Source: Rhodobium gokarnense
Lineage (GTDB): Bacteria; Pseudomonadota; Alphaproteobacteria; Rhizobiales; Rhodobiaceae
Assembly (NCBI RefSeq): GCF_025961475.1
Contig: NZ_JAOQNS010000013.1
Coordinates: 62,001-126,000 of the forward strand
Length of the DNA stretch: 64,000 bases
Direction: 5' to 3'
A program made the position numbers and the translations under genes. How positions within the stretch are numbered: position 1 is the first letter of the stretch; each line of letters opens with the position of its first letter. Of the stretch, positions 1 through 64,000 are shown one piece after another. Below the pieces are notes generated by a model that did not search any database, had not been told where the DNA came from, and worked only from the letters and a program-made list of their open reading frames with translations.

Positions 1-1
1 G

Positions 2-154
2 GAGACGTTCAAGGCGGATCGGTTCGTCATCGAAAAGGTCGACGAGGCGGCGCTGGCGCAGCATCCGCAGGCGACGCGGATCGTCGGGCGGGCGGCGGAA
101 CTGGTGCTCGGCAAGCCGCTCTTCCGGATCAAGCGGGTCGGGGCGTTCCGCTAG
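2..154 (+). CDS. C-terminal fragment of an unidentified protein
   Basis: This is the 3' end of a gene that begins before the window. The open frame starts at base 2 and ends with TAG at 152-154, giving about 50 residues with alternating charged and hydrophobic positions and a basic end (KRVGAFR). Its stop overlaps the stop of the convergent MarR gene by a few bases, which supports it as a real gene end. I do not recognise the family from this fragment. Confidence 0.45.
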   Translation, partial: ETFKADRFVIEKVDEAALAQHPQATRIVGRAAELVLGKPLFRIKRVGAFR

Positions 155-654
155 CCCTCATCCGCCTCCTCCGGCGCAAGGGCGGCGACGATCGTCGCGC
201 CCTCCTCCGTTTCGCAGAAGCGGCAGAGGCGGTGCGGGTTGGCGCCGGCGTCGACGGCGGCAGCGAGCAGGCGGTCGATGAGGGCGGCAAGCGTCTTCGC
301 CTCGTCGGGCGAAAGGTCGGCGGCAAGGCCGGCGATGATTTCGCCGCGACGGACCTGCAGGTCGCGGACCCGGCGCTTGCCGCGGGCGGTGGTCTCAACC
401 ATCACCTCGCGGCCCTTGCGGCGCAGGCGCCGGACCAGCCAGTCCTTCTCCAGCCGGTCGACAAGGCGCACCGTTGCCGAATGGGTCAGGCCGACCACGG
501 CGGCGATGTGCTGGATGGAAATCGGTTCGCGGGCGCGGATCGCGATCATCGCCGCGATCGCGCTCTCCGACAGATCGCCGGTTTCGGCCAATGTGGCGTC
601 GCCGATCGCGGTGGCGAGGGCGGACAGCCGGTTCGCAAGCGCATCATTTTGCAT
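151..654 (-). CDS. MarR family transcriptional regulator
   Basis: The 167-residue protein has the length and layout of a MarR dimeric winged-helix repressor. A helical N-terminus is followed by a helix-turn-helix at about residues 45-75 (ISIQHIAAVVGLTHSATVRL), a basic wing rich in arginine near residues 90-105, and a C-terminal dimerisation helix. The extreme C-terminus carries a CxxC pair (LCRFCE, about residues 142-148), unusual for the family, which could sense oxidants or bind metal; that is inference. The gene is convergent with the partial gene at the window edge and divergent from lepA. A short palindrome overlaps its start codon and may be its own operator. The target genes cannot be told from the window. 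Confidence 0.85.
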   Translation of the reverse strand: MQNDALANRLSALATAIGDATLAETGDLSESAIAAMIAIRAREPISIQHIAAVVGLTHSATVRLVDRLEKDWLVRRLRRKGREVMVETTARGKRRVRDLQVRRGEIIAGLAADLSPDEAKTLAALIDRLLAAAVDAGANPHRLCRFCETEEGATIVAALAPEEADEG

Positions 655-664
655 GACTAATGCA
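650..664. promoter_or_regulatory. Candidate MarR autoregulatory palindrome
   Basis: TGCAT-N5-ATGCA forms a perfect inverted repeat that overlaps the ATG of the MarR gene (bases 652-654) and extends upstream. MarR proteins commonly bind such palindromes at their own promoter. No footprint or second copy supports it here. Confidence 0.25.
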
Positions 665-828
665 TATCATGGATTCAGCATCCGGACAACGGGTATGCAC
701 GGCCCCGAACTACAACCTTTGGCGTATGGCTTTTCCCGCCCCTGCCCCCGGACCTGCGCGCCGAAACATGGGGCACGACAGGCTTTTATCCGCTTGGCGA
801 TGCCCGAAAGCGGTGCTATTTCGGCGCC

Positions 829-2634
<1,806 letters not shown>

Positions 2635-2651
2635 GGCGGGATCGCCGACTT

Positions 2652-2679
2652 TCGTCGCCGCTCATGGATGCGGCGACGA
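2652..2679. terminator. Strong hairpin between lepA and the rhodanese gene
   Basis: A perfect 10-bp stem (TCGTCGCCGC with GCGGCGACGA) closes an 8-base loop 18 bases after the lepA stop. Only a short T run follows (CTTT), so it is a candidate terminator or mRNA 3'-end stabiliser rather than a textbook one. It lies between two convergent genes and could serve both strands. Confidence 0.4.
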
Positions 2680-2742
2680 GCGGCTTTGGCGCCGTCGTCA
2701 CCGAGGCGCCATCCGCTTTTTGGTGAATGCTCGAGAAGCCCG

Positions 2743-3147
2743 TTACGCCGGGCGCTCGGTGGGCAGGCCGCGGCCGAGCCAGCCGGGGCCGGAGAACGAG
2801 CCCATCATGCCCTCGTTGACGTCGTAGACATTGGTGAAACCGAGGCGGCGCATCTCGCCGGCAAGCCAGGACGAACGGTTGCCGGTGGCGCAAAGGACGG
2901 CAACCGCCTTCGACTTGTCCTCGCCGATGAGGTCTAGGACCTTCTGCAGGAAGGACGGGTCCTGGAGCGAAATCGCTTCGGCGGCGTCGCCGACGCCGGT
3001 GCGCTGCCATTCCATGGGCGTGCGGATGTCGACGAGGAGGAGCCGTCCGGCGAGCGCTTCTTCGCGCGCGGTCGGGGCGTCGACGATACCGTTCTCGCCG
3101 AGTTCGCCGGCGGTGGAGGACAGGGCTCTGGGGGTTATCTGATCCAT
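2743..3147 (-). CDS. Rhodanese-like domain protein
   Basis: This 134-residue protein is a single rhodanese domain, probably a sulfurtransferase or a carrier of persulfide sulfur in the cytosol. Seen in the sequence are the substrate-binding segment DIRTPMEW near the N-terminus and the catalytic loop VLCATGNRSS with the active-site cysteine. After the loop come the family's LGFTNVYDVNEGMMG stretch and a C-terminal GPGWLGRGLP segment. I chose the ATG at 3147 because upstream codons in the same frame look non-coding and lie between this start and a plausible promoter at 3224-3259. The gene stands alone and is convergent with lepA. The sulfur acceptor is not known. Confidence 0.85.
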   Translation of the reverse strand: MDQITPRALSSTAGELGENGIVDAPTAREEALAGRLLLVDIRTPMEWQRTGVGDAAEAISLQDPSFLQKVLDLIGEDKSKAVAVLCATGNRSSWLAGEMRRLGFTNVYDVNEGMMGSFSGPGWLGRGLPTERPA

Positions 3148-3538
3148 CGGGTCGGGTCCGGTTCGCTGCGGTTTGACAAGTTGTCGCAGGGCAAAAGTTA
3201 GGGCGCATGCGGGTTTTTGACAACGCACATGTATATAAGCATTTTATAATATAATGCAACCTTTCCGAATCGCCCTGTCCCGCCATCGCGCTAAACGGTA
3301 CTTCCGGTTGACATTTCGCAGTCCCTGCAAGCGTTCGGCGGGCCTTTTGCGGTGCATTCCCCGGCCGTGATGCGGTTGTGCCTTCTCCTCGCCACGCGGG
3401 ATGACTAGCGTTGAGTCGGCCTTGCGCCCCCTGCCAGCCGAGCCGACCGAGGCTGCCGGCAGGGTTAACGACCGGTAAACCGGAACCGAAGAGGATGGGC
3501 GGATGACGTTTTTCCGAGGAGCCGACCGAGGAGCCGAG
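3148..3538. other. Intergenic region between divergent rhodanese and mepA genes
   Basis: The left third (about 3210-3260) is A+T-rich and holds the candidate rhodanese promoter. The remainder is GC-rich, and I see no convincing gene, repeat or terminator in it. A TTGACA at 3308-3313 lacks a good -10 partner, so the mepA promoter is not resolved. Confidence 0.4.
3224..3259 (-). promoter_or_regulatory. Candidate sigma-70 promoter of the rhodanese gene
   Basis: On the minus strand, TTGCAT (3259-3254) and TATATA (3237-3232) are separated by 16 bases within a strongly A+T-rich patch in otherwise GC-rich DNA. The predicted transcription start is about 75 bases before the rhodanese ATG. The -10 match is only partial. 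Confidence 0.35.
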
Positions 3539-4615
3539 ATGACCAGCCGGACCGTCCTGTCCTATTGCCGAGCCTTGCCGGCCCTATTGGCATTTGTCGG
3601 GCTGGGCACTGCCGCGCTTGCCGCCGGCCCCGACCGGACCCTGCCGCAGCCGAAGCCGGCGCTCGACCGCGAGGCCTTGAGCGCGACCATCGCCGATGAC
3701 GATGCGCCCGTACCCCGCCCTGCGCCCGCCAACCGGCCGCAGCGCACGGCCTCGCTGGTGCCGCAGGCCGTCGATCCGAACGCACCGGCAAAGCAGGTAT
3801 TCGGCCGCCAGCAGACGCCGGCGCCGCTGAAGGCGCGGGCCATCGGCTTTTATTCCAAGGGCTGCCTTGCCGGCGCCCAGCCGCTTCCCGTCACCGGCCG
3901 GACCTGGCAGGTCATGCGCCTGTCGCGCAACCGCAATTGGGGCCACCCGGAACTCATCGACTATCTGGAGGACCTGGCCGGCGATGCGCCGAAGCTCGGC
4001 TGGAACGGGCTCCTCGTCGGCGACCTCGCCCAGCCGCGCGGCGGGCCGATGCTGACCGGCCATGCCAGCCACCAGATCGGGCTCGACGCCGACATCTGGC
4101 TGACGCCGATGCCGGGCCGTACCCTGTCGCGCCAGGAGCGCGAGAAGATGGCGGCGACCTCCATGCTCGGCCCGAGGATGGCGCGCATCGAGATCCCGGA
4201 AGGCGGCCGGGTCGACCGCTCGATCTGGACGGACGCCCATGCGCGGCTCATCAAGCGCGCGGCCAGCGACCGGCGCGTGGCGCGCATCTTCGTCCATCCG
4301 GGGATCAAGAAGAAGCTCTGCGACTGGGCGACGGGAAACCGTTCCTGGCTGCGCAAGGTGCGCCCCTGGTACGGCCACCATTACCATTTCCACGTCCGGC
4401 TTTCCTGCCCGCGCGGCAGCTCCGGCTGCAAGGACCAGAGCGCACCGCCGGCCGGCGACGGCTGCGGCCAGCCCTTGAACTGGTGGCTGTCGGATGCGCC
4501 CTACGCCAAGCGGCGGGCGCGGATCGCGGCGGCCAAGAAGGGCGCCAAGACCTGGAAGCCGATGTCCGTCAACCAGCTTCCGGCCGCCTGTTCCCAGGTG
4601 CTCGTTGCGCGCTGA
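3539..4615 (+). CDS. mepA: Penicillin-insensitive murein endopeptidase (MepA-like)
   Basis: MepA is a periplasmic LAS-family zinc peptidase that cuts D-Ala-meso-DAP cross-links in peptidoglycan. The protein (358 residues from this start) begins with a signal peptide (hydrophobic core [19 protein letters not shown]). A proline-rich linker follows, then the catalytic domain. Zinc-site motifs are visible: [13 protein letters not shown] carries the first His and Asp, a second region reads [11 protein letters not shown], and GHHYHFHVR gives the last His residues. Two ATG codons have good Shine-Dalgarno sequences, 3503 (GAGG) and 3539 (GAGGAG). I prefer 3539 because it gives a cleaner signal peptide. 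The gene is convergent with msrA, 12 bases apart. Confidence 0.9.
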
Positions 4616-4627
4616 GGCCTATCGAGC

Positions 4628-5293
4628 CTATTCCGCCGGAACGCCAGCGCCGACCGGGCAGGAAACGCCCGTGCCGCCGAGGCCGCAATAGCCGCTCGGG
4701 TTCTTGGCGAGGTATTGCTGGTGGTAGTCCTCGGCGAAAAAGAAGGGCTGGGGCCCTCGGATTTCCGTCGTGATCTCGCCCTTGCCCACGGACTTCAAGG
4801 CTTCGTTATAGGCATCGCGCGAGGCCTCGGCCGCGGCCTTCTGGGCGTCGTCGCTGGCATAGATCGCCGAGCGGTACTGGGTGCCGGTGTCGTTGCCCTG
4901 GCGCATGCCCTGGGTCGGGTCGTGCCCCTCCCAGAAGGCCTTCAGCACCTGGTCGAGCGAGATCCCCTTCGGATCGAAGACGACGCGCACGACCTCGGCA
5001 TGGCCGGTCATGCCGGAGCAGACCTCCTGGTAGGTCGGGTTCGGCGTGTAGCCGCCGGCATAGCCGACTGCCGTCACATAGACCCCGTCCATCTGCCAGA
5101 ACAGCCGTTCCGCGCCCCAGAAGCAGCCCATGCCGACGACGATCTCGGCAAAGTCCTCCGGCACCGGCGCATCGACCGGCACGCTGTTGACCGCATGCGG
5201 GCCGGGCGTCGCGATCGGCTGGTCGCGGCCGCGCAGCGCCTCGCTCTCGGGCGGCACGCGCATCTTGTGCTTCAGGACGTCGAACAGGAACAT
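4628..5293 (-). CDS. msrA: Peptide-methionine (S)-S-oxide reductase MsrA
   Basis: MsrA reduces methionine-S-sulfoxide in proteins and free methionine using thioredoxin as reductant. The 221-residue product carries the catalytic signature GCFWGAE with its active-site Cys at about residue 54. It also has the family's GYAGG and GHAEVV motifs and the HQQYLAK stretch, and ends with the resolving-cysteine region ([13 protein letters not shown]). The start at 5293 gives the usual MsrA N-terminal extension [11 protein letters not shown] small membrane-protein gene lies upstream on the same strand (42-base gap), so the two may be co-transcribed. Confidence 0.96.
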
Positions 5294-5334
5294 GGCTTTT
5301 CCTTTCCGGCCGGAGCGGCCAAAGAGCTGCCGGG

Positions 5335-5649
5335 TCAGGCCGGCAGCTTGTCGGCGGTGCGGGTCTTTGCCGTCGTCAGCCAGACGATGAGGAAGCCGAG
5401 GCCGCCGATCACCGCCCAGTTGGGCAGCATCAGGACCCATTGCAGCACCGGGTCCCAGAGATAGGGGCTGATATGGCGCTGGATGCCGGCCTGCAGGGCG
5501 TTGAGGCTGCCCGGGCTCAGCGTGAACCAGGTCTCGCCGAGCGGCGTGATGACCAGCGCGTTGGCGGCGATCGACTTGGTGCCGTCGATGACGATGCCGA
5601 CGATCGCGGCCGCGATCATCCAGTAGCCGAGCACCCTTGCCAGAAACAT
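5335..5649 (-). CDS. Small inner-membrane protein of unknown function
   Basis: This 104-residue protein has two predicted membrane segments. One is near the N-terminus ([13 protein letters not shown], about residues 8-25) and one near the C-terminus ([14 protein letters not shown], about 80-95). A soluble loop containing [12 protein letters not shown] lies between them. I recognise it as a type of protein often seen in Rhizobiales but know no function for it. The ATG at 5649 is chosen because the longer frame would add a basic, non-hydrophobic leader with no ribosome site. It sits just upstream of msrA on the same strand. Confidence 0.7.
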
Positions 5650-5841
5650 GAACACGGGCTTGTCCCCTCCCGGCGCATCGCGCCGACATGATTTTCGCAG
5701 CGCCATCGGTACCGCGCCGCAGAATGGTGTCTTTTGATTTAGTCCAGACATCCGACGGCCTCAATGGGCCTGCCGCAGGAAAGCGATTTGCGACGCATCA
5801 ACTCATTTTCATCGGATCGTTACATTGGCTGTCGGAAGCGC

Positions 5842-5869
5842 TTGAAAGCGCGGCCATCATCGCTATAGT
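5842..5869 (+). promoter_or_regulatory. Promoter of tRNA-Ser
   Basis: TTGAAA (5842-5847) and TATAGT (5864-5869) are separated by 16 bases, and the first base of the tRNA is 36 bases after the -10 box. Position, spacing and match fit a strong housekeeping promoter for the tRNA gene. Confidence 0.65.
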
Positions 5870-5904
5870 CCCGCCCTGTTCCGGCGCCCCCAGCGGCGCC
5901 GCGC

Positions 5905-5994
5905 GGAGGGGTGGCCGAGTGGTCGAAGGCGCACGCCTGGAACGCGTGTATACGGGTAACCGTATCGTGGGTTCGAATCCCACTCCCTCCGCCA
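5905..5994 (+). tRNA. tRNA-Ser (anticodon GGA)
   Basis: The 90-base gene folds as a class II tRNA. The acceptor GGAGGGG pairs with TCCCTCC, followed by G73 and an encoded CCA (5992-5994). The D-arm begins TGGCCGAGTGG. The anticodon stem CACGC/GCGTG closes a seven-base loop with GGA at 5939-5941. A long variable arm (TATACGGGTAACCGTATC) and a T-arm with GGTTCGAATCC complete it. The GGA anticodon reads UCC and UCU serine codons. Confidence 0.97.
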
Positions 5995-6069
5995 TTTTCT
6001 GACTTCGCGCTGCCGCCCTTCGGGCTTCGCTCCAGTCGGGGCCTCGCAAAGGCTCGGGCGGCTGTTCGC

Positions 6070-6090
6070 CTTGCGAACCCCTTGGGTTCG
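6070..6090. repeat. T-arm-like hairpin repeat, copy 1
   Basis: CTTGCGAACCC-CTT-GGGTTCG contains a perfect 7-bp stem (CGAACCC/GGGTTCG) with a 3-base loop. It matches copy 2 at 6191-6211 except in the loop. The sequence resembles the T-arm of the tRNA just upstream. Confidence 0.5.
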
Positions 6091-6190
6091 AACGCTCTCT
6101 CCGTTTCCCCGCCATCTTTCTCGCTCACGACGGTCTCACTGCGCTCGACGTCTCCGCGGGGGCGGCCTGACCGGCCGGCGCCCGGTCGGG

Positions 6191-6211
6191 CTTGCGAACC
6201 CGGTGGGTTCG
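6191..6211. repeat. T-arm-like hairpin repeat, copy 2
   Basis: CTTGCGAACCC-GGT-GGGTTCG repeats copy 1 with a different 3-base loop, about 120 bases downstream of it. The stem is conserved while the loop varies, as expected if the hairpin itself is what is maintained. Confidence 0.5.
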
Positions 6212-6308
6212 GATTGGGCCCAGCGCCGCGACTATCTTACCGTCGGGTGGGTTTTTCGGGTGCCGCGTGCAGAACCATTTCGGCATTGGCTTCAGGGCCT
6301 GAAGCGGC

Positions 6309-7628
6309 CTAACGGCCCGTTGGCCATTCGGCGTGCAGATCGTCGATCACGACGGGGTGGCGGTGGCGGCCGGGGGCGGCGGGGTCGCCTTCCAGGAGGT
6401 GGGGGTGGTCGGGCGCAAGGTCGGAATGGCCGTGCTCCGGGGCGTCTTCGTCCGGGCCCGGCCAGACCCGGATGGCAAGGAGCCCGCCGATGGCGGCGAC
6501 GGCGGCAAGGGCCCCGGCCGCGACGCTGAGGCCGGCCCCCGCCCCCAGCCAGCCGGCCAGCGGATAGGTCAGCAACCAACAGGCGTGGGAGAGCGCGAAC
6601 TGGGCGGCAAAGACCGCCGGACGGTCGGCCTGGTGCGCGGAGCGGCGCAGCAGCCGCCCGGACGGCACCTGGGCGAGGGAAAAGCCGGCGCCGAAGGCGA
6701 ACCACAGCACCAGCAGCATCGCGTAGCCGGTAAGGAAGACGGCAAGGGTCGCGGATAGGAACAGCAGCAGCGCGCCCGCCAGCATGACGCTGCGGTCGGA
6801 CAGGCGGGCGAGCAGGCGCGGCAACAGGACCGCGACCAGCATCGACCCCGTCCCGAAGCTCGCCAGGGCGAGCGCCGTTTCCCGGTCGCCGAGCCCGAAG
6901 GCGCCCTGCACATAGACGACAGTGTTGACGATGACGATCGCGCCCGCGGCCGCGGTCGCCAGGTTGATGGCCAGGAGACCGCGCAGGCGCGGCGTCGCCA
7001 GATAGATGCGCAGGCCACGAAGCGTCCGGTCGTAGAAGCTCCGCGTCGCGGGCGCCGTTGCCGCGGGCAGGACCACGGAGACGACGAGCGCGGCCGAGGT
7101 GAGGAAGCCGATCGCAGTGCCGACGAACAGGAAGTGGAAGCCCATCACCGTCAACAGGGCCGCTGCGAGCACCGGGCTGATGAGGTTTTCCAGATCGTAG
7201 GCGAGGCGCGACAGCGACAGGGCGTTGGTGTAGCTCGCCTCGTCGTCGACGATGTCGGGAATCGTTGCCTGGAAGGCCGGGGTGAACGAAGCCGAGGCCG
7301 ACTGCAGGGCAAAGATCAGGAGATAGACCTGCCAGACCTCGGTGACGAAGGGCAGGAAGGCGGCGATCGCCGCCCGCACAAGATCGAGCCCGACGAGCAG
7401 CCCCCGGCGCGGCAGGAGACCGGCCACGGCCGCGGCGACCGGGGCGATGCCCACATTGGCGAGCATCCGGATGGCGAGCGCCGTGCCGAGCACCGTGCCC
7501 GCCCTGTCGCCGGCAAGGTCATAGGCCAGCAGCGCCAGCGCCACCGTGGCAAGGCCGGTCCCGAGAAGCGCAACGATCTGGGCCAGGAACAGGTGGCGGA
7601 AAATCGGATTGGCAAGAACGGAAAACAT
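6309..7628 (-). CDS. MFS family transporter
   Basis: The 439-residue protein has the composition of a 12-helix major facilitator: hydrophobic segments throughout, with short charged loops such as RLLARLSDRS in the middle. It resembles drug or metal efflux-type MFS proteins, but no substrate can be assigned. The cytosolic C-terminal tail is histidine-rich (EHGHSDLAPDHPHL, then GRHRHPVV) and ends DDLHAEWP, which may suggest metal contact; that is inference. I start it at the ATG at 7628 because the open frame upstream encodes a polar, proline-rich stretch unlike an MFS N-terminus. The gene is divergent from the iron-uptake locus, with about 600 bases between. Confidence 0.85.
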   Translation of the reverse strand: MFSVLANPIFRHLFLAQIVALLGTGLATVALALLAYDLAGDRAGTVLGTALAIRMLANVGIAPVAAAVAGLLPRRGLLVGLDLVRAAIAAFLPFVTEVWQVYLLIFALQSASASFTPAFQATIPDIVDDEASYTNALSLSRLAYDLENLISPVLAAALLTVMGFHFLFVGTAIGFLTSAALVVSVVLPAATAPATRSFYDRTLRGLRIYLATPRLRGLLAINLATAAAGAIVIVNTVVYVQGAFGLGDRETALALASFGTGSMLVAVLLPRLLARLSDRSVMLAGALLLFLSATLAVFLTGYAMLLVLWFAFGAGFSLAQVPSGRLLRRSAHQADRPAVFAAQFALSHACWLLTYPLAGWLGAGAGLSVAAGALAAVAAIGGLLAIRVWPGPDEDAPEHGHSDLAPDHPHLLEGDPAAPGRHRHPVVIDDLHAEWPTGR

Positions 7629-8248
7629 CTGGCAGGGCCATCCGGTGGTGGTGCGGAGCGCGCTAACGCACGCCGTTGGTTTGAAATGCGCAGGCGTCCA
7701 TGGCGCATTATGGAGGCCCGCGTCGCCGTTTGCGATGGCGGCCCGTGCGAAAAAGTCACAGTGCCCGGTGATTTTCCCCCGTGTCTGCGGGGTGCCGCAC
7801 CCCGGGCGCGATCGCGCAGCCTCGCCCGGATCGGCGGTGGGAATGTCCCTGATCGGCAAATTTCAGCGCCTCGGGGGCGCCCGGCGACGGCGGTTTTCCC
7901 CGCCGGGCCGCTGGGGAGCGAGCGCGACGGGCGTGTCCCTCCCCCGAAAAAAAACGGTCCGTTCCCTAGTCAATTTACCGGATGCAATTGCGAACGAATT
8001 GCAAATACGCTTTATACAGATGGCGCGGCCGGATCGCCGGGGCCTGACATGCCTGCCGACGATTTGATCGCGATCAAGGCCCGCGGCGATCGGCCGGGTC
8101 TAGTGTGTTGCGACTGATACGCATTGCCGTTTGCAGGCGCCGTCCCCCGGGAGTGCCTTCTGCAAAACGCCATGCCGCGGGAACCCTGCGGGTCGGGCCG
8201 AGGTCCCTGGCGGCCGAACCAATGCGTGAGACTGTGGAGCGACGAGAC
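7629..8248. other. Long intergenic region upstream of the iron-uptake locus
   Basis: About 600 bases separate the MFS gene from ftr1. Most is GC-rich and shows no credible gene. The segment 7970-8030 is distinctly A+T-rich and contains the inverted repeat GCAATT-N7-AATTGC, which is the probable iron-responsive promoter region of ftr1. Confidence 0.45.
7984..8002. promoter_or_regulatory. Candidate iron-responsive (Fur-type) operator of ftr1
   Basis: The perfect inverted repeat GCAATT-N7-AATTGC lies in an A+T-rich patch about 250 bases before ftr1 and is followed by AAATACGC. Its half-site GCAATTGCGAA also occurs next to the better Fur-like box upstream of p19 (10265-10275), linking the two promoters. 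The regulator could be Fur, Mur or Irr. Confidence 0.35.
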
Positions 8249-10201
8249 GTGTTCTTTCGAGTAATTGCCCTTGCCCTGTTGATCTGCGTTGCCGCCGTGC
8301 CGGGACGCAGCGTGGCGGAGCCCGACTACCGAGGCATGATGGAGCGCATCGAGGCGCTCCTGACCGAAGCGGCGGCGGACTACCGGGCCGGCGATGCCGA
8401 CAGCGCCAAGGACAAGGTGCAACGCTCCTATTTCGAGATCTTCGAGAACCTGGAAGGGCCGATCCGCGTAAACGTCTCGGCAAAAAAGAACATCGTGCTT
8501 GAGGGCGAGTTCGGCGATATCCGCAAGCTGATCATCGACGGCGCCCCGGTCGAGACCGTCGAGGCCCGAATCACCGACCATATCGCTGCGATCTGGGCCG
8601 TGCTGCCGGAACTGGAAGGCGGCCATGTGCTGGAAGCCGAGCCCGCCGCCGGCCCGGCGAGCGAGCGCGCGGCCGCCCCCGCGGAGCCGCAGCCGGTCGA
8701 GCCGCACTGGGTCAGCGTCACCGAACGGATCGGCGCGCTCATCAACAGCGCGGCCGATGCCTATGAGGCCGGCGATCCGGACAAGGCCCGAGACCTCATC
8801 ACCGAGGCACAGTTCGACGGCTACAAGAACTCCCTGCTGGAGACCGTCGTCCGGCGCTATGTCAGCCAGGCCCAGGACGTTGCCTATAACGCCGAATTCC
8901 GGCGCATCTCCGGGCTCGTCGACGACGGCAAGCCGGCGCGCATGGTGCGCGCCTCGGGCCAGGTGCTGGTCAACGACATGCAGAGCGTCCTGCCCGGCCT
9001 GCCGCTGATCGAGGGCACCACGGTCGTGGAAGACGCCGTCGAGGAGAGCCCCGACCAGAACTGGCGCACCGTGGCGACCCGCGTCAAGGACGAGATGCGG
9101 TCGGCCATCGCCCTGCATGAGGCCGGCGACACAGGCAAGGCCGTCGGCGCCGTCCAGGACGCCTATTTCGACATCTTCGAGGGCTCCGGCATGGAGAGCA
9201 CGCTGGGCGCCCGCGACGCGGGACTGATGAGCCGGATCGAGGCCCATTTCAGCAAGCTCATGGGCCTGATGAAGAGCGGTGCGTCTGCCGGCGATCTGGA
9301 TGCCGCGCTGGCAACGATGTCGGCCGATCTCGACGAGGGCGTCTCGCTGCTCGGCAGCGGCTCCGACACGCCGTGGGCGCTGTTCGTCTATTCGCTGATG
9401 ATCATCCTGCGCGAAGGCTTCGAGGCGATGCTGATCGTCACGGCCGTCATCACCTATCTCGTCAAGACCGGCAACCGCGACAAGCTCGGCGTCGTCGTCA
9501 ACAGCGTCGTCGTCGCGCTCGCCCTCAGCGTCGCCACGGCGGTGCTGGTGAAATGGGTGTTCCAGGTCTCCGCGGCGAGCCAGGAGGTGCTGGAAGGCGC
9601 CACCATGCTGCTCGCCACCGTCGTCCTCTTCTCCATGAGCTACTGGCTGATCTCCAAGGCGGAAGCCGAGAAGTGGATGGCCTATATCAAGGACACCATG
9701 GCCCGCTCGCTGTCGTCCGGCTCGCTGAAGGCGCTGTGGTTCGTCGGCTTCCTCGCCGTCTATCGCGAGGGCGCGGAAACGGTTCTCTTCTATGAGGCGC
9801 TGACCGCCAATGCCGAGACGTCCGCCGGCATCTGGGCGATCGTCGGCGGCTTTGGCGTCGGCTGCGTCGGCCTTGCCGTCATCTATGTCGCGTTCCGCTT
9901 CGGCGCGGCGCGGCTGCCGATCAGGCCGTTCTTCATGGTGACCAGCGCGCTCCTCTACTACATGGCCTTCGTTTTCGCCGGCAAGGGCGTGATGGAACTC
10001 GTGGAGGGCAAGATCATCGAGCCGACGCTGGTGCCCGGAATGCCGGAAGTCCCGTTCATCGGCCTCTATCCCTATCTGGAAACCCTGGCGCCCCAGGCTG
10101 TTCTCATCGCCGCCGCGCTGATCGCGCTCGTCGCCCTCGGCCGCCGCAAACCGCCCGAGAAGGAGCCCGCTACAGAAGCCTCCGAACTCAAAGCCTCCTG
10201 A
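8249..10201 (+). CDS. FTR1-family iron permease with periplasmic repeat domain
   Basis: This is the permease of a P19/FTR1-type ferrous-iron uptake system (FetM, or FtrC in Brucella). From the GTG at 8249 (GGAG nine bases upstream) the product is 650 residues. It begins with a signal peptide (VIALALLICVAAVPG). Next comes a ~350-residue periplasmic part made of three related repeats with AGD...A...YF.IFE patterns (near residues 35, 175 and 290). The C-terminal membrane domain has the two iron-channel motifs REGFE (about residue 387) and REGAE (about residue 505). An upstream ATG at 8222 is an alternative start without a ribosome site. The gene opens a seven-gene locus for iron import. Confidence 0.92.
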   Translation: MFFRVIALALLICVAAVPGRSVAEPDYRGMMERIEALLTEAAADYRAGDADSAKDKVQRSYFEIFENLEGPIRVNVSAKKNIVLEGEFGDIRKLIIDGAPVETVEARITDHIAAIWAVLPELEGGHVLEAEPAAGPASERAAAPAEPQPVEPHWVSVTERIGALINSAADAYEAGDPDKARDLITEAQFDGYKNSLLETVVRRYVSQAQDVAYNAEFRRISGLVDDGKPARMVRASGQVLVNDMQSVLPGLPLIEGTTVVEDAVEESPDQNWRTVATRVKDEMRSAIALHEAGDTGKAVGAVQDAYFDIFEGSGMESTLGARDAGLMSRIEAHFSKLMGLMKSGASAGDLDAALATMSADLDEGVSLLGSGSDTPWALFVYSLMIILREGFEAMLIVTAVITYLVKTGNRDKLGVVVNSVVVALALSVATAVLVKWVFQVSAASQEVLEGATMLLATVVLFSMSYWLISKAEAEKWMAYIKDTMARSLSSGSLKALWFVGFLAVYREGAETVLFYEALTANAETSAGIWAIVGGFGVGCVGLAVIYVAFRFGAARLPIRPFFMVTSALLYYMAFVFAGKGVMELVEGKIIEPTLVPGMPEVPFIGLYPYLETLAPQAVLIAAALIALVALGRRKPPEKEPATEASELKAS

Positions 10202-10247
10202 CAGGAAGGGCCCGAAAAAGATCGCCGGCGCTTCCCGTCAGAAAATT

Positions 10248-10266
10248 GCAAATGATTTTCATGAGC
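10248..10266. promoter_or_regulatory. Fur-box-like operator upstream of p19
   Basis: The 19 bases around ATGATTTTCAT match the classical Fur consensus at 13 of 19 positions by eye and are centred on ATGA-N3-TCAT. They lie in the 198-base gap between ftr1 and p19, about 135 bases before p19, and suggest a second iron-controlled promoter inside the locus. The adjoining GCAATTGC repeats a half-site found before ftr1. Confidence 0.5.
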
Positions 10267-10399
10267 AATTGCGAAGCGTCGATTCCCACCTCCAAACGTC
10301 ACGCGGACCGGAAAGGAGAGAATCGACCGCAACGATGTCACGTCACGATGCGCGCACACGCATCGCATCAACAGGCAACACCATTTGGGACAGAACATC

Positions 10400-10930
10400 A
10401 TGAAAAAGCATTGTCTTTTCGCAATGGCGACGGCCATCGGCCTGTCGCTGCCGCTCGCCGCGAACGCCGAGGAGTTCAAGGAATTCCCAATCGGCGAGGC
10501 GCTGGAGCTGAACACGCTTGAGGTCGCCGCCGTCTATCTGAAGCCGATCGACATGGAACCGCGCGGCATCGACCTGCCGGCCTCCCAGGCCGACATCCAC
10601 CTGGAAGCCGACATCCACGCCATGAAGGGCAACGCCAACGGCTTCGGCGCCGGCGAATGGGTGCCCTACCTCACCGTTTCCTACCGGCTGGAGAACGAGG
10701 ACACCGGCAAGGTCATCGCCGGCAACCTGATGCCGATGGTCGCCGTCGACGGCCCGCACTACGGCTCCAACATCAAGATGCCGGGCGCCGGCAACTACAA
10801 GCTCACCTTCCACGTCGATCCGCCGTCGCGCCAGGGCTTCGGCCGCCACACCGACGAGGCGAGCGGCGTTGGCAAGTGGTTCCAGGCCTTCGATGCGGAC
10901 TACGCGTTCAAATACGTGCCGATCGAATAG
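10400..10930 (+). CDS. P19 / FetP periplasmic iron-binding protein (Tp34 family)
   Basis: P19-type proteins are periplasmic dimers that bind copper and iron and pass iron to the FTR1 permease. The 176-residue product has a signal peptide (FAMATAIGLSLPLAANA). Family features follow: the metal-ligand region DIHLEADIHAMKGN (His and Met ligands), the immunoglobulin-like core with WVPYLTVSYRLEN, the AVDGPHYGSNI loop, and the C-terminal FGRHTDEASGVGKWF stretch. The ATG at 10400 has GGGA 11 bases upstream. It follows ftr1 on the same strand with a Fur-like box in between, as expected for a partner that is needed in larger amounts. Confidence 0.93.
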   Translation: MKKHCLFAMATAIGLSLPLAANAEEFKEFPIGEALELNTLEVAAVYLKPIDMEPRGIDLPASQADIHLEADIHAMKGNANGFGAGEWVPYLTVSYRLENEDTGKVIAGNLMPMVAVDGPHYGSNIKMPGAGNYKLTFHVDPPSRQGFGRHTDEASGVGKWFQAFDADYAFKYVPIE

Positions 10931-11098
10931 TCGGCGCGCACGACGGCGGCGGGCCATCTTGGCCTGCGCCGCCGGACAAAAAACCTTTCGCGGGGATTCG
11001 TTCCGGGCCCGCCCGGAGCGGGTCCCCCAAGGCGTCTTGAGGACCGGGACGGAATCCCGGCCACACCACAAGGACCGGAGGCGGCGGAGCGGCCTTTC

Positions 11099-12562
11099 AT
11101 GATTGTCTATCTCACCAACATCGCCGGGGCGTTCCTGCCGGCGGCCCTTCTCACCGGCATCCTCGTCGCGCTGGCGCCGGGAGAGACGAAGCGGCGCGAC
11201 GTCGTCGTCGCAGCCTGGACGGTCGCCGCGGCGCTCGCCGCCGGCTGGCTGGCCTACAGCCTTGCCGCGTCAAACGGCGTCGAGGTCCGGGCGAAGACCG
11301 TCATCCGGATCGTCGCCATCGCGGCGCTGGTCCTCGCGCTCCTTCTGGCGGCCCTCAGCTTCCGCCTGACCGGCCGGCGCCGCGCCTGGTTCGTCGCCGC
11401 GGTGGCGGGCGTTGCCGCCGTTCTGGCGTTCCAGGGAATGTTCGACGTCCTTGCCGGCACCGCCGACCGCAGCTTTACCGCCACCGCCGTCCTCAACACC
11501 GAGCTCATCGCCAATTCGGCGGCCGTCGCCCTCGGCGCCGTGCTGATCGCCGCGCTGACGGTGTTCGTCGCCCATATGGGCCGCCGGGTCATCCGCACGG
11601 CGGCCGGGATTCTCGTCGTCGCCGTCCTCGGCCTCGCCGCGACCTGGGGTGCGGAGGTCATGCTCGGCGCCCTGCAGATGGGCCTCCTTGAGGTGACGTC
11701 GGGCCGCGTCAGCTTCGTTGCCAAGGCGACCCAGTATGGCGGCGCGACGGGCTACGGCGCGCTGATCCTTCTGGCGCTCCTCGCCGCCGCCTTCTTCCTC
11801 GCCCGCCCGTCCGGCGACGACGGCATAAATGCGGCGAACGACGGGCGCGCCGAGCGGCGCAAGCGCCGCGCCTTCGCCCTCGGAGAGGCGCGCTGGCTGC
11901 GGGCGACGCTCGCGGTCGGCACCTTCCTCACCGCCACCCTGCTCTATTATGACCTCTATGCCTCGCTGCCGCCGACCCTCTCCAAGGCCGAGGCCGCAGT
12001 GCCCAATGACGACGGCGTCGTGCGCGTCCCCATCGACAGCGTCAAAGACGGCAAGCTCTACCGCTTCGCCTATATCGCCTCCGACGGCCACCGGGTCCGC
12101 TTCTTCCTGATCAACCGCTACGACGAGGACCACGTGAAGATCGGCGTCGTCTATGACGCCTGCATGATCTGCGGCGACGACGGCTACATCCAGGACGGCA
12201 ACGACGTCATCTGCATCGCCTGCAATGTGCGGGTCTTCGTGCCCTCCATCGGCAAGGCCGGCGGCTGCAATCCGATTCCGCTGGAGCACTCCGAGGACGG
12301 CGGCGACATCGTCATTGCCGCGCGCGAGCTGGAGCGCGGCGCGAAATACTTCTCCGAGGTGGTCGCGATCACCGTCACCGACCCGGTGACCGGCAAGGAG
12401 CTGATCAACCTCGACGCGCCCTATCGCTACGACTTCAAGGGCAACACCTTCTTTTTCGAATCCCAGGACTCCTACGACGCGTTCAAGGCCGAGCCGGAAA
12501 AATATGCCGGCGAGGTCGAGGGCCGCCTCTATCGGGTCCAGGGCCACCAGACGAAAGGATAG
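11099..12562 (+). CDS. DUF2318 iron-sulfur/redox membrane protein of the P19 locus
   Basis: This 487-residue protein has about eight to nine hydrophobic membrane segments in its first ~300 residues, then a C-terminal domain typical of DUF2318. The domain contains two CxxC pairs, ACMICGDDG and ICIACN (about residues 358-376), and a later GGC near residue 391. In P19 loci this protein is thought to be an electron-transfer or reductase component that keeps iron in the needed redox state; its exact reaction is not established. It follows p19 by 168 bases and precedes the first permease by only 3 bases, so it is translated together with the ABC components. Confidence 0.85.
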   Translation: MIVYLTNIAGAFLPAALLTGILVALAPGETKRRDVVVAAWTVAAALAAGWLAYSLAASNGVEVRAKTVIRIVAIAALVLALLLAALSFRLTGRRRAWFVAAVAGVAAVLAFQGMFDVLAGTADRSFTATAVLNTELIANSAAVALGAVLIAALTVFVAHMGRRVIRTAAGILVVAVLGLAATWGAEVMLGALQMGLLEVTSGRVSFVAKATQYGGATGYGALILLALLAAAFFLARPSGDDGINAANDGRAERRKRRAFALGEARWLRATLAVGTFLTATLLYYDLYASLPPTLSKAEAAVPNDDGVVRVPIDSVKDGKLYRFAYIASDGHRVRFFLINRYDEDHVKIGVVYDACMICGDDGYIQDGNDVICIACNVRVFVPSIGKAGGCNPIPLEHSEDGGDIVIAARELERGAKYFSEVVAITVTDPVTGKELINLDAPYRYDFKGNTFFFESQDSYDAFKAEPEKYAGEVEGRLYRVQGHQTKG

Positions 12563-12565
12563 GCG

Positions 12566-13870
12566 ATGTATCTGCGCATGATCCGGCAGTCGTTCTTCGA
12601 GGGGCGCAAGCGAAAGGCGCTGGCGGCGATCACCGTGGCGCTCGCCGCCGCCCTGATCACGACGCTCCTCAACCTCTCCGTCGACGTCGGCGACAAGATG
12701 GCCCGGGAGATGAAGGCCTATGGCTCCAACATCCGCGTGGTGCCGAAGAGCGAGAACATTCCGCTGAAGATCGGCGGCGTCGACTTCAATCCGCTGAAGG
12801 GCCGCGACTATCTCGACGAAACCGAGCTCACGAAGATCAAGGACATCTTCTGGAGCAACAACATCGTCGGCATGGCGCCTTTCCTGGACGTGCCCGTGGA
12901 AATCGCCGGCAAGGACGCGGGCCGCGTCTCCCTGATCGGCACCTATTTCAGGAAATCGATGCCGCTGCCGAGCGACGAGGACTACCGCACCGGGGTGCGC
13001 ATCACCCATCCCTACTGGCAGGTGACCGGGGCCTGGCCGGACGACGAATCGGCCTCCGAGGTCCTGGTCGGCCGGTCGCTGGCGCAGCGCCTCGGCGTTG
13101 CGGCCGGCGAGACGATCCACGTCACCCGGCCGACGGATGGGACGGGGGGATCGGGTCAGGCAAGCTACCGGATCACGGGCATCCTTGCCACCGGCGAGGC
13201 CGAGGACAACGCGATCGTCGCCCCGCTCGGGGCCGTGCAGGGGCTTGCAGGCCTTGCCGGCAAGGTGCAGTCGGTCAGCGTCAGCGCGCTGACCATTCCG
13301 GAAAACGAGCTGTCGCGGAAGGCGATCCGCGATCAGGACTCCCTCAGCACCTCCGAATATGACGTCTGGTACTGCAGTGCCTTCGTCAGCTCCATCGCCC
13401 ACCAGATCGAGGAGGCGGTGATCAACGCCTCGGCGCGGCCGGTCTGGCAGGTCGCGGCCGGCGAGGGCGTCGTCATCGGCAAGCTGCAGGTCTTGATGCT
13501 GGTGGTGACGCTCGCCGCCTTCGCCTCGGCGGCGATGGGCGTTTCCTCGCTGATGAACACGGCCGTGATGGAGCGCGCGAAAGAGATCGGCCTGATGAAG
13601 GCGCTCGGCGCCGCGGAGTGGCAGATCCACCTCCTGTTCCTGACCGAGGCCGTCATCATCGGCGTCGTCGGCGGCGTGCTCGGCTTCATCGCCGGCTCGG
13701 GCCTTTCCCAGGCCGTCGGCTGGGCGGTGTTCGGCTCGACGCTCGCCTTCCACTGGATCGCCGTTCCCGTCGTCATCGCCGTCTCCGTCGCCACCGCCCT
13801 TGCCGGCTCGATCCTGCCGGCGCGTTCCATCACCCGGCTGATGCCGGTCGAGGTGCTCTATGGCCGTTAA
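12566..13870 (+). CDS. ABC transporter permease, FtsX/MacB type (iron locus)
   Basis: The 434-residue protein has the FtsX-like layout: one N-terminal membrane helix (residues about 17-35), a large extracytoplasmic domain (about 40-290) and three C-terminal helices (about 305-420). The segment before the second helix, ERAKEIGLMKALGA, is the coupling motif of MacB-type permeases. In P19/FTR1 loci two such permeases and one ATPase form a complex that probably exports or energises a periplasmic step rather than importing iron itself; that role is inferred from locus conservation. It overlaps the next permease by 11 bases. Confidence 0.9.
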   Translation: MYLRMIRQSFFEGRKRKALAAITVALAAALITTLLNLSVDVGDKMAREMKAYGSNIRVVPKSENIPLKIGGVDFNPLKGRDYLDETELTKIKDIFWSNNIVGMAPFLDVPVEIAGKDAGRVSLIGTYFRKSMPLPSDEDYRTGVRITHPYWQVTGAWPDDESASEVLVGRSLAQRLGVAAGETIHVTRPTDGTGGSGQASYRITGILATGEAEDNAIVAPLGAVQGLAGLAGKVQSVSVSALTIPENELSRKAIRDQDSLSTSEYDVWYCSAFVSSIAHQIEEAVINASARPVWQVAAGEGVVIGKLQVLMLVVTLAAFASAAMGVSSLMNTAVMERAKEIGLMKALGAAEWQIHLLFLTEAVIIGVVGGVLGFIAGSGLSQAVGWAVFGSTLAFHWIAVPVVIAVSVATALAGSILPARSITRLMPVEVLYGR

Positions 13871-15017
13871 TTCCAAGCTTCGCTCCGCCTTCCTGTGGCG
13901 GATGCTCGTCAAGGCGCTGACCGTCCGGAAAGGCCGTGCCGCCATCGCAGTCGCCTCGATCATGGTCGGCGCGGCGGTGGTCTTTGCGCTCACCAGCCTC
14001 TATCTCGACATCTCGCGCAAGATGAGCGAGGAGCTGCGCGCCTACGGGGCGAACTTCTTCGTCGGCCCCGCCGCCTCCAGCCCCGACCGGCGCTTCGACC
14101 TGGCCGCCTATCGCAAGATCGTCGCCTCGATCCCGGAGGAAAAGCTCGCCGGCGCCAGCCCCTTCCTCTACGGCGTCGTGCGCCTCGACCTCGGCAACGC
14201 GGTGCTTGCCGGCGTCGACTTTTCCGGCCTGAAGGCGATCTCGCCCTACTGGCAGCCGGAGGGCGGCTGGATCACCGTCGATTTCGACGAGCGCAACTGC
14301 ATTGTCGGGCGCGGGCTCGCTGACAAGATGGAGCTGACCGTCGGCAAGACCGTCACCGTCTTCAACCGCGACAAGACGTTTCGGACCGAGCTCAGGGTCA
14401 AGGGCATCGTGGAGACCGGCGAGGCCGCCGACGAGCAGATGTTCGTCAACATGTCCCTGGCCAAGAAGATCTTCGGCACCGGCGAGCGCATCGACCTCGC
14501 CATGCTGAGCGTCGTCGCCGAAGGGACCGAGGCCGATGCCCTCGCCGCGCGCATCAACGGCCAGTTCCCCGGGGTCGAGGCCAAGCCGATCCGCAAGATC
14601 TCCCAGTCCGACGGGCGCATCCTCGACAAGATCGAGGGTTTCATGGCGCTCGTCGCGGCGATCATCCTCGTCATCACCACGCTCTGCGTGAACGCCATCC
14701 TGTCGGCGATGGTGGTGGAGCGCACGCCCGAGATCGGCCTGATGAAGGCGCTCGGCGCCGACGATCGGGCGATCGTCTTCCAGTTCCTCGCCGAAACCGT
14801 GCTGATCTGCCTCGTCGGCGTCGGCCTCGGCCTTCTCGTCGGCTTTGCGCTGGCCCAGGTCCTCGGCCAGACGGTGTTCAGCGCCTGGGTGTCCCTGCGC
14901 CCGCTCGTCGTGCCGCTGACCGTCGGCATCTCGCTCGTTGCGGCCATTGCCGCCGCCGTCATCCCGATCCGGAGCGCGATCGGCGTCGTTCCCGCCCGCG
15001 TTCTGAAAGGAGAGTAA
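13860..15017 (+). CDS. Second ABC permease, FtsX/MacB type (iron locus)
   Basis: This 385-residue protein is a paralogue of the permease just upstream. It has the same order of one N-terminal helix, a periplasmic domain (about residues 40-255) and three C-terminal helices. The coupling motif ERTPEIGLMKALGADD repeats that of its partner almost exactly, so the two probably form a heterodimer. Its ATG lies inside the end of the preceding gene (11-base overlap), which indicates translational coupling. The ABC ATPase gene starts 4 bases after its stop. Confidence 0.9.
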   Translation: MAVNSKLRSAFLWRMLVKALTVRKGRAAIAVASIMVGAAVVFALTSLYLDISRKMSEELRAYGANFFVGPAASSPDRRFDLAAYRKIVASIPEEKLAGASPFLYGVVRLDLGNAVLAGVDFSGLKAISPYWQPEGGWITVDFDERNCIVGRGLADKMELTVGKTVTVFNRDKTFRTELRVKGIVETGEAADEQMFVNMSLAKKIFGTGERIDLAMLSVVAEGTEADALAARINGQFPGVEAKPIRKISQSDGRILDKIEGFMALVAAIILVITTLCVNAILSAMVVERTPEIGLMKALGADDRAIVFQFLAETVLICLVGVGLGLLVGFALAQVLGQTVFSAWVSLRPLVVPLTVGISLVAAIAAAVIPIRSAIGVVPARVLKGE

Positions 15018-15021
15018 TTTC

Positions 15022-15732
15022 ATGGATAAAAGGATCGATTTCGAAACCGACGCGATGTTCGCGACCGATTATTCGAGGGACGCAAAGCCCGTCATCGAGA
15101 CGGACGGCCTGACCAAGCGGTTCGGCGACGTCGCCGCGCTCGACGACGTCGACATCTGCATCCGCGAGGGCGAGTTCGTCGCCATCATGGGCCCGTCCGG
15201 CTCGGGCAAGACGACGCTCCTAAACATCCTGTCCTGCCTCGACACGCCGAGCGCCGGTGCCTACCGGCTCGACGGGCTGGACGTCTCGACGCTGACGGAG
15301 CCGGAGCGGGCGGTGATCCGGCGCGAAAAGATCGGCCTCGTATTCCAGCAGTTCCACCTCATCCCCTACCTCACGGCGCTGGAAAACGTCATGCTGGCCC
15401 AGCACTACCACAGCGTCGCCGACGCCGACGAGGCGATGGAGATCCTCCAGAGCGTCGGCCTTGGCGCCCGCGCCAGCCACCTGCCCTCGCAGCTTTCCGG
15501 CGGCGAGCAGCAGCGGGTCTGCATCGCCCGGGCCCTCGTCAACGAGCCGGCGATCATCCTTGCCGACGAGCCCACCGGCAATCTCGACGAGGAGAACGAA
15601 AAGCTGATCATCGAGCTGTTGCAGCGGCTGCACGGGGACGGGCGCACGATCGCCCTCGTCACCCACAATCCGGAGATGGGCGCGCTTGCCGACCGCACCA
15701 TTCGCCTCCGCCACGGCAAGTTGGACGGATGA
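15022..15732 (+). CDS. ABC transporter ATP-binding protein, MacB/LolD type (iron locus)
   Basis: The 236-residue ATPase has all nucleotide-binding motifs: Walker A GPSGSGKTT (about residues 57-65), Q-loop LVFQQFHL, signature LSGGEQQR, Walker B IILADEPTGNLD and the switch histidine in VTHNPEM. It belongs to the MacB/LolD subgroup that serves FtsX-like permeases, and its position 4 bases after two such permeases fits. An N-terminal extension of about 25 residues precedes the domain. It is the energy source of the accessory ABC complex in the iron locus. Confidence 0.93.
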   Translation: MDKRIDFETDAMFATDYSRDAKPVIETDGLTKRFGDVAALDDVDICIREGEFVAIMGPSGSGKTTLLNILSCLDTPSAGAYRLDGLDVSTLTEPERAVIRREKIGLVFQQFHLIPYLTALENVMLAQHYHSVADADEAMEILQSVGLGARASHLPSQLSGGEQQRVCIARALVNEPAIILADEPTGNLDEENEKLIIELLQRLHGDGRTIALVTHNPEMGALADRTIRLRHGKLDG

Positions 15733-15742
15733 GGGCAACGCT

Positions 15743-16231
15743 ATGACACTCTTGCGGTTTTGTGCGGTCATCCTTGCGTCCGCATTCCTCATCGCCTGCG
15801 AGCCGGAGGCGACGGTCGAGGTCGGCAAGGCGGCGCCGGACCTCACGGTGATGGACCTCGACGGCCAGCCGGTGAAGCTGTCTGAGATGCGCGGCAAGGT
15901 CGTCTTCGTGAATTTCTGGTGGTCGGGCTGCGGCCCGTGCCTTGCCGAGATGCCCGAGATCGACCGGGTCTACCGGCGTTACCGAGACGAGGGCCTGGAA
16001 GTGCTTGCCGTCAATATCGGCCAGGACGCCGAGACCATCCGCAACACCAACCGCCGGCTCGGCGTTGCCTATCCGCTGGTCTCGGACGAGCTGAAGATCT
16101 CCACCAAGCACTATGGCGTGGCCTTCGCCCCGACCTCGTTCCTGATCGACCGAAAGGGCGTCGTGCGCGAGCGGATCAACGGACCGGTTACGCAGGAGAC
16201 GCTGACGCAAAAGGTTGCCGGCATTCTTTGA
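15743..16231 (+). CDS. TlpA-like thiol-disulfide lipoprotein (iron locus, first copy)
   Basis: The 162-residue protein has a lipoprotein signal with lipobox LIAC, so it is anchored outside the cytosol. A thioredoxin fold of the TlpA/AhpC-TSA type follows, with the redox motif CGPC in the WWSGCGPC segment (about residue 60) and a cis-proline region FAPTSFLID. P19 loci regularly contain two such thioredoxins, probably to keep the DUF2318 protein or iron in reduced form; this is inference. The start at 15743 lies just after the ATPase stop. The second copy lies downstream beyond an opposite-strand cytochrome gene. Confidence 0.9.
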   Translation: MTLLRFCAVILASAFLIACEPEATVEVGKAAPDLTVMDLDGQPVKLSEMRGKVVFVNFWWSGCGPCLAEMPEIDRVYRRYRDEGLEVLAVNIGQDAETIRNTNRRLGVAYPLVSDELKISTKHYGVAFAPTSFLIDRKGVVRERINGPVTQETLTQKVAGIL

Positions 16232-16280
16232 AAGACGGCTGGGATGGACGGGCGGACAGATGGCTAGCCGCGAAAAGACC

Positions 16281-16625
16281 TCAGGGCTTCGGGAAGGTCT
16301 CGACATAGGCGGCGAGCGCGGCGATGTCCTCGTCGCTGAGCCCGCTCTTCATCTTGTCCTGCATGGCCTTGTGCTCGCCCGGCGCCTGATAGTCGCGCAG
16401 CTTGGCGACGACCTCGTCCATCGGCACCTCGGCAAGGCGCTTGGAGCGGCCGAGCGCCTTCATGCGGCCGTCGCCGCCATGGCAGGCCTTGCAGCGCTCC
16501 GCATAAAGGGACTTGCCGTGCTCGATGAGCGCCGCGTCGTCGGCGGCATTTGCGGCTGCAGGGGCGGCGGCGATGCCCGGCAGAAGCACCAGAAATGCGA
16601 GGGCGACGGCAAGGGGGCGGGGCAT
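16281..16625 (-). CDS. Small c-type cytochrome
   Basis: This 114-residue protein has a signal peptide (LAVALAFLVLLPGIAAAPAAANA). A single class I cytochrome c domain follows, with the heme motif CKACH near residue 44 and a likely axial methionine in the EHKAMQDKMKSG region, and it ends with a helix (IAALAAYVETFP). It therefore works in the periplasm as an electron carrier. Its place is unusual: it lies on the opposite strand, wedged between the two TlpA-like genes of the iron locus (49 bases from one, 48 from the other). A link to iron redox chemistry is plausible but not shown. Confidence 0.9.
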   Translation of the reverse strand: MPRPLAVALAFLVLLPGIAAAPAAANAADDAALIEHGKSLYAERCKACHGGDGRMKALGRSKRLAEVPMDEVVAKLRDYQAPGEHKAMQDKMKSGLSDEDIAALAAYVETFPKP

Positions 16626-16673
16626 GGTCAAAACTCGTTCAACGGGACTTACGGCAACCGGAAAGGCCGCACA

Positions 16674-17183
16674 ATGCCGAGATTGATTGGCATCCGCAAC
16701 ATGGCCGCGGCCGCAGCGGTGTTATGTCTCGGCCTGATACTTACCGCCTGCGACGGCGAGAAAACGGCAAAGGTCGGCGAGGCGGCACCGGAGCTCGGCG
16801 TCATCGACCTTGACGGCAACACCGTCCGGCTCGCCGATTTCCGCGGCGACGTCACCGTGCTCAATTTCTGGCAGGGCGGTTGCGCGCCGTGCCTCACCGA
16901 AATGCCGAAGATCCAGGCCTTCCATGAAAAGCACCGCGGCGACGGGGTGCATGTGCTGTCGGTCAATATCGGCGGCGGGCCGGCGATCATCCGCGATACC
17001 GTCGCCGAGACTGGTGTGACCTTCGATGTCGCCTTCGACGAGGTGTTCGTCGCCTCGACCCGCTACAAGATCAATTTCTTCCCGACGACCTTTCTCATCG
17101 ATCGCAACGGCATCGTCCGCGAGCGGATCGTCGGCGAGATCAAGCCCGGCCAGTTGGAAGCGAAGGTGGCGGGCCTCAGGTAA
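16674..17183 (+). CDS. TlpA-like thiol-disulfide lipoprotein (iron locus, second copy)
   Basis: The 169-residue protein is a paralogue of the thioredoxin at 15743-16231. It has a lipobox (LILTAC), an N-terminal AAPELGVIDLDG segment, the redox motif CAPC in WQGGCAPC (about residue 68) and the FFPTTFLID cis-proline region. The pair matches the two thioredoxins found at the end of P19/FTR1 loci elsewhere. Its promoter is probably its own, because a cytochrome gene on the other strand separates it from the rest. Its stop overlaps the end of the convergent pxpA-like gene by 8 bases. Confidence 0.9.
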   Translation: MPRLIGIRNMAAAAAVLCLGLILTACDGEKTAKVGEAAPELGVIDLDGNTVRLADFRGDVTVLNFWQGGCAPCLTEMPKIQAFHEKHRGDGVHVLSVNIGGGPAIIRDTVAETGVTFDVAFDEVFVASTRYKINFFPTTFLIDRNGIVRERIVGEIKPGQLEAKVAGLR

Positions 17184-17952
17184 GCCCGGCGGGGGTGCCA
17201 GCGATGGCGACGACGGCGATGCCGGCGCCGTCGAGTGCGCCGCGCACGCCTTTGGCCACCTCAAGCGCCGACGCCTCGTCCGCGTGCAGGCAGAAGGTAT
17301 CGATTGGGGTCGAAAGCCGCGTTCCGTCGGCGGCGATCAGACACCCGGCATCGAGCATGGCAAGGACCTGGCGGGCAGCGTCGGCCGGATCATGGATGAC
17401 CGCCTCCGGCGCGCTGCGCGGCAGCAGCCGACCATCGGGCGCGTAGCGCCGGTCGGCATAGGCCTCGTGCACGACCTCAAGGCCGGCCCTCTCCGCGGCC
17501 CGGGTCATTTCCGACAGGCAGTTGGCGACGAACAACAGATCGCGGCTTGCAGCGCGGATGCCGCGGGCGACCGCATCGGCGACGTCGCTTTCCTCATGGG
17601 CCATGTTGTTGAGGGCGCCGTGCGGCTTGACGAACTCCACCCGAACGCCGCGCCCGGCGGCGAGCGCCTGCAATGCGCCGATCTGGTAGGTCACCAGATG
17701 CTCGATCTCTGGGGAGGTCATCGGGATGCGGCGGCGGCCGAAGCCGTTCAGATCGCCGAAGCCGGGATGGGCGCCGATCGTGACGCCGTGCTCGCGCGCA
17801 AGGTCGATCGTCGCCGCCATCACGTTCGGATCGCCGGCATGCATTCCGCAGGCAATATTCGCCGAGGAGACATAGGGCATGAGCGCCCGGTCGTCGCCCA
17901 TCCGGTAGGGCCCGAAGCTCTCGCCCATATCTGCGTTCAAAGAGATTTTCAT
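17176..17952 (-). CDS. pxpA: LamB/YcsF family protein, 5-oxoprolinase subunit A (PxpA)
   Basis: PxpA works with PxpB and PxpC to open 5-oxoproline to glutamate with ATP. The 258-residue product has the family's opening KISLNADMGESFG, then SANIACGMHAGDP (metal or substrate region), GAHPGFGD, and EFVKPHGALNN, all strongly conserved. The start at 17952 matches the usual PxpA N-terminus. No pxpB or pxpC is present in the window, so either they lie elsewhere or this copy has another use. The upstream region holds a 45-bp element shared with the tctC promoter, which ties the gene to the adjacent LysR regulator and TTT transporter. Confidence 0.88.
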   Translation of the reverse strand: MKISLNADMGESFGPYRMGDDRALMPYVSSANIACGMHAGDPNVMAATIDLAREHGVTIGAHPGFGDLNGFGRRRIPMTSPEIEHLVTYQIGALQALAAGRGVRVEFVKPHGALNNMAHEESDVADAVARGIRAASRDLLFVANCLSEMTRAAERAGLEVVHEAYADRRYAPDGRLLPRSAPEAVIHDPADAARQVLAMLDAGCLIAADGTRLSTPIDTFCLHADEASALEVAKGVRGALDGAGIAVVAIAGTPAGLT

Positions 17953-17999
17953 GCACACACATGCCGTTATCGGGCAATCCTGCAAAGGGCTCCCTTGTG

Positions 18000-18044
18000 T
18001 GTCCAATGCATTTATGGAAGATTTCCTTATGCATCTGAAACATA
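18000..18044. promoter_or_regulatory. Shared bipartite element A (pxpA-lysR promoter region)
   Basis: TGTCCAATGCATTT, then 23 variable bases, then GAAACATA. The same two blocks with the same spacing occur upstream of tctC (21981-22025). Here the element sits 48 bases before pxpA and ends 13 bases before the GTG of the divergent lysR gene. It is the probable binding site of that LysR protein. Confidence 0.6.
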
Positions 18045-18057
18045 GGCGGAGCGCCCT

Positions 18058-18978
18058 GTGCTCGAACTACGGGAACTGAGGAATTTCGTCGCCGTCGCGG
18101 AGTGCCTGAACATCACGAGCGCCGCCAATGCGGTGAATCTCAGCCAGCCGGCGCTGTCGCGGCAGATCCAGGCGCTGGAGAAGAAGCTCGGCGTCGCGCT
18201 GTTCGAGCGGGTCGGCAAGCGGCTGGTGCTGACGGCGGAGGGCGCGGACTTCGCGGCCCAGGCGTCGGAACTCCTGGAGCGCGCCCAGGATCTCATGCAC
18301 CGGGCCCGCCAGAGCGAGCCGGAGCAGAGCGGCGCCCTCAGGATCGGCGCCTCGCCGCAGACGACGGCCTGGCTGCTGTCGCCGGCGATGGCCCGGTTCC
18401 GAAAAATCCACCCCAAGGTCGACCTGATGGTCAACGAGGGCAATAACGACGAACTGGTGGAAATGGTCGAGCACGGTGCTGTGCACATGGTGGTGGCCAA
18501 TCTCGGCATCAGCAACATCCTCGTCGGCCAGCCGCTGTTCACCGCCCAGCTCTTCGCCGTCCTGCCGCCGGCCCATCGCTGCGCCACCATGACCTCCATC
18601 ACCATCGACGACATCGCGACCGAGCCGATGATGGTGATGCGGCGGGGGTTCCTGACCCGCCACCTGTTCGAGCAGACGGCGGCCGCCCACGGCGTGCGGC
18701 CGCGGATCGTCCTGGAAAGCGACAGCACGCAGACCCTTGCGGCCCTCGCCCATGACGGCCACGGGGTGGCGATCGTCTCCTCCTCGGCGCAGAACATCAC
18801 CGACATCGCCAATGCCGTGCAGCTCAGCTCCGGCATCTGCCAGACCTCGGCGGAGGTCTCCGCGCTCTGGAACCCGCGGCGCTACCGACCGGCCTATGTC
18901 CAGCGCTTCTTCGAGGCGCTCGTCGACGTCGCCCGCGAACGGGGGCTAACGGTTGGTGCGGAGAAACAGGAAAAGTGA
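18058..18978 (+). CDS. LysR family transcriptional regulator
   Basis: The 306-residue protein has the LysR layout. An N-terminal helix-turn-helix (residues 1-60, with LNITSAANAVNLSQPALSRQ) is followed by a linker helix (to about 90) and a periplasmic-binding-protein-like effector domain (about 92-295). It starts with GTG at 18058, which gives the standard family N-terminus MLELRELRNFV. It is divergent from pxpA and convergent with tctA, overlapping the end of tctA by 33 bases. The twin 45-bp elements before pxpA and tctC make both operons its likely targets, and the element next to its own start suggests autoregulation. Confidence 0.92.
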   Translation: MLELRELRNFVAVAECLNITSAANAVNLSQPALSRQIQALEKKLGVALFERVGKRLVLTAEGADFAAQASELLERAQDLMHRARQSEPEQSGALRIGASPQTTAWLLSPAMARFRKIHPKVDLMVNEGNNDELVEMVEHGAVHMVVANLGISNILVGQPLFTAQLFAVLPPAHRCATMTSITIDDIATEPMMVMRRGFLTRHLFEQTAAAHGVRPRIVLESDSTQTLAALAHDGHGVAIVSSSAQNITDIANAVQLSSGICQTSAEVSALWNPRRYRPAYVQRFFEALVDVARERGLTVGAEKQEK

Positions 18979-20424
18979 GCCGACCGCCGCGACCAGGAAC
19001 GCCAGCGCGATCGGGTGGTCGATCACGGCAAGGGGCGAGTGGTTGGTGACGATGAGGGCCTGGCGCAGGGAGAGTTCGAACAGCGGCCCGATGACGAAGC
19101 CGATCAGGAAGGTGACGACCGAATAGCCGAAGCGCTGCATGATGAAGCCGAGGAGCCCGAGCGCCAGCATGGCGAAGACGGAGAACACCGTGTCGCGCTC
19201 CAGATAGGTGCCGACGACGCAAAAGAGCACCACGAACGGGATGATGAACCGCGCCGGCACCATGGTGACGCGGGCAAAGAGCGTGAGGCCGAGCCGGCCG
19301 ACCACCAGCATGACCAGGCTGGCGATGATCATCGAGACATAGATGCCGTAGATCAGCCGCGGGTGCTGCTCGAAGACCAGCGGGCCGGGCTGGACGCCGT
19401 GCAGCATGAAGGCGGAAACGAGGATCGCGGCCGAGACGCTGCCCGGCAGGCCGATGGCAAAGAGCGGGATGAGGCTCGCCGGCAGCACGGCGTTGTCGGC
19501 CGCCTCGGTCGCGGCGACGCCCTTCAGGTCGCCCTCGCCATATTGGTCACCGGGTCGGGCAAGCCGCTTGTTGATCGCATAGGAGAGAAAGGCGCCGATG
19601 GTCGGCCCGAGGCCGGGGATGATGCCGGCGGCGATGCCGATGCCGGTCGCCCGGAGCGTCACCGGAAACACCCGCTTCACATCGGCAGCGTGGAGGGACT
19701 TGTCCGTCTCGCGTTCAAAGCCGGCGGCCTCGGAGGCATCGCCCCGATTGGCGAACAGCGCCTGGACCTGGAGCAGCATCTCGGTGAAGGCGAGCATGCC
19801 GACGGTGGCGGCGATCAGCGGAATGCCGTCGAACAGCTCGATGAAGCCGAAGGTCATGCGGGGCGTCGCGCTTTCCGGGTCGAGCCCGATGGTGGCGAGC
19901 AACAGGCCGAGGACGCCGGCAATGATGCCGCGCGTCAGCGAGGTGCCCGACAGGGCGGCGATGAAGCTGAGGGCGAAGATCATCACGGCCGTCATTTCGA
20001 CCGGGCCCATCTTCAGCGCGAATTGCGCGAGCGATGCGGCGAGCAGGATCAGGATCATCGTCGCCACCAGGTCGCCGAACACCGAAGCGTAGAGCGCGAC
20101 CTTGAGGGCCCGCGTCGCCTCGCCCTTCTTGGCCAGCGGATAGCCGTCGAAGGTGGTCGCCGCCGAACTCGGCTCGCCGGGCGTGTTGAGGAGGATCGCG
20201 CCCGTTGCACCGCCGGCCGCGCTCGCCTTTGTCACGCCGACAAGGAACGCGATCGCCCCGATCGGCGACATGGCATAGGTGAGCGGCACGGCGACGGAGA
20301 GCGCCGCCGGCCGGCTGAGCCCCGGCAGCACGCCGACCATGTAGCCGAGCAGGATGCCGCCGATGACGGAGAGAATGGCCGAGAAGGTAAGGGCGTCACG
20401 CGCGCCCTGAAGGAAAACGTCCAT
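18946..20424 (-). CDS. tctA: Tripartite tricarboxylate transporter large permease TctA
   Basis: The 492-residue protein is the 12-helix permease of a TTT transporter. Family motifs are clear: GYMVGVLPGLSRPAAL near residue 28, the GGATGAILLNTPGEPSSAAT loop around residue 70-90, and a second GIIPGLGPTIGAFLSY near 262. Most of the protein is membrane segments. It is the last gene of tctC-tctB-tctA on the minus strand, separated from tctB by 77 bases. The substrate is a carboxylate bound by TctC. The neighbouring pxpA suggests 5-oxoproline or a related compound, which is only inference. Confidence 0.95.
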   Translation of the reverse strand: MDVFLQGARDALTFSAILSVIGGILLGYMVGVLPGLSRPAALSVAVPLTYAMSPIGAIAFLVGVTKASAAGGATGAILLNTPGEPSSAATTFDGYPLAKKGEATRALKVALYASVFGDLVATMILILLAASLAQFALKMGPVEMTAVMIFALSFIAALSGTSLTRGIIAGVLGLLLATIGLDPESATPRMTFGFIELFDGIPLIAATVGMLAFTEMLLQVQALFANRGDASEAAGFERETDKSLHAADVKRVFPVTLRATGIGIAAGIIPGLGPTIGAFLSYAINKRLARPGDQYGEGDLKGVAATEAADNAVLPASLIPLFAIGLPGSVSAAILVSAFMLHGVQPGPLVFEQHPRLIYGIYVSMIIASLVMLVVGRLGLTLFARVTMVPARFIIPFVVLFCVVGTYLERDTVFSVFAMLALGLLGFIMQRFGYSVVTFLIGFVIGPLFELSLRQALIVTNHSPLAVIDHPIALAFLVAAVGSLFLFLRTNR

Positions 20425-20501
20425 GGACGGAACTCATTTGCCAAGCCGCGACCCGGCCCGGTCCCCATGTTGTCGCGCCGCGATGCCGGCAGCGAGAGTC
20501 C

Positions 20502-20969
20502 TCAAAGGCCGGACCAGTCCACGAGCAGGAGGACGACGACGGCGCCGAGCCCCATGCCACAAAGGGCGACCGGACGGCGCTCGCCGATCGCCAGCGAGGC
20601 GAGCAGCACGAGCGCCGTGCCGCCGATCAGAAGCCCGGCCTGGTCGATCGCCACGACGCCGATGAGGGTTGCAAGGGTCAGAAGGACGACGCCCAGGAGG
20701 CCGCGCGTCTGGACGGGTTGATGGCCTTTCCTGCCGCGCAGCGGGAGCAGGCCGGAGACCAGCGTGATCACGGAGAAAAGCGCGATGGCGACGGTGGTCG
20801 CGATCGGCAGCATGCGTGGGGAGAGGCCGAAATTGTCGCTCTCGGCGGTGCCCGCCGGGATGACGACGAAGAGGACGAGGAGGCAGAGGCCGAAGACGAC
20901 GGCGAATTCGGCAACGGGCCGCACCCAGGGATGCGGCCCGTCCTGATGTCCTGTGGACGGTATCGTCAT
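20502..20969 (-). CDS. tctB: Tripartite tricarboxylate transporter small permease TctB
   Basis: The 155-residue protein has four predicted membrane helices (about residues 20-40, 55-75, 95-115 and 125-150) and a polar loop with PLRGRKGHQP, the standard TctB size and layout. TctB pairs with TctA in the inner membrane. Sequence conservation in TctB is low, so the call rests on topology and on its place between tctC and tctA. Its start lies one base after the tctC stop, indicating co-translation. Confidence 0.88.
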   Translation of the reverse strand: MTIPSTGHQDGPHPWVRPVAEFAVVFGLCLLVLFVVIPAGTAESDNFGLSPRMLPIATTVAIALFSVITLVSGLLPLRGRKGHQPVQTRGLLGVVLLTLATLIGVVAIDQAGLLIGGTALVLLASLAIGERRPVALCGMGLGAVVVLLLVDWSGL

Positions 20970-20970
20970 G

Positions 20971-21903
20971 CTACTCCATCGCCGCCTTGAACTGGGCGCT
21001 CTGGGCCCGGATCTGCTTGTCGAAGTCGTCTCCGGTCAGAATGTAGCTGCCCATATTGCGCTTGGCGAGGATGTCGAGGACGGTCTTCGACTTCGCCGCG
21101 GCCTCGAAGGCCTTGACCAGCTCGGCCTTGGCCTCGTCGGGAATGCCGGCCGGGGCGACGTAGATGACCATGTTGACGCTGGAAATGTCGTAGCCGAGGC
21201 TCTTCAGGGTCGGCGCGCTTTCAAAGCCGGGGACTGGGTCCGTGCCGAGCCCGGCCAGCACCATCAGTTCGCCGGCCTTGGCCTGGGCGTAGTAGGCGCC
21301 GGAGCTGTAGGCGTAGTCGACATGGCCGCCGAGCACTTCGGCGACGGCTTCCGCGCCACCCTTGGTCGGCACCGGCTTCAGCGTGACGCCTTCCTTGGCC
21401 GAGATCGTCTTCATCACCACCCGGTCGAGCGAGGTCGTGGAGGCGTAGGTGAGGCCGTTCTCCGCCTTCTTGGCGGCGGCGATGACATCGGAGAAGCTCT
21501 TCCAGCCGCGCGACGGCAGGGCGACGAGCGCCTCGGGGAAGACGCCGAAGGCGCCGATATAGGTGAAGTCGTCGATGCCGTAGCTGACATTGGCCGAATG
21601 GGGATCGAAGGAGACGGTGGTGGAGATCGCCGCGGCCAGGTGATAGCCGTCGGCGGGCTTGGCCTTCAGGGCCGTCAGCGCCAGGCCGCCGCCGGCGCCG
21701 GGCTGGTTTTCGACGACGATCGGCTGGCCGAGGGATTCCGACAGCGCATCGGAGGCCGCGCGGGTGATGGTGTCGACGCCGCCGCCGGGGCCGAAGCCGA
21801 CGGTGATGGTGACTTCCTTTTCGGGGAATTCGGCAAGGGCCGGCCCGGTCATGACCGCCAGCGCTAGTCCGAAGCATGCAAGGTTCCGGAACGAACGTTT
21901 CAT
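20971..21903 (-). CDS. tctC: TTT transporter periplasmic binding protein (TctC/Bug family)
   Basis: This 310-residue protein binds the substrate in the periplasm and delivers it to TctAB. A signal peptide (LACFGLALAVMTGPALA) is followed by the Bug-family opening FPEKEVTITVGFGPGGGVD. The conserved ENQPGAGGGLA loop comes near residue 62, and the second-lobe GGAEAVAEVLGGHVDYAY near 195. The start at 21903 gives the normal signal peptide. It is the first gene of the operon, and the shared 45-bp element ends about 78 bases upstream. Bug proteins bind diverse carboxylates, and none can be named from sequence. Confidence 0.93.
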   Translation of the reverse strand: MKRSFRNLACFGLALAVMTGPALAEFPEKEVTITVGFGPGGGVDTITRAASDALSESLGQPIVVENQPGAGGGLALTALKAKPADGYHLAAAISTTVSFDPHSANVSYGIDDFTYIGAFGVFPEALVALPSRGWKSFSDVIAAAKKAENGLTYASTTSLDRVVMKTISAKEGVTLKPVPTKGGAEAVAEVLGGHVDYAYSSGAYYAQAKAGELMVLAGLGTDPVPGFESAPTLKSLGYDISSVNMVIYVAPAGIPDEAKAELVKAFEAAAKSKTVLDILAKRNMGSYILTGDDFDKQIRAQSAQFKAAME

Positions 21904-21980
21904 TTTAGGCTCCTCTCTGTCGCAGCAATTCGCTGTCGTGCCAATTTTGTAGGCACGATGAAAACAAGGAGTTCTTATGC

Positions 21981-22025
21981 TGTCCAATGCATTTTTACAT
22001 GACCATATGATGCGTGCGAAACATA
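21981..22025. promoter_or_regulatory. Shared bipartite element B (tctC promoter region)
   Basis: TGTCCAATGCATTT, 23 bases, GAAACATA: identical blocks and identical spacing to element A at 18000-18044, in the same orientation relative to the gene it controls (tctC here, pxpA there). Its near edge lies 78 bases before the tctC start. Confidence 0.6.
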
Positions 22026-22212
22026 AAGCCCCCGGCCGGAGCAACCGCCGGAGCGTTGGAACCCACCCAACTTCTTAGGCCAGCAGCAGCATCAGAGCCG
22101 CGCCCGGACGCACAATCTTCCGGCCGCAAGGCGCCCGTCCGATGCGTCGATGTCACGGATGGTGTTGCAGCAACGGCGACGGAGCGATAGCAACCCGATT
22201 CCGTCTTCCGGT

Positions 22213-23727
22213 TCAGTCCACCCGTTCCAGATCGCCGGGCTTCCAGGTCTTGTCGAACCAGGGCTCGAGCGGTCCGTAGAGCCGCAGGATGACCATGAAC
22301 CCCTTGCCCGGCATGGTCTGCACCCAGTTGCCTTCCTTGCCCTTCGGCGCCTTCGGGCCGAACCAGACGGTGTAGGAGCCGTCCTCGTTCGGCTTGACGT
22401 CCTCCAGCGTGCTGTCGAGGCCGGCGAGCCGCTGGTCGGTCTCCAGCATGGAGCGATGCTGGGTCGAGTAGACGACGAAGGACCAGAAATTGTTGATCGG
22501 CACCGGGCTGGGCAGCGTCACCTTGTAGGTCTTGCCGCCGTCAAGATAGGCGCCGGTCGCGTCGTGCGGCGTGAAGGCATAGACCGAGCCCATGCCGACC
22601 TGCGGCGAGGCCATTGCCGGGGTGATGCCGGTGGCGGAGTAGTGGAACATCGCCCGGTCGTCGAGACCGCGCGCGCCGTTGTCCAGGAATTCGTGGCTGC
22701 CGCCAGTAAAGCTCGTGTACCAGTTGCGGTCCGGGTAGAAATAGAAGCGGTCCCGCTCGCGCGGGCGGAACGTGATTGCGCGGACGGTTGCGTTGCCGAC
22801 GGCAGCGGCATCGGAAAGGATCTTCGCCATCCGCGCATCGGGCTCGAACGGCACGCCCTTCCTGATGCCGATCGCCGCGAACAGGCCCGCGATCTCCGGG
22901 TCGAAGGCATCGGCCGGTTCGTTCTGGACGACCGCGTTCAACTCGTCGAAAAAGGTCACGTCGTTGGCGTGGATGGTGTTCATCTGCTTGCCGGAATAGT
23001 TGACGAAGGCCTGCTCCGGCGGCGATTTCGCTTGCGAGAGCGGATAGACCTTCATCTGCGCCTTGACGCCGGCGACCGTCGCTTCGATGCCGGCTTCGGT
23101 CACGAAGGCGCGGGCGAACAGCCAGTGCATGTTCGTTCGGGTGCGCACGATGTGGAAGCCCATCTTCGGCACCGGGCCGTCATAGTGCGGCGGCAGGAAC
23201 AGGTAGCGCCCGCCGCGGCCCTGGTCCGGGCCGGTGATGCCGATATCGGTGTCCCAACGGAAGAAGGCATCGTCGACGCCGCCGAGCAGGCCTGGCGCCA
23301 CCTCCATGACGACCGGGCCTTGCTTCAGGTCGAGGCAGGTCACGACGTAGACGGTCGTCGACTGCGCGGTCAGCCACAGCGATCGGGCGTCGAGCAGGTC
23401 CTCGCTGATGCCGACGGTGTGGGCCGGGATGCCGGCCTGCTCCATGCCGTGGCAGAGCCCATAGATCGATGCGGCAGGAATGCCCGTGAGGAACGCCTCG
23501 ACGCCGCGTGAGAAGTCGATGTTGTCGTAGACCTTCCTGACCGTCTCCTCGTCCGGCATGCCGTCGAAGAATTTGAGCGTGCCGAGCCGTTCGGTCTCCA
23601 CAACGTCGGGCGTCTCGACTGAGGCCGGCACGTCGGCGGCATAAGTCTGGGCGCCCGCCTCGGGCAGCACCGAAAAGAGCCCGAGGGCAAGGCCGGCGGC
23701 GAACGTGTTCCAGTGTCGACGGGTCAT
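22213..23727 (-). CDS. DUF1254/DUF1214 domain exported protein (first copy)
   Basis: This 504-residue protein has the two-domain layout of the DUF1254-DUF1214 family. The N-terminal DUF1254 part (about residues 45-190) includes NIDFSRGVEAFLTGIPAAS and a WLTAQSTTVYV segment. The C-terminal DUF1214 part (about 380-500) includes the FWSFVVYS and PVPINN stretches and ends with GKGFMVILRLYGPLEPWFDKTW. The N-terminus MTRRHWNTFAAGLALGLF looks like a twin-arginine or Sec signal. The ATG at 23727 is favoured because GGGAG is 8-9 bases upstream, whereas the next ATG would sit on the ribosome site. The biochemical role is unknown. It lies after the YiaV/YiaW-like pair on the same strand. Confidence 0.85.
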   Translation of the reverse strand: MTRRHWNTFAAGLALGLFSVLPEAGAQTYAADVPASVETPDVVETERLGTLKFFDGMPDEETVRKVYDNIDFSRGVEAFLTGIPAASIYGLCHGMEQAGIPAHTVGISEDLLDARSLWLTAQSTTVYVVTCLDLKQGPVVMEVAPGLLGGVDDAFFRWDTDIGITGPDQGRGGRYLFLPPHYDGPVPKMGFHIVRTRTNMHWLFARAFVTEAGIEATVAGVKAQMKVYPLSQAKSPPEQAFVNYSGKQMNTIHANDVTFFDELNAVVQNEPADAFDPEIAGLFAAIGIRKGVPFEPDARMAKILSDAAAVGNATVRAITFRPRERDRFYFYPDRNWYTSFTGGSHEFLDNGARGLDDRAMFHYSATGITPAMASPQVGMGSVYAFTPHDATGAYLDGGKTYKVTLPSPVPINNFWSFVVYSTQHRSMLETDQRLAGLDSTLEDVKPNEDGSYTVWFGPKAPKGKEGNWVQTMPGKGFMVILRLYGPLEPWFDKTWKPGDLERVD

Positions 23728-23788
23728 GGACATTTCTCCCAAAGGTTTGTCCGGGCATCTTCCGTGCCGTTGCGATCGGCCGATGCTG

Positions 23789-24730
23789 TCAGATCGGCAC
23801 GACGTAGTTGAGCCAGGCGTCCATGCGCAGCATCACCCGGCGGATGATATGGGCGGGGCGGACCGACGAGGTGTAGATCGCCGCCCCGCCATTGGTGCCG
23901 GCGGGCAGCGCGTCGGCGACGGACGGATCGTCCAGCTTCAGCCGCACCGCAAAGGGCGCGGCGCCAAGCTGTGTGGTGGTTGCGGCCGCACCCGACGGCG
24001 CCACCTGGCCCATCACGGTTGCCGGCACGATCTGCTCCACGGTGGCGGCATAGACCTCGCCGGGGATCGCCTTGAAGGTGACCTCCGCCGGCTGGCCGGG
24101 TGCGATGTGGCGCAAATGAATCTGCTGCACCTGCATGGCGACGACGGTCTCGGAAGTGTCGACGAAGGCCATCACCGGGGCGAGCGGCATCGCCGCGACG
24201 CGGGCGCCGGGCCGCAATGCCACATTGGTGACGAAGCCGTCCGCGGGCGCCGTCACGACGGTGTTGTCGAACTCCCACCTTGCGTTGGCGAGCTGCGCCT
24301 TCAGGCCCTCCACATTGGCCTCGGCCTCCTCGACCTGGAATTTGGAGCCCGCCTGCCTGCGCTCAAGCTGGGTGAACTGGCCGAGCCGCAGCGTCGCGAA
24401 GCCGAGCTGGGCGGTGAGCTGGTCGACCTTTGCCTGGTATTGCGCCGGATCGATGCGGAAGAGGACGTCGCCCTTTTTCACCGGCGTGTTCGGCCGGACC
24501 GGCACCTCGATGACCTGGCCGGCGACGTTGGGCACGATCTGCACCGTGTGGCGCAGCACCTGGACGCCGCCCGCCGGTGCACCCCACTGCATGGGCACGA
24601 ACAGGAACAGGAAGGCCAAAAGCATGAAGCCGAGCGGCGACAGCTTCACCCAGCGACTGGCCGGCAGAACCCGGAGCTTCACCAGGAGGAAGACGACGGC
24701 GATGTAGCAAAGGGTGAGGAACAGGATCAT
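23789..24730 (-). CDS. HlyD-family membrane fusion protein (YiaV/YibH-like)
   Basis: The 313-residue protein resembles the membrane fusion proteins encoded beside small DUF3302 proteins in enterobacteria (YiaV, YibH). Two N-terminal membrane segments (about residues 2-17 and 30-46) are followed by a biotinyl-lipoyl-like half motif (IVPNVAGQVIEVPVRPNTPV). A coiled-coil hairpin (about 95-155, ERRQAGSKFQVEEAEANVEG) comes next, then the second half motif (APADGFVTNVALRPGARV) and a beta-barrel region. It probably links an inner-membrane pump to the periplasm, but no pump gene is adjacent. Its ATG overlaps the stop of the upstream small gene (ATGA). Confidence 0.88.
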   Translation of the reverse strand: MILFLTLCYIAVVFLLVKLRVLPASRWVKLSPLGFMLLAFLFLFVPMQWGAPAGGVQVLRHTVQIVPNVAGQVIEVPVRPNTPVKKGDVLFRIDPAQYQAKVDQLTAQLGFATLRLGQFTQLERRQAGSKFQVEEAEANVEGLKAQLANARWEFDNTVVTAPADGFVTNVALRPGARVAAMPLAPVMAFVDTSETVVAMQVQQIHLRHIAPGQPAEVTFKAIPGEVYAATVEQIVPATVMGQVAPSGAAATTTQLGAAPFAVRLKLDDPSVADALPAGTNGGAAIYTSSVRPAHIIRRVMLRMDAWLNYVVPI

Positions 24731-24966
24731 CGGCCTGCCCCTGCCGCCGGTGCCTCGCCGTCCATGTGCGCCCAGACCATCGCCAGCGGCCACAGCGGCA
24801 CCGGCATCAGCAGGCTGCACCAGCCGGCAACAGTGACCGCCTCGGCGCGGCCGTGGCCGCGTGACCGGGCGATCCGGCCCGGCAGCGCCCCGACCAGCCA
24901 GATGACGGCAAGGCCGGCGACGAGGAGGACGACCAGAACGACAAGGGCGAAGATCTTGAGCACCAT
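24727..24966 (-). CDS. Small inner-membrane protein, YiaW-like (DUF3302)
   Basis: The 79-residue protein has two predicted membrane helices (residues about 5-25 and 48-65) with a basic loop GRIARSRGHGRAE between them. Its size, topology and ATGA overlap with a YiaV-type membrane fusion gene match the YiaW/YibI (DUF3302) partner in enterobacteria. The family call leans on this context because small membrane proteins carry little sequence signal. Function is unknown even in E. coli. Confidence 0.7.
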   Translation of the reverse strand: MVLKIFALVVLVVLLVAGLAVIWLVGALPGRIARSRGHGRAEAVTVAGWCSLLMPVPLWPLAMVWAHMDGEAPAAGAGR

Positions 24967-24982
24967 GGCTCGCCACTCCGAA

Positions 24983-26029
24983 TTAGCCGGCGGCCTCGCG
25001 GGCCGATTGCCCGGCGATGCCGATCGAGGCGCGGTACTGGCTCGGCGACATGCCCGCCCAGCGGCGGAAGGCGCGGCGGAAGCTGTTGGTCTCGCGATAG
25101 CCGAGCTGGTTGGCGATCTCGGCCGGCGACAGCCGGGTTTCCCGCAACAGGTCGCGGGCGCGGCAGGCGCGCACCCGGTTGAGGCATTCCTGGAAACTGG
25201 TCGCCTCGACCATCAGCTTGCGCTGCAGGGTCCGCGCGCCGATGCCCAGGCTCTCCGCCACCGCCTCGATGCTCGGGTCGGCCCGGCGGATCTGCAGCTC
25301 GATCATGTTGCAGGTCGTCTCGGTGATGTTGCGCGGCGCGCGCGCCGCCACCAGGTCTCGCATGTCGCGCATCAGGTGGATGTCCTGCGGCGAAGCGGGC
25401 CGCGGGTTTTCCTTCCAGACGAGCGATTTGTGAAAGGCGATGGCGGCGAAGCGGCCGCCGGTGCGGACATTGGTCTCGTGCAGGTCCTCAAGGGCCGCCG
25501 TCGAAGCGCTCCGCGGAACGCGCAATTCGGTCCAGTCCGGCCGCCAGTCGGGGCCGACATAGCTGCGCACCAGGTCGGCGAGCAGCAGCGGCATCGCCTC
25601 CTCCTGGTGGCGGGCGCCGCCGACCCCGGGGTCGAGCGCGGAATCGAACTGCAGCACGATGCGGTCGCCCTGCACCCGCAGATAGACGTTGGCATGGCTG
25701 AGGATGTGGCGAAGGGCACGAACGCCGCGGTAAAGGGCGACGGCGAGACACGGCGCCGACAGCACGTAGCGGCCATAGGCGTCGAGATCCGCATAGGGCA
25801 TCTGGCGGGCGACGTGGATGCCGAAATGCTCCATGCCGGTGGCGCGGGCGGCGCTTTCCAGGAGGCCGGCCTGGATGCGGTAGGGAATGAAGAGCGGCCT
25901 GCCGGCAAGAATATCCGGGCTGAGGCCGACCGCGCTCCAGACCTGCCGGTGGATGCGTTCGGACGTCATCCCGCGGATGATCTGCGAGACGGGCTTCAGG
26001 ACCCGGGTGTTTTGCATTGCAATCGACAC
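24983..26029 (-). CDS. AraC family transcriptional regulator
   Basis: The 348-residue protein has an N-terminal ligand domain of the arabinose-binding/OruR type (about residues 20-205) and a C-terminal AraC DNA-binding domain with two helix-turn-helices. The first is ADPSIEAVAESLGIGARTLQRKL, and the second contains LSPAEIANQLGYRETNSFRRAF followed by WAGMSPSQYR. A GTG at 26029 follows a strong GGAGGGAAGG ribosome site, and an ATG at 26017 is the alternative. It is 16 bases upstream of the YiaW-like gene on the same strand, so it may both belong to and control the YiaW-YiaV-DUF1254 set. Confidence 0.9.
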   Translation of the reverse strand: MSIAMQNTRVLKPVSQIIRGMTSERIHRQVWSAVGLSPDILAGRPLFIPYRIQAGLLESAARATGMEHFGIHVARQMPYADLDAYGRYVLSAPCLAVALYRGVRALRHILSHANVYLRVQGDRIVLQFDSALDPGVGGARHQEEAMPLLLADLVRSYVGPDWRPDWTELRVPRSASTAALEDLHETNVRTGGRFAAIAFHKSLVWKENPRPASPQDIHLMRDMRDLVAARAPRNITETTCNMIELQIRRADPSIEAVAESLGIGARTLQRKLMVEATSFQECLNRVRACRARDLLRETRLSPAEIANQLGYRETNSFRRAFRRWAGMSPSQYRASIGIAGQSAREAAG

Positions 26030-26525
26030 GTGCGCCCTTCCCTCCCGTCGGACACCGGCCTCTATCGTTCAGCTTCAGTGCCACGAAAGTCAGGCGACAT
26101 TCTCACGAATTGTGATCCGATCGCGCCAAACTGTCCCTGAGCCGTGACTTCATCCGTCAAATATGCTCCTTCTTATACTCCGAATTCAACACTTCGGACC
26201 TTCGACAAACAGTCGCAAAACGCTTCCGGCAAAGAATTGGCCGGATGCAGTCATAATAATTCTTGGGAACGGCCGGATGTCGGCAAGACGCCTTAGTCGG
26301 GCCTCCCGAGCGGGAGATCAAGGACGTGCGGACACCGTCTCCCCTGCGTTGCAACGGCGCGCCGGCGCGCCCGGATGGACGGGCCGCACCGCGCGCCCAA
26401 GCCGCTTTGCCACTTCAAATTGACGCAATTGCCATCAGGCCGTCCGGGCAGGCGGCGGGACTGCGTGTCGCGCCGCGGCCGGAGACGGCGATCGAGGCAA
26501 AAGACCAACTGCACAGGTGGGAAAC
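26030..26525. other. Divergent intergenic region, left half A+T-rich
   Basis: About 500 bases separate the AraC gene from the exported-protein cluster. The part near 26150-26280 has visibly lower GC than its surroundings. Short open frames here have no ribosome sites and no protein-like composition. I see no repeat, terminator or confident promoter. Confidence 0.4.
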
Positions 26526-26852
26526 ATGAAACGGAACTGGACTTTTGCCATCGCCGCCGCGGCGGCGATGTTCGTCCTCGGCGCGCTGGCGCCGGGGGCG
26601 CCGCAGACCGCCGTCCCGGCAATGGGCCTTTCCGGCCTCCTCGGCGCGACCGCGGCCGAGGCCCAGGCCTATCCGCCGGGCGCGGCGCGGCGCTCGGTGC
26701 GGCGGACGGCACGGCGGACCTCGCGCCGGGTCACGCGGCGGCACTCGATCGCCGGCTGCCACCCCTACAACTCCTATTACAATTGCGGCGGCGTCTATTA
26801 CCGGCCGGTGGTCCAGAACGGCACCACGGTCTACGTCGTCGTCAATCCCTGA
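26526..26852 (+). CDS. Small secreted protein with arginine-rich linker
   Basis: The 108-residue protein starts with a signal peptide (hydrophobic residues about 6-22). A strongly basic stretch follows (RRSVRRTARRTSRRVTRR, about residues 61-78). The compact C-terminal end is rich in Tyr and Asn with two cysteines (CHPYNSYYNC), ending VVQNGTTVYVVVNP. Proteins of this shape recur in Rhizobiales without known function. The basic segment might bind nucleic acid, lipopolysaccharide or peptidoglycan; that is guesswork. GGTGGGAA precedes the ATG. It is the first of five plus-strand genes for exported proteins. Confidence 0.7.
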   Translation: MKRNWTFAIAAAAAMFVLGALAPGAPQTAVPAMGLSGLLGATAAEAQAYPPGAARRSVRRTARRTSRRVTRRHSIAGCHPYNSYYNCGGVYYRPVVQNGTTVYVVVNP

Positions 26853-26874
26853 TCGCGGAGCGATGGAGGAAGCC

Positions 26875-27318
26875 ATGTTTTCAATCAGAATGCCCCTTTC
26901 CGCCGTCTTCGCCCCGGCGATCCTGACGCTCGCCCTTGCCGCCGCGCCCGCCGGGGCAGAGGACGCCGACACGCCGGGCGTCTGGGAGGCCTGCGAGGCA
27001 GACGTCGCGGAATATTGCGGGGAGGTCGAGCCCGGCAACGGCCATATCCTCTCCTGCCTCTATGCCCACGAAACCGTCCTTTCCGAGGACTGCGACGCGG
27101 CCTTTGCCGATTTCGGCGATGCCATCGACGGCTTCTTCTTCACCGTGCGCTCGGCGCTTGCCACCTGCGCCACCGACCTTGAGGAGCACTGCTCGGGCGT
27201 CAATTTCGGCAAGGGACGGCTGCTCACCTGCCTCGGCGCGGCCCACGACGATCTTGAGCCGGAGTGCGAGGCGATCGTCACCGACATCAATACGTTCCTG
27301 GGCGAGGACGCGGAGTAG
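26875..27318 (+). CDS. Secreted cysteine-rich repeat protein
   Basis: The 147-residue protein has a signal peptide (VFAPAILTLALAAAPAGA) and then eight spaced cysteines in two related halves. One half reads WEACEADVAEYCGEVEPGNGH and continues with ILSCLY. The other reads LATCATDLEEHCSGVNFGKGR and continues with LLTCLG. The pattern resembles the cysteine-rich (GLG1-type) repeat seen in small bacterial exported proteins and probably forms disulfides in the periplasm. GGAGGAAGCC lies directly before the ATG at 26875, which decides the start over an in-frame ATG 12 bases earlier. Function unknown. Confidence 0.75.
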   Translation: MFSIRMPLSAVFAPAILTLALAAAPAGAEDADTPGVWEACEADVAEYCGEVEPGNGHILSCLYAHETVLSEDCDAAFADFGDAIDGFFFTVRSALATCATDLEEHCSGVNFGKGRLLTCLGAAHDDLEPECEAIVTDINTFLGEDAE

Positions 27319-27394
27319 GCGCCGGCCGGGCAACGACAACAAACGGTCGCCCCCTTGCGGGGAGCGGCCGGGACAGGACGAGGGAGAAAACGAC

Positions 27395-28402
27395 ATGCGT
27401 TCCTTGATCGCGGCCGGCCTTTTCTTGGTGCCTTTGTCGGCATTTGCCGCCGAGCCGGTCACCGTCGACACGTTGGTGCGCGCTGAATCCGACACGATGT
27501 TGCGGGCCACTCTCAAGACCAACAAGGTCGGCGTGGGCGAATTGGTCCACGAACGCAAGCTGGCTTCGGCCGACGAACCGCAGCCGATCATCCGGGCGAA
27601 CCAGGACACGCTCTATTCCGTGGTCGTGCTGGACCTGTCCGAGCCGGCGACGGTCACGCTGCCGGAGGTCGGCGACCGCTTTCAGTCCATGCTGGTGATC
27701 AACCAGGACCACTACAGCTTCGTGGAATCCTCGCCGGGCAGCTATGAGCTGACCGAGGAGAAGGTGGGCACGCGCTTTGCCTTCGTCTTGTTCCGCACCT
27801 TCGTCGACGTCGGCAATCCGGACGACTTCGCGGCGGCCCACGCGGCCCAGGACGGCATTACGGTAAGCGGCGGCGGCAAAGGCCCGTTCGAGGCGCCGGA
27901 GTGGGACCTGGAAGGTCTCGCCGCGGCGCGCAAGGCCGTCAGCGATCTGGCAAGCGCCGTCGGCTTCGACGCCGCCCGCGCCTTCGGGCGCAAGGACGAG
28001 GTCGATCCCATCGACCACATGGTCGGCGCCATGGCCGGCTGGGCCGGCCAGCCGGCGACGACCGCCTCCGCCGCCATCGGCAGCGTCGAGGAAAACGACG
28101 GCACGACCCCCTATGCCGTCACCGTCAAGGACGTGCCGGTCGATGCCTTCTGGTCGGTCACCGTCTACAACGCCGGCGGCTACCTGGAGCCCAACGACCT
28201 CGGCCGCAACAGCTACAACAACTTCTCCGCCAAGCCGAACGGCGACGGGTCGTACACGATCCATTTCGGCGGCTGTGACGACGGGCGCGCCAACTGCATC
28301 CCGATCACGAAGGGATGGAACTATACCGTCCGGCTGTACCGGCCCCGCGCGGAAATCCTCGACGGGTCCTGGGTGTTCCCGGTGCCGGAGCCCGTCGAAT
28401 GA
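27395..28402 (+). CDS. DUF1254/DUF1214 domain exported protein (second copy)
   Basis: This 335-residue protein has a Sec signal peptide (LIAAGLFLVPLSAFA). DUF1254-like (about residues 25-135, with IIRANQDTLYSVVVLDL) and DUF1214-like (about 240-335, with DVPVDAFWSVTVYN and WNYTVRLYRPRAEILDGSW) parts follow. It is shorter than the copy at 22213-23727 and clearly a divergent paralogue, not a recent duplicate. The ATG has GGGAGAAAACGAC upstream. It sits between a Cys-rich protein and an acid phosphatase, all exported. Its reaction is unknown. Confidence 0.85.
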   Translation: MRSLIAAGLFLVPLSAFAAEPVTVDTLVRAESDTMLRATLKTNKVGVGELVHERKLASADEPQPIIRANQDTLYSVVVLDLSEPATVTLPEVGDRFQSMLVINQDHYSFVESSPGSYELTEEKVGTRFAFVLFRTFVDVGNPDDFAAAHAAQDGITVSGGGKGPFEAPEWDLEGLAAARKAVSDLASAVGFDAARAFGRKDEVDPIDHMVGAMAGWAGQPATTASAAIGSVEENDGTTPYAVTVKDVPVDAFWSVTVYNAGGYLEPNDLGRNSYNNFSAKPNGDGSYTIHFGGCDDGRANCIPITKGWNYTVRLYRPRAEILDGSWVFPVPEPVE

Positions 28403-28661
28403 GACTTGCCGCCCGGCAAACGGGCGCGTTCGGCCCGGTGCTTTGCCCCGACGGGCACCGCGCCGATCGGACGTGCCGATGCCCGGCGGCAACGCTTCTG
28501 GCTGCTGGAGATGCGGCGGCCGCGAAGGCAATGCGTATCGCCTTCACCGGGCTCCTGCCCCGGCCATCCGGGGTGGGAGCACGCTATCGCCATCGCGCAA
28601 CGGTGCCCGCCCCTCCGCCGGATGCGGCGGCGGCCGGCCCTGCCATTGGAAAGGACGCCCG

Positions 28662-29510
28662 ATGCAGCAGCGATTCATGATTGCCGGCGCTTTTCTCCTG
28701 GCCGCCATTCTCGCCGCGGCCTTCCCCGCCGCGGCGGACGACGCGCCCGAGAAAAAAATGGTCACGGTTTCGGGCCAGGAGGTCGAGGAGATCATGCCCG
28801 GCATCCTTGCCGGCTATTTGAGCGAGGACGAGCGCCTCGACAGCAAGCGCTTCGTGCCGCCGGCGCCCGCCGAAGGCTCGGCCCGGCAGGCTCTCGATGA
28901 TGCCTGGTCCGAGGCAATGCTGAAGCTGAAGGACAGTCCGCGCTGGGAAATCGCGACACGCGACGCCGCCTATTTTCCCGGAGCGGCCGATACGTTCTCC
29001 TGTGCCCTCGGCATCCGCATCAGCGAAGACACCACGCCGGCGCTCTATCTCCTGTTGTGGCGCAGCCTGAGCGATATCGGCCTCGCCACCTACACCGCCA
29101 AGAACGCCTACGCCCGTGAGCGGCCCTTCATGGCGAACGGCGCACCGGTGTGTACGCCCGAGATCCAAGAGGGGATGCGCAAGGACGGCTCCTACCCCTC
29201 CGGCCACACCGCCTATGGCTGGGGCTGGGCGCTGATCCTCACCGAGCTGGCGCCCGACCGGGCCGAGGAACTCCTCGCCCGCGGCCGCGCCTATGGCGAG
29301 AGCCGCAACGTCTGCAACGTCCATTGGTATTCCGACGTGGTCGCCGGCCGCATGGTCGGGGCCGGTGCGGTGGCAAGGCTGCACGCCGAACCGGAATTCG
29401 TCGCTGCCATGGACGCCGCCCGCGAGGAGATCGCCGAGGCCCGCAAGGCCGGCCGGACGCCGACGCGGGATTGCGCCCTTGAGGCATCCGTGCTGACGCC
29501 ATCGCCGTGA
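28662..29510 (+). CDS. Class A non-specific acid phosphatase (PAP2/PhoN type)
   Basis: This periplasmic enzyme probably removes phosphate from organic monoesters. The 282-residue product has a signal peptide (AGAFLLAAILAAAFPAAA) and the three-part vanadate/PAP2 phosphatase motif: KNAYARERPF (K-x6-RP), GSYPSGHT and SRNVCNVHWYSDVVAG (SR-x5-H-x3-D). GSYPSGHTA is the class A acid phosphatase signature. A 260-base gap without visible gene separates it from the DUF1254 gene, so it may have its own promoter. The ATG at 28662 follows AAGGA. Confidence 0.92.
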   Translation: MQQRFMIAGAFLLAAILAAAFPAAADDAPEKKMVTVSGQEVEEIMPGILAGYLSEDERLDSKRFVPPAPAEGSARQALDDAWSEAMLKLKDSPRWEIATRDAAYFPGAADTFSCALGIRISEDTTPALYLLLWRSLSDIGLATYTAKNAYARERPFMANGAPVCTPEIQEGMRKDGSYPSGHTAYGWGWALILTELAPDRAEELLARGRAYGESRNVCNVHWYSDVVAGRMVGAGAVARLHAEPEFVAAMDAAREEIAEARKAGRTPTRDCALEASVLTPSP

Positions 29511-29674
29511 GGCCGAGGGGAGCACATGCCGCAGCAAATCGGGCTGCCTCAATCAGAAATAGTGGTAACCTTCCGGCACAGGCTCGCCCCGGCGTGCTGT
29601 GGCAGCGGAAGGCCGGGGGCACATGGCATCGATCCGGACGGGGAAACGACAGGATCAGGACGGGGGAACGCGCA

Positions 29675-30484
29675 ATGACGACGACGCAAGGCCGGCGGAC
29701 CGGCCGCATCCTTTCCATCGCCCTTGCGGCATCGCTGCTTGCTGCATCGCCGGCATTTGCGGAGGATTTCGCGGCCGGGGACGCCGGCCCGGTGCCCGGG
29801 GACGCGGCCCTTCCCGGCTGGCAGTTCACCATCGCCCCCTATTTCTGGGGCGCCGGCATCACCGGCGACGTCGCCCAGTTCGGGCTGCCGACCACCCGCA
29901 TCGACCAGTCGTTCAGCGACATCCTCGATTCCCTGGAATTCGCCGGCATGATCGTCGGCGAGGCGCGCTACGGGCCTTACAGCGTCTCGACCGATCTCAG
30001 CTATGTGCAGACCTCGGAGAGCGAGCGCACCCCGCTCGGCATCCTTGCCCGCCGCGTCCGGGTCACCAGCAAGTCGCTCCGATGGGCGACGCTCGCCGGC
30101 TACACGGTCTATGAGGACGCGCGCTTCAGGCTCGATGCCAAGGCCGGCGTGCAGCTTTCCTCGGTGGAGACGCGGATCAAGGTTTCCGGCGGCCTGCTCG
30201 GCACGCGGACCCGGACCGACGGCGAGACCTGGGTCGACGGCCTTGCCGGCCTCAGGGCCCGGATATCCCTCAGTGAACGGTTCTACCTGACGGCCTGGGG
30301 CTATGCGGGTGCCGGCGGTGCCGATTTCGCCTGGGATGCGCTCGGCGGCGCCGGTTACAATTTCACGCCGAACACCTCGGCCTTTCTCGGCTACCGCGCC
30401 AACGGCGTCGACTACCGCGACGGCGGCTTCATCTACGACGTCGTCCAGCACGGCCCGGTCGCCGGCCTCGTCTTCCGGTTCTAA
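29675..30484 (+). CDS. Outer-membrane beta-barrel protein
   Basis: The 269-residue protein has a signal peptide (ILSIALAASLLAASPAFA) and then repeated alternating strands ending in an aromatic residue. The last strand reads GPVAGLVFRF with a C-terminal phenylalanine, a typical outer-membrane insertion signal. The opening WQFTIAPYFWGAGITGDVAQ is common in uncharacterised proteobacterial barrels. GGGGGAACGC precedes the ATG. It ends the run of five exported-protein genes and is convergent with the PilZ gene. Ligand or role is unknown. Confidence 0.82.
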   Translation: MTTTQGRRTGRILSIALAASLLAASPAFAEDFAAGDAGPVPGDAALPGWQFTIAPYFWGAGITGDVAQFGLPTTRIDQSFSDILDSLEFAGMIVGEARYGPYSVSTDLSYVQTSESERTPLGILARRVRVTSKSLRWATLAGYTVYEDARFRLDAKAGVQLSSVETRIKVSGGLLGTRTRTDGETWVDGLAGLRARISLSERFYLTAWGYAGAGGADFAWDALGGAGYNFTPNTSAFLGYRANGVDYRDGGFIYDVVQHGPVAGLVFRF

Positions 30485-30511
30485 AATCGTTCATCCGAAC
30501 AGGGGAGCGGC

Positions 30512-31057
30512 CTACAGAAAGACCTGGTCGGGCATTTGCTTGGCGTAGTTCCATTCCAGCCGGACCCCGGCGGACTGGCCGCGGCGCCAGACGATGACGC
30601 CCTTCACCGGCCGGTTGAGGGCGGCGATCTTGATGCAGACCTCGTCCGGCAGGGTGTGCGGATCGGGGATCTGCAGGCGGCAGCCGGACTGGCTGGCATT
30701 GGTGATCAGGGCATCCTGCCGCCAGGTGATGTCGCGGTCGGAGACGATCGCCTTGATCTTGACGTCGACGCGCTTTTCCTTGCGCTTGTCGTTGGCCGGC
30801 TGGGCGTCCCAGACGAAATTGACGCCGATCGCCCGATCCTTGCGCCAGGCGATGCGGCCGTTCAGCATCTGCTCGAAATTGTCGAACTGCAGGCTGATAT
30901 CCGTCGACAGCGGCAGCGCCTTCAGGAGCTCCAGCCGGCAGCCGGATTTGGAGATGTTGCGGACCTTCGCCCGGACGCTGCACAGATTGGTGCGGTCCAG
31001 GACGGACACCGGAAACGGCGATGTGGGAATGCGTGGGCTGCCGCGCTGTTCCAACAT
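30512..31057 (-). CDS. Tandem PilZ-domain protein
   Basis: The 181-residue cytosolic protein appears to contain two PilZ-like domains in tandem. The first (about residues 3-90) has QRGSPR near the start and NISKSGCRLE. The second (about 92-178) begins KRKEKRVDVKIKA and has NASQSGCRL. PilZ domains bind cyclic di-GMP through an RxxxR and a (D/N)xSxxG motif. Here NxSxxG is present twice, but the upstream arginine pairs are partial, so binding is likely in at least one domain and unproven in both. No output domain is seen. Confidence 0.82.
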   Translation of the reverse strand: MLEQRGSPRIPTSPFPVSVLDRTNLCSVRAKVRNISKSGCRLELLKALPLSTDISLQFDNFEQMLNGRIAWRKDRAIGVNFVWDAQPANDKRKEKRVDVKIKAIVSDRDITWRQDALITNASQSGCRLQIPDPHTLPDEVCIKIAALNRPVKGVIVWRRGQSAGVRLEWNYAKQMPDQVFL

Positions 31058-31235
31058 TCTTGGTCTTCACATGCTTCAGGATATGTCGGTTACTTTTACA
31101 GCCGGTGCATTTAAAAATGTATAAACCGGATCTATGTACGTGCGCTTTAAAAAAACGACTTTTCGCGCCCGCTCAACGCAGAATGAAAGCTTTGCCGGTC
31201 TAAAACGTGATTTTTCAACTTTTTCGATTATTGCG

Positions 31236-31258
31236 GCCGGCGACAGAGCCGGCTTTTT
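31236..31258 (+). terminator. Intrinsic terminator without an upstream annotated gene
   Basis: GCCGGC-N6-GCCGGC forms a 6-bp stem followed by TTTTT, reading rightwards. Both neighbouring genes (PilZ, DctM) are on the minus strand, so this terminator has no protein gene to serve. It may end a small RNA transcribed from the 31058-31235 gap. Confidence 0.6.
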
Positions 31259-31318
31259 ATTCCGAACTTCGCATACAATGCGTCAACTAACTTGGTAATT
31301 CTGGCAAGTCGGTATTTC

Positions 31319-32605
31319 TTACATCTGCGACGGCAGCAACAGCACCAGGATCGGGAAGGCGAGGATCAGGCCGATGCGGACGAAATCGACGGCGACGAAA
31401 GGCAAAAGGCCGGAGAAGATGGTCCTGAGGCTGACATTCCGCGTCACCGATTTCAGCACGAAGGCGTTCATGCCGACCGGCGGGGTGATGTAGCTGACCT
31501 CGGTGACGATGACGACGAAGATGCCGAACCAGATGAGGTCGAAGCCGGCGGCCTCCACCACCGGATAGAAGATCGGCACCGTCAGGGTGATCATCGACAG
31601 GCCCTCCAGCAGGCAGCCGAGGACGATGTAGATCATCAGGATGACGAAAATGATCGCGTAGGGGTCGGAGCCGAAAACGGTCAGCGCGTCCTGCAGGTCG
31701 CGGGTCATGCCGGACAGGTTCACATAGTTGGTGAAGGTCAGCGCGCCGAACAGGATGAAGAACATCATCGCCGTCGTCTTGGCGGTCTCGTAGAGCGTGC
31801 GGAAGGTCTCGGCGAGCCGGAACCGGCCCTGCAGGAACGAGAGCACCATGGCGCCGGCGGCGCCCATGCCGGCGGATTCGGTCGGCGTGAAAACGCCGAA
31901 ATAGATGCCGCCCATGACGAAGGCAAAGAGCAGGAGCGCGCCGACCGTGCCCTGCAGCGCCTTGATCCGGTCGATCAGCGGCAGCTTCGGCTCGGTCGGC
32001 AGCGTGACGCCGCGGATCCGCACCGAGATCATCACCGCGACGATGTAGCCGGCAACGCCGATGAGGCCCGGCACGAGGCCGGCGAGGAACAGCTTGCCGA
32101 TGTCCTGCTGGGTCATGATGCCGTAGAAGACGAGGATCACCGACGGCGGAATGAGGATGCCGAGGGTGCCGCCGGCGGCGATCGCGGCCGTCGACAGGCC
32201 GTCCGGATAGCCGTAGCGACGCATGGAGGGCAGCGAGATCTTCGACATGGTGGCCGCCGTCGCCAGCGACGAGCCGCAGACCGAGGAGAAGCCGCCGCAG
32301 GCGATGACGGTCGCCATGGCCAGGCCGCCGCGCCGGTGGCGCAGCCAGGCGTTGGCGGCGTTGTAGAGGTTTTCCGCAATGCCCGACTGGACGACGAAAT
32401 TCCCCATCATCAGGAACAGCGGCAGGATCGACAGGGAATAGGTGCGGCTGTGGTCGAAGAAGGTCTGTCCGAGCAGCGTCAGGGCCGGCTCGATGCCGAT
32501 GATGGAGACGACGCCAGCGGTGCCGACCAGGGCCAGGGCAAAGGAGATCGGCACGCCGATGAGCATCAGCGCAAAAAGAACAAGGCTACCGATCGGCCAG
32601 CTCAT
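31319..32605 (-). CDS. dctM: TRAP transporter large permease DctM
   Basis: DctM is the sodium-driven translocator of a TRAP carboxylate transporter. The 428-residue product has the normal size and about 12 membrane segments. Family motifs include GIEPALTLLGQ near the N-terminus, ACGGFSSVCGSSLATAATM (about residue 100), GGTLGILIPPS and FTPTESAG. The last gene of the operon, it is separated from dctQ by 138 bases that contain a RIME-like palindromic repeat. That is unusual, since dctQ and dctM normally touch or overlap. The repeat could reduce dctM expression relative to dctP-dctQ. Confidence 0.95.
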   Translation of the reverse strand: MSWPIGSLVLFALMLIGVPISFALALVGTAGVVSIIGIEPALTLLGQTFFDHSRTYSLSILPLFLMMGNFVVQSGIAENLYNAANAWLRHRRGGLAMATVIACGGFSSVCGSSLATAATMSKISLPSMRRYGYPDGLSTAAIAAGGTLGILIPPSVILVFYGIMTQQDIGKLFLAGLVPGLIGVAGYIVAVMISVRIRGVTLPTEPKLPLIDRIKALQGTVGALLLFAFVMGGIYFGVFTPTESAGMGAAGAMVLSFLQGRFRLAETFRTLYETAKTTAMMFFILFGALTFTNYVNLSGMTRDLQDALTVFGSDPYAIIFVILMIYIVLGCLLEGLSMITLTVPIFYPVVEAAGFDLIWFGIFVVIVTEVSYITPPVGMNAFVLKSVTRNVSLRTIFSGLLPFVAVDFVRIGLILAFPILVLLLPSQM

Positions 32606-32642
32606 GGCATCATTTCCGGTCGTTTCCGTCCGCTGCGGTGTT

Positions 32643-32746
32643 AAAGCATGTTGCGTTTTTCCTGAAGCACGCAACATGCTTCAGGTCTTTGTTTTGACGC
32701 GATTTCTTATCCAAAAAGTCTGTCGACTTTTTGGGAAAGCGCTTTA
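32643..32746. repeat. RIME-like palindromic element, copy 1 (inside TRAP operon)
   Basis: The left palindrome AAGCATGTTGCGT/ACGCAACATGCTT (32644-32656 with 32669-32681) is perfect over 13 bp. A conserved core TCTTTGTTTT-ACGCG follows, then a right palindrome CCAAAAAGTC-TGTC-GACTTTTTGG (32711-32734), ending GGAAAGCGCTTTA. The terminal TTA is the complement of the dctQ stop codon. The architecture resembles the RIME elements of rhizobia. It matches copies at 52966, 58798 and 58903. Confidence 0.8.
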
Positions 32747-33283
32747 GCCGGAGCGCGCGGTGAAGGCGTTCTTCAGGGTGATGAGGGCCGCGACCGCCGT
32801 ACAGGCCGCGCACAGGAAGGTCAACGGGGCGACGGGAAGGCGCAGGCTCACCGTGACCTCATGGTAGCCGGCGATCGCCTGCCCATAGACGGCGAGCCGC
32901 CAGGCGACGACGGCAAGGACCGCGGCCGAAGCGAGATTGACGAGGACGAGGCGGGCCGGATGCACCCATGCCGGCATGTGTTCCACCGCAAGGTCGATGG
33001 TGACGTGCTGGTCGTCGAGGCAGACGGCGGGCAGGCCGATGAAGATCACCGCGGCGAGCAAGAGCCCGGTGATTTCGGTGGCCCCCTGCAGCGGGCTGTC
33101 GAGCAGGTAGCGGCCGGCGACGTCGATGACCGTGACCAGCATCAGGGCGATCAGCAGCACGCCGCAGATCGCCGCCAGCGCCTTGTGGACCGGCGTCATC
33201 GGGGCAGAGGTGGCCATCGTCCCCGGCCCAAGGGGGCGGACGTCCGGCGCCCGCCCCGCCTCCGGCATATCGCTCCGGCTCAT
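32744..33283 (-). CDS. dctQ: TRAP transporter small permease DctQ
   Basis: The 179-residue protein has four predicted membrane segments after a polar N-terminus of about 30 residues, the DctQ layout. The DVAGRYLLDSPLQGATEIT segment and QHVTIDL are characteristic of this family. DctQ pairs with DctM in the membrane. Its ATG overlaps the dctP stop (ATGA). Its TAA stop lies in the last bases of the RIME-like repeat that separates it from dctM, so insertion of the repeat may have set or replaced the original gene end. Confidence 0.92.
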   Translation of the reverse strand: MSRSDMPEAGRAPDVRPLGPGTMATSAPMTPVHKALAAICGVLLIALMLVTVIDVAGRYLLDSPLQGATEITGLLLAAVIFIGLPAVCLDDQHVTIDLAVEHMPAWVHPARLVLVNLASAAVLAVVAWRLAVYGQAIAGYHEVTVSLRLPVAPLTFLCAACTAVAALITLKNAFTARSG

Positions 33284-34326
33284 TCGCCGCCCGATTCCTT
33301 GTCGATCTCTTCCATCAGCATCTCGACGGCGGCCTCGACGTCGATGCCGGTCTCGGCGGCCTCGGCGAGCTTGGCGTCGACCACCGGATCGAGCTTGTCC
33401 GTGATCGTCTCGACCTGGGAATCGCTGGCTTCGAGGATCTTGATCTTGTCGTCCATCTCCTTGCGGCCGGCATCGTCGGCATCGTCCCACATCTTGCCGG
33501 CAAGCCGGGCGAGCGCCTCGCCGGAGACCTTTTCGATGGCCGCCTTGTCCTCCTCGGAAAGGCTCTCCCACTTGGCCTTGTTCATGACGACGAAGAAGGA
33601 CGTGTTGTAGAGGCCGCCGGGAACCGTCAGTGCGGTATCGAGCAGCGGGATCAGCTTGAAGAAGGCAACGGACTCGAACGGGAACAGGATGCCGTCGGCG
33701 ACACCGGCGGACAAAAGCTCGTAGGTCTTGGAGGACGGGCCCTCGACCGGCACGGTGCCGAGCGCCTTGGCGATCTCGCTGACGATGCCGCCGCCGACGC
33801 GCATCTTGGCGCCTTCGATGCCGGCCATGGTGGCGAGGTTCCGGTCCTTGGCGAAGATGACGCCGGGGCCGTGGGTGAAGACGCCGAGCACCTTGACCTG
33901 GTCGTACTCGCCGGCATCGCGCAGCATTTTGTCGAAGACGCGCCAGTAGGCGACGGAGATCGGTTCGGCGCGGTCGCCGAGGAACGGGATCTCGGCGATG
34001 TTCTTGGTCTTGAAGCGGCCCGGATTGTAGCCCTGGACGCCATAGGTGATGTCGGCGATGCCGTTGACGGCGAAATCGAAATGGGCGGCGGGAGGACCGA
34101 GCGGCGCCGGCAGGATGTTGACCTTGACCCGGCCCTCGGTGGCCGTCTCGATCGACCTGGCGTAGGGCACCATCGCGTTCTTCATCAAGGGATGGGCCAT
34201 GGGCAGCCAGTTGGCCATGGTCAGCGTGGTCTCGGCCGCGGCCGGCGAAACCGACAGGGCGCCGGCCGCGAGCGTACCGGCCGCCAGGACGCCTGCAATG
34301 AGGCGCGGAAGGTCTCGAAAGTGCAT
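33280..34326 (-). CDS. dctP: TRAP transporter periplasmic binding protein DctP
   Basis: The 348-residue protein captures substrate in the periplasm for DctQM. It has a signal peptide (LIAGVLAAGTLAAGALSVSPAAA). The binding fold follows with TLTMANWLPMAHPLM, then GIADITYGVQGYNPGRF and a central GAKMRVGGGIVSEIAKALG, where family members carry the arginine that salt-bridges the substrate carboxylate. The C-terminal region is strongly acidic (EEIDKESGGE). It is the first gene of the operon and is divergent from a MarR regulator that probably controls it. The substrate is unknown. Confidence 0.94.
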   Translation of the reverse strand: MHFRDLPRLIAGVLAAGTLAAGALSVSPAAAETTLTMANWLPMAHPLMKNAMVPYARSIETATEGRVKVNILPAPLGPPAAHFDFAVNGIADITYGVQGYNPGRFKTKNIAEIPFLGDRAEPISVAYWRVFDKMLRDAGEYDQVKVLGVFTHGPGVIFAKDRNLATMAGIEGAKMRVGGGIVSEIAKALGTVPVEGPSSKTYELLSAGVADGILFPFESVAFFKLIPLLDTALTVPGGLYNTSFFVVMNKAKWESLSEEDKAAIEKVSGEALARLAGKMWDDADDAGRKEMDDKIKILEASDSQVETITDKLDPVVDAKLAEAAETGIDVEAAVEMLMEEIDKESGGE

Positions 34327-34506
34327 TCCAGATGCTCCTTTACTGGACAGGGTGCTTTTCTGATGGGGCCGCCTGTTGATTTTGCCGGCAAGCGGCCAAT
34401 TTTCGAAGGAAGGGGCCGATTTTCCGAAAGGGCGGAAGGATTTGCCCCGTCCCCACGCCCGCGGCAGCAATTTTCCCTCTCTCCGCACGCCGCGCACAAC
34501 CCCAGG

Positions 34507-34989
34507 ATGACATCGTCCATGTCCTTTCCCGACGTGCAAAAACCCGCAACGGACGAGCCGGCTTTCCGCAAGGCGGACTGGCCGTTCTACTGGATCACCC
34601 GGGTCTCGGCCCGCTACTACCAGTTGGTCGAGAAGTCGCTGAAGCCGATGGGGCTGGACGTCGCGCAATGGCGGGTGCTGATGTCGCTCTACGAGGGCGA
34701 TGCGCTCAGCGTCAGCGAGATCGCCGATTTCTGCATCATCAAGCTGAACACGACCACCAAGATCATCCAGCGGATGGCGGCCGAGGGGCTCGTCACCTGC
34801 CGGCCGCGCAAGACCGACGGCCGGGTGACGGAGGTGCTGATCACGGAAAAGGGCAACCGGCTGCGGCGCGAGGGGCGCAGCATTGCGAACGGGATTTTCG
34901 AACGGTCGTTCGCCTCGCTCGCCGGCGAGGACATCCGGAAGGTGAACCATATGCTGGAGCAGGTGTTTCACAACCTGAAAGCCGACTAG
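34507..34989 (+). CDS. MarR family transcriptional regulator next to TRAP operon
   Basis: The 160-residue protein has the MarR fold. An N-terminal dimer helix (FYWITRVSARYYQLVEKSL) is followed by the recognition helix region (DALSVSEIADFCIIKLNTTT), the wing with CRPRKTDGR, and a C-terminal dimer helix (VNHMLEQVFHNL). It is divergent from dctP with 180 bases between, the usual arrangement for a local regulator of the transporter. Several ATG codons are possible: 34507 is the longest, while 34519 gives a shorter disordered N-terminus. Neither has a strong ribosome site. The ligand is probably an aromatic or other carboxylate, by analogy only. Confidence 0.88.
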   Translation: MTSSMSFPDVQKPATDEPAFRKADWPFYWITRVSARYYQLVEKSLKPMGLDVAQWRVLMSLYEGDALSVSEIADFCIIKLNTTTKIIQRMAAEGLVTCRPRKTDGRVTEVLITEKGNRLRREGRSIANGIFERSFASLAGEDIRKVNHMLEQVFHNLKAD

Positions 34990-35116
34990 GAAGGCTGTTG
35001 CGCGTCTTTCCGGCAGCTTCGCCCGTTTCCCGCCCGACATCAAGACGACCCCCAACCCGGCCGATCCGGGGAACGCGGCGGCGCGGCGGACGCCGCTGCC
35101 CCCGCATGCGCCGGCG

Positions 35117-35827
35117 TCAGCTCTGCGCCAGATGGGTCCGCGGATCGGGAATGACGACGATCTTGGCGCCCGGCTGGACCCGGTTGTAGAGATCGATCAC
35201 GTCCTGGTTCCACAGCCGGATGCAGCCCGACGAGACGGCGCGTCCGATGGAATTCTGCTGGTTGGTGCCATGGATGCGGTAGAGCGTGTCCTTGCCGTCC
35301 TCGAAGATGTAGAGGGCGCGGGCGCCGAGCGGGTTGTCGAGGCCCGGGTCCATGCCGTCCTCATATTTCTTCAGCCGCGGCTGGCGCTGGATCATCTCCT
35401 TGGGCGGCGTCCATTTCGGCCATTTCTGCTTCCAGGCGACCTTGGCCGAGCCGGACCAGGAAAAGCCCGCCTTGCCGACGCCGATGCCATAGCGGATCGC
35501 CTTGCCGCGGGGCAGCACCAGGTAGAGGAACTTGTTCGGTGTGTCGACGATCAGCGTGCCCGGCTTTTCTTCGGTCTCGTAAGCGACGACCTGGCGCTGG
35601 AACTTTCGCGGCGTGCCGCCGGTGCGGATCGCCGGCAGCTCAAAGTCCTCGTCGAGCCGGGCGGTGTACATGTCGGGACCGAAATCGAGCCCGGCGACGA
35701 GCGCGGGATGATAGGTGCCGACGGTCTGGCAGCCGGCGAGGACGCCGGCGAACGACAGGGCGACAATCCCCGTCCGGAGCCACGAGGGCACCGCTCCAAG
35801 GCTGCGGAAGTGGAACGATTTCGTCAC
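35117..35827 (-). CDS. L,D-transpeptidase (YkuD family) lipoprotein
   Basis: L,D-transpeptidases form 3-3 cross-links in peptidoglycan or attach proteins to it. The 236-residue product has a lipobox (VLAGC, about residue 33). The YkuD domain (about 85-230) contains the catalytic signature HGTN then SSGCIRLWNQDV, with the active-site cysteine. I start it at GTG 35827, with GGAG nine bases upstream. An ATG at 35923 in the same frame lacks a ribosome site and would bury the lipoprotein signal. Together with MepA at 3.5 kb it is the second murein enzyme in the window. The gene is alone. Confidence 0.9.
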   Translation of the reverse strand: MTKSFHFRSLGAVPSWLRTGIVALSFAGVLAGCQTVGTYHPALVAGLDFGPDMYTARLDEDFELPAIRTGGTPRKFQRQVVAYETEEKPGTLIVDTPNKFLYLVLPRGKAIRYGIGVGKAGFSWSGSAKVAWKQKWPKWTPPKEMIQRQPRLKKYEDGMDPGLDNPLGARALYIFEDGKDTLYRIHGTNQQNSIGRAVSSGCIRLWNQDVIDLYNRVQPGAKIVVIPDPRTHLAQS

Positions 35828-36186
35828 CTGAGCGGTCTCCGTCTGGGGGAAGATCGGCGGGGCCTTGCCCAAACCGACATGGATTGGAGTACTTATCGCC
35901 ACCGGCGCGCCGGGGCAATTCACATTAAGAACAGGCCGGCCGAGTGTTGCCGCGCGGCAACGGACCGCTTTTCGGCCGGCAAAGCGCGCGCGGCGGACCG
36001 ACGACCGGCCGCAGCTCCGCGTTCGCTATTCGTTCGATTACACCTTTTGTTTTCCCTACAAATTGAAAGCATTCCAGCCAGCGTTCGTTAACCTTTTGCG
36101 TTATCGAATTATTTGACACGCCCGATGCAGTCTTTTCCGCAACACGGCCGCAATGGGCGAGGAGCCCGCGGCGATAGGAAAAGACA
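35828..36186. other. Divergent intergenic region before the TadG-like gene
   Basis: The stretch 36020-36120 is A+T-rich compared with its surroundings and is the probable promoter region for the TadG-like gene. It includes GTTAACCTTTTGCGTTATCG, which resembles but does not match a CtrA box. The part near 35930-36000 is GC-rich with palindromic GCCGGC words. No gene is seen. Confidence 0.35.
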
Positions 36187-37593
36187 ATGTTGTGGCATCA
36201 TCACAAAGACGCTCTGGTCCGCCATGCACGGCGGTTCGTCCGCGATACCGAGGGCAACTTTGCGGTCATCTTCGCCGCCTGCCTGCTGCCCCTCCTCCTG
36301 ATGATCGGCATGGCGACGGACTACACCTACTCCAGCCGCATTCGCAACGACCTGCAGGTCGCGGTCGACGCGGCGACCCTTGCCGCGACCAAGGCGGCGA
36401 GCGCCGGCGAGACCGACCTTGCCGAGTTGAAGCGGGTCGCCAACGAGTCCCTTCATGCCAACTTCACGGACGGCACCGCCGACGACATTGAAATCGTCGT
36501 CACCTTCGATCCGGACACCGGCGCGGTGAAGGTCGTGGCGAACACGAAAACCAATACCGCCTTCATGAAGCTCGCCCATTTCGACACGCTCGACATCCAG
36601 GTCGAAGCCGAGGCGGTCGCCGCCGGCGCCAATGCCGAGGTGGCGATGGTGCTCGACGTCACCGGCTCCATGGGCGGATCGAAGATCTCGAACCTGAAAA
36701 CCGCGGCCAAGGATCTGGTCGACACGCTGCTGGAAGCCGACGGCGAGGACAAGGGCATCAAGGTCTCCATGGTGCCCTACGCCTACTCGGTCAATATCGG
36801 CAAGGACGCCAAGTCAAAAGTAGTCGACCCCGCCGGAGACGACTGGGAAGGCTTTCTGGAAAACCTCGCCGACGTTCTTGGCGTCGACCCGGATGACGAC
36901 GGGCACGACAATGGCTGGGGCGGCCGTTGGAGTTGGGGCGGCGGCTGGGACTACAGGACCGAGGAAGAGATCTATTACGACGACGTCGTCGACAAAAAAG
37001 CCTTCCGCGACACCTATTCGTGCGTGACGGAGCGCGGCGGCGCAGAGAAGCTGAAGGACGACGATGATCTGGTCGGCAGTCCGATCCTCGACATGACCCG
37101 GAACTGCCCAAACACCGAGGTCGTGCCGCTGACGACCAACCCGTCAAAGCTGAAGACCAAGATCAATACCCTCAACGCCAATGGCGGCACGGCCGGCCAT
37201 ATCGGCCTCGCCTGGGGCTGGTACACGATCTCGCCGACCCTTGCCGATACCTTCTGGCCATCCAATCAATATTCGCCGGCGCCCTACGAGGCCGATGCGT
37301 CGCAAGACGAAAAGACGCTGAAGGTCCTGGTGCTGATGACCGACGGCGAGTTCAACACTCAGTATCTCGGCGATTCCTCCCGTAATCAGGCGCTTGATCT
37401 GTGCGACTCCATCAAGGCGAAGGACGTGCTGGTCTACACGGTCGGCTTCCAGGCGCCGAGTTCGGCGCTGCAGATGCTGAAGCAGTGCGCCACCAAGACC
37501 TCCTACTTCTTCGATGCCAACAGTGGCTCGGAGCTGATTGCGGCCTTCAACAAGATCGCCGCGGAGACCAAGAAAATGCGGCTCTCCATGTAA
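36187..37593 (+). CDS. TadG-like pilus-assembly/vWA protein
   Basis: The 468-residue protein has one N-terminal membrane helix (FAVIFAACLLPLLLMIGMA, about residues 25-45) preceded by the TadE/TadG mark DTEGNFAV. A putative Flp pilus-assembly TadE/G-like N-region follows, then a von Willebrand A domain beginning AMVLDVTGSMGG (about residue 155). It keeps a MIDAS-type DxTGS and the later LMTDGEFNT. An Asp/Gly/Trp-rich insert (about residues 235-270) is unusual and could bind calcium. No other tad genes are in the window, so it may be a free-standing cell-surface adhesin or matrix protein instead of a pilus part. A strong terminator follows. Confidence 0.85.
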   Translation: MLWHHHKDALVRHARRFVRDTEGNFAVIFAACLLPLLLMIGMATDYTYSSRIRNDLQVAVDAATLAATKAASAGETDLAELKRVANESLHANFTDGTADDIEIVVTFDPDTGAVKVVANTKTNTAFMKLAHFDTLDIQVEAEAVAAGANAEVAMVLDVTGSMGGSKISNLKTAAKDLVDTLLEADGEDKGIKVSMVPYAYSVNIGKDAKSKVVDPAGDDWEGFLENLADVLGVDPDDDGHDNGWGGRWSWGGGWDYRTEEEIYYDDVVDKKAFRDTYSCVTERGGAEKLKDDDDLVGSPILDMTRNCPNTEVVPLTTNPSKLKTKINTLNANGGTAGHIGLAWGWYTISPTLADTFWPSNQYSPAPYEADASQDEKTLKVLVLMTDGEFNTQYLGDSSRNQALDLCDSIKAKDVLVYTVGFQAPSSALQMLKQCATKTSYFFDANSGSELIAAFNKIAAETKKMRLSM

Positions 37594-37636
37594 CCGCGGC
37601 TCCCCCTCAAGGGAGACGAGGCCATGCGGTTGCCGG

Positions 37637-37667
37637 CGGGCGGGGGCCAACCCCGCCCGTCTTTTTT
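37637..37667 (+). terminator. Intrinsic terminator of the TadG-like gene
   Basis: A perfect 9-bp stem (CGGGCGGGG with CCCCGCCCG) closes a 5-base loop, followed by TCTTTTTT. It lies 44 bases after the stop codon. Confidence 0.85.
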
Positions 37668-37680
37668 CATCCGCAGTCGT

Positions 37681-38124
37681 TCAAATGGTGATGTCGACGA
37701 ACCGGCCCGGCGCAAACGCCTCTTCGGTGCCGCGTTCATTTGCCGGCGTCGAGCGGGCAAGGGCGTTCAGCTCCTGCAGCCTTGCGAGCGGCGCTTCCTC
37801 GGGATCGAAGGGTTTTTGCCGGACCTCAGCGGGCCGTTCGTCGCTTTGGGTCGCCGCCTCCTGCCGGGAGGCCGACGGCCGTTCCGCCTCGGCGGGGCCT
37901 TCGGAGGCCTGGAGCGCGCGCAATTCGGCCTGCAGCTCCTTGACCCGGTCCTCCGCGTCTTCCTTGTCGCCCTCGCAGGTGGCGCATTGCGCCTCGGTCT
38001 GCGCAGACGTGATCTCCGCGGTGATGCGGGCGATTTCCCGGGCCGTGTCCGATTGCTCACCGCCGCTTTGCTGTGGGAAGCTGGCGGATGTAAAAGCAGC
38101 GGATGAAAGAACGCCCAAGTCCAT
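37681..38124 (-). CDS. Hypothetical protein with charged coiled-coil region
   Basis: This 147-residue protein is not recognised. After a short non-charged N-terminus it has a helical, heptad-like stretch (about residues 25-75) with EIARITAEITSAQTEAQC, a CxxC (CATC) and VKELQAELRALQA. A disordered proline- and glutamate-rich tail follows. The N-terminus contains no clear signal peptide. The same region is open on the other strand in a GC-rich context, so coding is likely but not certain. It is convergent with the TadG-like gene and its terminator. Confidence 0.6.
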   Translation of the reverse strand: MDLGVLSSAAFTSASFPQQSGGEQSDTAREIARITAEITSAQTEAQCATCEGDKEDAEDRVKELQAELRALQASEGPAEAERPSASRQEAATQSDERPAEVRQKPFDPEEAPLARLQELNALARSTPANERGTEEAFAPGRFVDITI

Positions 38125-38274
38125 GGCTGCCGGTTCAAGCTCGCTACGCACTCACGGAGCCGGACCAGTCTTCGCCCGGCAAACGAGATGCAAGTGTAGC
38201 GGGCAGGACTTAACGAAATGCAGCACTGCCGCCCGCCGGACCGCGGCGGGCGCAACCAGGAGGCCGGAAAACAC

Positions 38275-39279
38275 ATGGAAAAGGTCCGCTGGGGCATCCT
38301 GTCGACGGCAAAGATCGGCCTTGAGAAGGTCATTCCCGCCATCAAGCGCTCGCGCCACGGCGTTGTGGCCGCGATCGCCTCGCGCGCACCCGGCCCCGCC
38401 GAGGAGGCCGCAAAGGCGCTCGGCATCGACACCGCCTACGGCTCCTACGAGGAACTGCTCGCCGACCCGGACATCGACGCCGTCTACAACCCGCTGCCGA
38501 ACCACCTGCATGTGCCGGTGACGCTGGCCGCGGCCCGCGCCGGCAAGCACGTCCTTTGCGAAAAGCCGATTGCGCTGACGGCGGCGGAGGCCGAGGAGCT
38601 GAAGAGCGTGCCGAAGGACCGGCTGGTGATGGAGGCTTTCATGGTGCGCTTCCATCCGCAATGGCTGCGGCTCAGGGAGCTTGTGCGCTCCGGTGCCCTC
38701 GGCGAGGTCTGGGCGGTGCAGTCGTTCTTTTCCTATTCCAACCGCAATCCGGACGACATCCGCAACAGGGCCGAGATCGGCGGCGGCGCACTCTACGATA
38801 TCGGCTGCTACCCGGTGACGGCCGGCCGGTTCGTGTTCGAAGCCGAGCCGGTGCGCGTCGTCTCGCTCGTCGAGCGGGATCCCGATTTCGGCACCGACCG
38901 GCTGTCGAGCGCGCTCATCGATTTCGGCGCCGGGCGGCGGCTCGACTTCACCGTCTCCACCCAGGCAACGCCCTATCAGCGCCTGCAGGTCGTGGGCACC
39001 AAAAAGCGGGCCGAAGTGCTCATCCCCTATAACGCACCCCAAGGCGCGGAGGCGCTGCTGCGGCTCGACGACGGCTCGACGCTCGGCGACGGCGCGGGAG
39101 TTTTGGAGACCGTGCCGGCCTCGGATCAGTATGCCGAGGAGGCGGACGCCTTCGCCCTGGCGGTGAGGGGCGAGACCGAGCTTCCCTACGGCGTCGACGA
39201 CGCCATCGCCAACATGCGCGTCCTCGATGCGCTGTTCCGGTCGGAAAAATCCAACGCGTGGGAGACGGTCGGCGGGTAG
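38275..39279 (+). CDS. Gfo/Idh/MocA family NAD(P)-dependent oxidoreductase
   Basis: The 334-residue protein has the N-terminal Rossmann fold (VRWGILSTAKIG, about residues 4-15), the family's CEKPIALTAAEAEEL motif (about 96-110) and the C-terminal alpha/beta domain with GGGALYDIGCYPV, where the catalytic Lys-Asp-His set lies in relatives. Such enzymes oxidise or reduce sugars, inositols or related alcohols; it resembles dehydrogenases of the glucose-fructose or trans-dihydrodiol type. No sugar genes are adjacent, so the substrate stays open. The start at 38275 is chosen to give the standard N-terminus. It appears to be transcribed alone. Confidence 0.92.
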   Translation: MEKVRWGILSTAKIGLEKVIPAIKRSRHGVVAAIASRAPGPAEEAAKALGIDTAYGSYEELLADPDIDAVYNPLPNHLHVPVTLAAARAGKHVLCEKPIALTAAEAEELKSVPKDRLVMEAFMVRFHPQWLRLRELVRSGALGEVWAVQSFFSYSNRNPDDIRNRAEIGGGALYDIGCYPVTAGRFVFEAEPVRVVSLVERDPDFGTDRLSSALIDFGAGRRLDFTVSTQATPYQRLQVVGTKKRAEVLIPYNAPQGAEALLRLDDGSTLGDGAGVLETVPASDQYAEEADAFALAVRGETELPYGVDDAIANMRVLDALFRSEKSNAWETVGG

Positions 39280-39281
39280 CA

Positions 39282-39429
39282 CCTCCCTTTCGATCCTACT
39301 CTCCGCGTCATTGCCGGGCTTGACCCGGCAATCCATAGGGCATTGATTTCAATAACGAAAGCCGATGTGAGTGGCGAGGCCTCATGGATCGCCGGGTCAA
39401 GCCCGGTGATGACGCGGAGTGAAGGGAGG
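39282..39429. repeat. Long imperfect inverted repeat (REP/MITE-like)
   Basis: Two arms of about 39 bases face each other, 39298-39336 and 39384-39422, each built on GCCGGGCTTGACCCGGC or its complement and flanked by CGCGTCAT/ATGACGCG. Beyond them CCTCCCTT (39282) and AAGGGAGG (39422) also pair. The words match a repeat common between genes of alphaproteobacteria. The 47-base centre is less GC-rich. It separates convergent genes. Confidence 0.75.
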
Positions 39430-39501
39430 CGCGTGCGCGAGAGCCGCGGACGCACGCTACAGAACCAGCCGCCGCGAGATGCCTTTCCTCTTGCGTAAAA
39501 G

Positions 39502-41199
39502 TCACCTCGGTACGGGCGCCGCCTTGCCCGTCGCCGCAGCTTCCGCCTCATCCAGCGGGTACCAGTACGCCGCCTTTTCGGCGTCGCGCGCGATGACCAC
39601 GAACTGGTTCGCAAACACCCGGTAGGGGTGGCTCCAGAAGCCGTCGGGCCATTTCACCCGGACCTCCGCCCGTTCCGCCGTGCCGAGGCCGACATGGACC
39701 CAGCCGGCGCTGCCGGACGCATGGCCGCCGCCGACGGCGAGCTTGCGGATCATGGAGTGGTTGCCGGTCTTGACGTTGAGGATGGCGCCGATGCCGTTGC
39801 GGTTGGGCGCGGGCTGGGCGAGGCGGATGTGCAGCCAGTTGCCGAGGGGGCGGGTGGTGTCGCCAACCCTGGCGCCGCAATTGCGAAAGACGCTGACCGG
39901 TTTGCTGCGATTGACGACGACGAGGTCGAGGGCGCCGTCGAGATTAAGGTCGACGACGGCAGCGCCCCTGCCCTTCCGCGGCAGCGCGATGCCGGCCTCT
40001 GCTCCCGCTTCGGCAAACGTGTCGTCCCAGCGGGCGAGCAGGAGGTTGTCCGGGTCGGTAGCGGCGAAATCGGGCATCGCCTCGACATTGCCCTTGGCGA
40101 TGAAGAGGTCGAGCAGGCTGTCATTGTTGATGTCGGCGAATTCGGAGTGCCAGCCGGTTGAGGGGCGCCGGTCGCCGCCGGCATAGGGCCGGTGGGCGGT
40201 GGCGCCGCGCTCAAAGGCGATGTCGCGATAGACCGGCCGGTCTTCCTCCGCCTCGCGGTCGAGGGTCTGGATCTTGGTGTCGCCCATGGAGGTCAGCGCG
40301 TATTCCGGATAGCCGTCGGCGTCGAGGTCGCCCTCGGTGATGCCCATGCCCCAGATGCGCAGCGTCTGCCAGCCGTCGGAGCGGGTGTAGAGCGTCGGCG
40401 GGCGGCCCGGCGGCACGTGCCAGAGCTGCTCCTCGCCGCCGCGGTAATATTGCCGGTCGTTGGAAACGCGCAGCGACGGCTCCCCGGAGCGGTTCCAGTC
40501 GGTAAAAAGCATGGAGAGAGCGCAGTAGCCGGGCGAGAGGGTCAGCGGGTCGCCATAGTCGGGGCGCTCGCCCGGACCGGACCGCATGAGCGCGTTGTCG
40601 TGGCAGGTGCCCCAAGGCGAGCCCGGCGCGGAGCGGTCCACATAGTTGCCGAAGGCGAGCGTCGGAAACTTTTTTTCCGCCTCCCAGATGGCGGAAAAGG
40701 CCGTCGTCCAGGCCCGGCCGCCGTCAAAAGCCCAGGCGCGGTTGGCAACAGCGAAGGAGCAGTCCGAGCCGCCCTTCAGCAAGACATTGCGGCCGAGCCG
40801 CAGGACGGCGAGGTCCATATGGCCGTCATCGTCGATGTCGAGCGGGTAGGCGCCGAGGACGTTCGTCAGATACCGCTCGCCGATGTCGAGGGCGACCGGC
40901 TCGAACTGCAATTCCCCGCCGATCTTCGAGCGGTTCCGGTAGAGTTTCGCGGCTTCCTTGCCGCCGGCAAAGAAGAGGTCGGGCTTCCTGTCGCCGTCGC
41001 AATCGAAGCTGGCAACGCCGCCGCCGACGAAGAATTCCCAGGGGCCGGTATAGCTGTGGTCGATGCCGGCGGCCTTCGCCTCCTCGTGCATGACGGGGAT
41101 GTCGGCTGTGATTTTTGCCTCGTCGGCGGCGCGGGGCGCGGAAGCTGCAAAAACCGCCAAGGTGGCGGCAAGGCAGAGACGGATCAGCGACCAGCTCAT
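39502..41199 (-). CDS. CRTAC1-like FG-GAP/VCBS repeat protein with ASPIC/UnbV domain
   Basis: The 565-residue exported protein has a signal peptide (LCLAATLAVFAASAPRA) and several FG-GAP/VCBS calcium-binding repeats of the pattern DxDxDGxxD: DCDGDRKPDLFF, DIDDDGHMDLAV, DLDADGYPEYAL, DINNDSLLDLFI and DLNLDGALDLVV. The C-terminal ASPIC/UnbV-type region contains GNWLHIRL, NRNGIGAIL and EVRVKWPDGF. It should form a beta-propeller outside the cytosol. It overlaps the upstream di-heme oxidoreductase gene by 4 bases (ATGA), so the two proteins probably act together. Confidence 0.9.
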   Translation of the reverse strand: MSWSLIRLCLAATLAVFAASAPRAADEAKITADIPVMHEEAKAAGIDHSYTGPWEFFVGGGVASFDCDGDRKPDLFFAGGKEAAKLYRNRSKIGGELQFEPVALDIGERYLTNVLGAYPLDIDDDGHMDLAVLRLGRNVLLKGGSDCSFAVANRAWAFDGGRAWTTAFSAIWEAEKKFPTLAFGNYVDRSAPGSPWGTCHDNALMRSGPGERPDYGDPLTLSPGYCALSMLFTDWNRSGEPSLRVSNDRQYYRGGEEQLWHVPPGRPPTLYTRSDGWQTLRIWGMGITEGDLDADGYPEYALTSMGDTKIQTLDREAEEDRPVYRDIAFERGATAHRPYAGGDRRPSTGWHSEFADINNDSLLDLFIAKGNVEAMPDFAATDPDNLLLARWDDTFAEAGAEAGIALPRKGRGAAVVDLNLDGALDLVVVNRSKPVSVFRNCGARVGDTTRPLGNWLHIRLAQPAPNRNGIGAILNVKTGNHSMIRKLAVGGGHASGSAGWVHVGLGTAERAEVRVKWPDGFWSHPYRVFANQFVVIARDAEKAAYWYPLDEAEAAATGKAAPVPR

Positions 41200-42641
41200 C
41201 GGGCGATCCCCAGCGTCTTCAGAAACGCAATGAGGCTTCCGCGCTCTTCGTCGCTCAAAGCCACATAGGCATCGCGCGCGGCGCGGCCGGCGCCGCCATG
41301 GGCGCGGATGGTCTCGTCGAGGGTCGTCAGGTCGCCGCGGTGGCCGTAGGGCGCCGTGTCGGCGATGCCCCAGAGTTCGGCGGTCAGGAACACGTCGGCC
41401 TCGACGAAGCGCTGGGCGAGCAACTCGTTGGCGAAATGATCGACCTGGTTGTCGGCGATGCGGTGGCGCTTCAGGTCGCCGAAGACCGGGATCAGCCAGG
41501 CGCCGCGCTCGTCGCGCTTCAGGTGCCTGGCGAAGGGCAATTGCGCGAGGTCGATGGCGCCGGGCGCTGCGACGTCCCCTTGACGTAAGGTGCCGGCCGT
41601 GTCGTTCGGGCCGGGATCGTCGAAGATCAGGCTGTTCAGCGGCAGGGTCGGCCGGTGGCACTCCGCGCAGCCGATGTCGGTAAAGACCGTCTCGCCCTTT
41701 TTCGCCGCCGCCTGCCAGGCCCCGCTCTCCGGCGTCTTTTGCTCCGGCGGCGGCAGGGTCGCCTGGAAGGCAACAAAGGCCGAGACGTCGCCGGCGCTCA
41801 TCTCGCTCAAAACCCCGTCCTCGTCGAAATCCTCCGTGCCGGTCCAGCGGGTGCCGAAGCGCTCGTCGGGCTGGATGCCGTGGTGCTGGTTGAGGGCGTT
41901 GATGGTGAACTGGCGGAGCGAGGCAAAAACGCCCTTCTGGCTGAACGGGCGGATGACGAGGTCGGTGTCGACGCCGTCGAATTCGGAGACGTCGACCGCG
42001 CCGTCCGGCGACGCCGTCAGCCTGCCGAAATCGACGCCCTTGGTGGCAAGCGCGACGGTCACCGGCTCACCTGACCGTCGCGCCGCGAGCAGCGCTGCAT
42101 GGCGCTGGGCCTTGAGGTCTGCCGTCATCTCCCGGGCGAGCAGCTCGAGCAGTCCCGAGCCGAAGAGGTGGGGGGTGCCACGCTCGTTGGAGAATTGCGG
42201 CGCGGTGCTGTCGAAGTCGGCGCTTTCAAAGCCCTCGGAGACGAAGACATTGGCGGTGAAGTCGCCGGCGCCGCCAGGTTCAGGCACGTTGTGGCAGGAG
42301 GTGCAGGCATTGGCGTCGGGCCCGAAGGTGCGCGCGAAGGTCTCGCGCACCGGCCGCTTCTTCTTGGTCGGGATGATCGCCTGGGTGGCGGCAGGCCGGC
42401 CGGCCCCGTCATGGACGGTAAAGCGGGCCTCGAACAGGATCTTGCCGTGCTCGACGACGGTCTTCAGGCGATCCCCATCGAGCGCACCGGTAACACTCTG
42501 CAGCCCCAGATGCGCCGGCATCGCCTTTTCGATCCACACCGGCTCTTCGGCCCGCGCCGCGGCGGCAAGACACACCGCAACTGCGGCCAAAAGGGCACAG
42601 CGGCCGATCCTCCCCATGGCGTTCCCGTCGTCTTTTTTCAT
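41196..42641 (-). CDS. Di-heme oxidoreductase family protein (COG3488-type)
   Basis: The 481-residue periplasmic protein has a signal peptide (CALLAAVAVCLAAAARA) and two c-type heme motifs, CTSCH (about residue 114) and CAECH (about residue 350). Other family features are HLFGSGLLELLAREM, DGVDTDLVIRPFSQKG and FALNQHHGIQ-like NALNQHHG. The family is called thiol oxidoreductase or di-heme peroxidase-like; its reaction is not settled. In other genomes it often pairs with imelysin-type iron-binding proteins, whereas here the partner is an FG-GAP protein. ATG at 42617 is an alternative start with a better ribosome site (GGGAA). Confidence 0.9.
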   Translation of the reverse strand: MKKDDGNAMGRIGRCALLAAVAVCLAAAARAEEPVWIEKAMPAHLGLQSVTGALDGDRLKTVVEHGKILFEARFTVHDGAGRPAATQAIIPTKKKRPVRETFARTFGPDANACTSCHNVPEPGGAGDFTANVFVSEGFESADFDSTAPQFSNERGTPHLFGSGLLELLAREMTADLKAQRHAALLAARRSGEPVTVALATKGVDFGRLTASPDGAVDVSEFDGVDTDLVIRPFSQKGVFASLRQFTINALNQHHGIQPDERFGTRWTGTEDFDEDGVLSEMSAGDVSAFVAFQATLPPPEQKTPESGAWQAAAKKGETVFTDIGCAECHRPTLPLNSLIFDDPGPNDTAGTLRQGDVAAPGAIDLAQLPFARHLKRDERGAWLIPVFGDLKRHRIADNQVDHFANELLAQRFVEADVFLTAELWGIADTAPYGHRGDLTTLDETIRAHGGAGRAARDAYVALSDEERGSLIAFLKTLGIAR

Positions 42642-42760
42642 TGCCCGGCATTCTAGCGACGTTTGCGGGCGATGCCAGTCACGGATGTGCGTTCGGTTTC
42701 CTTCTCGCCCGAACATGCAATAGCGTGCGGACCTCATTTCAAAAAACGGGAGACTTTTTC

Positions 42761-43702
42761 GTGACGCCATCCTTTTTGAGCTACGAGGACACCTATGACG
42801 CGCTTTCCTGGGAGGGGGCGGTGGAGGCCCTTCGGGCCGGGCATCTGCGGGCGAAGGCCGAGGTCGGCGACGTCTTTTTGGGACCCTCGGACGGCACGTT
42901 GCTTACCCGCGCGGCCTATGTCCCGGGGCTCGGCTATGGGGTCAAGGCGGTGACGGTCTTCGGCGAGAACCCGGCGCGCGGGCTGCCGACGGTGCAGGGC
43001 GCGATGTTCTTCTATGAGCCGGGCGAAGGCCGCATCGAGGCGGTAATCGACAGCCGCCTCGTCACCGAGTTCAAGACCGCCGGCGATTCCGTCCTTGGCG
43101 CGAGGCTGCTGGCGCGGCCGGACAGCAAGGAACTCCTCATCGTCGGCGCCGGCACCGTGGCGCGCAGCCTCGTCCATGCCTATTCGGCGATTTTTCCGAA
43201 GCTGGAGCGGATATCGATCTGGGCGCGCCGGGGCGAACAGGCCGAGACGCTGGCGGCCGAGTTTGCCGGCCATGCCATTAAGGTCGCCGCCGCGCCGGAC
43301 CTTGCCGCTGCCGCCAAAAAAGCCGACATCATCGCAACGGCGACCATGGCGACAGCGCCTATCCTGCGCCGCGACTGGGTCCGTCCCGGCACCCATATCG
43401 ACCTCATCGGCGCCTTCAAGCCGGACATGCGCGAGGCGGACGACGCCCTGATCGCCGAGGGCCGCCTCTTCGTCGACAGCCGCGAGACCACCATCCACCA
43501 TATCGGCGAACTGATGATGCCAATTGCCGCCGGGGTGATATCGGAGGACGCCGTCCTCGCCGACTTCTACGACCTCATCGCGGCCGGTGCACCGGGGCGC
43601 ACGGGCGATGACGAGATCACCGTCTTCAAGAACGGCGGCGGCGCCCATCTCGACCTGATGACGGCCGACTACATCGTCAGGGCCGTGAAGGACGCAGGAT
43701 AA
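42761..43702 (+). CDS. Ornithine cyclodeaminase / mu-crystallin family enzyme
   Basis: The 313-residue cytosolic protein has the NAD(P)-binding fold of the ornithine cyclodeaminase family: ELLIVGAGTVARSLV (about residues 126-140) and the DIIATATMATAPIL stretch. The N-terminal dimer domain includes VKAVTVFGENPARGLPTVQG, and THIDLIGAFKPDMREAD follows. Family members cyclise ornithine or act on other amino acids such as alanine or Delta1-pyrroline-2-carboxylate, so the exact substrate is open. It starts with GTG at 42761, with GGGAG nine bases upstream. It is divergent from the di-heme gene and convergent with the tonB-like gene (4 bases apart). Confidence 0.9.
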   Translation: MTPSFLSYEDTYDALSWEGAVEALRAGHLRAKAEVGDVFLGPSDGTLLTRAAYVPGLGYGVKAVTVFGENPARGLPTVQGAMFFYEPGEGRIEAVIDSRLVTEFKTAGDSVLGARLLARPDSKELLIVGAGTVARSLVHAYSAIFPKLERISIWARRGEQAETLAAEFAGHAIKVAAAPDLAAAAKKADIIATATMATAPILRRDWVRPGTHIDLIGAFKPDMREADDALIAEGRLFVDSRETTIHHIGELMMPIAAGVISEDAVLADFYDLIAAGAPGRTGDDEITVFKNGGGAHLDLMTADYIVRAVKDAG

Positions 43703-43706
43703 GACC

Positions 43707-44219
43707 TCACAAGCCGTACTGGTACTTCACGCGAAGGTCGAGGGCGAGCGGGCGCGAGCCGAGGATCGGCGGGCGGGGGACGACGCCGCTGGCGGCCAGC
43801 ACCGCCTGGCGGGCGTCGGCGTCGAGGGTGGCGTCGCCCGAGCTTTGCAGCATGTGGACGTTGCTGAAGGCGCCGGCCGCGTCGATGGTCAGGGCGAAGC
43901 GGGCGTTGCCGGCAAGGGCGCCCGCGGCACCGGCCGCCATGCGGCGGGCGTGGACGGCGTCGGAGACGTCTTCCAGGTAATCGTTGAGGGCGCGGCGGCG
44001 GCGGTCGGCGCGGGCGGCGCTGCTCTCGCGCGCCGGGGCCTGTTCTTCCAGGGTGATCGGCGCGGCAAGGCTCATGGCGACGTCGGGGGCGGAAAAATCG
44101 ACGACGATCATGTCGTCGCCGGCCATCTCAGTCTCGGTCGCGGGAAAGCCGCCGAGGATGAGCCAGTGGGCGGCGAGCGAGATGGCGATCGCCGCGGCGA
44201 TGCGCTCGCCGTCAGTCAC
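43707..44219 (-). CDS. TonB family energy-transducing protein
   Basis: TonB proteins transmit proton-motive force from ExbB-ExbD to outer-membrane receptors. This 170-residue protein has one N-terminal membrane helix (IAAAIAISLAAHWLIL) with the key SxxxH arrangement (SLAAHW). A charged spacer with RADRRRRALNDYLEDV follows, and the C-terminal TonB domain has ARFALTIDAAGAFSNVHMLQSSGDATLD. The spacer is short and lacks the usual long proline-rich run. It starts with GTG at 44219, overlapping the exbD stop (GTGA). No TonB-dependent receptor gene is in the window, so the served receptor must lie elsewhere. Confidence 0.88.
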   Translation of the reverse strand: MTDGERIAAAIAISLAAHWLILGGFPATETEMAGDDMIVVDFSAPDVAMSLAAPITLEEQAPARESSAARADRRRRALNDYLEDVSDAVHARRMAAGAAGALAGNARFALTIDAAGAFSNVHMLQSSGDATLDADARQAVLAASGVVPRPPILGSRPLALDLRVKYQYGL

Positions 44220-44653
44220 GGCAGTGTCTCCGGCGGGGTGCCGGCCGCGGCGTGGCGCGCCGGCTTGGTGGCGATGACGAGGCGGTCGCCGCCATTCTCG
44301 CGGATGGTGCTGACGGCGGCGAGGAACCGGCCGACGGAGGCGTCGCGGTCGGCCTTCAGGACGATCTGCATGCCGCCGGGCACTTCCCTTGCGTCCTTCA
44401 CCTTGAAGCCGAGCTCGCGCAAATCGATCGGCTCGGTGTCGGCCAGGAGGCTGCCGTCGGCACCGAGCACGATCTCCAGCGTGCGGCCGGCATAGGTGCG
44501 GGCAATCTCCGACTTCGGCAGGTTCATGTCGACGCCATGGGTGGTGAAGGCGGCGGCGATGACGAAGAAGATCAGGAGGATGAAGACCACGTCGAGGATC
44601 GGCGTGACGTCCGGCAGATTGCCGTCGCGCGGCTTTTGCCGCAGCGGGATCAT
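44216..44653 (-). CDS. exbD: Biopolymer transport protein ExbD
   Basis: The 145-residue protein has one membrane helix (DVVFILLIFFVIAAAF) whose opening contains PILDVVF, including the proton-channel aspartate of ExbD/TolR. The periplasmic domain (about residues 45-130) has VGRFLAAVSTIRENGG, typical of the family. It works with ExbB to energise TonB. Its ATG overlaps the exbB stop, and its own stop overlaps the tonB start, so the three are co-translated in fixed order. Confidence 0.93.
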   Translation of the reverse strand: MIPLRQKPRDGNLPDVTPILDVVFILLIFFVIAAAFTTHGVDMNLPKSEIARTYAGRTLEIVLGADGSLLADTEPIDLRELGFKVKDAREVPGGMQIVLKADRDASVGRFLAAVSTIRENGGDRLVIATKPARHAAAGTPPETLP

Positions 44654-45261
44654 ATCGCCCTCGCCGCAGGCGCCGCCTCGGTCATCAGCACGCGGTTGGA
44701 GAGCCGCGACAGGGCGAAGGCCACCTGCTCCTCGCGGCGCAGGAACCCGCTCTGGGCGATCACCGCGGGAATGGCGATGACGAGGCCAGCAGCGGTCGTC
44801 AGCAGGGCCTGCCAGATGCCGTCGGCAAGCAGCGTCATGTCGATGGCGCCGCTTGCCGAGGCGAGGCGCGAGAAGGTCTGGATCATGCCGATGACGGTGC
44901 CGAGAAGGCCGAGCAGCGGCGCCACCCGGGCGGCCATGCCGAGGAAGCCGATGCGGCGGTCGAGGCCGCGCACGATTTCCTCGATGGCGATCGTCGCCCG
45001 GCCTTCCCGGACGCTCGCCGCGCCGCGACCGAGGAGGGCTTCGACCAGCGGGCGCAGTGGCGGGCTCTTTTCCGCGGCAGCGACAAGCGTCTCGTCCGTG
45101 TTCTCGCCGCGGGCGGCCGCTTCCAGGCGCCGTTCCATGTCGGCATCGAACAGCGGCAGGGTGGTGAACACCAGGAGCCGGTCGAGGATGATCGCGACGA
45201 CGAGGACGGAAAGCGCGATCAGCGGCCACATGACGAGGCCGCCGTCTTCAATGAACCACAT
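44650..45261 (-). CDS. exbB: ExbB/TolQ/MotA family proton-channel protein
   Basis: The 203-residue protein has three membrane helices in the ExbB order: one N-terminal (about residues 8-28), then two after a cytosolic loop (about 105-130 with APLLGLLGTVIGMIQTF, and 150-175 with LLTTAAGLVIAIPAVIA). The TVxGM and TTAAGL motifs are the family signature. It forms the proton-driven motor with ExbD. It overlaps the end of the CobW-like gene by 14 bases and exbD by 4, placing the energising complex in one transcript with the upstream metal genes. Confidence 0.93.
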   Translation of the reverse strand: MWFIEDGGLVMWPLIALSVLVVAIILDRLLVFTTLPLFDADMERRLEAAARGENTDETLVAAAEKSPPLRPLVEALLGRGAASVREGRATIAIEEIVRGLDRRIGFLGMAARVAPLLGLLGTVIGMIQTFSRLASASGAIDMTLLADGIWQALLTTAAGLVIAIPAVIAQSGFLRREEQVAFALSRLSNRVLMTEAAPAARAI

Positions 45262-47302
45262 GGGGGGACTCCAGGTCTTGTGACTCCAGTTCGGGGGCCT
45301 CTTCTGTCAGGGGAGCCCAATGGGCGCTGAGGTCCGGGCTGTCGACGCCCCTGCCGATGACGATCAGGAAGGGTGGCTCGGTGACGGGGCGCTCCGGCGC
45401 CACGAACTCGGCATGGCCGGGGACGAACTGCAGGATCTGCGGCTCGTCGACGCCCTTCAGCTTGACCACGCCCTTCACCCGGTCGACGGCGTCCGGGCAG
45501 TCGACGAGGAGGCGTGAGAGGACGTCGATGTCGACCTCGTCGGGCAGGATAAGCTTGAGGTACGAAAAGCCTTCGCCGAGATGGGAGGCGTGGTCGTGGG
45601 CGTGGTCGTGGGCGTGGGCGTGATGATGGCCGCGCCCATGTTCCTGGCAGTGCCCGCCGCCGTGGCCGTGGTCGTGATGGCCGGCGCAGCACTGGCCGTG
45701 GTCGTCGCCGTGGTGACCGTCGCATTCGCCATGCTCGTGGCCGTGGCCCCCGCCGCCGCAATCGCCGTGGCCGTGGCCCTCACCATGCGCGTGGCCGCAG
45801 CAGCAGGAGACCTCGGCCTCTTCCTCTTCCGCGAGCAGTTGCGCGAAGCCTGCGCCCAGGAGCTTCGGGTTGACCCGGCCCTGGCGCGCCTCGATGACGC
45901 TGGAGCCGGCGTTGCGGCGCGCAAGGTCGGCGTGGATGGCGACGAGCGTTTCGTCATCGACGAGGTCGCATTTGTTGAGGACGAGGGTGTCGGCGGCGGC
46001 GATCTGGCCGCTAGCGATCTCCGATGTGTCGATGGTCTCGAAATAGCGCGCGGCATCGACGACCGTGACGACGGCCTCCAGGCGGACGAGGTCGTCGAGG
46101 TCGCGCAGCTCCTCCACCATGTTGAGCGGATTGGCGAGGCCGGTGGTCTCAAGGACGATCATGTCGGGCGCGAACCGCTCCTTCAGGGTGCGGATCGCCG
46201 GGCCGAGCGCGCCCGCAAGCGTGCAGCAGACGCAGCCGGCATCGACGGCCATCACCGACTCGTCGCCTTCCAGCAGCATGGCGTCGACGCCGGTCTCGCC
46301 GAGTTCGTTCTGGATCACGGTGACGAGCTCGTTGCGGCCGACATGGTACTCGATGAACTGGTTGAGGAACGAGGTCTTGCCGGAACCGAGGAAGCCGGAC
46401 AGGACGATGAGGCGCGGCCGGTCACCGTAACTCTCGGGGCGCTCCGTCGCCGGCACCAGCGGGATCGGGTCGCGGCGGTAGCGGTCGAGACCTGCATCCG
46501 CCCGGGTGTGGGCGCCGAGGGGTTCCAGGCAGCGGCCGAGGGCGGACGCCTCGCCCCAGACCAGGCGGTCGGTGTCGCGGCAGGCGACGGCGGCAGCGAC
46601 CGGGGTGAGGGTTCCGTCCGCGCGGCAAAGGGTGATCGAAGACGGGGCCTCATAGGCGACGATCCGCGACGGCGCGGCGCCGGAGGAGACGGTGAGGCCG
46701 GCGGCGAGCACCGCGGCGAGGTCGCGGGCGATCTCGAACGCCGGAAGGTCCTCGTCGGCAGCGCCGGGTTCGACGACGAAGCCGCCGCCGGGCGCAGCAA
46801 TGCCGGCCTCCGACAGCACGCGCCGGCGACGCTCGGCGGTCAGCGCCAGGCCGATGGCGGCGCCGTCGGCGGAGACGGCAAGGCGGAGCGATGCGATGGA
46901 GAAGGCGGCGATCAGGTCCGGATGGGCGGGAAAGTCGCGCAGCCGCTCCGGCGTGCCGGCGTCGGACGCGAGGATGGCGGCGGAAATCGCGAAGCTGTCG
47001 AGGAGCGGCTCGTCCGCATCGGGGAAATAGCAAAGGGTGTAGTCGACGGTGGCGGGATCGCCGTCAGTGGCGACGGTCGCGGGGATGAGGCCGTAGACGC
47101 CGGGACGCCTGTCGATGCGGCAGGTGAAGGCGCGCGGGTCGCTGTCGCATTGGGACAGGCCAAGCCAGCCTTCGGCGCGGCGGAAGCGGGCGTCCATGCA
47201 GGCGGCGGTCATCCAGCTTCGCGGCAGGCCGGCAAGGGCGTCTTTGGAAAGGCCCTTCGGGCCGGCGGGGCCGAACAGGCGGGGAAACAGGGAAGCAGTC
47301 AT
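45248..47302 (-). CDS. CobW/ZNG1-type GTPase with His/Cys-rich domain and unknown N-terminal domain
   Basis: This 684-residue protein is about twice the usual CobW length. Residues 1 to about 290 form a domain I do not recognise. The CobW GTPase core follows: Walker A GFLGSGKT (about 302), the metal motif GCVCC (about 355), LETTGLANP, and NKCDLVDD. Residues about 498-572 are an extreme metal-binding stretch with about 25 histidines and 8 cysteines. The C-terminal CobW domain (KGVVKLKG, then ILQFVPGHAEF) ends the protein. CobW proteins load zinc, cobalt or other metals into client enzymes. The natural client here is the neighbouring MBL-fold hydrolase or another operon product; that is inference. 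Confidence 0.9.
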   Translation of the reverse strand: MTASLFPRLFGPAGPKGLSKDALAGLPRSWMTAACMDARFRRAEGWLGLSQCDSDPRAFTCRIDRRPGVYGLIPATVATDGDPATVDYTLCYFPDADEPLLDSFAISAAILASDAGTPERLRDFPAHPDLIAAFSIASLRLAVSADGAAIGLALTAERRRRVLSEAGIAAPGGGFVVEPGAADEDLPAFEIARDLAAVLAAGLTVSSGAAPSRIVAYEAPSSITLCRADGTLTPVAAAVACRDTDRLVWGEASALGRCLEPLGAHTRADAGLDRYRRDPIPLVPATERPESYGDRPRLIVLSGFLGSGKTSFLNQFIEYHVGRNELVTVIQNELGETGVDAMLLEGDESVMAVDAGCVCCTLAGALGPAIRTLKERFAPDMIVLETTGLANPLNMVEELRDLDDLVRLEAVVTVVDAARYFETIDTSEIASGQIAAADTLVLNKCDLVDDETLVAIHADLARRNAGSSVIEARQGRVNPKLLGAGFAQLLAEEEEAEVSCCCGHAHGEGHGHGDCGGGGHGHEHGECDGHHGDDHGQCCAGHHDHGHGGGHCQEHGRGHHHAHAHDHAHDHASHLGEGFSYLKLILPDEVDIDVLSRLLVDCPDAVDRVKGVVKLKGVDEPQILQFVPGHAEFVAPERPVTEPPFLIVIGRGVDSPDLSAHWAPLTEEAPELESQDLESPHVVH

Positions 47303-47332
47303 TTTCTTCTTGGCTCCCGGGAGGTGGGAGGT

Positions 47333-47360
47333 GGGGCCGCGCCGAAAAAGGCGCGACCCC
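47333..47360 (-). promoter_or_regulatory. Hairpin between MBL and CobW genes
   Basis: GGGGCCGCGCC-GAAAAA-GGCGCGACCCC forms an 11-bp stem with one mismatch and a 6-base loop in the 77-base gap between the two genes. No T run follows in either direction, so it is more likely an mRNA-stability or processing hairpin than a terminator. Confidence 0.45.
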
Positions 47361-47379
47361 GGTTGGCGGAGGAAGGCGA

Positions 47380-48540
47380 TCAGAAAGTGATGGTGTCGCC
47401 GTTGCCGAGATAGTCCGGCGAGGAGGTCCGGAAGCGGGCCGTGCCCTGGACCACCGGATAACCGGCCTCGATGAACTTCTTGGCCGTCAGGTGGCCGGTG
47501 CAGTGGTTGCAGCCGACGCGCTCGAAGTCCCACTTGCCGAGGGAGATGACGAGATCGTCGTATTTCGGATCCCAGTCCTCGAAGGGCGAGATGTGCAGGC
47601 CGCCATAGACGCCGTAGAAGCGGTCATTGTCGTATTTCAGCTTCTGGTGCGCCGTGGAGGTCATCTGCAGGATGCCCTGGTGGTTGCAGCCGGAGATGAG
47701 GACGAGGCCCTTGTCCTTGATGTTGAAGGCCAGCGACACCTCGCCGTAGACCCGGGTGATGATCGGCACGTTGAACTTGATCGCCATCATGCCCGGACGG
47801 ATCTGGGTCAGTTCCTTGTCGATGACCTTGAGGTCGCCCTCATAGCCGCTGTCCTTGATGTATTGCATCCCCTCCTCGTAGAAGCCGTCATGGGCGTAGG
47901 TGGGGATCTTGTTGTTGTATTTCATGACCACCGGGAAGCCCCAGAAATGGTCGAAATGCTCGTGGCTGAGGATCAGCGCCTCGATCTCGCCCGCCGCCAG
48001 CATCTGGTCGATGGCCTCGCGCTTGAAGCTCTGGTCCATCCAGTCGTAGGACCAGCCGGCGTCGAGCAGGTATTTGTGTTTCGAGCCGTCGAGATCCTCG
48101 ACCTCGATGAGGCAGGAGTAGCCGCCCGGATTGTCCGGGTGCAGCGACAGCTTCTGCTGGGTCGCCCAGGCTTCCTCCAGGTCGCCGGGGATCATCTTCT
48201 TGATGGAGTCGATGCCGTCCTTGTAGGAGCCTTGCGCAACGCCCTTGCCGTTGCCGAAGGGCGGCCAGTTGATGGAGTACTGGTCGACCAGGAGGCCACC
48301 GGCGGCGTGGATGTCGCCGACGAGGTGGGCGTTGTTGAACCAGCTCGTCTCGGAGATCGAGGTCACCTTGACGCTGCGGCAGGCTCCGAAGTCCGCCTGC
48401 TCGCGGTTCACCTTGGACATCCGGCTGTAGGCCAGCGGCGAGTAGGAATAGGCACCCATTCCAAGGAGTGTTCCGCCGATCGCACCGGTGGCGGCGCCTT
48501 TGACGAAATCGCGCCGGGTGGGGGTTTTCTGTTCGGACAT
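47380..48540 (-). CDS. Tat-exported metallo-beta-lactamase-fold protein
   Basis: The 386-residue protein begins with a twin-arginine signal (PTRRDFVKGAATGAIGGTL), so it is exported folded, probably with its metals already bound. The metallo-beta-lactamase fold shows SHEHFDHFWG (HxHxDH, about residues 190-198), SGCNHQG and GGLHISPFEDW. A later CNHCTGHL supplies further Cys/His ligands. The pattern is close to the pterin-phosphate-synthase (MJ0301-like) branch of MBL proteins; the substrate is unknown. It lies between a polytopic membrane protein and a CobW metallochaperone on one strand. GGAGAACC precedes the ATG. Confidence 0.87.
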   Translation of the reverse strand: MSEQKTPTRRDFVKGAATGAIGGTLLGMGAYSYSPLAYSRMSKVNREQADFGACRSVKVTSISETSWFNNAHLVGDIHAAGGLLVDQYSINWPPFGNGKGVAQGSYKDGIDSIKKMIPGDLEEAWATQQKLSLHPDNPGGYSCLIEVEDLDGSKHKYLLDAGWSYDWMDQSFKREAIDQMLAAGEIEALILSHEHFDHFWGFPVVMKYNNKIPTYAHDGFYEEGMQYIKDSGYEGDLKVIDKELTQIRPGMMAIKFNVPIITRVYGEVSLAFNIKDKGLVLISGCNHQGILQMTSTAHQKLKYDNDRFYGVYGGLHISPFEDWDPKYDDLVISLGKWDFERVGCNHCTGHLTAKKFIEAGYPVVQGTARFRTSSPDYLGNGDTITF

Positions 48541-48560
48541 AACGGTTCTCCTTCCTCGCC

Positions 48561-49970
48561 CTATTTGACGATCGTCACGGTCTCGCCGATCCACGGCAGG
48601 ACGGTAATGACGGCGAAGTAGACGGCGGCACCGGCGGCTGCGCCTGCGAGCAGGCCCTTGCCGAGGCTCGGCGTCCAGCGGACGTCGCTTGCGACCACTT
48701 CATTGCGGGTTTCTTCAAGTTCTTCGGCGGTCTTCGGCACGGCCTTCCAGCCCGGCCAGCCGTCCATGAACCACATGTTGATCAGGAAGATGTTGATCAG
48801 CCAGATCGTCGGGATCATCGGGAACTGCTGGGGATGCGAGAAGCCCTTCTGGGTGCCGAGGAAGAGGTGGGCGGTCTTGTAGTAGATGATGTAGACGGCC
48901 GCACCGATCGCCAGGCTGATCAGGGTGCGCAGGAGCACGTTGACCGGACGGGAGAACTTGGTCGGCCAGTTGCCGCCGTAGAACGACAGGTAGAGGACGC
49001 CGACGAGCCAGAAGATCGCGGTCTCGCCCACATGCAGCCAGCGCCAGTCGGGAGCCATCTCACGACGCGTGCCGCGGATCGCCTCGCCCCAGACCAGGTC
49101 CTGCGCGTAGTACAGGAAGAAGCACATGCAAAGGGCGACGAGGATGATGCCGAAGAACGACGAGGTGCGACGCAGCCAGTCGGTCTGGATCAGGTTGAAC
49201 GGATAGCGCTGCCAGATGCTCTCATAGACCCAGACAACGACCGTGCAGCACATGATCCAGGCGATGTGGAAGTTGCCGGAAACGGTGTTGGCGAAGCCTT
49301 CCCAGTACGGCGGCGTGATCGCGGTGTACTGCTGCCACGGGTAGAACAGGATCGCCATGTGCGAATGCATGGTCAAAAGGTAGACGATCATCGACAGGAA
49401 GAAGGTGACGATGACGATGGTGATGCCGCGGGTCGGCTGGGTCAGCTTCTGCCAGGGCGCGTTTTCGCACGCGACGACCCAGCTCGGCGACAGCCAGGAG
49501 GCGATCGCTGCGAACATCATGACCGCTTCGGCGGCGTATTCGATCGAGTAGAAGTCGGTCAGCCCCATGGCCATCAGGCGGTCGGGGTTGAAGTAGGCGA
49601 TGCCGAAATTGCCAAGGATCTCGATGAAGAAGCCCTTGATCAGCAGAAGCATCGCGGCGACGCTGACCGCGGTCAGAACGACGCCCTTCAGCAGCGGATG
49701 GGCGCTGTTGAGCCAGGTGCGCTTGAACGGCCAGAAATCGAAGATGTAGGCCAGCCAGATGAACAGGATCAGCAGCCAGCGGCAGACCATGTAGCCCACA
49801 TAGGGGGTGTACATGCGCATGATGCCGCGGGGATCCTGGAAGATCCACCAGGTGGCGTAGAAGAACCCAGCAATCAGCAGGGTGTTGACGATGGCCGGCC
49901 AGGGCCCGCTCCACCGTTTGACGAGTTTGCGGCTTTCAAGGTAACTTACCGCTTGATTGTCCACTTGCAT
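48561..49970 (-). CDS. Polytopic membrane protein of unknown function
   Basis: The 469-residue protein has about 10-12 membrane segments rich in Trp, Phe and Tyr. I do not recognise a named family. Several histidines lie within or beside membrane segments (TMHSHMAILFYPW, NFHIAWIMCC, WRWLHVGETAIFW), which could bind metal, heme or a quinone. The C-terminal part has a charged loop (AEELEETRNEVVASDVRW) and a final helix. GGAGGG lies eight bases before the ATG. It precedes the Tat-exported MBL protein by 20 bases, so the two may form a membrane transporter or oxidoreductase with a periplasmic hydrolase. Confidence 0.8.
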   Translation of the reverse strand: MQVDNQAVSYLESRKLVKRWSGPWPAIVNTLLIAGFFYATWWIFQDPRGIMRMYTPYVGYMVCRWLLILFIWLAYIFDFWPFKRTWLNSAHPLLKGVVLTAVSVAAMLLLIKGFFIEILGNFGIAYFNPDRLMAMGLTDFYSIEYAAEAVMMFAAIASWLSPSWVVACENAPWQKLTQPTRGITIVIVTFFLSMIVYLLTMHSHMAILFYPWQQYTAITPPYWEGFANTVSGNFHIAWIMCCTVVVWVYESIWQRYPFNLIQTDWLRRTSSFFGIILVALCMCFFLYYAQDLVWGEAIRGTRREMAPDWRWLHVGETAIFWLVGVLYLSFYGGNWPTKFSRPVNVLLRTLISLAIGAAVYIIYYKTAHLFLGTQKGFSHPQQFPMIPTIWLINIFLINMWFMDGWPGWKAVPKTAEELEETRNEVVASDVRWTPSLGKGLLAGAAAGAAVYFAVITVLPWIGETVTIVK

Positions 49971-50052
49971 GGATCAACCCTCCTTCGATGTGGACAGTCA
50001 GGTGTGGGGGGACGACTTGCCGGTACGGCCCCCGCACCCTCTCTCTCCGGTT

Positions 50053-50259
50053 TTAAAAACTCTCCCTTTCCTCCTCGCCGAGCAGCGTCTCAAGCTGCGC
50101 GGGGTCGATCGTTGCCGGGTCGAGGCCCGCGGCCATCGCCGCCCGGAACAGGCGGTCGCGCGCCGCATCGACGGGCGCGGCGATCCGCATCGGCTCCGGC
50201 GCGGCTGCGTGACCGGCGTTGAGGCGATTGAGGCCGAACAGGAATTCACGGCGGTTCAT
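50053..50259 (-). CDS. Small protein (68 aa) of the GntR-MBL-TonB operon
   Basis: The protein starts MNRREFLFGLNRLNA, then has an alanine-rich middle and a helical acidic end (PATIDPAQLETLLGEEERE). The RREF motif resembles a twin-arginine start but no clear hydrophobic core follows, so export is doubtful. Its ATG overlaps the stop of the gntR gene (ATGA) and it precedes the polytopic membrane gene by 82 bases. I do not recognise it; it could be a small subunit or chaperone for the neighbouring membrane protein. Confidence 0.65.
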   Translation of the reverse strand: MNRREFLFGLNRLNAGHAAAPEPMRIAAPVDAARDRLFRAAMAAGLDPATIDPAQLETLLGEEERESF

Positions 50260-50939
50260 TGGTCCTGGCTCCTTGCCGGGACGGCGTCCTTCGCCGGAAA
50301 GCCGAGCAGGTCCGCAAAGGCTTCCAGGCAATGGGCGGCGAGCACGCGGGCGCGCTCTGCGTCATGGCTCTGGACGGCCTGCAGGAGCCCGACATGTAGC
50401 GGAAAGAACGCATCGATATGGGGCTGGTCGAGCTCGCCGAGGGTGGTCGGCAACTGGTCGCTGGCGGCGATCTCGCGGATCAGCAGGACGAAATAGGGAT
50501 TGCCGGCGAGGTCGGCGAGAATGCCGGAGAAGGACAGGAAGATCTGCGCCGTCAGGGCGCCGTCGCGGTTGACGAGGGCGCGGCCGAGCCGGGTCGTCAG
50601 GGTCTGCAGGGCCTGGCCCTTTTCCGGCGTGCAGCGGATGGCGGCGCGGGCGGCCAGTTGCGGCGCGACGAGGCCGAGAGCCTCCAGCGCGTCGCCCGGC
50701 GCGCCCTTCCTGCGCAGGGAATTCCAGGTGATCGCGGAGGCATCGCGCAGGTAGCAGCCGCTGCGGCCGCGAATCTCGATGCGTCCGGCGGCGGCGAGCG
50801 CGATCAGGGTCTCGCGGACGGTGTTGCGGCTGACCGAGAGCTGCTCGGCGAGGCTGCGCTCGCTCGGCAACCTGTCGCCCGCCTTCAGGTGCAGGGAGTC
50901 GATGACGGTGAGCAGGCTGTCGAGGCAGGGATGTGCCAT
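50256..50939 (-). CDS. GntR family regulator with FCD domain
   Basis: The 227-residue protein has an N-terminal GntR winged helix (LKAGDRLPSERSLAEQLSVS, about residues 17-36, then RNTVRETLIALAAAGRIEIR). An FCD ligand domain (about 85-215) carries the expected metal or ligand residues, including HIDAFFPLHVGLLQAV. I start it at ATG 50939 and not at the upstream ATG 50978, because an exact FCD-type operator (TGGTCCAACCA) lies between the two, 15 bases before 50939. It is the first gene of the operon that runs to tonB. Autoregulation is likely, and the effector is probably a small carboxylate. Confidence 0.9.
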   Translation of the reverse strand: MAHPCLDSLLTVIDSLHLKAGDRLPSERSLAEQLSVSRNTVRETLIALAAAGRIEIRGRSGCYLRDASAITWNSLRRKGAPGDALEALGLVAPQLAARAAIRCTPEKGQALQTLTTRLGRALVNRDGALTAQIFLSFSGILADLAGNPYFVLLIREIAASDQLPTTLGELDQPHIDAFFPLHVGLLQAVQSHDAERARVLAAHCLEAFADLLGFPAKDAVPARSQDQ

Positions 50940-50953
50940 TTCCGGTGTCCGTG

Positions 50954-50964
50954 TGGTCCAACCA
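50954..50964. promoter_or_regulatory. GntR/FCD operator, copy 1
   Basis: TGGTCCAACCA is a perfect TGGT-N3-ACCA palindrome, matching the FadR/FCD pattern TNGTNNNACNA. It lies 15 bases before the gntR start, where binding would block transcription or translation start. Confidence 0.6.
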
Positions 50965-51146
50965 ATTTTCGCATTCAAGGCGGTTGGTAACGCGATACCG
51001 TCGAACTAGATCAGAAATTCGACGGTTCGCAAGAATGAATCAGCATCTGGCTGGGCCAATCAGAAATCGAATTTCGACCAAAGGCGGAGAACCGGGCCAA
51101 AATCCCGGAACTCTGCCGGAATTTTAAGACTCCCGACAATGATGTT

Positions 51147-51157
51147 TTGTTGGACCA
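51147..51157. promoter_or_regulatory. GntR/FCD operator, copy 2
   Basis: TTGTTGGACCA is the inverted equivalent of copy 1 with one changed base (TGGTCCAACAA on the other strand) and still fits TNGTNNNACNA. It lies 183 bases further upstream of gntR and inside a longer inverted repeat (GACAAT...ATTGTC, 51135-51164). Confidence 0.5.
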
Positions 51158-51307
51158 GATTGTCGCAGAAGCTCGTTCCGCGCCTTTTCCGGGCGCGATT
51201 GATGGCCGGGACGCCGTCCCTGGCAACCAGTTTGCGGGCGCCGAGATCGGGTTTTCGGGCTTCTCGCGCGCAAGGGATGCCGGCGGCTCCGGCGGCCGGG
51301 CCGCCGA

Positions 51308-52597
51308 TCAGGCCGGCGTCCTCTGCTGGGTGAGATCGCCGACGATGCGCGGCAGGTGCGGCCAGAGGCTTTCGGCGAGGCCCAGATAGGGCTGGATGTT
51401 GTCCGGCGAGAACGCGTTCGGCGTGGTGGAGCAGAAGATGACGACGTCGCGCAGCACGTTCTCGTGGAAGAACGGCACCGCGAAATAGGAGCGGATGCCG
51501 TGCGGGATGAACAGCGCCCAGTCGATCGGCTTGATGCTCTTGGAGGTGTCCTCGACGATCAGGTGATCGAGGTTGTAGAGGACGATGTTCTCCGCAATCG
51601 AGCCCGGATAGGGGTGGGTGTTGTTCTTCTGGATGTCCTTGAACGCGGCGCCGACGCCGGTCACGATCACGTTGCCCTTGGAAATGAAGATCTGGGACAG
51701 GAGCGCGGCATCGGCACGGCCGGTCTCCGGCTGGTGGTCGAGGATGACGGTCAGGAGGTCGGCAAGGGACTTCGCCGACTTCAGGCGGCGCTGGCCGTCC
51801 TTGCACAGCACCGGCCGGGCGGCGGGCTCTGCGACGGCTGCCTGGTGGCGCGGCGTCAGCGAGAACCACAGCAGATGGCGGCCGTCCCGGTCATAGGCGC
51901 GGACGCGCGCCGTGCAGGCGAGCGTCTCGCCGGTCGCGGTGCGGATTTCCAGAAGCCCATTCCAGGACAGGTCGAACAGCAGCCGCTCGTAGATGTCGCG
52001 CAGATAGGCGTCCGGGTTGCCGGCCAGCAGATCGGCGACGCCGGTCTGGCGCTCGTCCGGATCGATGCCGAGGCGGATGCGGGCCGCCTCGTTGGCGGCG
52101 ACCACCTGGCGGCTGCCGACATGGACCATGAACACCGGATTGGAAAACAGCTCCACGTGCTCGGCGAGCCCTGCCTGCGAGCCGCGCTTCAGGATGGCGT
52201 TGGCGAGCGAGGTGCAGTCGGCGAGGAGCCCGATATAGCAGAAGGTCATCTCCGGATCGGGCGAGCCGAGGATGTAGAGCCAGCGCATGACGCCGTCGCG
52301 GCCGCGGGCGCGGATCACCTCCGACACCGGCTGGCGCTGGTGCAGCCGCTCCTGGAAACGGGCGAACACGGAGCGGTCGTCCTCGGCCAGCATCTCTTCG
52401 GCCCCGGCGGCGTCCTGCAGGAGCTGGGCGACGCCCTCCTCCAGCCCCGGAATGACGTGCTCGTTGAGGAAGTTGATCTCGTTCTTGACGAGATCGGCGC
52501 GCCAGATCACCGCCGGCAGGGTCGCCCCGGTGTCCGCCGCAAAGCTCTGCAGCAGGAAGTCGAAGGCGGAATCGTTGATATGCGGGGTCTGGTTCAT
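51308..52597 (-). CDS. PAS/GAF sensor protein without output domain
   Basis: This 429-residue cytosolic protein looks like two PAS-type domains (about residues 15-135 and 145-260) followed by a GAF-like domain (about 285-420). The second PAS includes FMVHVGSRQVVAANEAARIRLG and ETLACTARVRAYDRDGRHLLWF. The GAF-like part contains IRSYFAVPFFHENVLRDVVIF. No kinase, GGDEF, phosphatase or DNA-binding region follows, so it would have to act through a partner. It ends about 370 bases before gntR on the same strand, which makes a role in controlling that operon possible. The domain calls rest on pattern and are moderately sure. Confidence 0.7.
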   Translation of the reverse strand: MNQTPHINDSAFDFLLQSFAADTGATLPAVIWRADLVKNEINFLNEHVIPGLEEGVAQLLQDAAGAEEMLAEDDRSVFARFQERLHQRQPVSEVIRARGRDGVMRWLYILGSPDPEMTFCYIGLLADCTSLANAILKRGSQAGLAEHVELFSNPVFMVHVGSRQVVAANEAARIRLGIDPDERQTGVADLLAGNPDAYLRDIYERLLFDLSWNGLLEIRTATGETLACTARVRAYDRDGRHLLWFSLTPRHQAAVAEPAARPVLCKDGQRRLKSAKSLADLLTVILDHQPETGRADAALLSQIFISKGNVIVTGVGAAFKDIQKNNTHPYPGSIAENIVLYNLDHLIVEDTSKSIKPIDWALFIPHGIRSYFAVPFFHENVLRDVVIFCSTTPNAFSPDNIQPYLGLAESLWPHLPRIVGDLTQQRTPA

Positions 52598-52720
52598 ATC
52601 CGTGCCGGTGTGGGTGACCGAACAGCCACTTTTGGACGCCGGGCGAAGCGTGTCAACCGAACGCTATGGCGCGGGCGCTCGGCCAGGTTGTCCAAGGCGA
52701 TGCCGACTGTGTGTGGTTAA

Positions 52721-52969
52721 TTGTCGATTAACTACGATCTTGGTAAGGGTAATTACCAGTCGCAAACATTCGGGGTCACTCAGTTGGATATCGCCAGCGT
52801 GCAGGAAGAAACGTCAACCCACTCTGCTTCGGGTCAGGTCAAGGCAAGCCGCGAAAGGGCTTCGGAACTTCTGTCGGAGTCCGCCCACCTGATATCCGTT
52901 TCCAAGAAACTGCGTGCCGAAGCCGCCCTGATCCGCGAGAACGCCCGCACCTTCCGTGCCTCGTGCTAA
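52721..52969 (+). CDS. Small helical protein, start uncertain
   Basis: The frame is open from 52721 (TTG) to TAA at 52967 and could encode up to 82 residues. There is no ATG; GTG at 52799 would give about 56 residues. The C-terminal part is a regular amphipathic helix (RASELLSESAHLISVSKKLR then AEAALIRENARTF). Codon use looks coding over the second half. The stop codon lies within the first bases of a RIME-like repeat. It is divergent from the PAS/GAF gene. Function unknown. Confidence 0.45.
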   Translation: MSINYDLGKGNYQSQTFGVTQLDIASVQEETSTHSASGQVKASRERASELLSESAHLISVSKKLRAEAALIRENARTFRASC

Positions 52970-53072
52970 GGCATGTTGTGTTTCATCTGAAACGCGCAAC
53001 ATGCCTTAGGGCTTTGTTTTAACGCGGTTTCTCGTCCAGGAAGTCGGCCGGCTTTATGGCAATGTGCTTTCG
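52966..53072. repeat. RIME-like palindromic element, copy 2
   Basis: The left palindrome CTAAGGCATGTTG/CAACATGCCTTAG (52966-52978 with 52997-53009) is perfect and contains a second nested stem GTTTCA/TGAAAC. The conserved core CTTTGTTTT-ACGCGGTTTC follows. The right palindrome is degenerate here, unlike in the other copies. The first bases supply the TAA stop of the small gene upstream. Confidence 0.75.
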
Positions 53073-53151
53073 GCCGGACGTCCGTACCGAGCGACGAAGA
53101 CCATCCGATCCCCCGGCGAAACGGGGAGCGCCCTGCGCCGGCCGCCCGGCG

Positions 53152-53517
53152 TCACAGATAGGCGGCGACGATGTCCTTGAAGGTCTTCAGGTTGATGTGG
53201 ACCTTGTCGAGGCAGTCGTCGGCCTCGAATTCGTCGAGCTGGTCGAAGACCGGGTCCTGGATATCCGACGAAATCACGACGATCTTGCCGGCAAAGCCCT
53301 TGCCGCGGAGCTTCGGCACGGTCTGCCGGTAGTCGGTGTAGGGCGGCAGGCGGCTGTCGAGGAAAATCACCGCCACATTGTCCTTCTGCATCTCGTCGAG
53401 AGCATGCTGCAAGGACATGGCGTGCCGGACGTCGACGTCGCTCAGGGTCATTGAAAAACACTCGATCAGCTTGTGCTGATGCTCATTGTCGTCGACGAAG
53501 AGAATGGTCGGCCGCAT
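53152..53517 (-). CDS. Single-domain response regulator
   Basis: The 121-residue protein is a receiver domain with no output. It has the acidic pair VDDN (about residues 9-10), the phospho-acceptor aspartate in IFLDSRL (about 56), the serine in VISSD and the lysine in LDKVH. It probably passes phosphate in the chemosensory relay of the large kinase encoded upstream on the same strand. It is separated from the other receiver gene by 66 bases. I take ATG 53517 because it gives the normal receiver start MRPTILFVDDN. Confidence 0.88.
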   Translation of the reverse strand: MRPTILFVDDNEHQHKLIECFSMTLSDVDVRHAMSLQHALDEMQKDNVAVIFLDSRLPPYTDYRQTVPKLRGKGFAGKIVVISSDIQDPVFDQLDEFEADDCLDKVHINLKTFKDIVAAYL

Positions 53518-53583
53518 GAACACGCACCTCCGCATCTGGAAAAAGGTTTGCATTGCCCGGACCGGCGGCCCGGCCGTCGAAAC

Positions 53584-54036
53584 TCAACTGCACTGCCGGA
53601 CGAGGATGCGCCCGCCGTCCGTCTCGCTCACACAGGCGAGATCGTTCACTACTTCACAGATACGCTCCAGGGCCGCCCCGTTGAGCGGCTTGGTGACAAA
53701 GAAATCGGCGCCCGCGCGCATGGCGTCGAGGCGGTCCTTGGGGTCCTCCGAACCGGTGCAGATGCCGACGATCAGTCCCTCGCAGTTCTTGTTCCGGCGC
53801 AGCGCCCGCACCGCGTCGATGCCGCTCGAGACCGTCAGGTTGAGGTCGACGACCACCAGGTCGCTGTTGCCGAGGGCCCCTTCGGTCTCCAGCACCTTCT
53901 TTTCGAACTCGTCGAACTCGGCATAGGTCGACAGGGTCACGTTGATCTTCTCGCGCCGCAGACAGAGCCGGGTGATCATGAATTCGTCGGGCGAGTCGTC
54001 GATGAAATGCAGATCGGTGACATTGGTCTGGGTCAT
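53584..54036 (-). CDS. Single-domain response regulator coupled to the CheB/CheR kinase
   Basis: The 150-residue receiver has FIDDSPDEF at the start, the phospho-acceptor region VVVDLNLTVSSG, the threonine in ICTGSEDP and the lysine in FFVTKPL. This set is typical of the receivers found beside bacteriophytochrome or CheBR-type kinases. Its ATG overlaps the stop of the large kinase gene (ATGA), so it is the direct partner of that kinase. A C-terminal extension of about 15 residues contains CVSETDGGRILVRQC. Confidence 0.9.
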   Translation of the reverse strand: MTQTNVTDLHFIDDSPDEFMITRLCLRREKINVTLSTYAEFDEFEKKVLETEGALGNSDLVVVDLNLTVSSGIDAVRALRRNKNCEGLIVGICTGSEDPKDRLDAMRAGADFFVTKPLNGAALERICEVVNDLACVSETDGGRILVRQCS

Positions 54037-57000
54037 GGTTTCAGTTCCGCCTTGGGCAAGGAAATCACGAAACAGGCGCCGCCGAGCGCCGTGCTGTCCT
54101 CGACGATGATGGTGCCGCCATACTGGTGGACGATACGCTGGCAGATCGACAGGCCGAGGCCGGTCCCCTCGACCTCCTCGCGGCGCTGCAGGCGCCTGAA
54201 GACGACGAAGACCTCTTCGCGGGCGTCTTCCGGAATGCCGGGTCCGTTGTCCTCGACCCGGATGGTGACGGTGGACGCGCCGACCTCGGCGGAAATCCGG
54301 ATTTCGGGCGCCGGCGTGCCGTTGAACTTGATGGCGTTGGCGATCAGGTTCTGGAAAAGCTGGGTGAAATGCACGCGCGCGCCGCTCACCACCGGCAGGT
54401 CCCCGGCGACCACCTTGGCGCCCGATTCGGCAATGCCCAGTTCCAGGCCTTCCTGGATGTCGGAGACCACCTGATTGAGATCGACGTCGATGTGCTCGAC
54501 CTTCTGGTCGATGCGGGAATAGGCCAGAAGGCTGGAAATGATGTCGCTGAGACGCCGTGTGTTGGAACCGATCCGCGCGATCAGTTCCGTGCGTTCGCCG
54601 GCATCGCCCTGGACCTCCGGTTCCTGCAGCAGGTCGCACATCGCCGCGATCAGGCGCACCGGCTCCTTCATGTCGTGGGAGCAGACATAGGAGAACCGGT
54701 TCAGTTCCTCGTTCGATTCGGAAAGCGCGGCCAGCGCCGCGCGCAGGTCCGCCTCGCGCTCGCGCACCTCGGTCACGTCGAGGAAGATGCCGAACACGGA
54801 GGTCGTGTTCCGGCTCGGGTCGACATCGACCTCGCCGACCGATTTGACGCGCCGGACCTCGCCGGACGGCCGCACGATTCGGGCTTCGTATTCGAAGGAC
54901 TGCTTGTCGTTGCGCGCCTTGTCGACGAGCGCGCGCACATGGTCGACGTCGTCCGGGTGGTAGAAGGCCATTGCGGCCTCCAATGTCGGCGAAAAGGTCT
55001 CAGGCGTGACGTCGTGGACGGCATAGATCTGTTCCGACCAGAACAGGCTGTCGTCGAGGAGGTCGATGCGCCAGAAGCCGAGCCCCGACATGCGCGCCGC
55101 CTGCTGCAGGAGACCGTTGCGCTCTCGCAGTTCCAGGAGGGTCCTGTTGCGCTCGGTGATGTCGTCGATCGTGCCGGTCATGCGCACGGCCTTGCCGTCC
55201 GCGTCCCGTGAGGCCTCGCCGCGGGCTTCCACCCAGAGGTAGGTGCCGTCGGCCCGGCGCAGGCGATAGACCTCCTCGTACGGCACCCCGTCTTCCAGGT
55301 GCTGGCGCATCGCCTCCATGATCCTGTCGGCGTCTTCCGGATGGAGCCGGGTGGTGAAGGCGTCCAGATCGCCGGTGAAGTCCTTGTCGTCGATGCCGAG
55401 AAGATTCTTGAAGCGGTCGGACCACCAGACCGTGCTGGTCTCCAGGTTGTGGTCCCAAAGGCCGATGCCGGACGCATCGGTCGCCAGCGCCAGGCGTTCC
55501 TCGGACCTTTGCACCGCCTTCAGCGCCTCCTGCTCGGAGGTGACGTCCTCTTTCAGGCCGTAGATGAGGGGCTCACCGGTCTCGGAATCGCGGGACCTGA
55601 CATGGGTGACCCGGACCCAGCGCGCCTCGCCATTGGCGAATGTCATCCGGCCGATATTTTCCTCAAGGGAATGGCCGCCTTCCAGGAACCTGCGATCCAA
55701 TGCAGCCGCCGCCTCGGCGTCGGCCTCGCCCAGCAAGCCGTAATAGTCCTCGCCCTCGACGTCGCGGTCCGCCGCGCCGACCATGGCGCACGCCGCCGGG
55801 TTGGCCTTGACGATCTTGCCGTTGCGGTCGCGCACGAAGATCGCCTGGGGGAAATTGTCGAAAATGAGCTGCAGCTCGTTGCGGGTCCGCCGCAATTCGT
55901 TGGTGTTGTCCGCGATCAGGATGATGGCGCCGCTGACCTGGCCGCTCTCCTGGGTGTTCGGAACGATGGAGATGATTGCGTCGATGTCGTCGCCGCGGAT
56001 CTCCGTTTCGATCCGCCGGCGTTCGGTCATCGCCTGATTGGCGAGATCGACGATGTCGGGAAACCCCTTTTGCCGCTTCAAGAGGCTGAGATGGGGGAGC
56101 TGTTCGTCGGTATTGATCTGGAACAGCTCTTCGGACGCATTGCTGACATGGACGATGTTGAGGCCGCGGTCGGCGACGATCAGCGGCGAGCCGATATTGA
56201 GGAGAATGCCGTTGAGGCTCTGGTTGAGCAGGCGCAACTCGTTGGCGCTGACCTGAAGCTCCTCGTTGACGGTCGACAGTTCCTCATTGGTCGACTGCAG
56301 CTCCTCGTTCGAGGTTTCCAGCTCTTCGTTGGTCGACTGCAGTTCCTCGTTGCTCGACTGCAGTTCCTCATTGAGCGCCTGGAGCTCCTCGTTCGAGGTC
56401 TCAAGTTCCTCTGCGGTCTGCTGGAGATTGGCCTGGGCGATCGCCAGTTCGCGCCGCAATTCGTCGTTCTGCTGCTGCACATCGACCGTGTCGTCCGGTG
56501 TCTCGCCATCGATCTGGAGGCCTTTCTCCTCCCATTTGTGGATCACCGCCAGGGCGAGCACTTCGTCGTCCGGGCCGCTCTCCACCGGATGGACGGTGAC
56601 CCGGATGCGTCCGTTCGGATTGGCCTCATCGATATGGGCAATGCCGCTGCGCGTTTCCCGGGTCCTCAGGACCACGGGCACAGCCGTGCGGACATCCTGG
56701 CCGAACGGCTCCTTGACCAGGCTGGTGATGCCGAGCGACAGCGAGCCGCTCTGGACGTTGATGTAGGGATTGACGTTGCCGTAGGCCTTGCGAAGCTGCA
56801 TGTCCGGCCCGATCAGGAAGCCGTCCGGCCCCAGCGCCTTGACCAGCGAGTCGAACCGGGCGTCCGCAGCGGCCAGGTCCCGGGCGTCCACGGTATCGCG
56901 CTTGGCCTGGCGCGGCCGACGGTAATAGGCCGGCTGGCCGTCGAGCTCCTTGAACAGCGACTTGTTCTTGCCGGGGCGCTGGAAAAAGATGTGCCGCTCG

Positions 57001-58412
57001 TGTTCCGCCGGCCGGAACAGGCTTTCATTCGCCGCCACCGTTTCCGACTTGCCGAGGAACAGCGCTCCGTGGGGGACGAGCGCATAGTGGAACCGGGACA
57101 GGACCTGGCCCTGCAGCGAGGACTGGAAGTAGATCAGGAGGTTGCGGCAGGAGATCAGGTCGATGTTCAGGAACGGCGGGTCCTGAATGATGTTGTGGGT
57201 CGAGAACACGACCCGTTCGCGCAGCGCCTTCTTGACGATGTAGCCGGTCGGCACCTTGTCGAAATATTCCTGGATGAAATCCCGCGGCACCTCGTCGAGG
57301 GCCGTTTCGGCATAGAATCCGCGCCGGCCGATCTCGATCGCCTCGTTGTCGATGTCCGAGGCGAAGATCTGGACCTTGCGGTTGGAGAAGGCTTCCACGC
57401 CGCCCATGTGGTCGGCGAAGACCATGGCAATGGAATAGACCTCCTCGCCCGTTGCCGCTCCCGGCACCCAGATGCGCACGGTTCCGTCGGGCGGCTTGCT
57501 CTCCAGGATCTTGCCGACCACCGACCTGAGGGCGTCGAACTCGCTCGGGTCGCGGAAGAACGCCGTCACAGAGATCAGGAAATCCTTGAACAGTGCATCG
57601 ATTTCCTTGGCCGAGGAGCGGGCGATGGCGACGTAGTCGTCGATTTCCTTGACGCCGAGGGCGGCCATCCGCCGCTCGATGCGCCGCTGCAGCGTCGCCG
57701 GCTTGTAATGGCGGAAATTGACCCGGCGCTGGTTATGCACGAGGTGGATGAGCTCCGAGACGCCATCCAGGTGCACCGGCGAGGATTTCAGGGCCTCCAG
57801 GTCGGTGCGCCCCTCCAGGATGGTGGCGAACTGGGTCGCGATCTTTTCCGGCGGCATGACGAGATCGACGCAGCCGGATTCGACCGCGGAGACCGGCATG
57901 CCGGTGTACTTCGCCGACAATTCGTCCTGGGCGATGGTGATGCCGCCGGCCGCCCGGATGTCGCGCATGCCGCGCGCGCCGTCCGATCCGGTGCCGGAAA
58001 AGATGATCCCGATCGCCCGGTCTTCCTTCTCCACGGCAAGCGAATGGAACAGCCGGTCGACGGAGGGTTTCGGGGTGCCGGCATCGCGGCTCGGCAGCAC
58101 CAGGCGGAGCACATCGCCGTCGATCTCCACGTCCCGGTCCTTGGGCGTGATGTAGACCGTGTTCGGCTCCGGAATCGTGCCGTCCTCGATGCTGACCACC
58201 TCAAGGTCGGTTTCGCGACCGATGATCTCCGGCAGCATGGAGCGGTGGTGCGGCGACAGGTGCTGGGCGACGATATAGGTGGCGTTGAGCTGGCCGGGAA
58301 GGTTGCGCACGAAGGCGCGGAGCGCCTCCAGCCCCCCGGCCGACGCGCCAATTCCCACCCAGAACAGGGTTTGGCGGGCCTCATTTTCGTTTAAGGTCGC
58401 AGTACTATCCAC
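54033..58412 (-). CDS. CheB-CheR-PAS-histidine kinase fusion protein
   Basis: This 1459-residue soluble protein joins five functions. The CheB methylesterase domain (about residues 15-205) has GASAGGLEAL, VAQHLSPHHRS and GTGSDGARG. The CheR methyltransferase (about 215-480) has VTAFFRDPSEF and GAATGEEVYSIAM. A long coiled coil (about 635-730) is built of repeated EELQSTNEEL-type heptads. Several PAS domains follow (about 735-1200, two with HPEDADRI-like PAC motifs). A histidine kinase completes it: phospho-acceptor H in CSHDMKEPVRL (about 1245), N box ANAIKFNG, then DNGPGIPED and GTGLGLSIC. No receptor gene is nearby. The start is GTG 58412 or TTG 58415; neither has a clear ribosome site. Confidence 0.93.
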   Translation of the reverse strand: MDSTATLNENEARQTLFWVGIGASAGGLEALRAFVRNLPGQLNATYIVAQHLSPHHRSMLPEIIGRETDLEVVSIEDGTIPEPNTVYITPKDRDVEIDGDVLRLVLPSRDAGTPKPSVDRLFHSLAVEKEDRAIGIIFSGTGSDGARGMRDIRAAGGITIAQDELSAKYTGMPVSAVESGCVDLVMPPEKIATQFATILEGRTDLEALKSSPVHLDGVSELIHLVHNQRRVNFRHYKPATLQRRIERRMAALGVKEIDDYVAIARSSAKEIDALFKDFLISVTAFFRDPSEFDALRSVVGKILESKPPDGTVRIWVPGAATGEEVYSIAMVFADHMGGVEAFSNRKVQIFASDIDNEAIEIGRRGFYAETALDEVPRDFIQEYFDKVPTGYIVKKALRERVVFSTHNIIQDPPFLNIDLISCRNLLIYFQSSLQGQVLSRFHYALVPHGALFLGKSETVAANESLFRPAEHERHIFFQRPGKNKSLFKELDGQPAYYRRPRQAKRDTVDARDLAAADARFDSLVKALGPDGFLIGPDMQLRKAYGNVNPYINVQSGSLSLGITSLVKEPFGQDVRTAVPVVLRTRETRSGIAHIDEANPNGRIRVTVHPVESGPDDEVLALAVIHKWEEKGLQIDGETPDDTVDVQQQNDELRRELAIAQANLQQTAEELETSNEELQALNEELQSSNEELQSTNEELETSNEELQSTNEELSTVNEELQVSANELRLLNQSLNGILLNIGSPLIVADRGLNIVHVSNASEELFQINTDEQLPHLSLLKRQKGFPDIVDLANQAMTERRRIETEIRGDDIDAIISIVPNTQESGQVSGAIILIADNTNELRRTRNELQLIFDNFPQAIFVRDRNGKIVKANPAACAMVGAADRDVEGEDYYGLLGEADAEAAAALDRRFLEGGHSLEENIGRMTFANGEARWVRVTHVRSRDSETGEPLIYGLKEDVTSEQEALKAVQRSEERLALATDASGIGLWDHNLETSTVWWSDRFKNLLGIDDKDFTGDLDAFTTRLHPEDADRIMEAMRQHLEDGVPYEEVYRLRRADGTYLWVEARGEASRDADGKAVRMTGTIDDITERNRTLLELRERNGLLQQAARMSGLGFWRIDLLDDSLFWSEQIYAVHDVTPETFSPTLEAAMAFYHPDDVDHVRALVDKARNDKQSFEYEARIVRPSGEVRRVKSVGEVDVDPSRNTTSVFGIFLDVTEVREREADLRAALAALSESNEELNRFSYVCSHDMKEPVRLIAAMCDLLQEPEVQGDAGERTELIARIGSNTRRLSDIISSLLAYSRIDQKVEHIDVDLNQVVSDIQEGLELGIAESGAKVVAGDLPVVSGARVHFTQLFQNLIANAIKFNGTPAPEIRISAEVGASTVTIRVEDNGPGIPEDAREEVFVVFRRLQRREEVEGTGLGLSICQRIVHQYGGTIIVEDSTALGGACFVISLPKAELKP

Positions 58413-58797
58413 CAATGATCGCCGTAGTGAATTCGGGAGCGAATCGATCGTAACGATTTTTTAATGTTTAACAAGTATCGGCCGACACATGCCTTGACTC
58501 TAATCAGTTTTTTACTTTGGCTGCAGTGCAAAACTAGCGGTATACTTTGGATAGCCAAAATCGCGCATTACGGGTCGCGTTTTTTTGACAAACAGGATTT
58601 TCATCCGACTGAAATGCGTGGGCCGGGACTGACGGCTCCCCATCGGCACCCCGGCGCAATCGGTGATCGTCACGCCGCGATGACGACCACATCGCGCGCC
58701 TGATAAGGACTGGTCGCAGGCCGTTCCAGCCCGCCGTGATCGGCAGGCGTATCGGTCCCGCAGTCGCCGGACCGTCCGGTGAAACGGGTAAAGCCGC
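58413..58797. other. Intergenic region before the CheB/CheR kinase gene
   Basis: The first 150 bases are A+T-rich and should hold the kinase promoter on the minus strand, which I cannot place. On the plus strand TTGGCT (58517-58522) and TATACT (58541-58546) with 18 bases between look like a promoter, followed by TTTGG-N4-CCAAA (58546-58559), but no credible gene lies downstream. The rest is ordinary GC-rich spacer up to the RIME-like repeats. Confidence 0.35.
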
Positions 58798-58902
58798 CTA
58801 AAACATGTTGCGTTTTTCCGGAAACACCCAACCTGCTTTAGGTCTTTGTTTTGGCGCGATTTCTCATCCAAAAAGTCTGTCACCTTTTTGGGAAAGCGCT
58901 TT
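58798..58902. repeat. RIME-like palindromic element, copy 3
   Basis: The left palindrome CTAAAACATGTTG pairs imperfectly with CAACCTGCTTTAG. The core TCTTTGTTTTGGCGCG and right palindrome ATCCAAAAAGTC-TGTC-ACCTTTTTGG follow, then GGAAAGCGCTTT. It is close to copy 1 at 32643 in sequence and directly abuts copy 4. Confidence 0.75.
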
Positions 58903-59008
58903 GGAGCGTTTCACGCGTTTGCGGAATCGCCTGAAACGCTCTAACTCTTTGTTTTAACGCGTATTCTTATCCGAAATCCGGTTTCCATTTTTCGGGAATA
59001 CGCTTTAG
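58903..59008. repeat. RIME-like palindromic element, copy 4 (tandem with copy 3)
   Basis: The left palindrome GAGCGTTTCA/TGAAACGCTC (58904-58913 with 58932-58941) is a different sequence from the other copies. The core TCTTTGTTTTAACGCG and the right part ATCCGAAA...TTTCGGGAATACGCTTTA keep the family pattern. Its last bases supply the TAA stop codon of the TSUP gene on the minus strand. Confidence 0.75.
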
Positions 59009-59844
59009 CCGGCCCAGATCTGACCGTAAATATCGACGAACATGCGAATGGCGGTGACGCCGAGGAAGGTCGCGAAGGCGTAGCTCAGCATCCGTCGCGG
59101 AATCGCGTGCGCCACCTTCGCCCCGAGCGGTGCAATCAGCATGGTCAGCGGGACCAGCGCGACGAGCGCGATAAGGTTGACGTAACCGATCGATCCGGCG
59201 GGCAGGTTCGCCTCGCCCCAGCCCGCCGCCGCATAGCCGATCGTGCCGGGAATGGCGATGATGAAACCGATCGCCGCCGCCGTGCCGACCGCCTTGCGGA
59301 TATCGAAGCCGAAGGCGGTCAGGATGGGCACGCTCAAGGTGCCGCCGCCGATCCCCATCATCGCCGAGAACAGGCCGACGAAGACGCCCACGGCCGACTT
59401 CACGCCGACATTCGGAAAATCCTCCGTCAGGGCGGAGTTGTCGGCGCGCACCACCATGTTGACGGCGACGAGCAGCGCAATGACGGCAAACACCGACGTC
59501 AGCACGAGCCCGTCGACCCGGCCGCCGATCGCCGTGCCGCAGACGACGCCGATGAAGATCGGCAGGCCCCACGACTTCAGCAGCGAGAAGTCGACCGCGC
59601 CGCGCTTGTAATGACTTCGCGCCGACGACAACGAGGTCAGGACAATCGTCGAGAGCGATGTGGCGACGGCGATCTTCATGCGCACCGCATCGTCGACGCC
59701 GACGCCGCCGAGGACGAAATAGAGCACCGGCACGATCACGATGCCGCCGCCGACACCGAGAAGCCCTGCGGCGAACCCGCCGACAACGCCGGCGAATACC
59801 ATTGCCGCGATCCATATGCCGTAGTCGGCGAGAAATTCCTGCAT
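59005..59844 (-). CDS. TSUP family permease (TauE/SafE-like)
   Basis: The 279-residue inner-membrane protein has about eight helices and the repeated glycine motif of the TSUP family: GFAAGLLGVGGGIVIVPVL (about residues 22-40) and, in the second half, GLFSAMMGIGGGTLSVPIL. Members export sulfite, sulfoacetate or other small organic anions. It is the last gene of a five-gene overlapping run, its ATG sharing one base with the stop of the double ABC ATPase. Its TAA stop lies inside a RIME-like repeat. The substrate is unknown. Confidence 0.92.
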   Translation of the reverse strand: MQEFLADYGIWIAAMVFAGVVGGFAAGLLGVGGGIVIVPVLYFVLGGVGVDDAVRMKIAVATSLSTIVLTSLSSARSHYKRGAVDFSLLKSWGLPIFIGVVCGTAIGGRVDGLVLTSVFAVIALLVAVNMVVRADNSALTEDFPNVGVKSAVGVFVGLFSAMMGIGGGTLSVPILTAFGFDIRKAVGTAAAIGFIIAIPGTIGYAAAGWGEANLPAGSIGYVNLIALVALVPLTMLIAPLGAKVAHAIPRRMLSYAFATFLGVTAIRMFVDIYGQIWAG

Positions 59845-61490
59845 CAGCCTTGTCCGTCGTTGCCGTGGGCGCTGCCGGCTCGCGGGATCGCGGCAAGCAG
59901 CTCGCGCGTGTAGGGGTGCCGGGGATTGGTGAAGATTTCCGCCGTCGGCCCGGTCTCGACGATCTTGCCCTGCCGCATCACGGCCAGCCGGTCGCAGATC
60001 TGTGCCGCGACGTGCAGGTCATGGGTGATGAACAGCATGGCAAGGTCGAGGCGCTTCCTCAGTTCCTCCAGGAGGTCGAGGACCTGGGCCTGGACCGTGA
60101 CGTCGAGGGCGGAGACCGCTTCGTCGGCGACCAGCACGTCGGGTTCGAGCGCAAGCGCGCGGGCGATGCCGATGCGCTGGCGCTGGCCGCCGGAGAACTC
60201 GTGCGGCAGCCGGCCGGCCGCCTTCGGATCGAGCCCGACCAGCACCAGAAGGTCGCGCGCGTCGCTCAGCGCCTTGGCGCGCGGCACGCCGTTCGACATC
60301 GGTCCGTCGGCGATGCTCAGCCCGACCTTGCGGCGCGGATTGAGCGAGGCGAACGGGTCCTGGAACACCATCTGGATGCGGCTGCGCCGGCGCCGCAGCT
60401 CTTCGCCCTTCATGGCGCCGAAATCCTCGCCGCCGAGGCGGATCTGGCCGGAATCGGGCTCGTCGATACGGGTGACCAGCCGGGCCACGGTCGACTTGCC
60501 GGAGCCGGATTCGCCGACGAGGCCGAGCGTCTCGCCGCGGTGAATCTGGAAGCTGACATCGTCGACGGCGCACACGATGCGGCGGTCGCCGAACATCCCC
60601 GACTTGGTGCGATAGGACTTGTTGAGGCCGATGACCGAGCAGGCGATCGGGTGTGCGTCGACGTCCTCGCGCTTGGGCGGCACGCCCGTCGGTACGGCGG
60701 CAAGGAGCGCCCTGGTGTAGGGATGGCGCGGATTTTCCAGCACCTCCCGCGCCGTTCCGGATTCCACCACGTCGCCCTCCTGCAGCACCAGGACGCGGTC
60801 CGCGATGTCGGCGACAACGCCGAAATCATGGGTGATGAAGATCACGGAGGTGCCGCGCCGCTGCTGGATGTCGCGGATCAGCCGCAGGATCTGGGCCTGG
60901 GTCGTCACGTCGAGCGCGGTGGTCGGTTCGTCGGCGATCAGCAGCTTCGGCTCCAGGGCGAGTGCCATGGCGATCATCGCCCGTTGCCGCTGTCCGCCCG
61001 AAAGCTGATGCGGATAGGCGCGCACGATGCGTTCGGGATCGGGGAGCCGGACCTCCCGGGCAAGGTCCAGAACCTTGGCGTGGCGCTCGGCCCGGGTCAG
61101 CAAGCCGTGGGCCTCGAACACCTCGGCGATCTGGTCGCCGATGCGCATGGACGGGTTCAGGGCGGTCATCGGCTCCTGGAAGATCATGCCGATGGCGCGG
61201 CCGCGCATGTCGCGCATGGTCCTGGCATCGACCTTGAAGAGGTCGCGTCCGTCGAACAGCGCTTCGCCGCGCTCGACATGGATCACGGGGGGCAGCAGGC
61301 CCATCAGGGTCTGGGCGCACAGCGACTTTCCCGACCCCGACTCGCCGACAATGCACAGGATCTCGCCGGCCGGCAGATCGAAGCTGAGGTCGTTCAGCGC
61401 ATAGGCGCGGTCGGCGCCGCCGGGCAGCCGGAGAGCCAGGTTCCGGACCGAGACCGTGGGCGGAGCGGTGGTGGCGGCGTCAGTGGTCAT
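59844..61490 (-). CDS. Dipeptide/oligopeptide-type ABC transporter with two fused ATPase domains
   Basis: The 548-residue protein joins the DppD- and DppF-type ATPases. Domain 1 (about residues 10-265) has Walker [25 protein letters not shown] and ADEPTTALD. Domain 2 (about 285-540) has [29 protein letters not shown] and ADEAVSALD. Each is followed by the [20 protein letters not shown] end typical of peptide importers. Such fused proteins (GsiA-like) serve glutathione or peptide import, which fits the gamma-glutamyltransferase gene 2 bases upstream. No permease or binding-protein gene is in this window. Confidence 0.94.
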
Positions 61491-61492
61491 CG

Positions 61493-63082
61493 TCAATATC
61501 CCAGCGCGATGCCGTCCTTGCGATGGTCGGAGGCGCCCCACAGGACGCCGCGCTCGTGATCGATGCGGACCGCCTGACAGCCGCCGAGCGGCTCGTCGGC
61601 CCAGCGCGTCCTGTGGCCGCGGGCTTCCAGCTCCGCCCGCACCGTATCGTCGATGGTCGGCTCAAGCGAGATGGCGCCTTCGGTAAAGAAGCTGCGCGGC
61701 TGGTCGGAGGCCATCTGGATGTCGAAGCCGCGGTCGATCACCTCGGAGATGAAATGGGCGTGACCGGTCGCCTGGTACTGTCCGCCCATGACGCCGAAGG
61801 ACAGCACCGGCTTGTCTTTCTTAAAGAGCATCGCCGGGATGATGGTGTGGAACGGCCGCTTCGACGGGCCGATCTCGTTCGGGTGGCCCGCCTCCAGCGA
61901 AAAGCCGCATCCGCGGTTCTGAAACAGAACGCCGGCCTTCGGCGCGTAGATGCCGCTGCCGAAGGCAAAGAAGACGGAGTTGATCAGCGAGATGACGTTG
62001 CCATCGCCGTCCGCCACGCTGACATAGACCGTGTCGCGGTGGACCGGCATGTCGAGGTCGGCGGGATCGGAGGCCCTGTCCATGGAGATGCGGTCGCGAA
62101 GCGCCGCGATGCGCGCCTCGTCAAGGAGGTCGCCGACCGTAACCGTCATGGCGTCCGGATCGGCGACAAAGGCATCGCGCTGCCGGTAGGCGGTCTTGGT
62201 CGCCTCGGCGAGGATGTGGATGCGGTCGGTCGCCGACAGGGACGGATCGGCGAGATCGAACCCGTCGAGGAGACGGGCCATGATCAGCGCGGCGATGCCC
62301 TGGCCGTTGGGCGGGCATTCGTGCAGCGTGTAGCCGCGATAGGGCGCGGAGATGGTCGGCGAGACCGTGGCGGCCGTCGCAGCGAAGTCTTCGGCCGTGT
62401 GCAGGCCGCCGAGCCGGTTGAGGACCGAAAGCATGTCGTCGACGGCCTCGCCCTCGTAGAACGCCTCCCGTCCGGCGCGGGCAATGTTGCGCAGCGTGCG
62501 GGCAAGGGCCGGATTGGCGAGCCGGTTTCCGGTCACCGGGGCGCGGCCGCCGGGAAGGAACTGCGCGACAGAGGCAGGATAGGGGGCGAGCCGGTCGGCA
62601 TAGCGCGCCCAGTCGAGCGCAACCCGCGGGGTGATGGTGAAGCCGGTCTCGGCGGCGGCGATGGCGGGCTGCAGGATCCGGTCGAGCCCCGCGCGGCCGT
62701 AGGTCTCGCTCAGGCGGCACCAGGCATCGACCGCGCCGGGAACGGTCACGGCATCGACGGTTCCGTCCGGGATGCTGGTCATCCCCTTGTCGCGAAAATG
62801 GTCGGCGGTCGCTGCGGCCGGCGCGCGGCCCGACCCGTTGACCGCGACCGGGGCGCCGCCGGCCGGCGTGTAGAGGGCAAAGCAGTCGCCGCCGATCCCG
62901 GTCATGTGCGGATCGATGACGCCTTGCAGCGCAACGGCGCCGATCGCCGCGTCGACCGCATTGCCGCCGGCGCGCAGGATATCGAGGGCGGCCAGCGTTG
63001 CCTGCGGATGCGATGTCGCGACCATGGCATGCTCGGCCAGTGCCACGGACTTCCCCGGTTTCATGAAATCGCGCTCAACCAT
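61493..63082 (-). CDS. Gamma-glutamyltransferase family protein
   Basis: GGT is an N-terminal-nucleophile enzyme that cleaves gamma-glutamyl compounds such as glutathione. The 529-residue product has the family's opening SHPQATLAALDILRAGGNAVD and DPHMTGIGGDCFALY. The autoprocessing site is in RDTVYVSVADGDGN (about residue 358), with the nucleophilic threonine after Asp, and FGVMGGQYQ is near 440. I see no signal peptide, so this copy seems cytosolic, unlike E. coli GGT. Its ATG overlaps the end of the deaminase gene by 8 bases, and the double ATPase gene begins 2 bases after its stop. Peptide or glutathione use is inferred. Confidence 0.92.
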   Translation of the reverse strand: MVERDFMKPGKSVALAEHAMVATSHPQATLAALDILRAGGNAVDAAIGAVALQGVIDPHMTGIGGDCFALYTPAGGAPVAVNGSGRAPAAATADHFRDKGMTSIPDGTVDAVTVPGAVDAWCRLSETYGRAGLDRILQPAIAAAETGFTITPRVALDWARYADRLAPYPASVAQFLPGGRAPVTGNRLANPALARTLRNIARAGREAFYEGEAVDDMLSVLNRLGGLHTAEDFAATAATVSPTISAPYRGYTLHECPPNGQGIAALIMARLLDGFDLADPSLSATDRIHILAEATKTAYRQRDAFVADPDAMTVTVGDLLDEARIAALRDRISMDRASDPADLDMPVHRDTVYVSVADGDGNVISLINSVFFAFGSGIYAPKAGVLFQNRGCGFSLEAGHPNEIGPSKRPFHTIIPAMLFKKDKPVLSFGVMGGQYQATGHAHFISEVIDRGFDIQMASDQPRSFFTEGAISLEPTIDDTVRAELEARGHRTRWADEPLGGCQAVRIDHERGVLWGASDHRKDGIALGY

Positions 63083-63833
63083 CGGCGGTCTTTCGAGAGG
63101 AGGACAGGAGCGTTGCTGCGTCGCGGTCGCAAATGACCGTGACATCGGCGTGCAGACGCAGGAAGGAGGCGGGATTTTGCGGTGTGACCGGCCCTTCCAG
63201 GGCCGCCGCGAGCGCTTCCGCCTTGGCCGGACCGGTCGCCAGCAAGAGGATGCTCCGGGCCGCCAGGATCGTCGCGATCCCCATCGTGACCGCACGAGCG
63301 GGGACGGCCTCGCCCGCAGGGAAGTCGCGCTGGTTCGCCGTGCGGGTCGCCGCGGCCAGTTCCACCACGCGGGTGCGGCTGGTGACGGGTGCACCGGGCT
63401 CGTTGAAACCGATATGGCCGTTGCGGCCGATGCCGAGGATCTGCAGGTCTATGCCCGTCTTAGCGATCGCGGCCTCGTAGTCGGCGCAAGCGTTTTCGTC
63501 GGGCAGGTGCGCCGAGCCCGGCGGCATGTCCACATGGGCGAAAAAATGCTCGCGCATATAGGACGCGAAGCTCGCCGGATGGCCGGCAGGCAGGCCGCAA
63601 TATTCATCGAGATTGAAGCTCGTGGCGGCCGCGAAGGACAGGCCCTCCTTGCGGTGCATGGCGACGAGCACCCGGTAGACGCCGATCATCGAATTGCCGG
63701 TGGCAAGGCCGAGAACCATGTCGGGTTTGCGGCGCACCTTGGCGGCGATCCGCCTCGCGAATTCCGTTTCCGCGGCCTGCCTGTCGGGCAGAACATCGCA
63801 TGCGGGAATGGCGTATTCTTGCGCGGGGGTCAT
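63075..63833 (-). CDS. nagB: Glucosamine-6-phosphate deaminase (NagB-like)
   Basis: NagB converts glucosamine-6-phosphate to fructose-6-phosphate and ammonia. The 252-residue protein has the usual length and motifs: VLGLATGNSMIGVY (phosphate loop, about residues 40-53), SFNLDEYCGL (catalytic Asp region), and GIGRNGHIGFNEPG (about 134-147) with the active-site histidine. The start at 63833 overlaps the stop of the upstream partial gene (ATGA), and its stop lies within the ggt start. The setting suggests recycling of amino sugars and peptides, for example from cell wall or chitin; that is inference. Confidence 0.93.
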   Translation of the reverse strand: MTPAQEYAIPACDVLPDRQAAETEFARRIAAKVRRKPDMVLGLATGNSMIGVYRVLVAMHRKEGLSFAAATSFNLDEYCGLPAGHPASFASYMREHFFAHVDMPPGSAHLPDENACADYEAAIAKTGIDLQILGIGRNGHIGFNEPGAPVTSRTRVVELAAATRTANQRDFPAGEAVPARAVTMGIATILAARSILLLATGPAKAEALAAALEGPVTPQNPASFLRLHADVTVICDRDAATLLSSSRKTADG

Positions 63834-64000
63834 TTTGCGGTCTCGGCAACGGCGGCTGTTTCCACGGGCGCGTAACGCGGGAGCTCGAACAGGTTCTCGC
63901 GCATGTGGTCGATGCTGTTGGCCAGCGTCCCGTAAAGGCCGGCGCGGCTTCCGAGCTGGCTGATCGTGCATTCCGGCGGCGACGGCATGCACAGCGGCAG
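63830..64000 (-). CDS. C-terminal part of a probable ROK-family protein (partial)
   Basis: The gene runs off the right edge; only about 56 C-terminal residues are present, ending with TGA at 63830-63832. The stretch TISQLGSRAGLYGTLANS resembles the C-terminal LGxRAGLxGA segment of ROK sugar kinases and repressors. The remainder (NLFELPRYAPVETAAV) is a linker-like tail. A ROK N-acetylglucosamine kinase or repressor would fit the downstream nagB, but the fragment is too short to be certain. Confidence 0.45.
   Translation of the reverse strand: MPLCMPSPPECTISQLGSRAGLYGTLANSIDHMRENLFELPRYAPVETAAVAETAK

Follow-up and report, generated by a model that had tools for sequence, protein, structure and literature searches.

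The locus lies in a 64,000-nt stretch of Rhodobium gokarnense DNA, hereafter the window. An original prediction, made from the letters alone, placed eight genes head to tail here, and this layout was confirmed: all eight frames are open on the minus strand, in the claimed order and with the claimed overlaps (Table 1). These measure 4 nt at gntR/small-protein gene, 14 nt at CobW/exbB and 4 nt at both exbB/exbD and exbD/tonB. Pfam returned GntR and FCD, Lactamase_B, cobW and CobW_C, MotA_ExbB, ExbD and TonB_2, in agreement with the domains and motifs that had been claimed (GntR/FCD, MBL, CobW, ExbB, ExbD, TonB).

Table 1. Features of the locus and their positions in the window
Feature	Position	Strand	Remarks
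PAS/GAF protein gene	51308..52597	-	Upstream of gntR; outside the eight genes first listed; likely sensor partner
GntR/FCD regulator gene (gntR)	50256..50939	-	PF00392 and PF07729
Small 68-aa protein gene	50053..50259	-	No family in Pfam/NCBIfam; N-terminal NRREF motif
MEM, 469-aa membrane protein, 11 predicted TM	48561..49970	-	Undescribed family
Tat/MBL-fold protein, 386 aa	47380..48540	-	HEHFDH and later His/Cys motifs
N-domain-CobW fusion, 684 aa	45248..47302	-	CobW GTPase 299-469, CobW_C 589-662
N-domain (residues 1-292 of CobW protein)	46427..47302	-	No reliable Pfam/NCBIfam family or fold match
His/Cys-rich stretch of CobW protein (residues ~500-580)	45563..45805	-	Missing from most relatives
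ExbB/TolQ-type proton-channel protein gene (exbB)	44650..45261	-	PF01618; top NCBIfam model tolQ, below cut-off
ExbD/TolR-type protein gene (exbD)	44216..44653	-	PF02472; below cut-off for equivalogs
Short TonB-family protein gene (tonB), 170 aa	43707..44219	-	PF13103, TIGR01352; no proline-rich linker

Proteins of the core set

The putatively exported protein belongs to the metallo-beta-lactamase (MBL) fold family, with PF00753 above cut-off, the predicted HxHxDH site (here HEHFDH) and further metal-ligand motifs. The ligand-type residues H193, H195, D197, H198, H287 and H316 are invariant in 78 of 78 aligned members and are also kept in a diverged second version of the locus described below. 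The Tat signal that had been noticed likewise held up: the TIGR01409 model gives 19.3 bits (cut-off 16.7) and matches 55/78 members at E 0.01, the twin arginine is invariant in all 78 rows, and Pfam TAT_signal, at 14.2, lies under its cut-off of 22.7. With the group of 7dck, 2p4z and TM1679 the protein shares a profile spanning the HxHxDH, GC(C/S)H, GG(L/F)H and HC(T/S)G motifs; unlike that group, it carries a Tat signal and ~140 residues before the matched part, and is paired with MEM in 80/80 loci.

The CobW protein falls within the COG0523/G3E family by its GTPase domain (PF02492, E 1.3e-40), Walker A motif and CxCC. The latter, reading GCVCC, is invariant in 66 of 66 proteins, and together with the cobW and CobW_C domains it bears out the CobW motifs of the original prediction. 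The GTPase domain, the GxxGxGK loop, CxCC and CobW_C are features common to the metallochaperones CobW, ZigA and ZNG1, which likewise are found beside a metalloprotein gene. However, the locus protein scores far under the equivalog cut-offs for CobW (cobalamin; 95.1 versus 332.1) and ZigA (zinc; 86.3 versus 600), and it adds a front domain of ~290 residues, unremarked in the original prediction, which has no known family and also occurs alone. Passages on COG0523-type proteins in PMC2770081 and PMC9659907 make no mention of such a domain. This N-domain is predicted with confidence to fold independently and found no reliable match in Pfam, NCBIfam or a fold search; its residues 66-126 faintly resemble inorganic pyrophosphatases (PDB E 0.0076; Pfam E 0.17, below cut-off). 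A His-rich stretch is local, present in 10 of the 66 CobW proteins, and was therefore rejected as a defining feature.

MEM, the polytopic protein that had gone unrecognised, has no Pfam or NCBIfam match in the window's copy. Across the 80 MEM members Pfam gave weak matches only, most commonly to Ureide_permease (18/80, best E 2e-4), and NCBIfam one weak match in one member. PDB sequences searched with MEM yielded 0 matches, and Foldseek against PDB gave no reliable fold match (best E 5.7e-3, TM 0.17). Positive charge predicts an N-in topology (17.7 versus 9.5 K+R per side). His202, His204, His313 and His379 are invariant, lie on the predicted periplasmic side and persist in the three diverged copies at 29-31% identity. 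His368 is another invariant residue of the main version, but the second version lacks it.

Conservation of the set and its neighbourhood

We surveyed 80 related loci out of 166 relatives. Whether the MEM/MBL pair recurs with CobW had been proposed as a check on the idea, and the outcome was strongly positive: the MEM and Tat/MBL genes are adjacent in 80/80 loci, and a CobW gene comes next in 77/80, the remaining 3 loci being cut off by the end of their contigs. Because this association spans several phyla and its exceptions are contig ends, it is more than chance. N-domain and strong MEM matches fell in the same genomes, 2 of 398 in one sample and 4 of 199 in a second, and the MBL subfamily was found in those same 4 of 199. 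Pairwise distances over 64 loci are correlated (MEM-MBL, r 0.84; MEM-CobW, r 0.86; MBL-CobW, r 0.81); joint transfer would likewise give correlated MEM, MBL and CobW trees. The unit is present in Pseudomonadota, Thermodesulfobacteriota, Campylobacterota, Bacteroidota, Deferribacterota and others. Of the 80 records, seven have titles without a MAG designation, and the hosts among them include Rhodobium orientis, Malonomonas rubra, Rhodoplanes serenus, Pseudovibrio exalbescens and Desulfogranum mediterraneum. No MEM relative was found on the plasmids and viral contigs searched, and short, weak MEM matches of 19-23 bits in three genomes (G165, G521 and G903) were discounted as chance. Since the three genes (MBL, MEM and N-domain-CobW) move as a unit among distant, mostly oxygen-avoiding bacteria, they probably constitute a real, unnamed molecular machine, and spread by horizontal transfer forms part of our best reading.

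The alignments on which these counts rest comprise, for MEM, 80 of 81 proteins (window included) and, for MBL, 78 of 81. Locus L017, which has stops in its MEM and MBL frames, was dropped from the MEM, MBL and N-domain alignments, and L027 and L046, cut by contig ends, from that of MBL. The CobW alignment holds 66 of 78 proteins, L017 included; 12 of the 77 loci were left out, ten for contig-end cuts and two (L079 and L091) where start picking gave short proteins. From these 66, the N-domain alignment retained 63, with L017, L055 and L090 dropped for odd lengths.

Three genomes carry the diverged second version, in which MBL, MEM and the front domain occur without the GTPase; no CobW match was found in the 18-19 kb around these loci. 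Here the N-domain is a stand-alone protein with, in 3/3 cases by eye, a Cys/His-rich C-terminal tail. Because the N-domain persists where the locus has no GTPase, it belongs to the core and counts as a separate component. It follows that GTP-driven metal insertion would be either non-essential to the core or performed in trans, and that CobW acting as metal inserter cannot by itself account for the system. In one second-version locus a TRAP transporter precedes the set on the same strand; another has genes in its vicinity that resemble enoyl-CoA hydratase and, by eye, SDR genes.

Upstream of MEM, gntR lies on the same strand in 47 of the 71 loci with 1.5 kb of room (50/80 overall). In a scan covering 79 of the 80 loci, sigma-54-like sites preceded MEM in 11 of 29 loci without gntR versus 0 of 50 with it. 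The PAS/GAF protein, whose PAS_3 and GAF_2 matches both lie under the Pfam cut-off, has relatives upstream in 43 of the 65 loci with 3 kb of room, 31 of them on the same strand, and its gene is a member of the conserved neighbourhood. Small RR-motif proteins were found upstream of MEM in 36/80 loci, a tblastn sum over three query groups (10 + 24 + 2) that does not assume the groups to be a single family; a stricter regular-expression count gave 24/79. The 68-aa protein of the window has no clear hydrophobic stretch by eye. Among 95 downstream and 78 upstream neighbours, chosen with our own codon-bias gene caller, Pfam detected mainly PAS, kinase, sigma-54, chemoreceptor and receiver domains. 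Recurrent catabolic partner genes were also considered and rejected, no recurrent enzyme pathway appearing among the first 25 of the 152 and 127 families listed.

The Exb/Tol-type motor

The ExbB-ExbD-TonB trio has the same overlapping three-gene order as ExbB-ExbD-TonB and TolQ-TolR-TolA systems and the same Pfam families, MotA_ExbB, ExbD and TonB_2. In contrast to those systems, its ExbB and ExbD fall below the curated scores (54.6 versus 206.2 and 42.3 versus 123.45, respectively), its TonB is short, and no receptor was found nearby. TonB does exceed the threshold of its C-terminal model (TIGR01352; 29.7 versus 27.1). Because ExbB and ExbD lie under every ExbB, ExbD, TolQ and TolR equivalog cut-off, the motor is Exb/Tol-type and is not assignable more closely. 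It is seen either complete or not at all, being present in 21/80 loci (20/55 among loci with 3 kb of room) and missing from the other 35 of those 55; the motor is thus an add-on to the core set.

According to the original prediction, CobW metallates the MBL protein while the trio energises uptake of the same metal, or of the substrate, through an outer-membrane receptor. The all-or-none presence of the trio and its position directly behind CobW in 18 of 21 loci speak for such a link. So does the presence of receptor plugs elsewhere in the genome, seen in 19 of the 20 trio genomes that were examined; the remaining one, a MAG, shows none, which counts the other way. Two genomes (G926 and G932) showed no second ExbD close to the receptor, so the trio there could serve it, and in a third (G925) the trio and a receptor share a contig, ~28 kb apart. 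However, tblastn with eight receptors as queries detected no TonB-dependent receptor in the window or in any of the 21 trio loci, while in a control each of the eight receptor stretches was picked up by one or more of the other queries. Of 11 trio genomes examined, 7 have a receptor within ~7 kb of another ExbD, and in the window's own genome a receptor is likewise near another ExbD. The TonB proteins are short and not proline-rich in an alignment of relatives, and the absence of the trio from most loci with room for it also argues against this scheme. We consider the full scheme, with its receptor-driven import, unlikely. Taken as a whole, the original prediction is partly supported: the recurrent linkage of MEM, MBL and CobW stood, the putative metallation of the MBL protein by CobW gained in plausibility, and the TonB part was weakened.

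A candidate envelope metalloprotein system

Our best reading is that the locus encodes a so far undescribed metalloprotein complex that faces the periplasm and has a metal-insertion factor of its own. More specifically, we assign a probability of roughly 0.5 to a dedicated, inducible envelope metalloprotein system made up of a Tat-exported MBL protein, an N-domain-CobW insertion factor, a MEM partner and an optional motor. Conserved linkage, co-occurrence, invariant motifs, predicted topology and a GTPase-free second version are results of the computation; the invariant twin arginine and CxCC are compatible with loading of metal into the MBL protein by CobW before export. We infer the following course of events. 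The MBL protein would fold and bind metal in the cytoplasm and then leave by the Tat pathway; N-domain-CobW would act as metal-insertion factor for it or for the whole complex, the N-domain recognising the client and the GTPase delivering the metal. Outside, the MBL protein may contact MEM and act at its periplasmic face, where the invariant histidines are predicted to lie, and the two could form one enzymatic or transport complex, with any catalysis directed at some substrate. Induction would respond to a ligand or stress, via GntR/FCD in this lineage and via sigma-54 or other regulators elsewhere, and an Exb/Tol-type proton motor would be added in about a quarter of loci.

A variant that we hold only tentatively takes MEM itself as a member of a new family of integral-membrane metalloproteins, its site (His202-x-His204/His313/His379) facing the periplasm, in an undescribed anaerobic enzyme or transport complex with the MBL protein and a dedicated N-domain assembly factor that is either fused to the GTPase or bears its own Cys/His tail; the motor, where present, would then act on the complex and not on a receptor. 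Alternatively, MEM could be a transporter whose histidines are structural. Rather doubtful, to our minds, is a scheme in which the N-domain is a cytoplasmic pathway enzyme or scaffold, the CobW part provides an unrelated or general metal supply, and neither the MBL protein nor MEM relies on it for metal. The separate N-domain protein of the second version, the confident independent fold and the faint pyrophosphatase likeness are in keeping with it, but all 66 full-length proteins examined, encoded behind MBL, retain the fused GTPase and its intact CxCC.

We are equally doubtful that MEM imports or exports the product of a periplasmic MBL hydrolase, in a scheme where the locus would serve to hydrolyse and take up an organic compound. 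The usual ligands of FCD-type regulators are small organic molecules, and the TRAP transporter and the SDR-like and enoyl-CoA hydratase-like genes beside second-version loci, as well as the weak Ureide_permease matches, point in this direction; against it, MEM has no transporter-fold match and, for the main version, no recurrent catabolic family appeared among the first 25 neighbour families listed on each side. A role in handling sulfur compounds, tied to dissimilatory sulfur metabolism, seems least probable. Many host lineages belong to groups known for sulfate reduction, and two loci (L048 and L052) have tandem DsrC-like proteins encoded between MBL and CobW. However, two of 80 is too few for a general DsrC link, which we rejected, and many hosts belong to groups that are not known as sulfate reducers.

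In line with the original statement that no named system with this combination was known, none was found among the literature matches listed from open-licence full text; novelty was assessed against Pfam, NCBIfam, PDB and that literature, with 80 of the 166 relatives covered. In the recurrent unit, two proteins lacking a known family and a solved fold occur together with a putatively secreted metalloprotein and a GTPase predicted to handle metal. If the envelope metalloprotein reading is correct, it would represent an undescribed piece of anaerobe physiology, and the natural pair of loci with and without the GTPase would allow a direct test of what cargo COG0523 proteins carry and which clients receive it.

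A conserved unit of membrane protein, MBL and CobW protein

The 469-aa membrane protein (MEM), the Tat-signal metallo-beta-lactamase-fold protein (MBL) and residues 1-292 at the front of the CobW protein (N-domain) form a conserved, transferable unit, in which a COG0523 GTPase is usually fused to the N-domain, the regulators change and a proton-driven motor is optional. In the window, all eight minus-strand genes of the original prediction were present in the predicted order and with the predicted overlaps, and Pfam and NCBIfam matched the names given to the GntR/FCD, MBL (with its Tat signal), CobW, ExbB-, ExbD- and TonB-type products. Among the window proteins scanned, neither database matched the small protein or MEM, the polytopic protein that had been described as not recognised. 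With ATG starts, gaps of 20 nt (MEM-MBL) and 77 nt (MBL-CobW) separate the central genes.

We kept as loci (L numbers) the best 80 of the 166 relatives that an alignment of four MEM proteins found among 84,980 species genomes; all but seven of the 80 are MAGs by title. MEM and MBL adjoin on one strand in all 80, with a gap of -4 to 74 nt. The pair had been expected to recur with CobW, and a CobW gene, or its start at a contig end, follows downstream in 77 of the 80; the contigs of the other three end 0, 1 and 154 nt behind MBL. The MBL-CobW gap is mostly below 300 nt (longest, 3.1 kb). Small secreted-looking proteins (14/80, by tblastn) and DsrC-like proteins (2/80) also occur in these best 80 loci, those examined lying between MBL and CobW. 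Two of the small proteins carrying a PEM-type motif (L034 and L058) were scanned and belong to no Pfam family.

The regulators of the MEM-MBL-CobW core are exchangeable, because GntR or PAS/GAF proteins are encoded upstream in many loci and sigma-54-like sites are confined to loci without gntR. Where a locus has 1.5 kb of room, a same-strand gntR gene is found upstream in 47 of 71 (50 of the best 80 overall); where it has 3 kb, a PAS/GAF gene is found upstream in 43 of 65, in 31 of these on the same strand. Sigma-54-like sites were found upstream of MEM in 11 of 29 loci without gntR versus 0 of 50 with it; shuffled sequences gave an expectation of about 0.01 per sequence.

MEM is rare and patchily distributed. 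Only the window's own genome matched strongly among 385 of the class, against 4 among 199 of the order and 2 among 398 of the phylum. These samples overlap in part, and one weak match in each (19-23 bits) was set aside. Within the genus, one genome (G442) has MEM at 99%, and a third (G396) gave no match to MEM, MBL or the N-domain. Hosts of the best 80 relatives include many Thermodesulfobacteriota, Campylobacterota, Bacteroidota and Deferribacterota, one Planctomycetota MAG and scattered Alpha- and Betaproteobacteria. Well-supported branches of the MEM tree mix alphaproteobacterial with desulfovibrio-type sequences, and one Pseudodesulfovibrio holds two distant copies (L026 and L039), so the plain reading of these sequences is horizontal transfer. 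In a Breoghania MAG (L017), the MEM and MBL frames contain stops past which similarity runs on, either an assembly error or decay.

Coordinates of the locus, of the second version and of neighbouring or related features (L numbers, fetched loci of relatives)
Source	Position	Strand	Feature
Window	43707-50939	minus	Eight-gene locus
Window	39502-42770	minus	Downstream of locus: MauG/di-heme-peroxidase-like cytochrome (weak NCBIfam hits), then protein with FG-GAP-like repeats (by eye; no NCBIfam match)
Window	53152-58415	minus	Upstream of PAS/GAF gene: receiver-domain protein (53152-53553), second receiver (by eye), long ORF (hybrid histidine kinase by eye)
L015 (Rhodobium orientis)	16257-19868		MmeI-like restriction-modification gene separates tonB from ornithine-cyclodeaminase-like gene (window: no MmeI-like gene, the two 4 nt apart)
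L034	12733-13416		Small secreted-looking protein, PEM-type motif (also in relatives)
L058	12692-13087		Small secreted-looking protein, PEM-type motif (also in relatives)
L048	14980-15669		Tandem DsrC-domain protein inside or beside locus (Pfam)
L052	5912-6571		Tandem DsrC-domain protein inside or beside locus (Pfam)
L052	8684-9361		Tandem DsrC-domain protein inside or beside locus (tblastn)
L115	8648-12070		Diverged second version: MBL-MEM-stand-alone N-domain, no GTPase
L116	5685-9192		Diverged second version, as L115
L117	9090-12548		Diverged second version, as L115
L118	3038-13864		Second full main-version copy, exbB-exbD-tonB included, in genome of L028

The N-domain and the GTPase-free second version

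For the N-domain, Pfam gave nothing better than E 0.026 and NCBIfam nothing at E 0.01 (63 members). Residues 66-126 weakly resemble inorganic pyrophosphatases (PDB 3sw5, E 0.0076; Pfam, E 0.17), the closest lead obtained. Its fold was predicted confidently (pLDDT 90.6, pTM 0.88), and the model found no PDB fold match at E 0.001 (best 0.09). The genomes matched by the N-domain profile, 2 of 398 in the phylum sample and 4 of 199 in the order sample, are the very ones that match MEM strongly. These searches scored no more than 5 or 11 candidates in each genome and could miss weak matches.

In 38 genomes behind the loci, the N-domain was found 43 times. Three of these places encode stand-alone proteins of 320-341 aa, each ending in a Cys/His-rich tail (by eye) and preceded, in this order, by a diverged MBL and a diverged MEM (36-37% and 29-31% identity, respectively). 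The 18-19 kb surrounding each of them gave no match to CobW. Because the N-domain stands alone here without a GTPase, this second version shows the N-domain to be a core part and the GTPase an attachment. A TRAP transporter on the same strand (small subunit by eye) precedes the L115 locus, and SDR-like (by eye) and enoyl-CoA-hydratase-like genes lie close to another second-version locus.

The exbB-exbD-tonB motor and its receptors

The trio is complete in 21 of the best 80 loci (20 of 55 with 3 kb of room) and in none was a partial one found; it starts less than 300 nt behind the CobW end in 18 of the 21. In the exceptions it lies 0.8 kb behind CobW (L079), 2 kb behind and separated from it by a chemoreceptor gene (L043), or upstream of gntR (L038). 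On the MEM tree the presence of the trio takes 10 changes, a count that cut contigs inflate. ExbB is closest to TolQ, below all NCBIfam cut-offs, and the TonB proteins are 168-179 aa long (133 in a broken one), their first 95 residues containing 3-9 prolines.

The idea that the TonB set imports the metal or substrate was not strengthened: a search with eight receptor stretches, each of them recovered by one or more other receptors, gave no TonB-dependent receptor in the 21 trio loci or the window. Of 20 trio genomes examined, 19 have receptor plugs elsewhere, the exception being a MAG, and in 7 of 11 a receptor sits about 7 kb or less from another ExbD. The three receptors of the window's genome all lie on contigs other than the window's, and two of the three are at most about 5 kb from another ExbD pair. 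The trio may be linked to a distant receptor in some genomes, since no other ExbD was found near the receptor in G926 and G932 and a receptor of G925 lies on the trio's contig, about 28 kb away. In Parasutterella- and Mailhella/Bilophila-type genomes (L109, L111 and L114), about 7 kb or less separates a receptor from an ExbD; the interval in L109 contains ECF-transporter-like genes (by eye).

Candidate metal sites and a proposed role

The MEM model (pLDDT 84.8, pTM 0.88) has 11 helices read as membrane-spanning; Foldseek against the PDB gave nothing below E 0.001, the best being alternative complex III (TM 0.17). The N-terminus is predicted to be inside because loops on its side carry more K+R (mean 17.7 versus 9.5 on the other side); the outer loop 295-308, with 3.9 K+R, opposes this trend. 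His202, His204, His313, His368 and His379, at outer helix ends or in an outer loop, are invariant in 80/80, and all but His368 are kept in the three diverged versions, making a periplasm-facing metal or substrate site plausible.

MBL matched the profiles of 7dck (2.4e-15) and 2p4z (1.3e-11) over a region covering the HxHxDH, GC(C/S)H, GG(L/F)H and HC(T/S)G motifs, and its twin arginines and ligand-type residues are invariant in 78/78 and kept in the second version. The CobW protein belongs to COG0523, yet falls below both the CobW and ZigA equivalog cut-offs. Its CxCC is invariant in 66/66; the His-rich stretch (threshold, 9 His in 40 residues) occurs in 10/66, all of this lineage or other Alphaproteobacteria.

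Neither MEM nor the N-domain has a fitting model in Pfam or NCBIfam, and in open-licence full text no title or abstract start among the matches listed pointed to the gene set. The proposal that the CobW protein metallates MBL before export is strengthened. The N-domain/GTPase protein would assemble the metal site of MBL, or of the complex, before Tat export, and MBL and MEM would work jointly at the periplasmic face.
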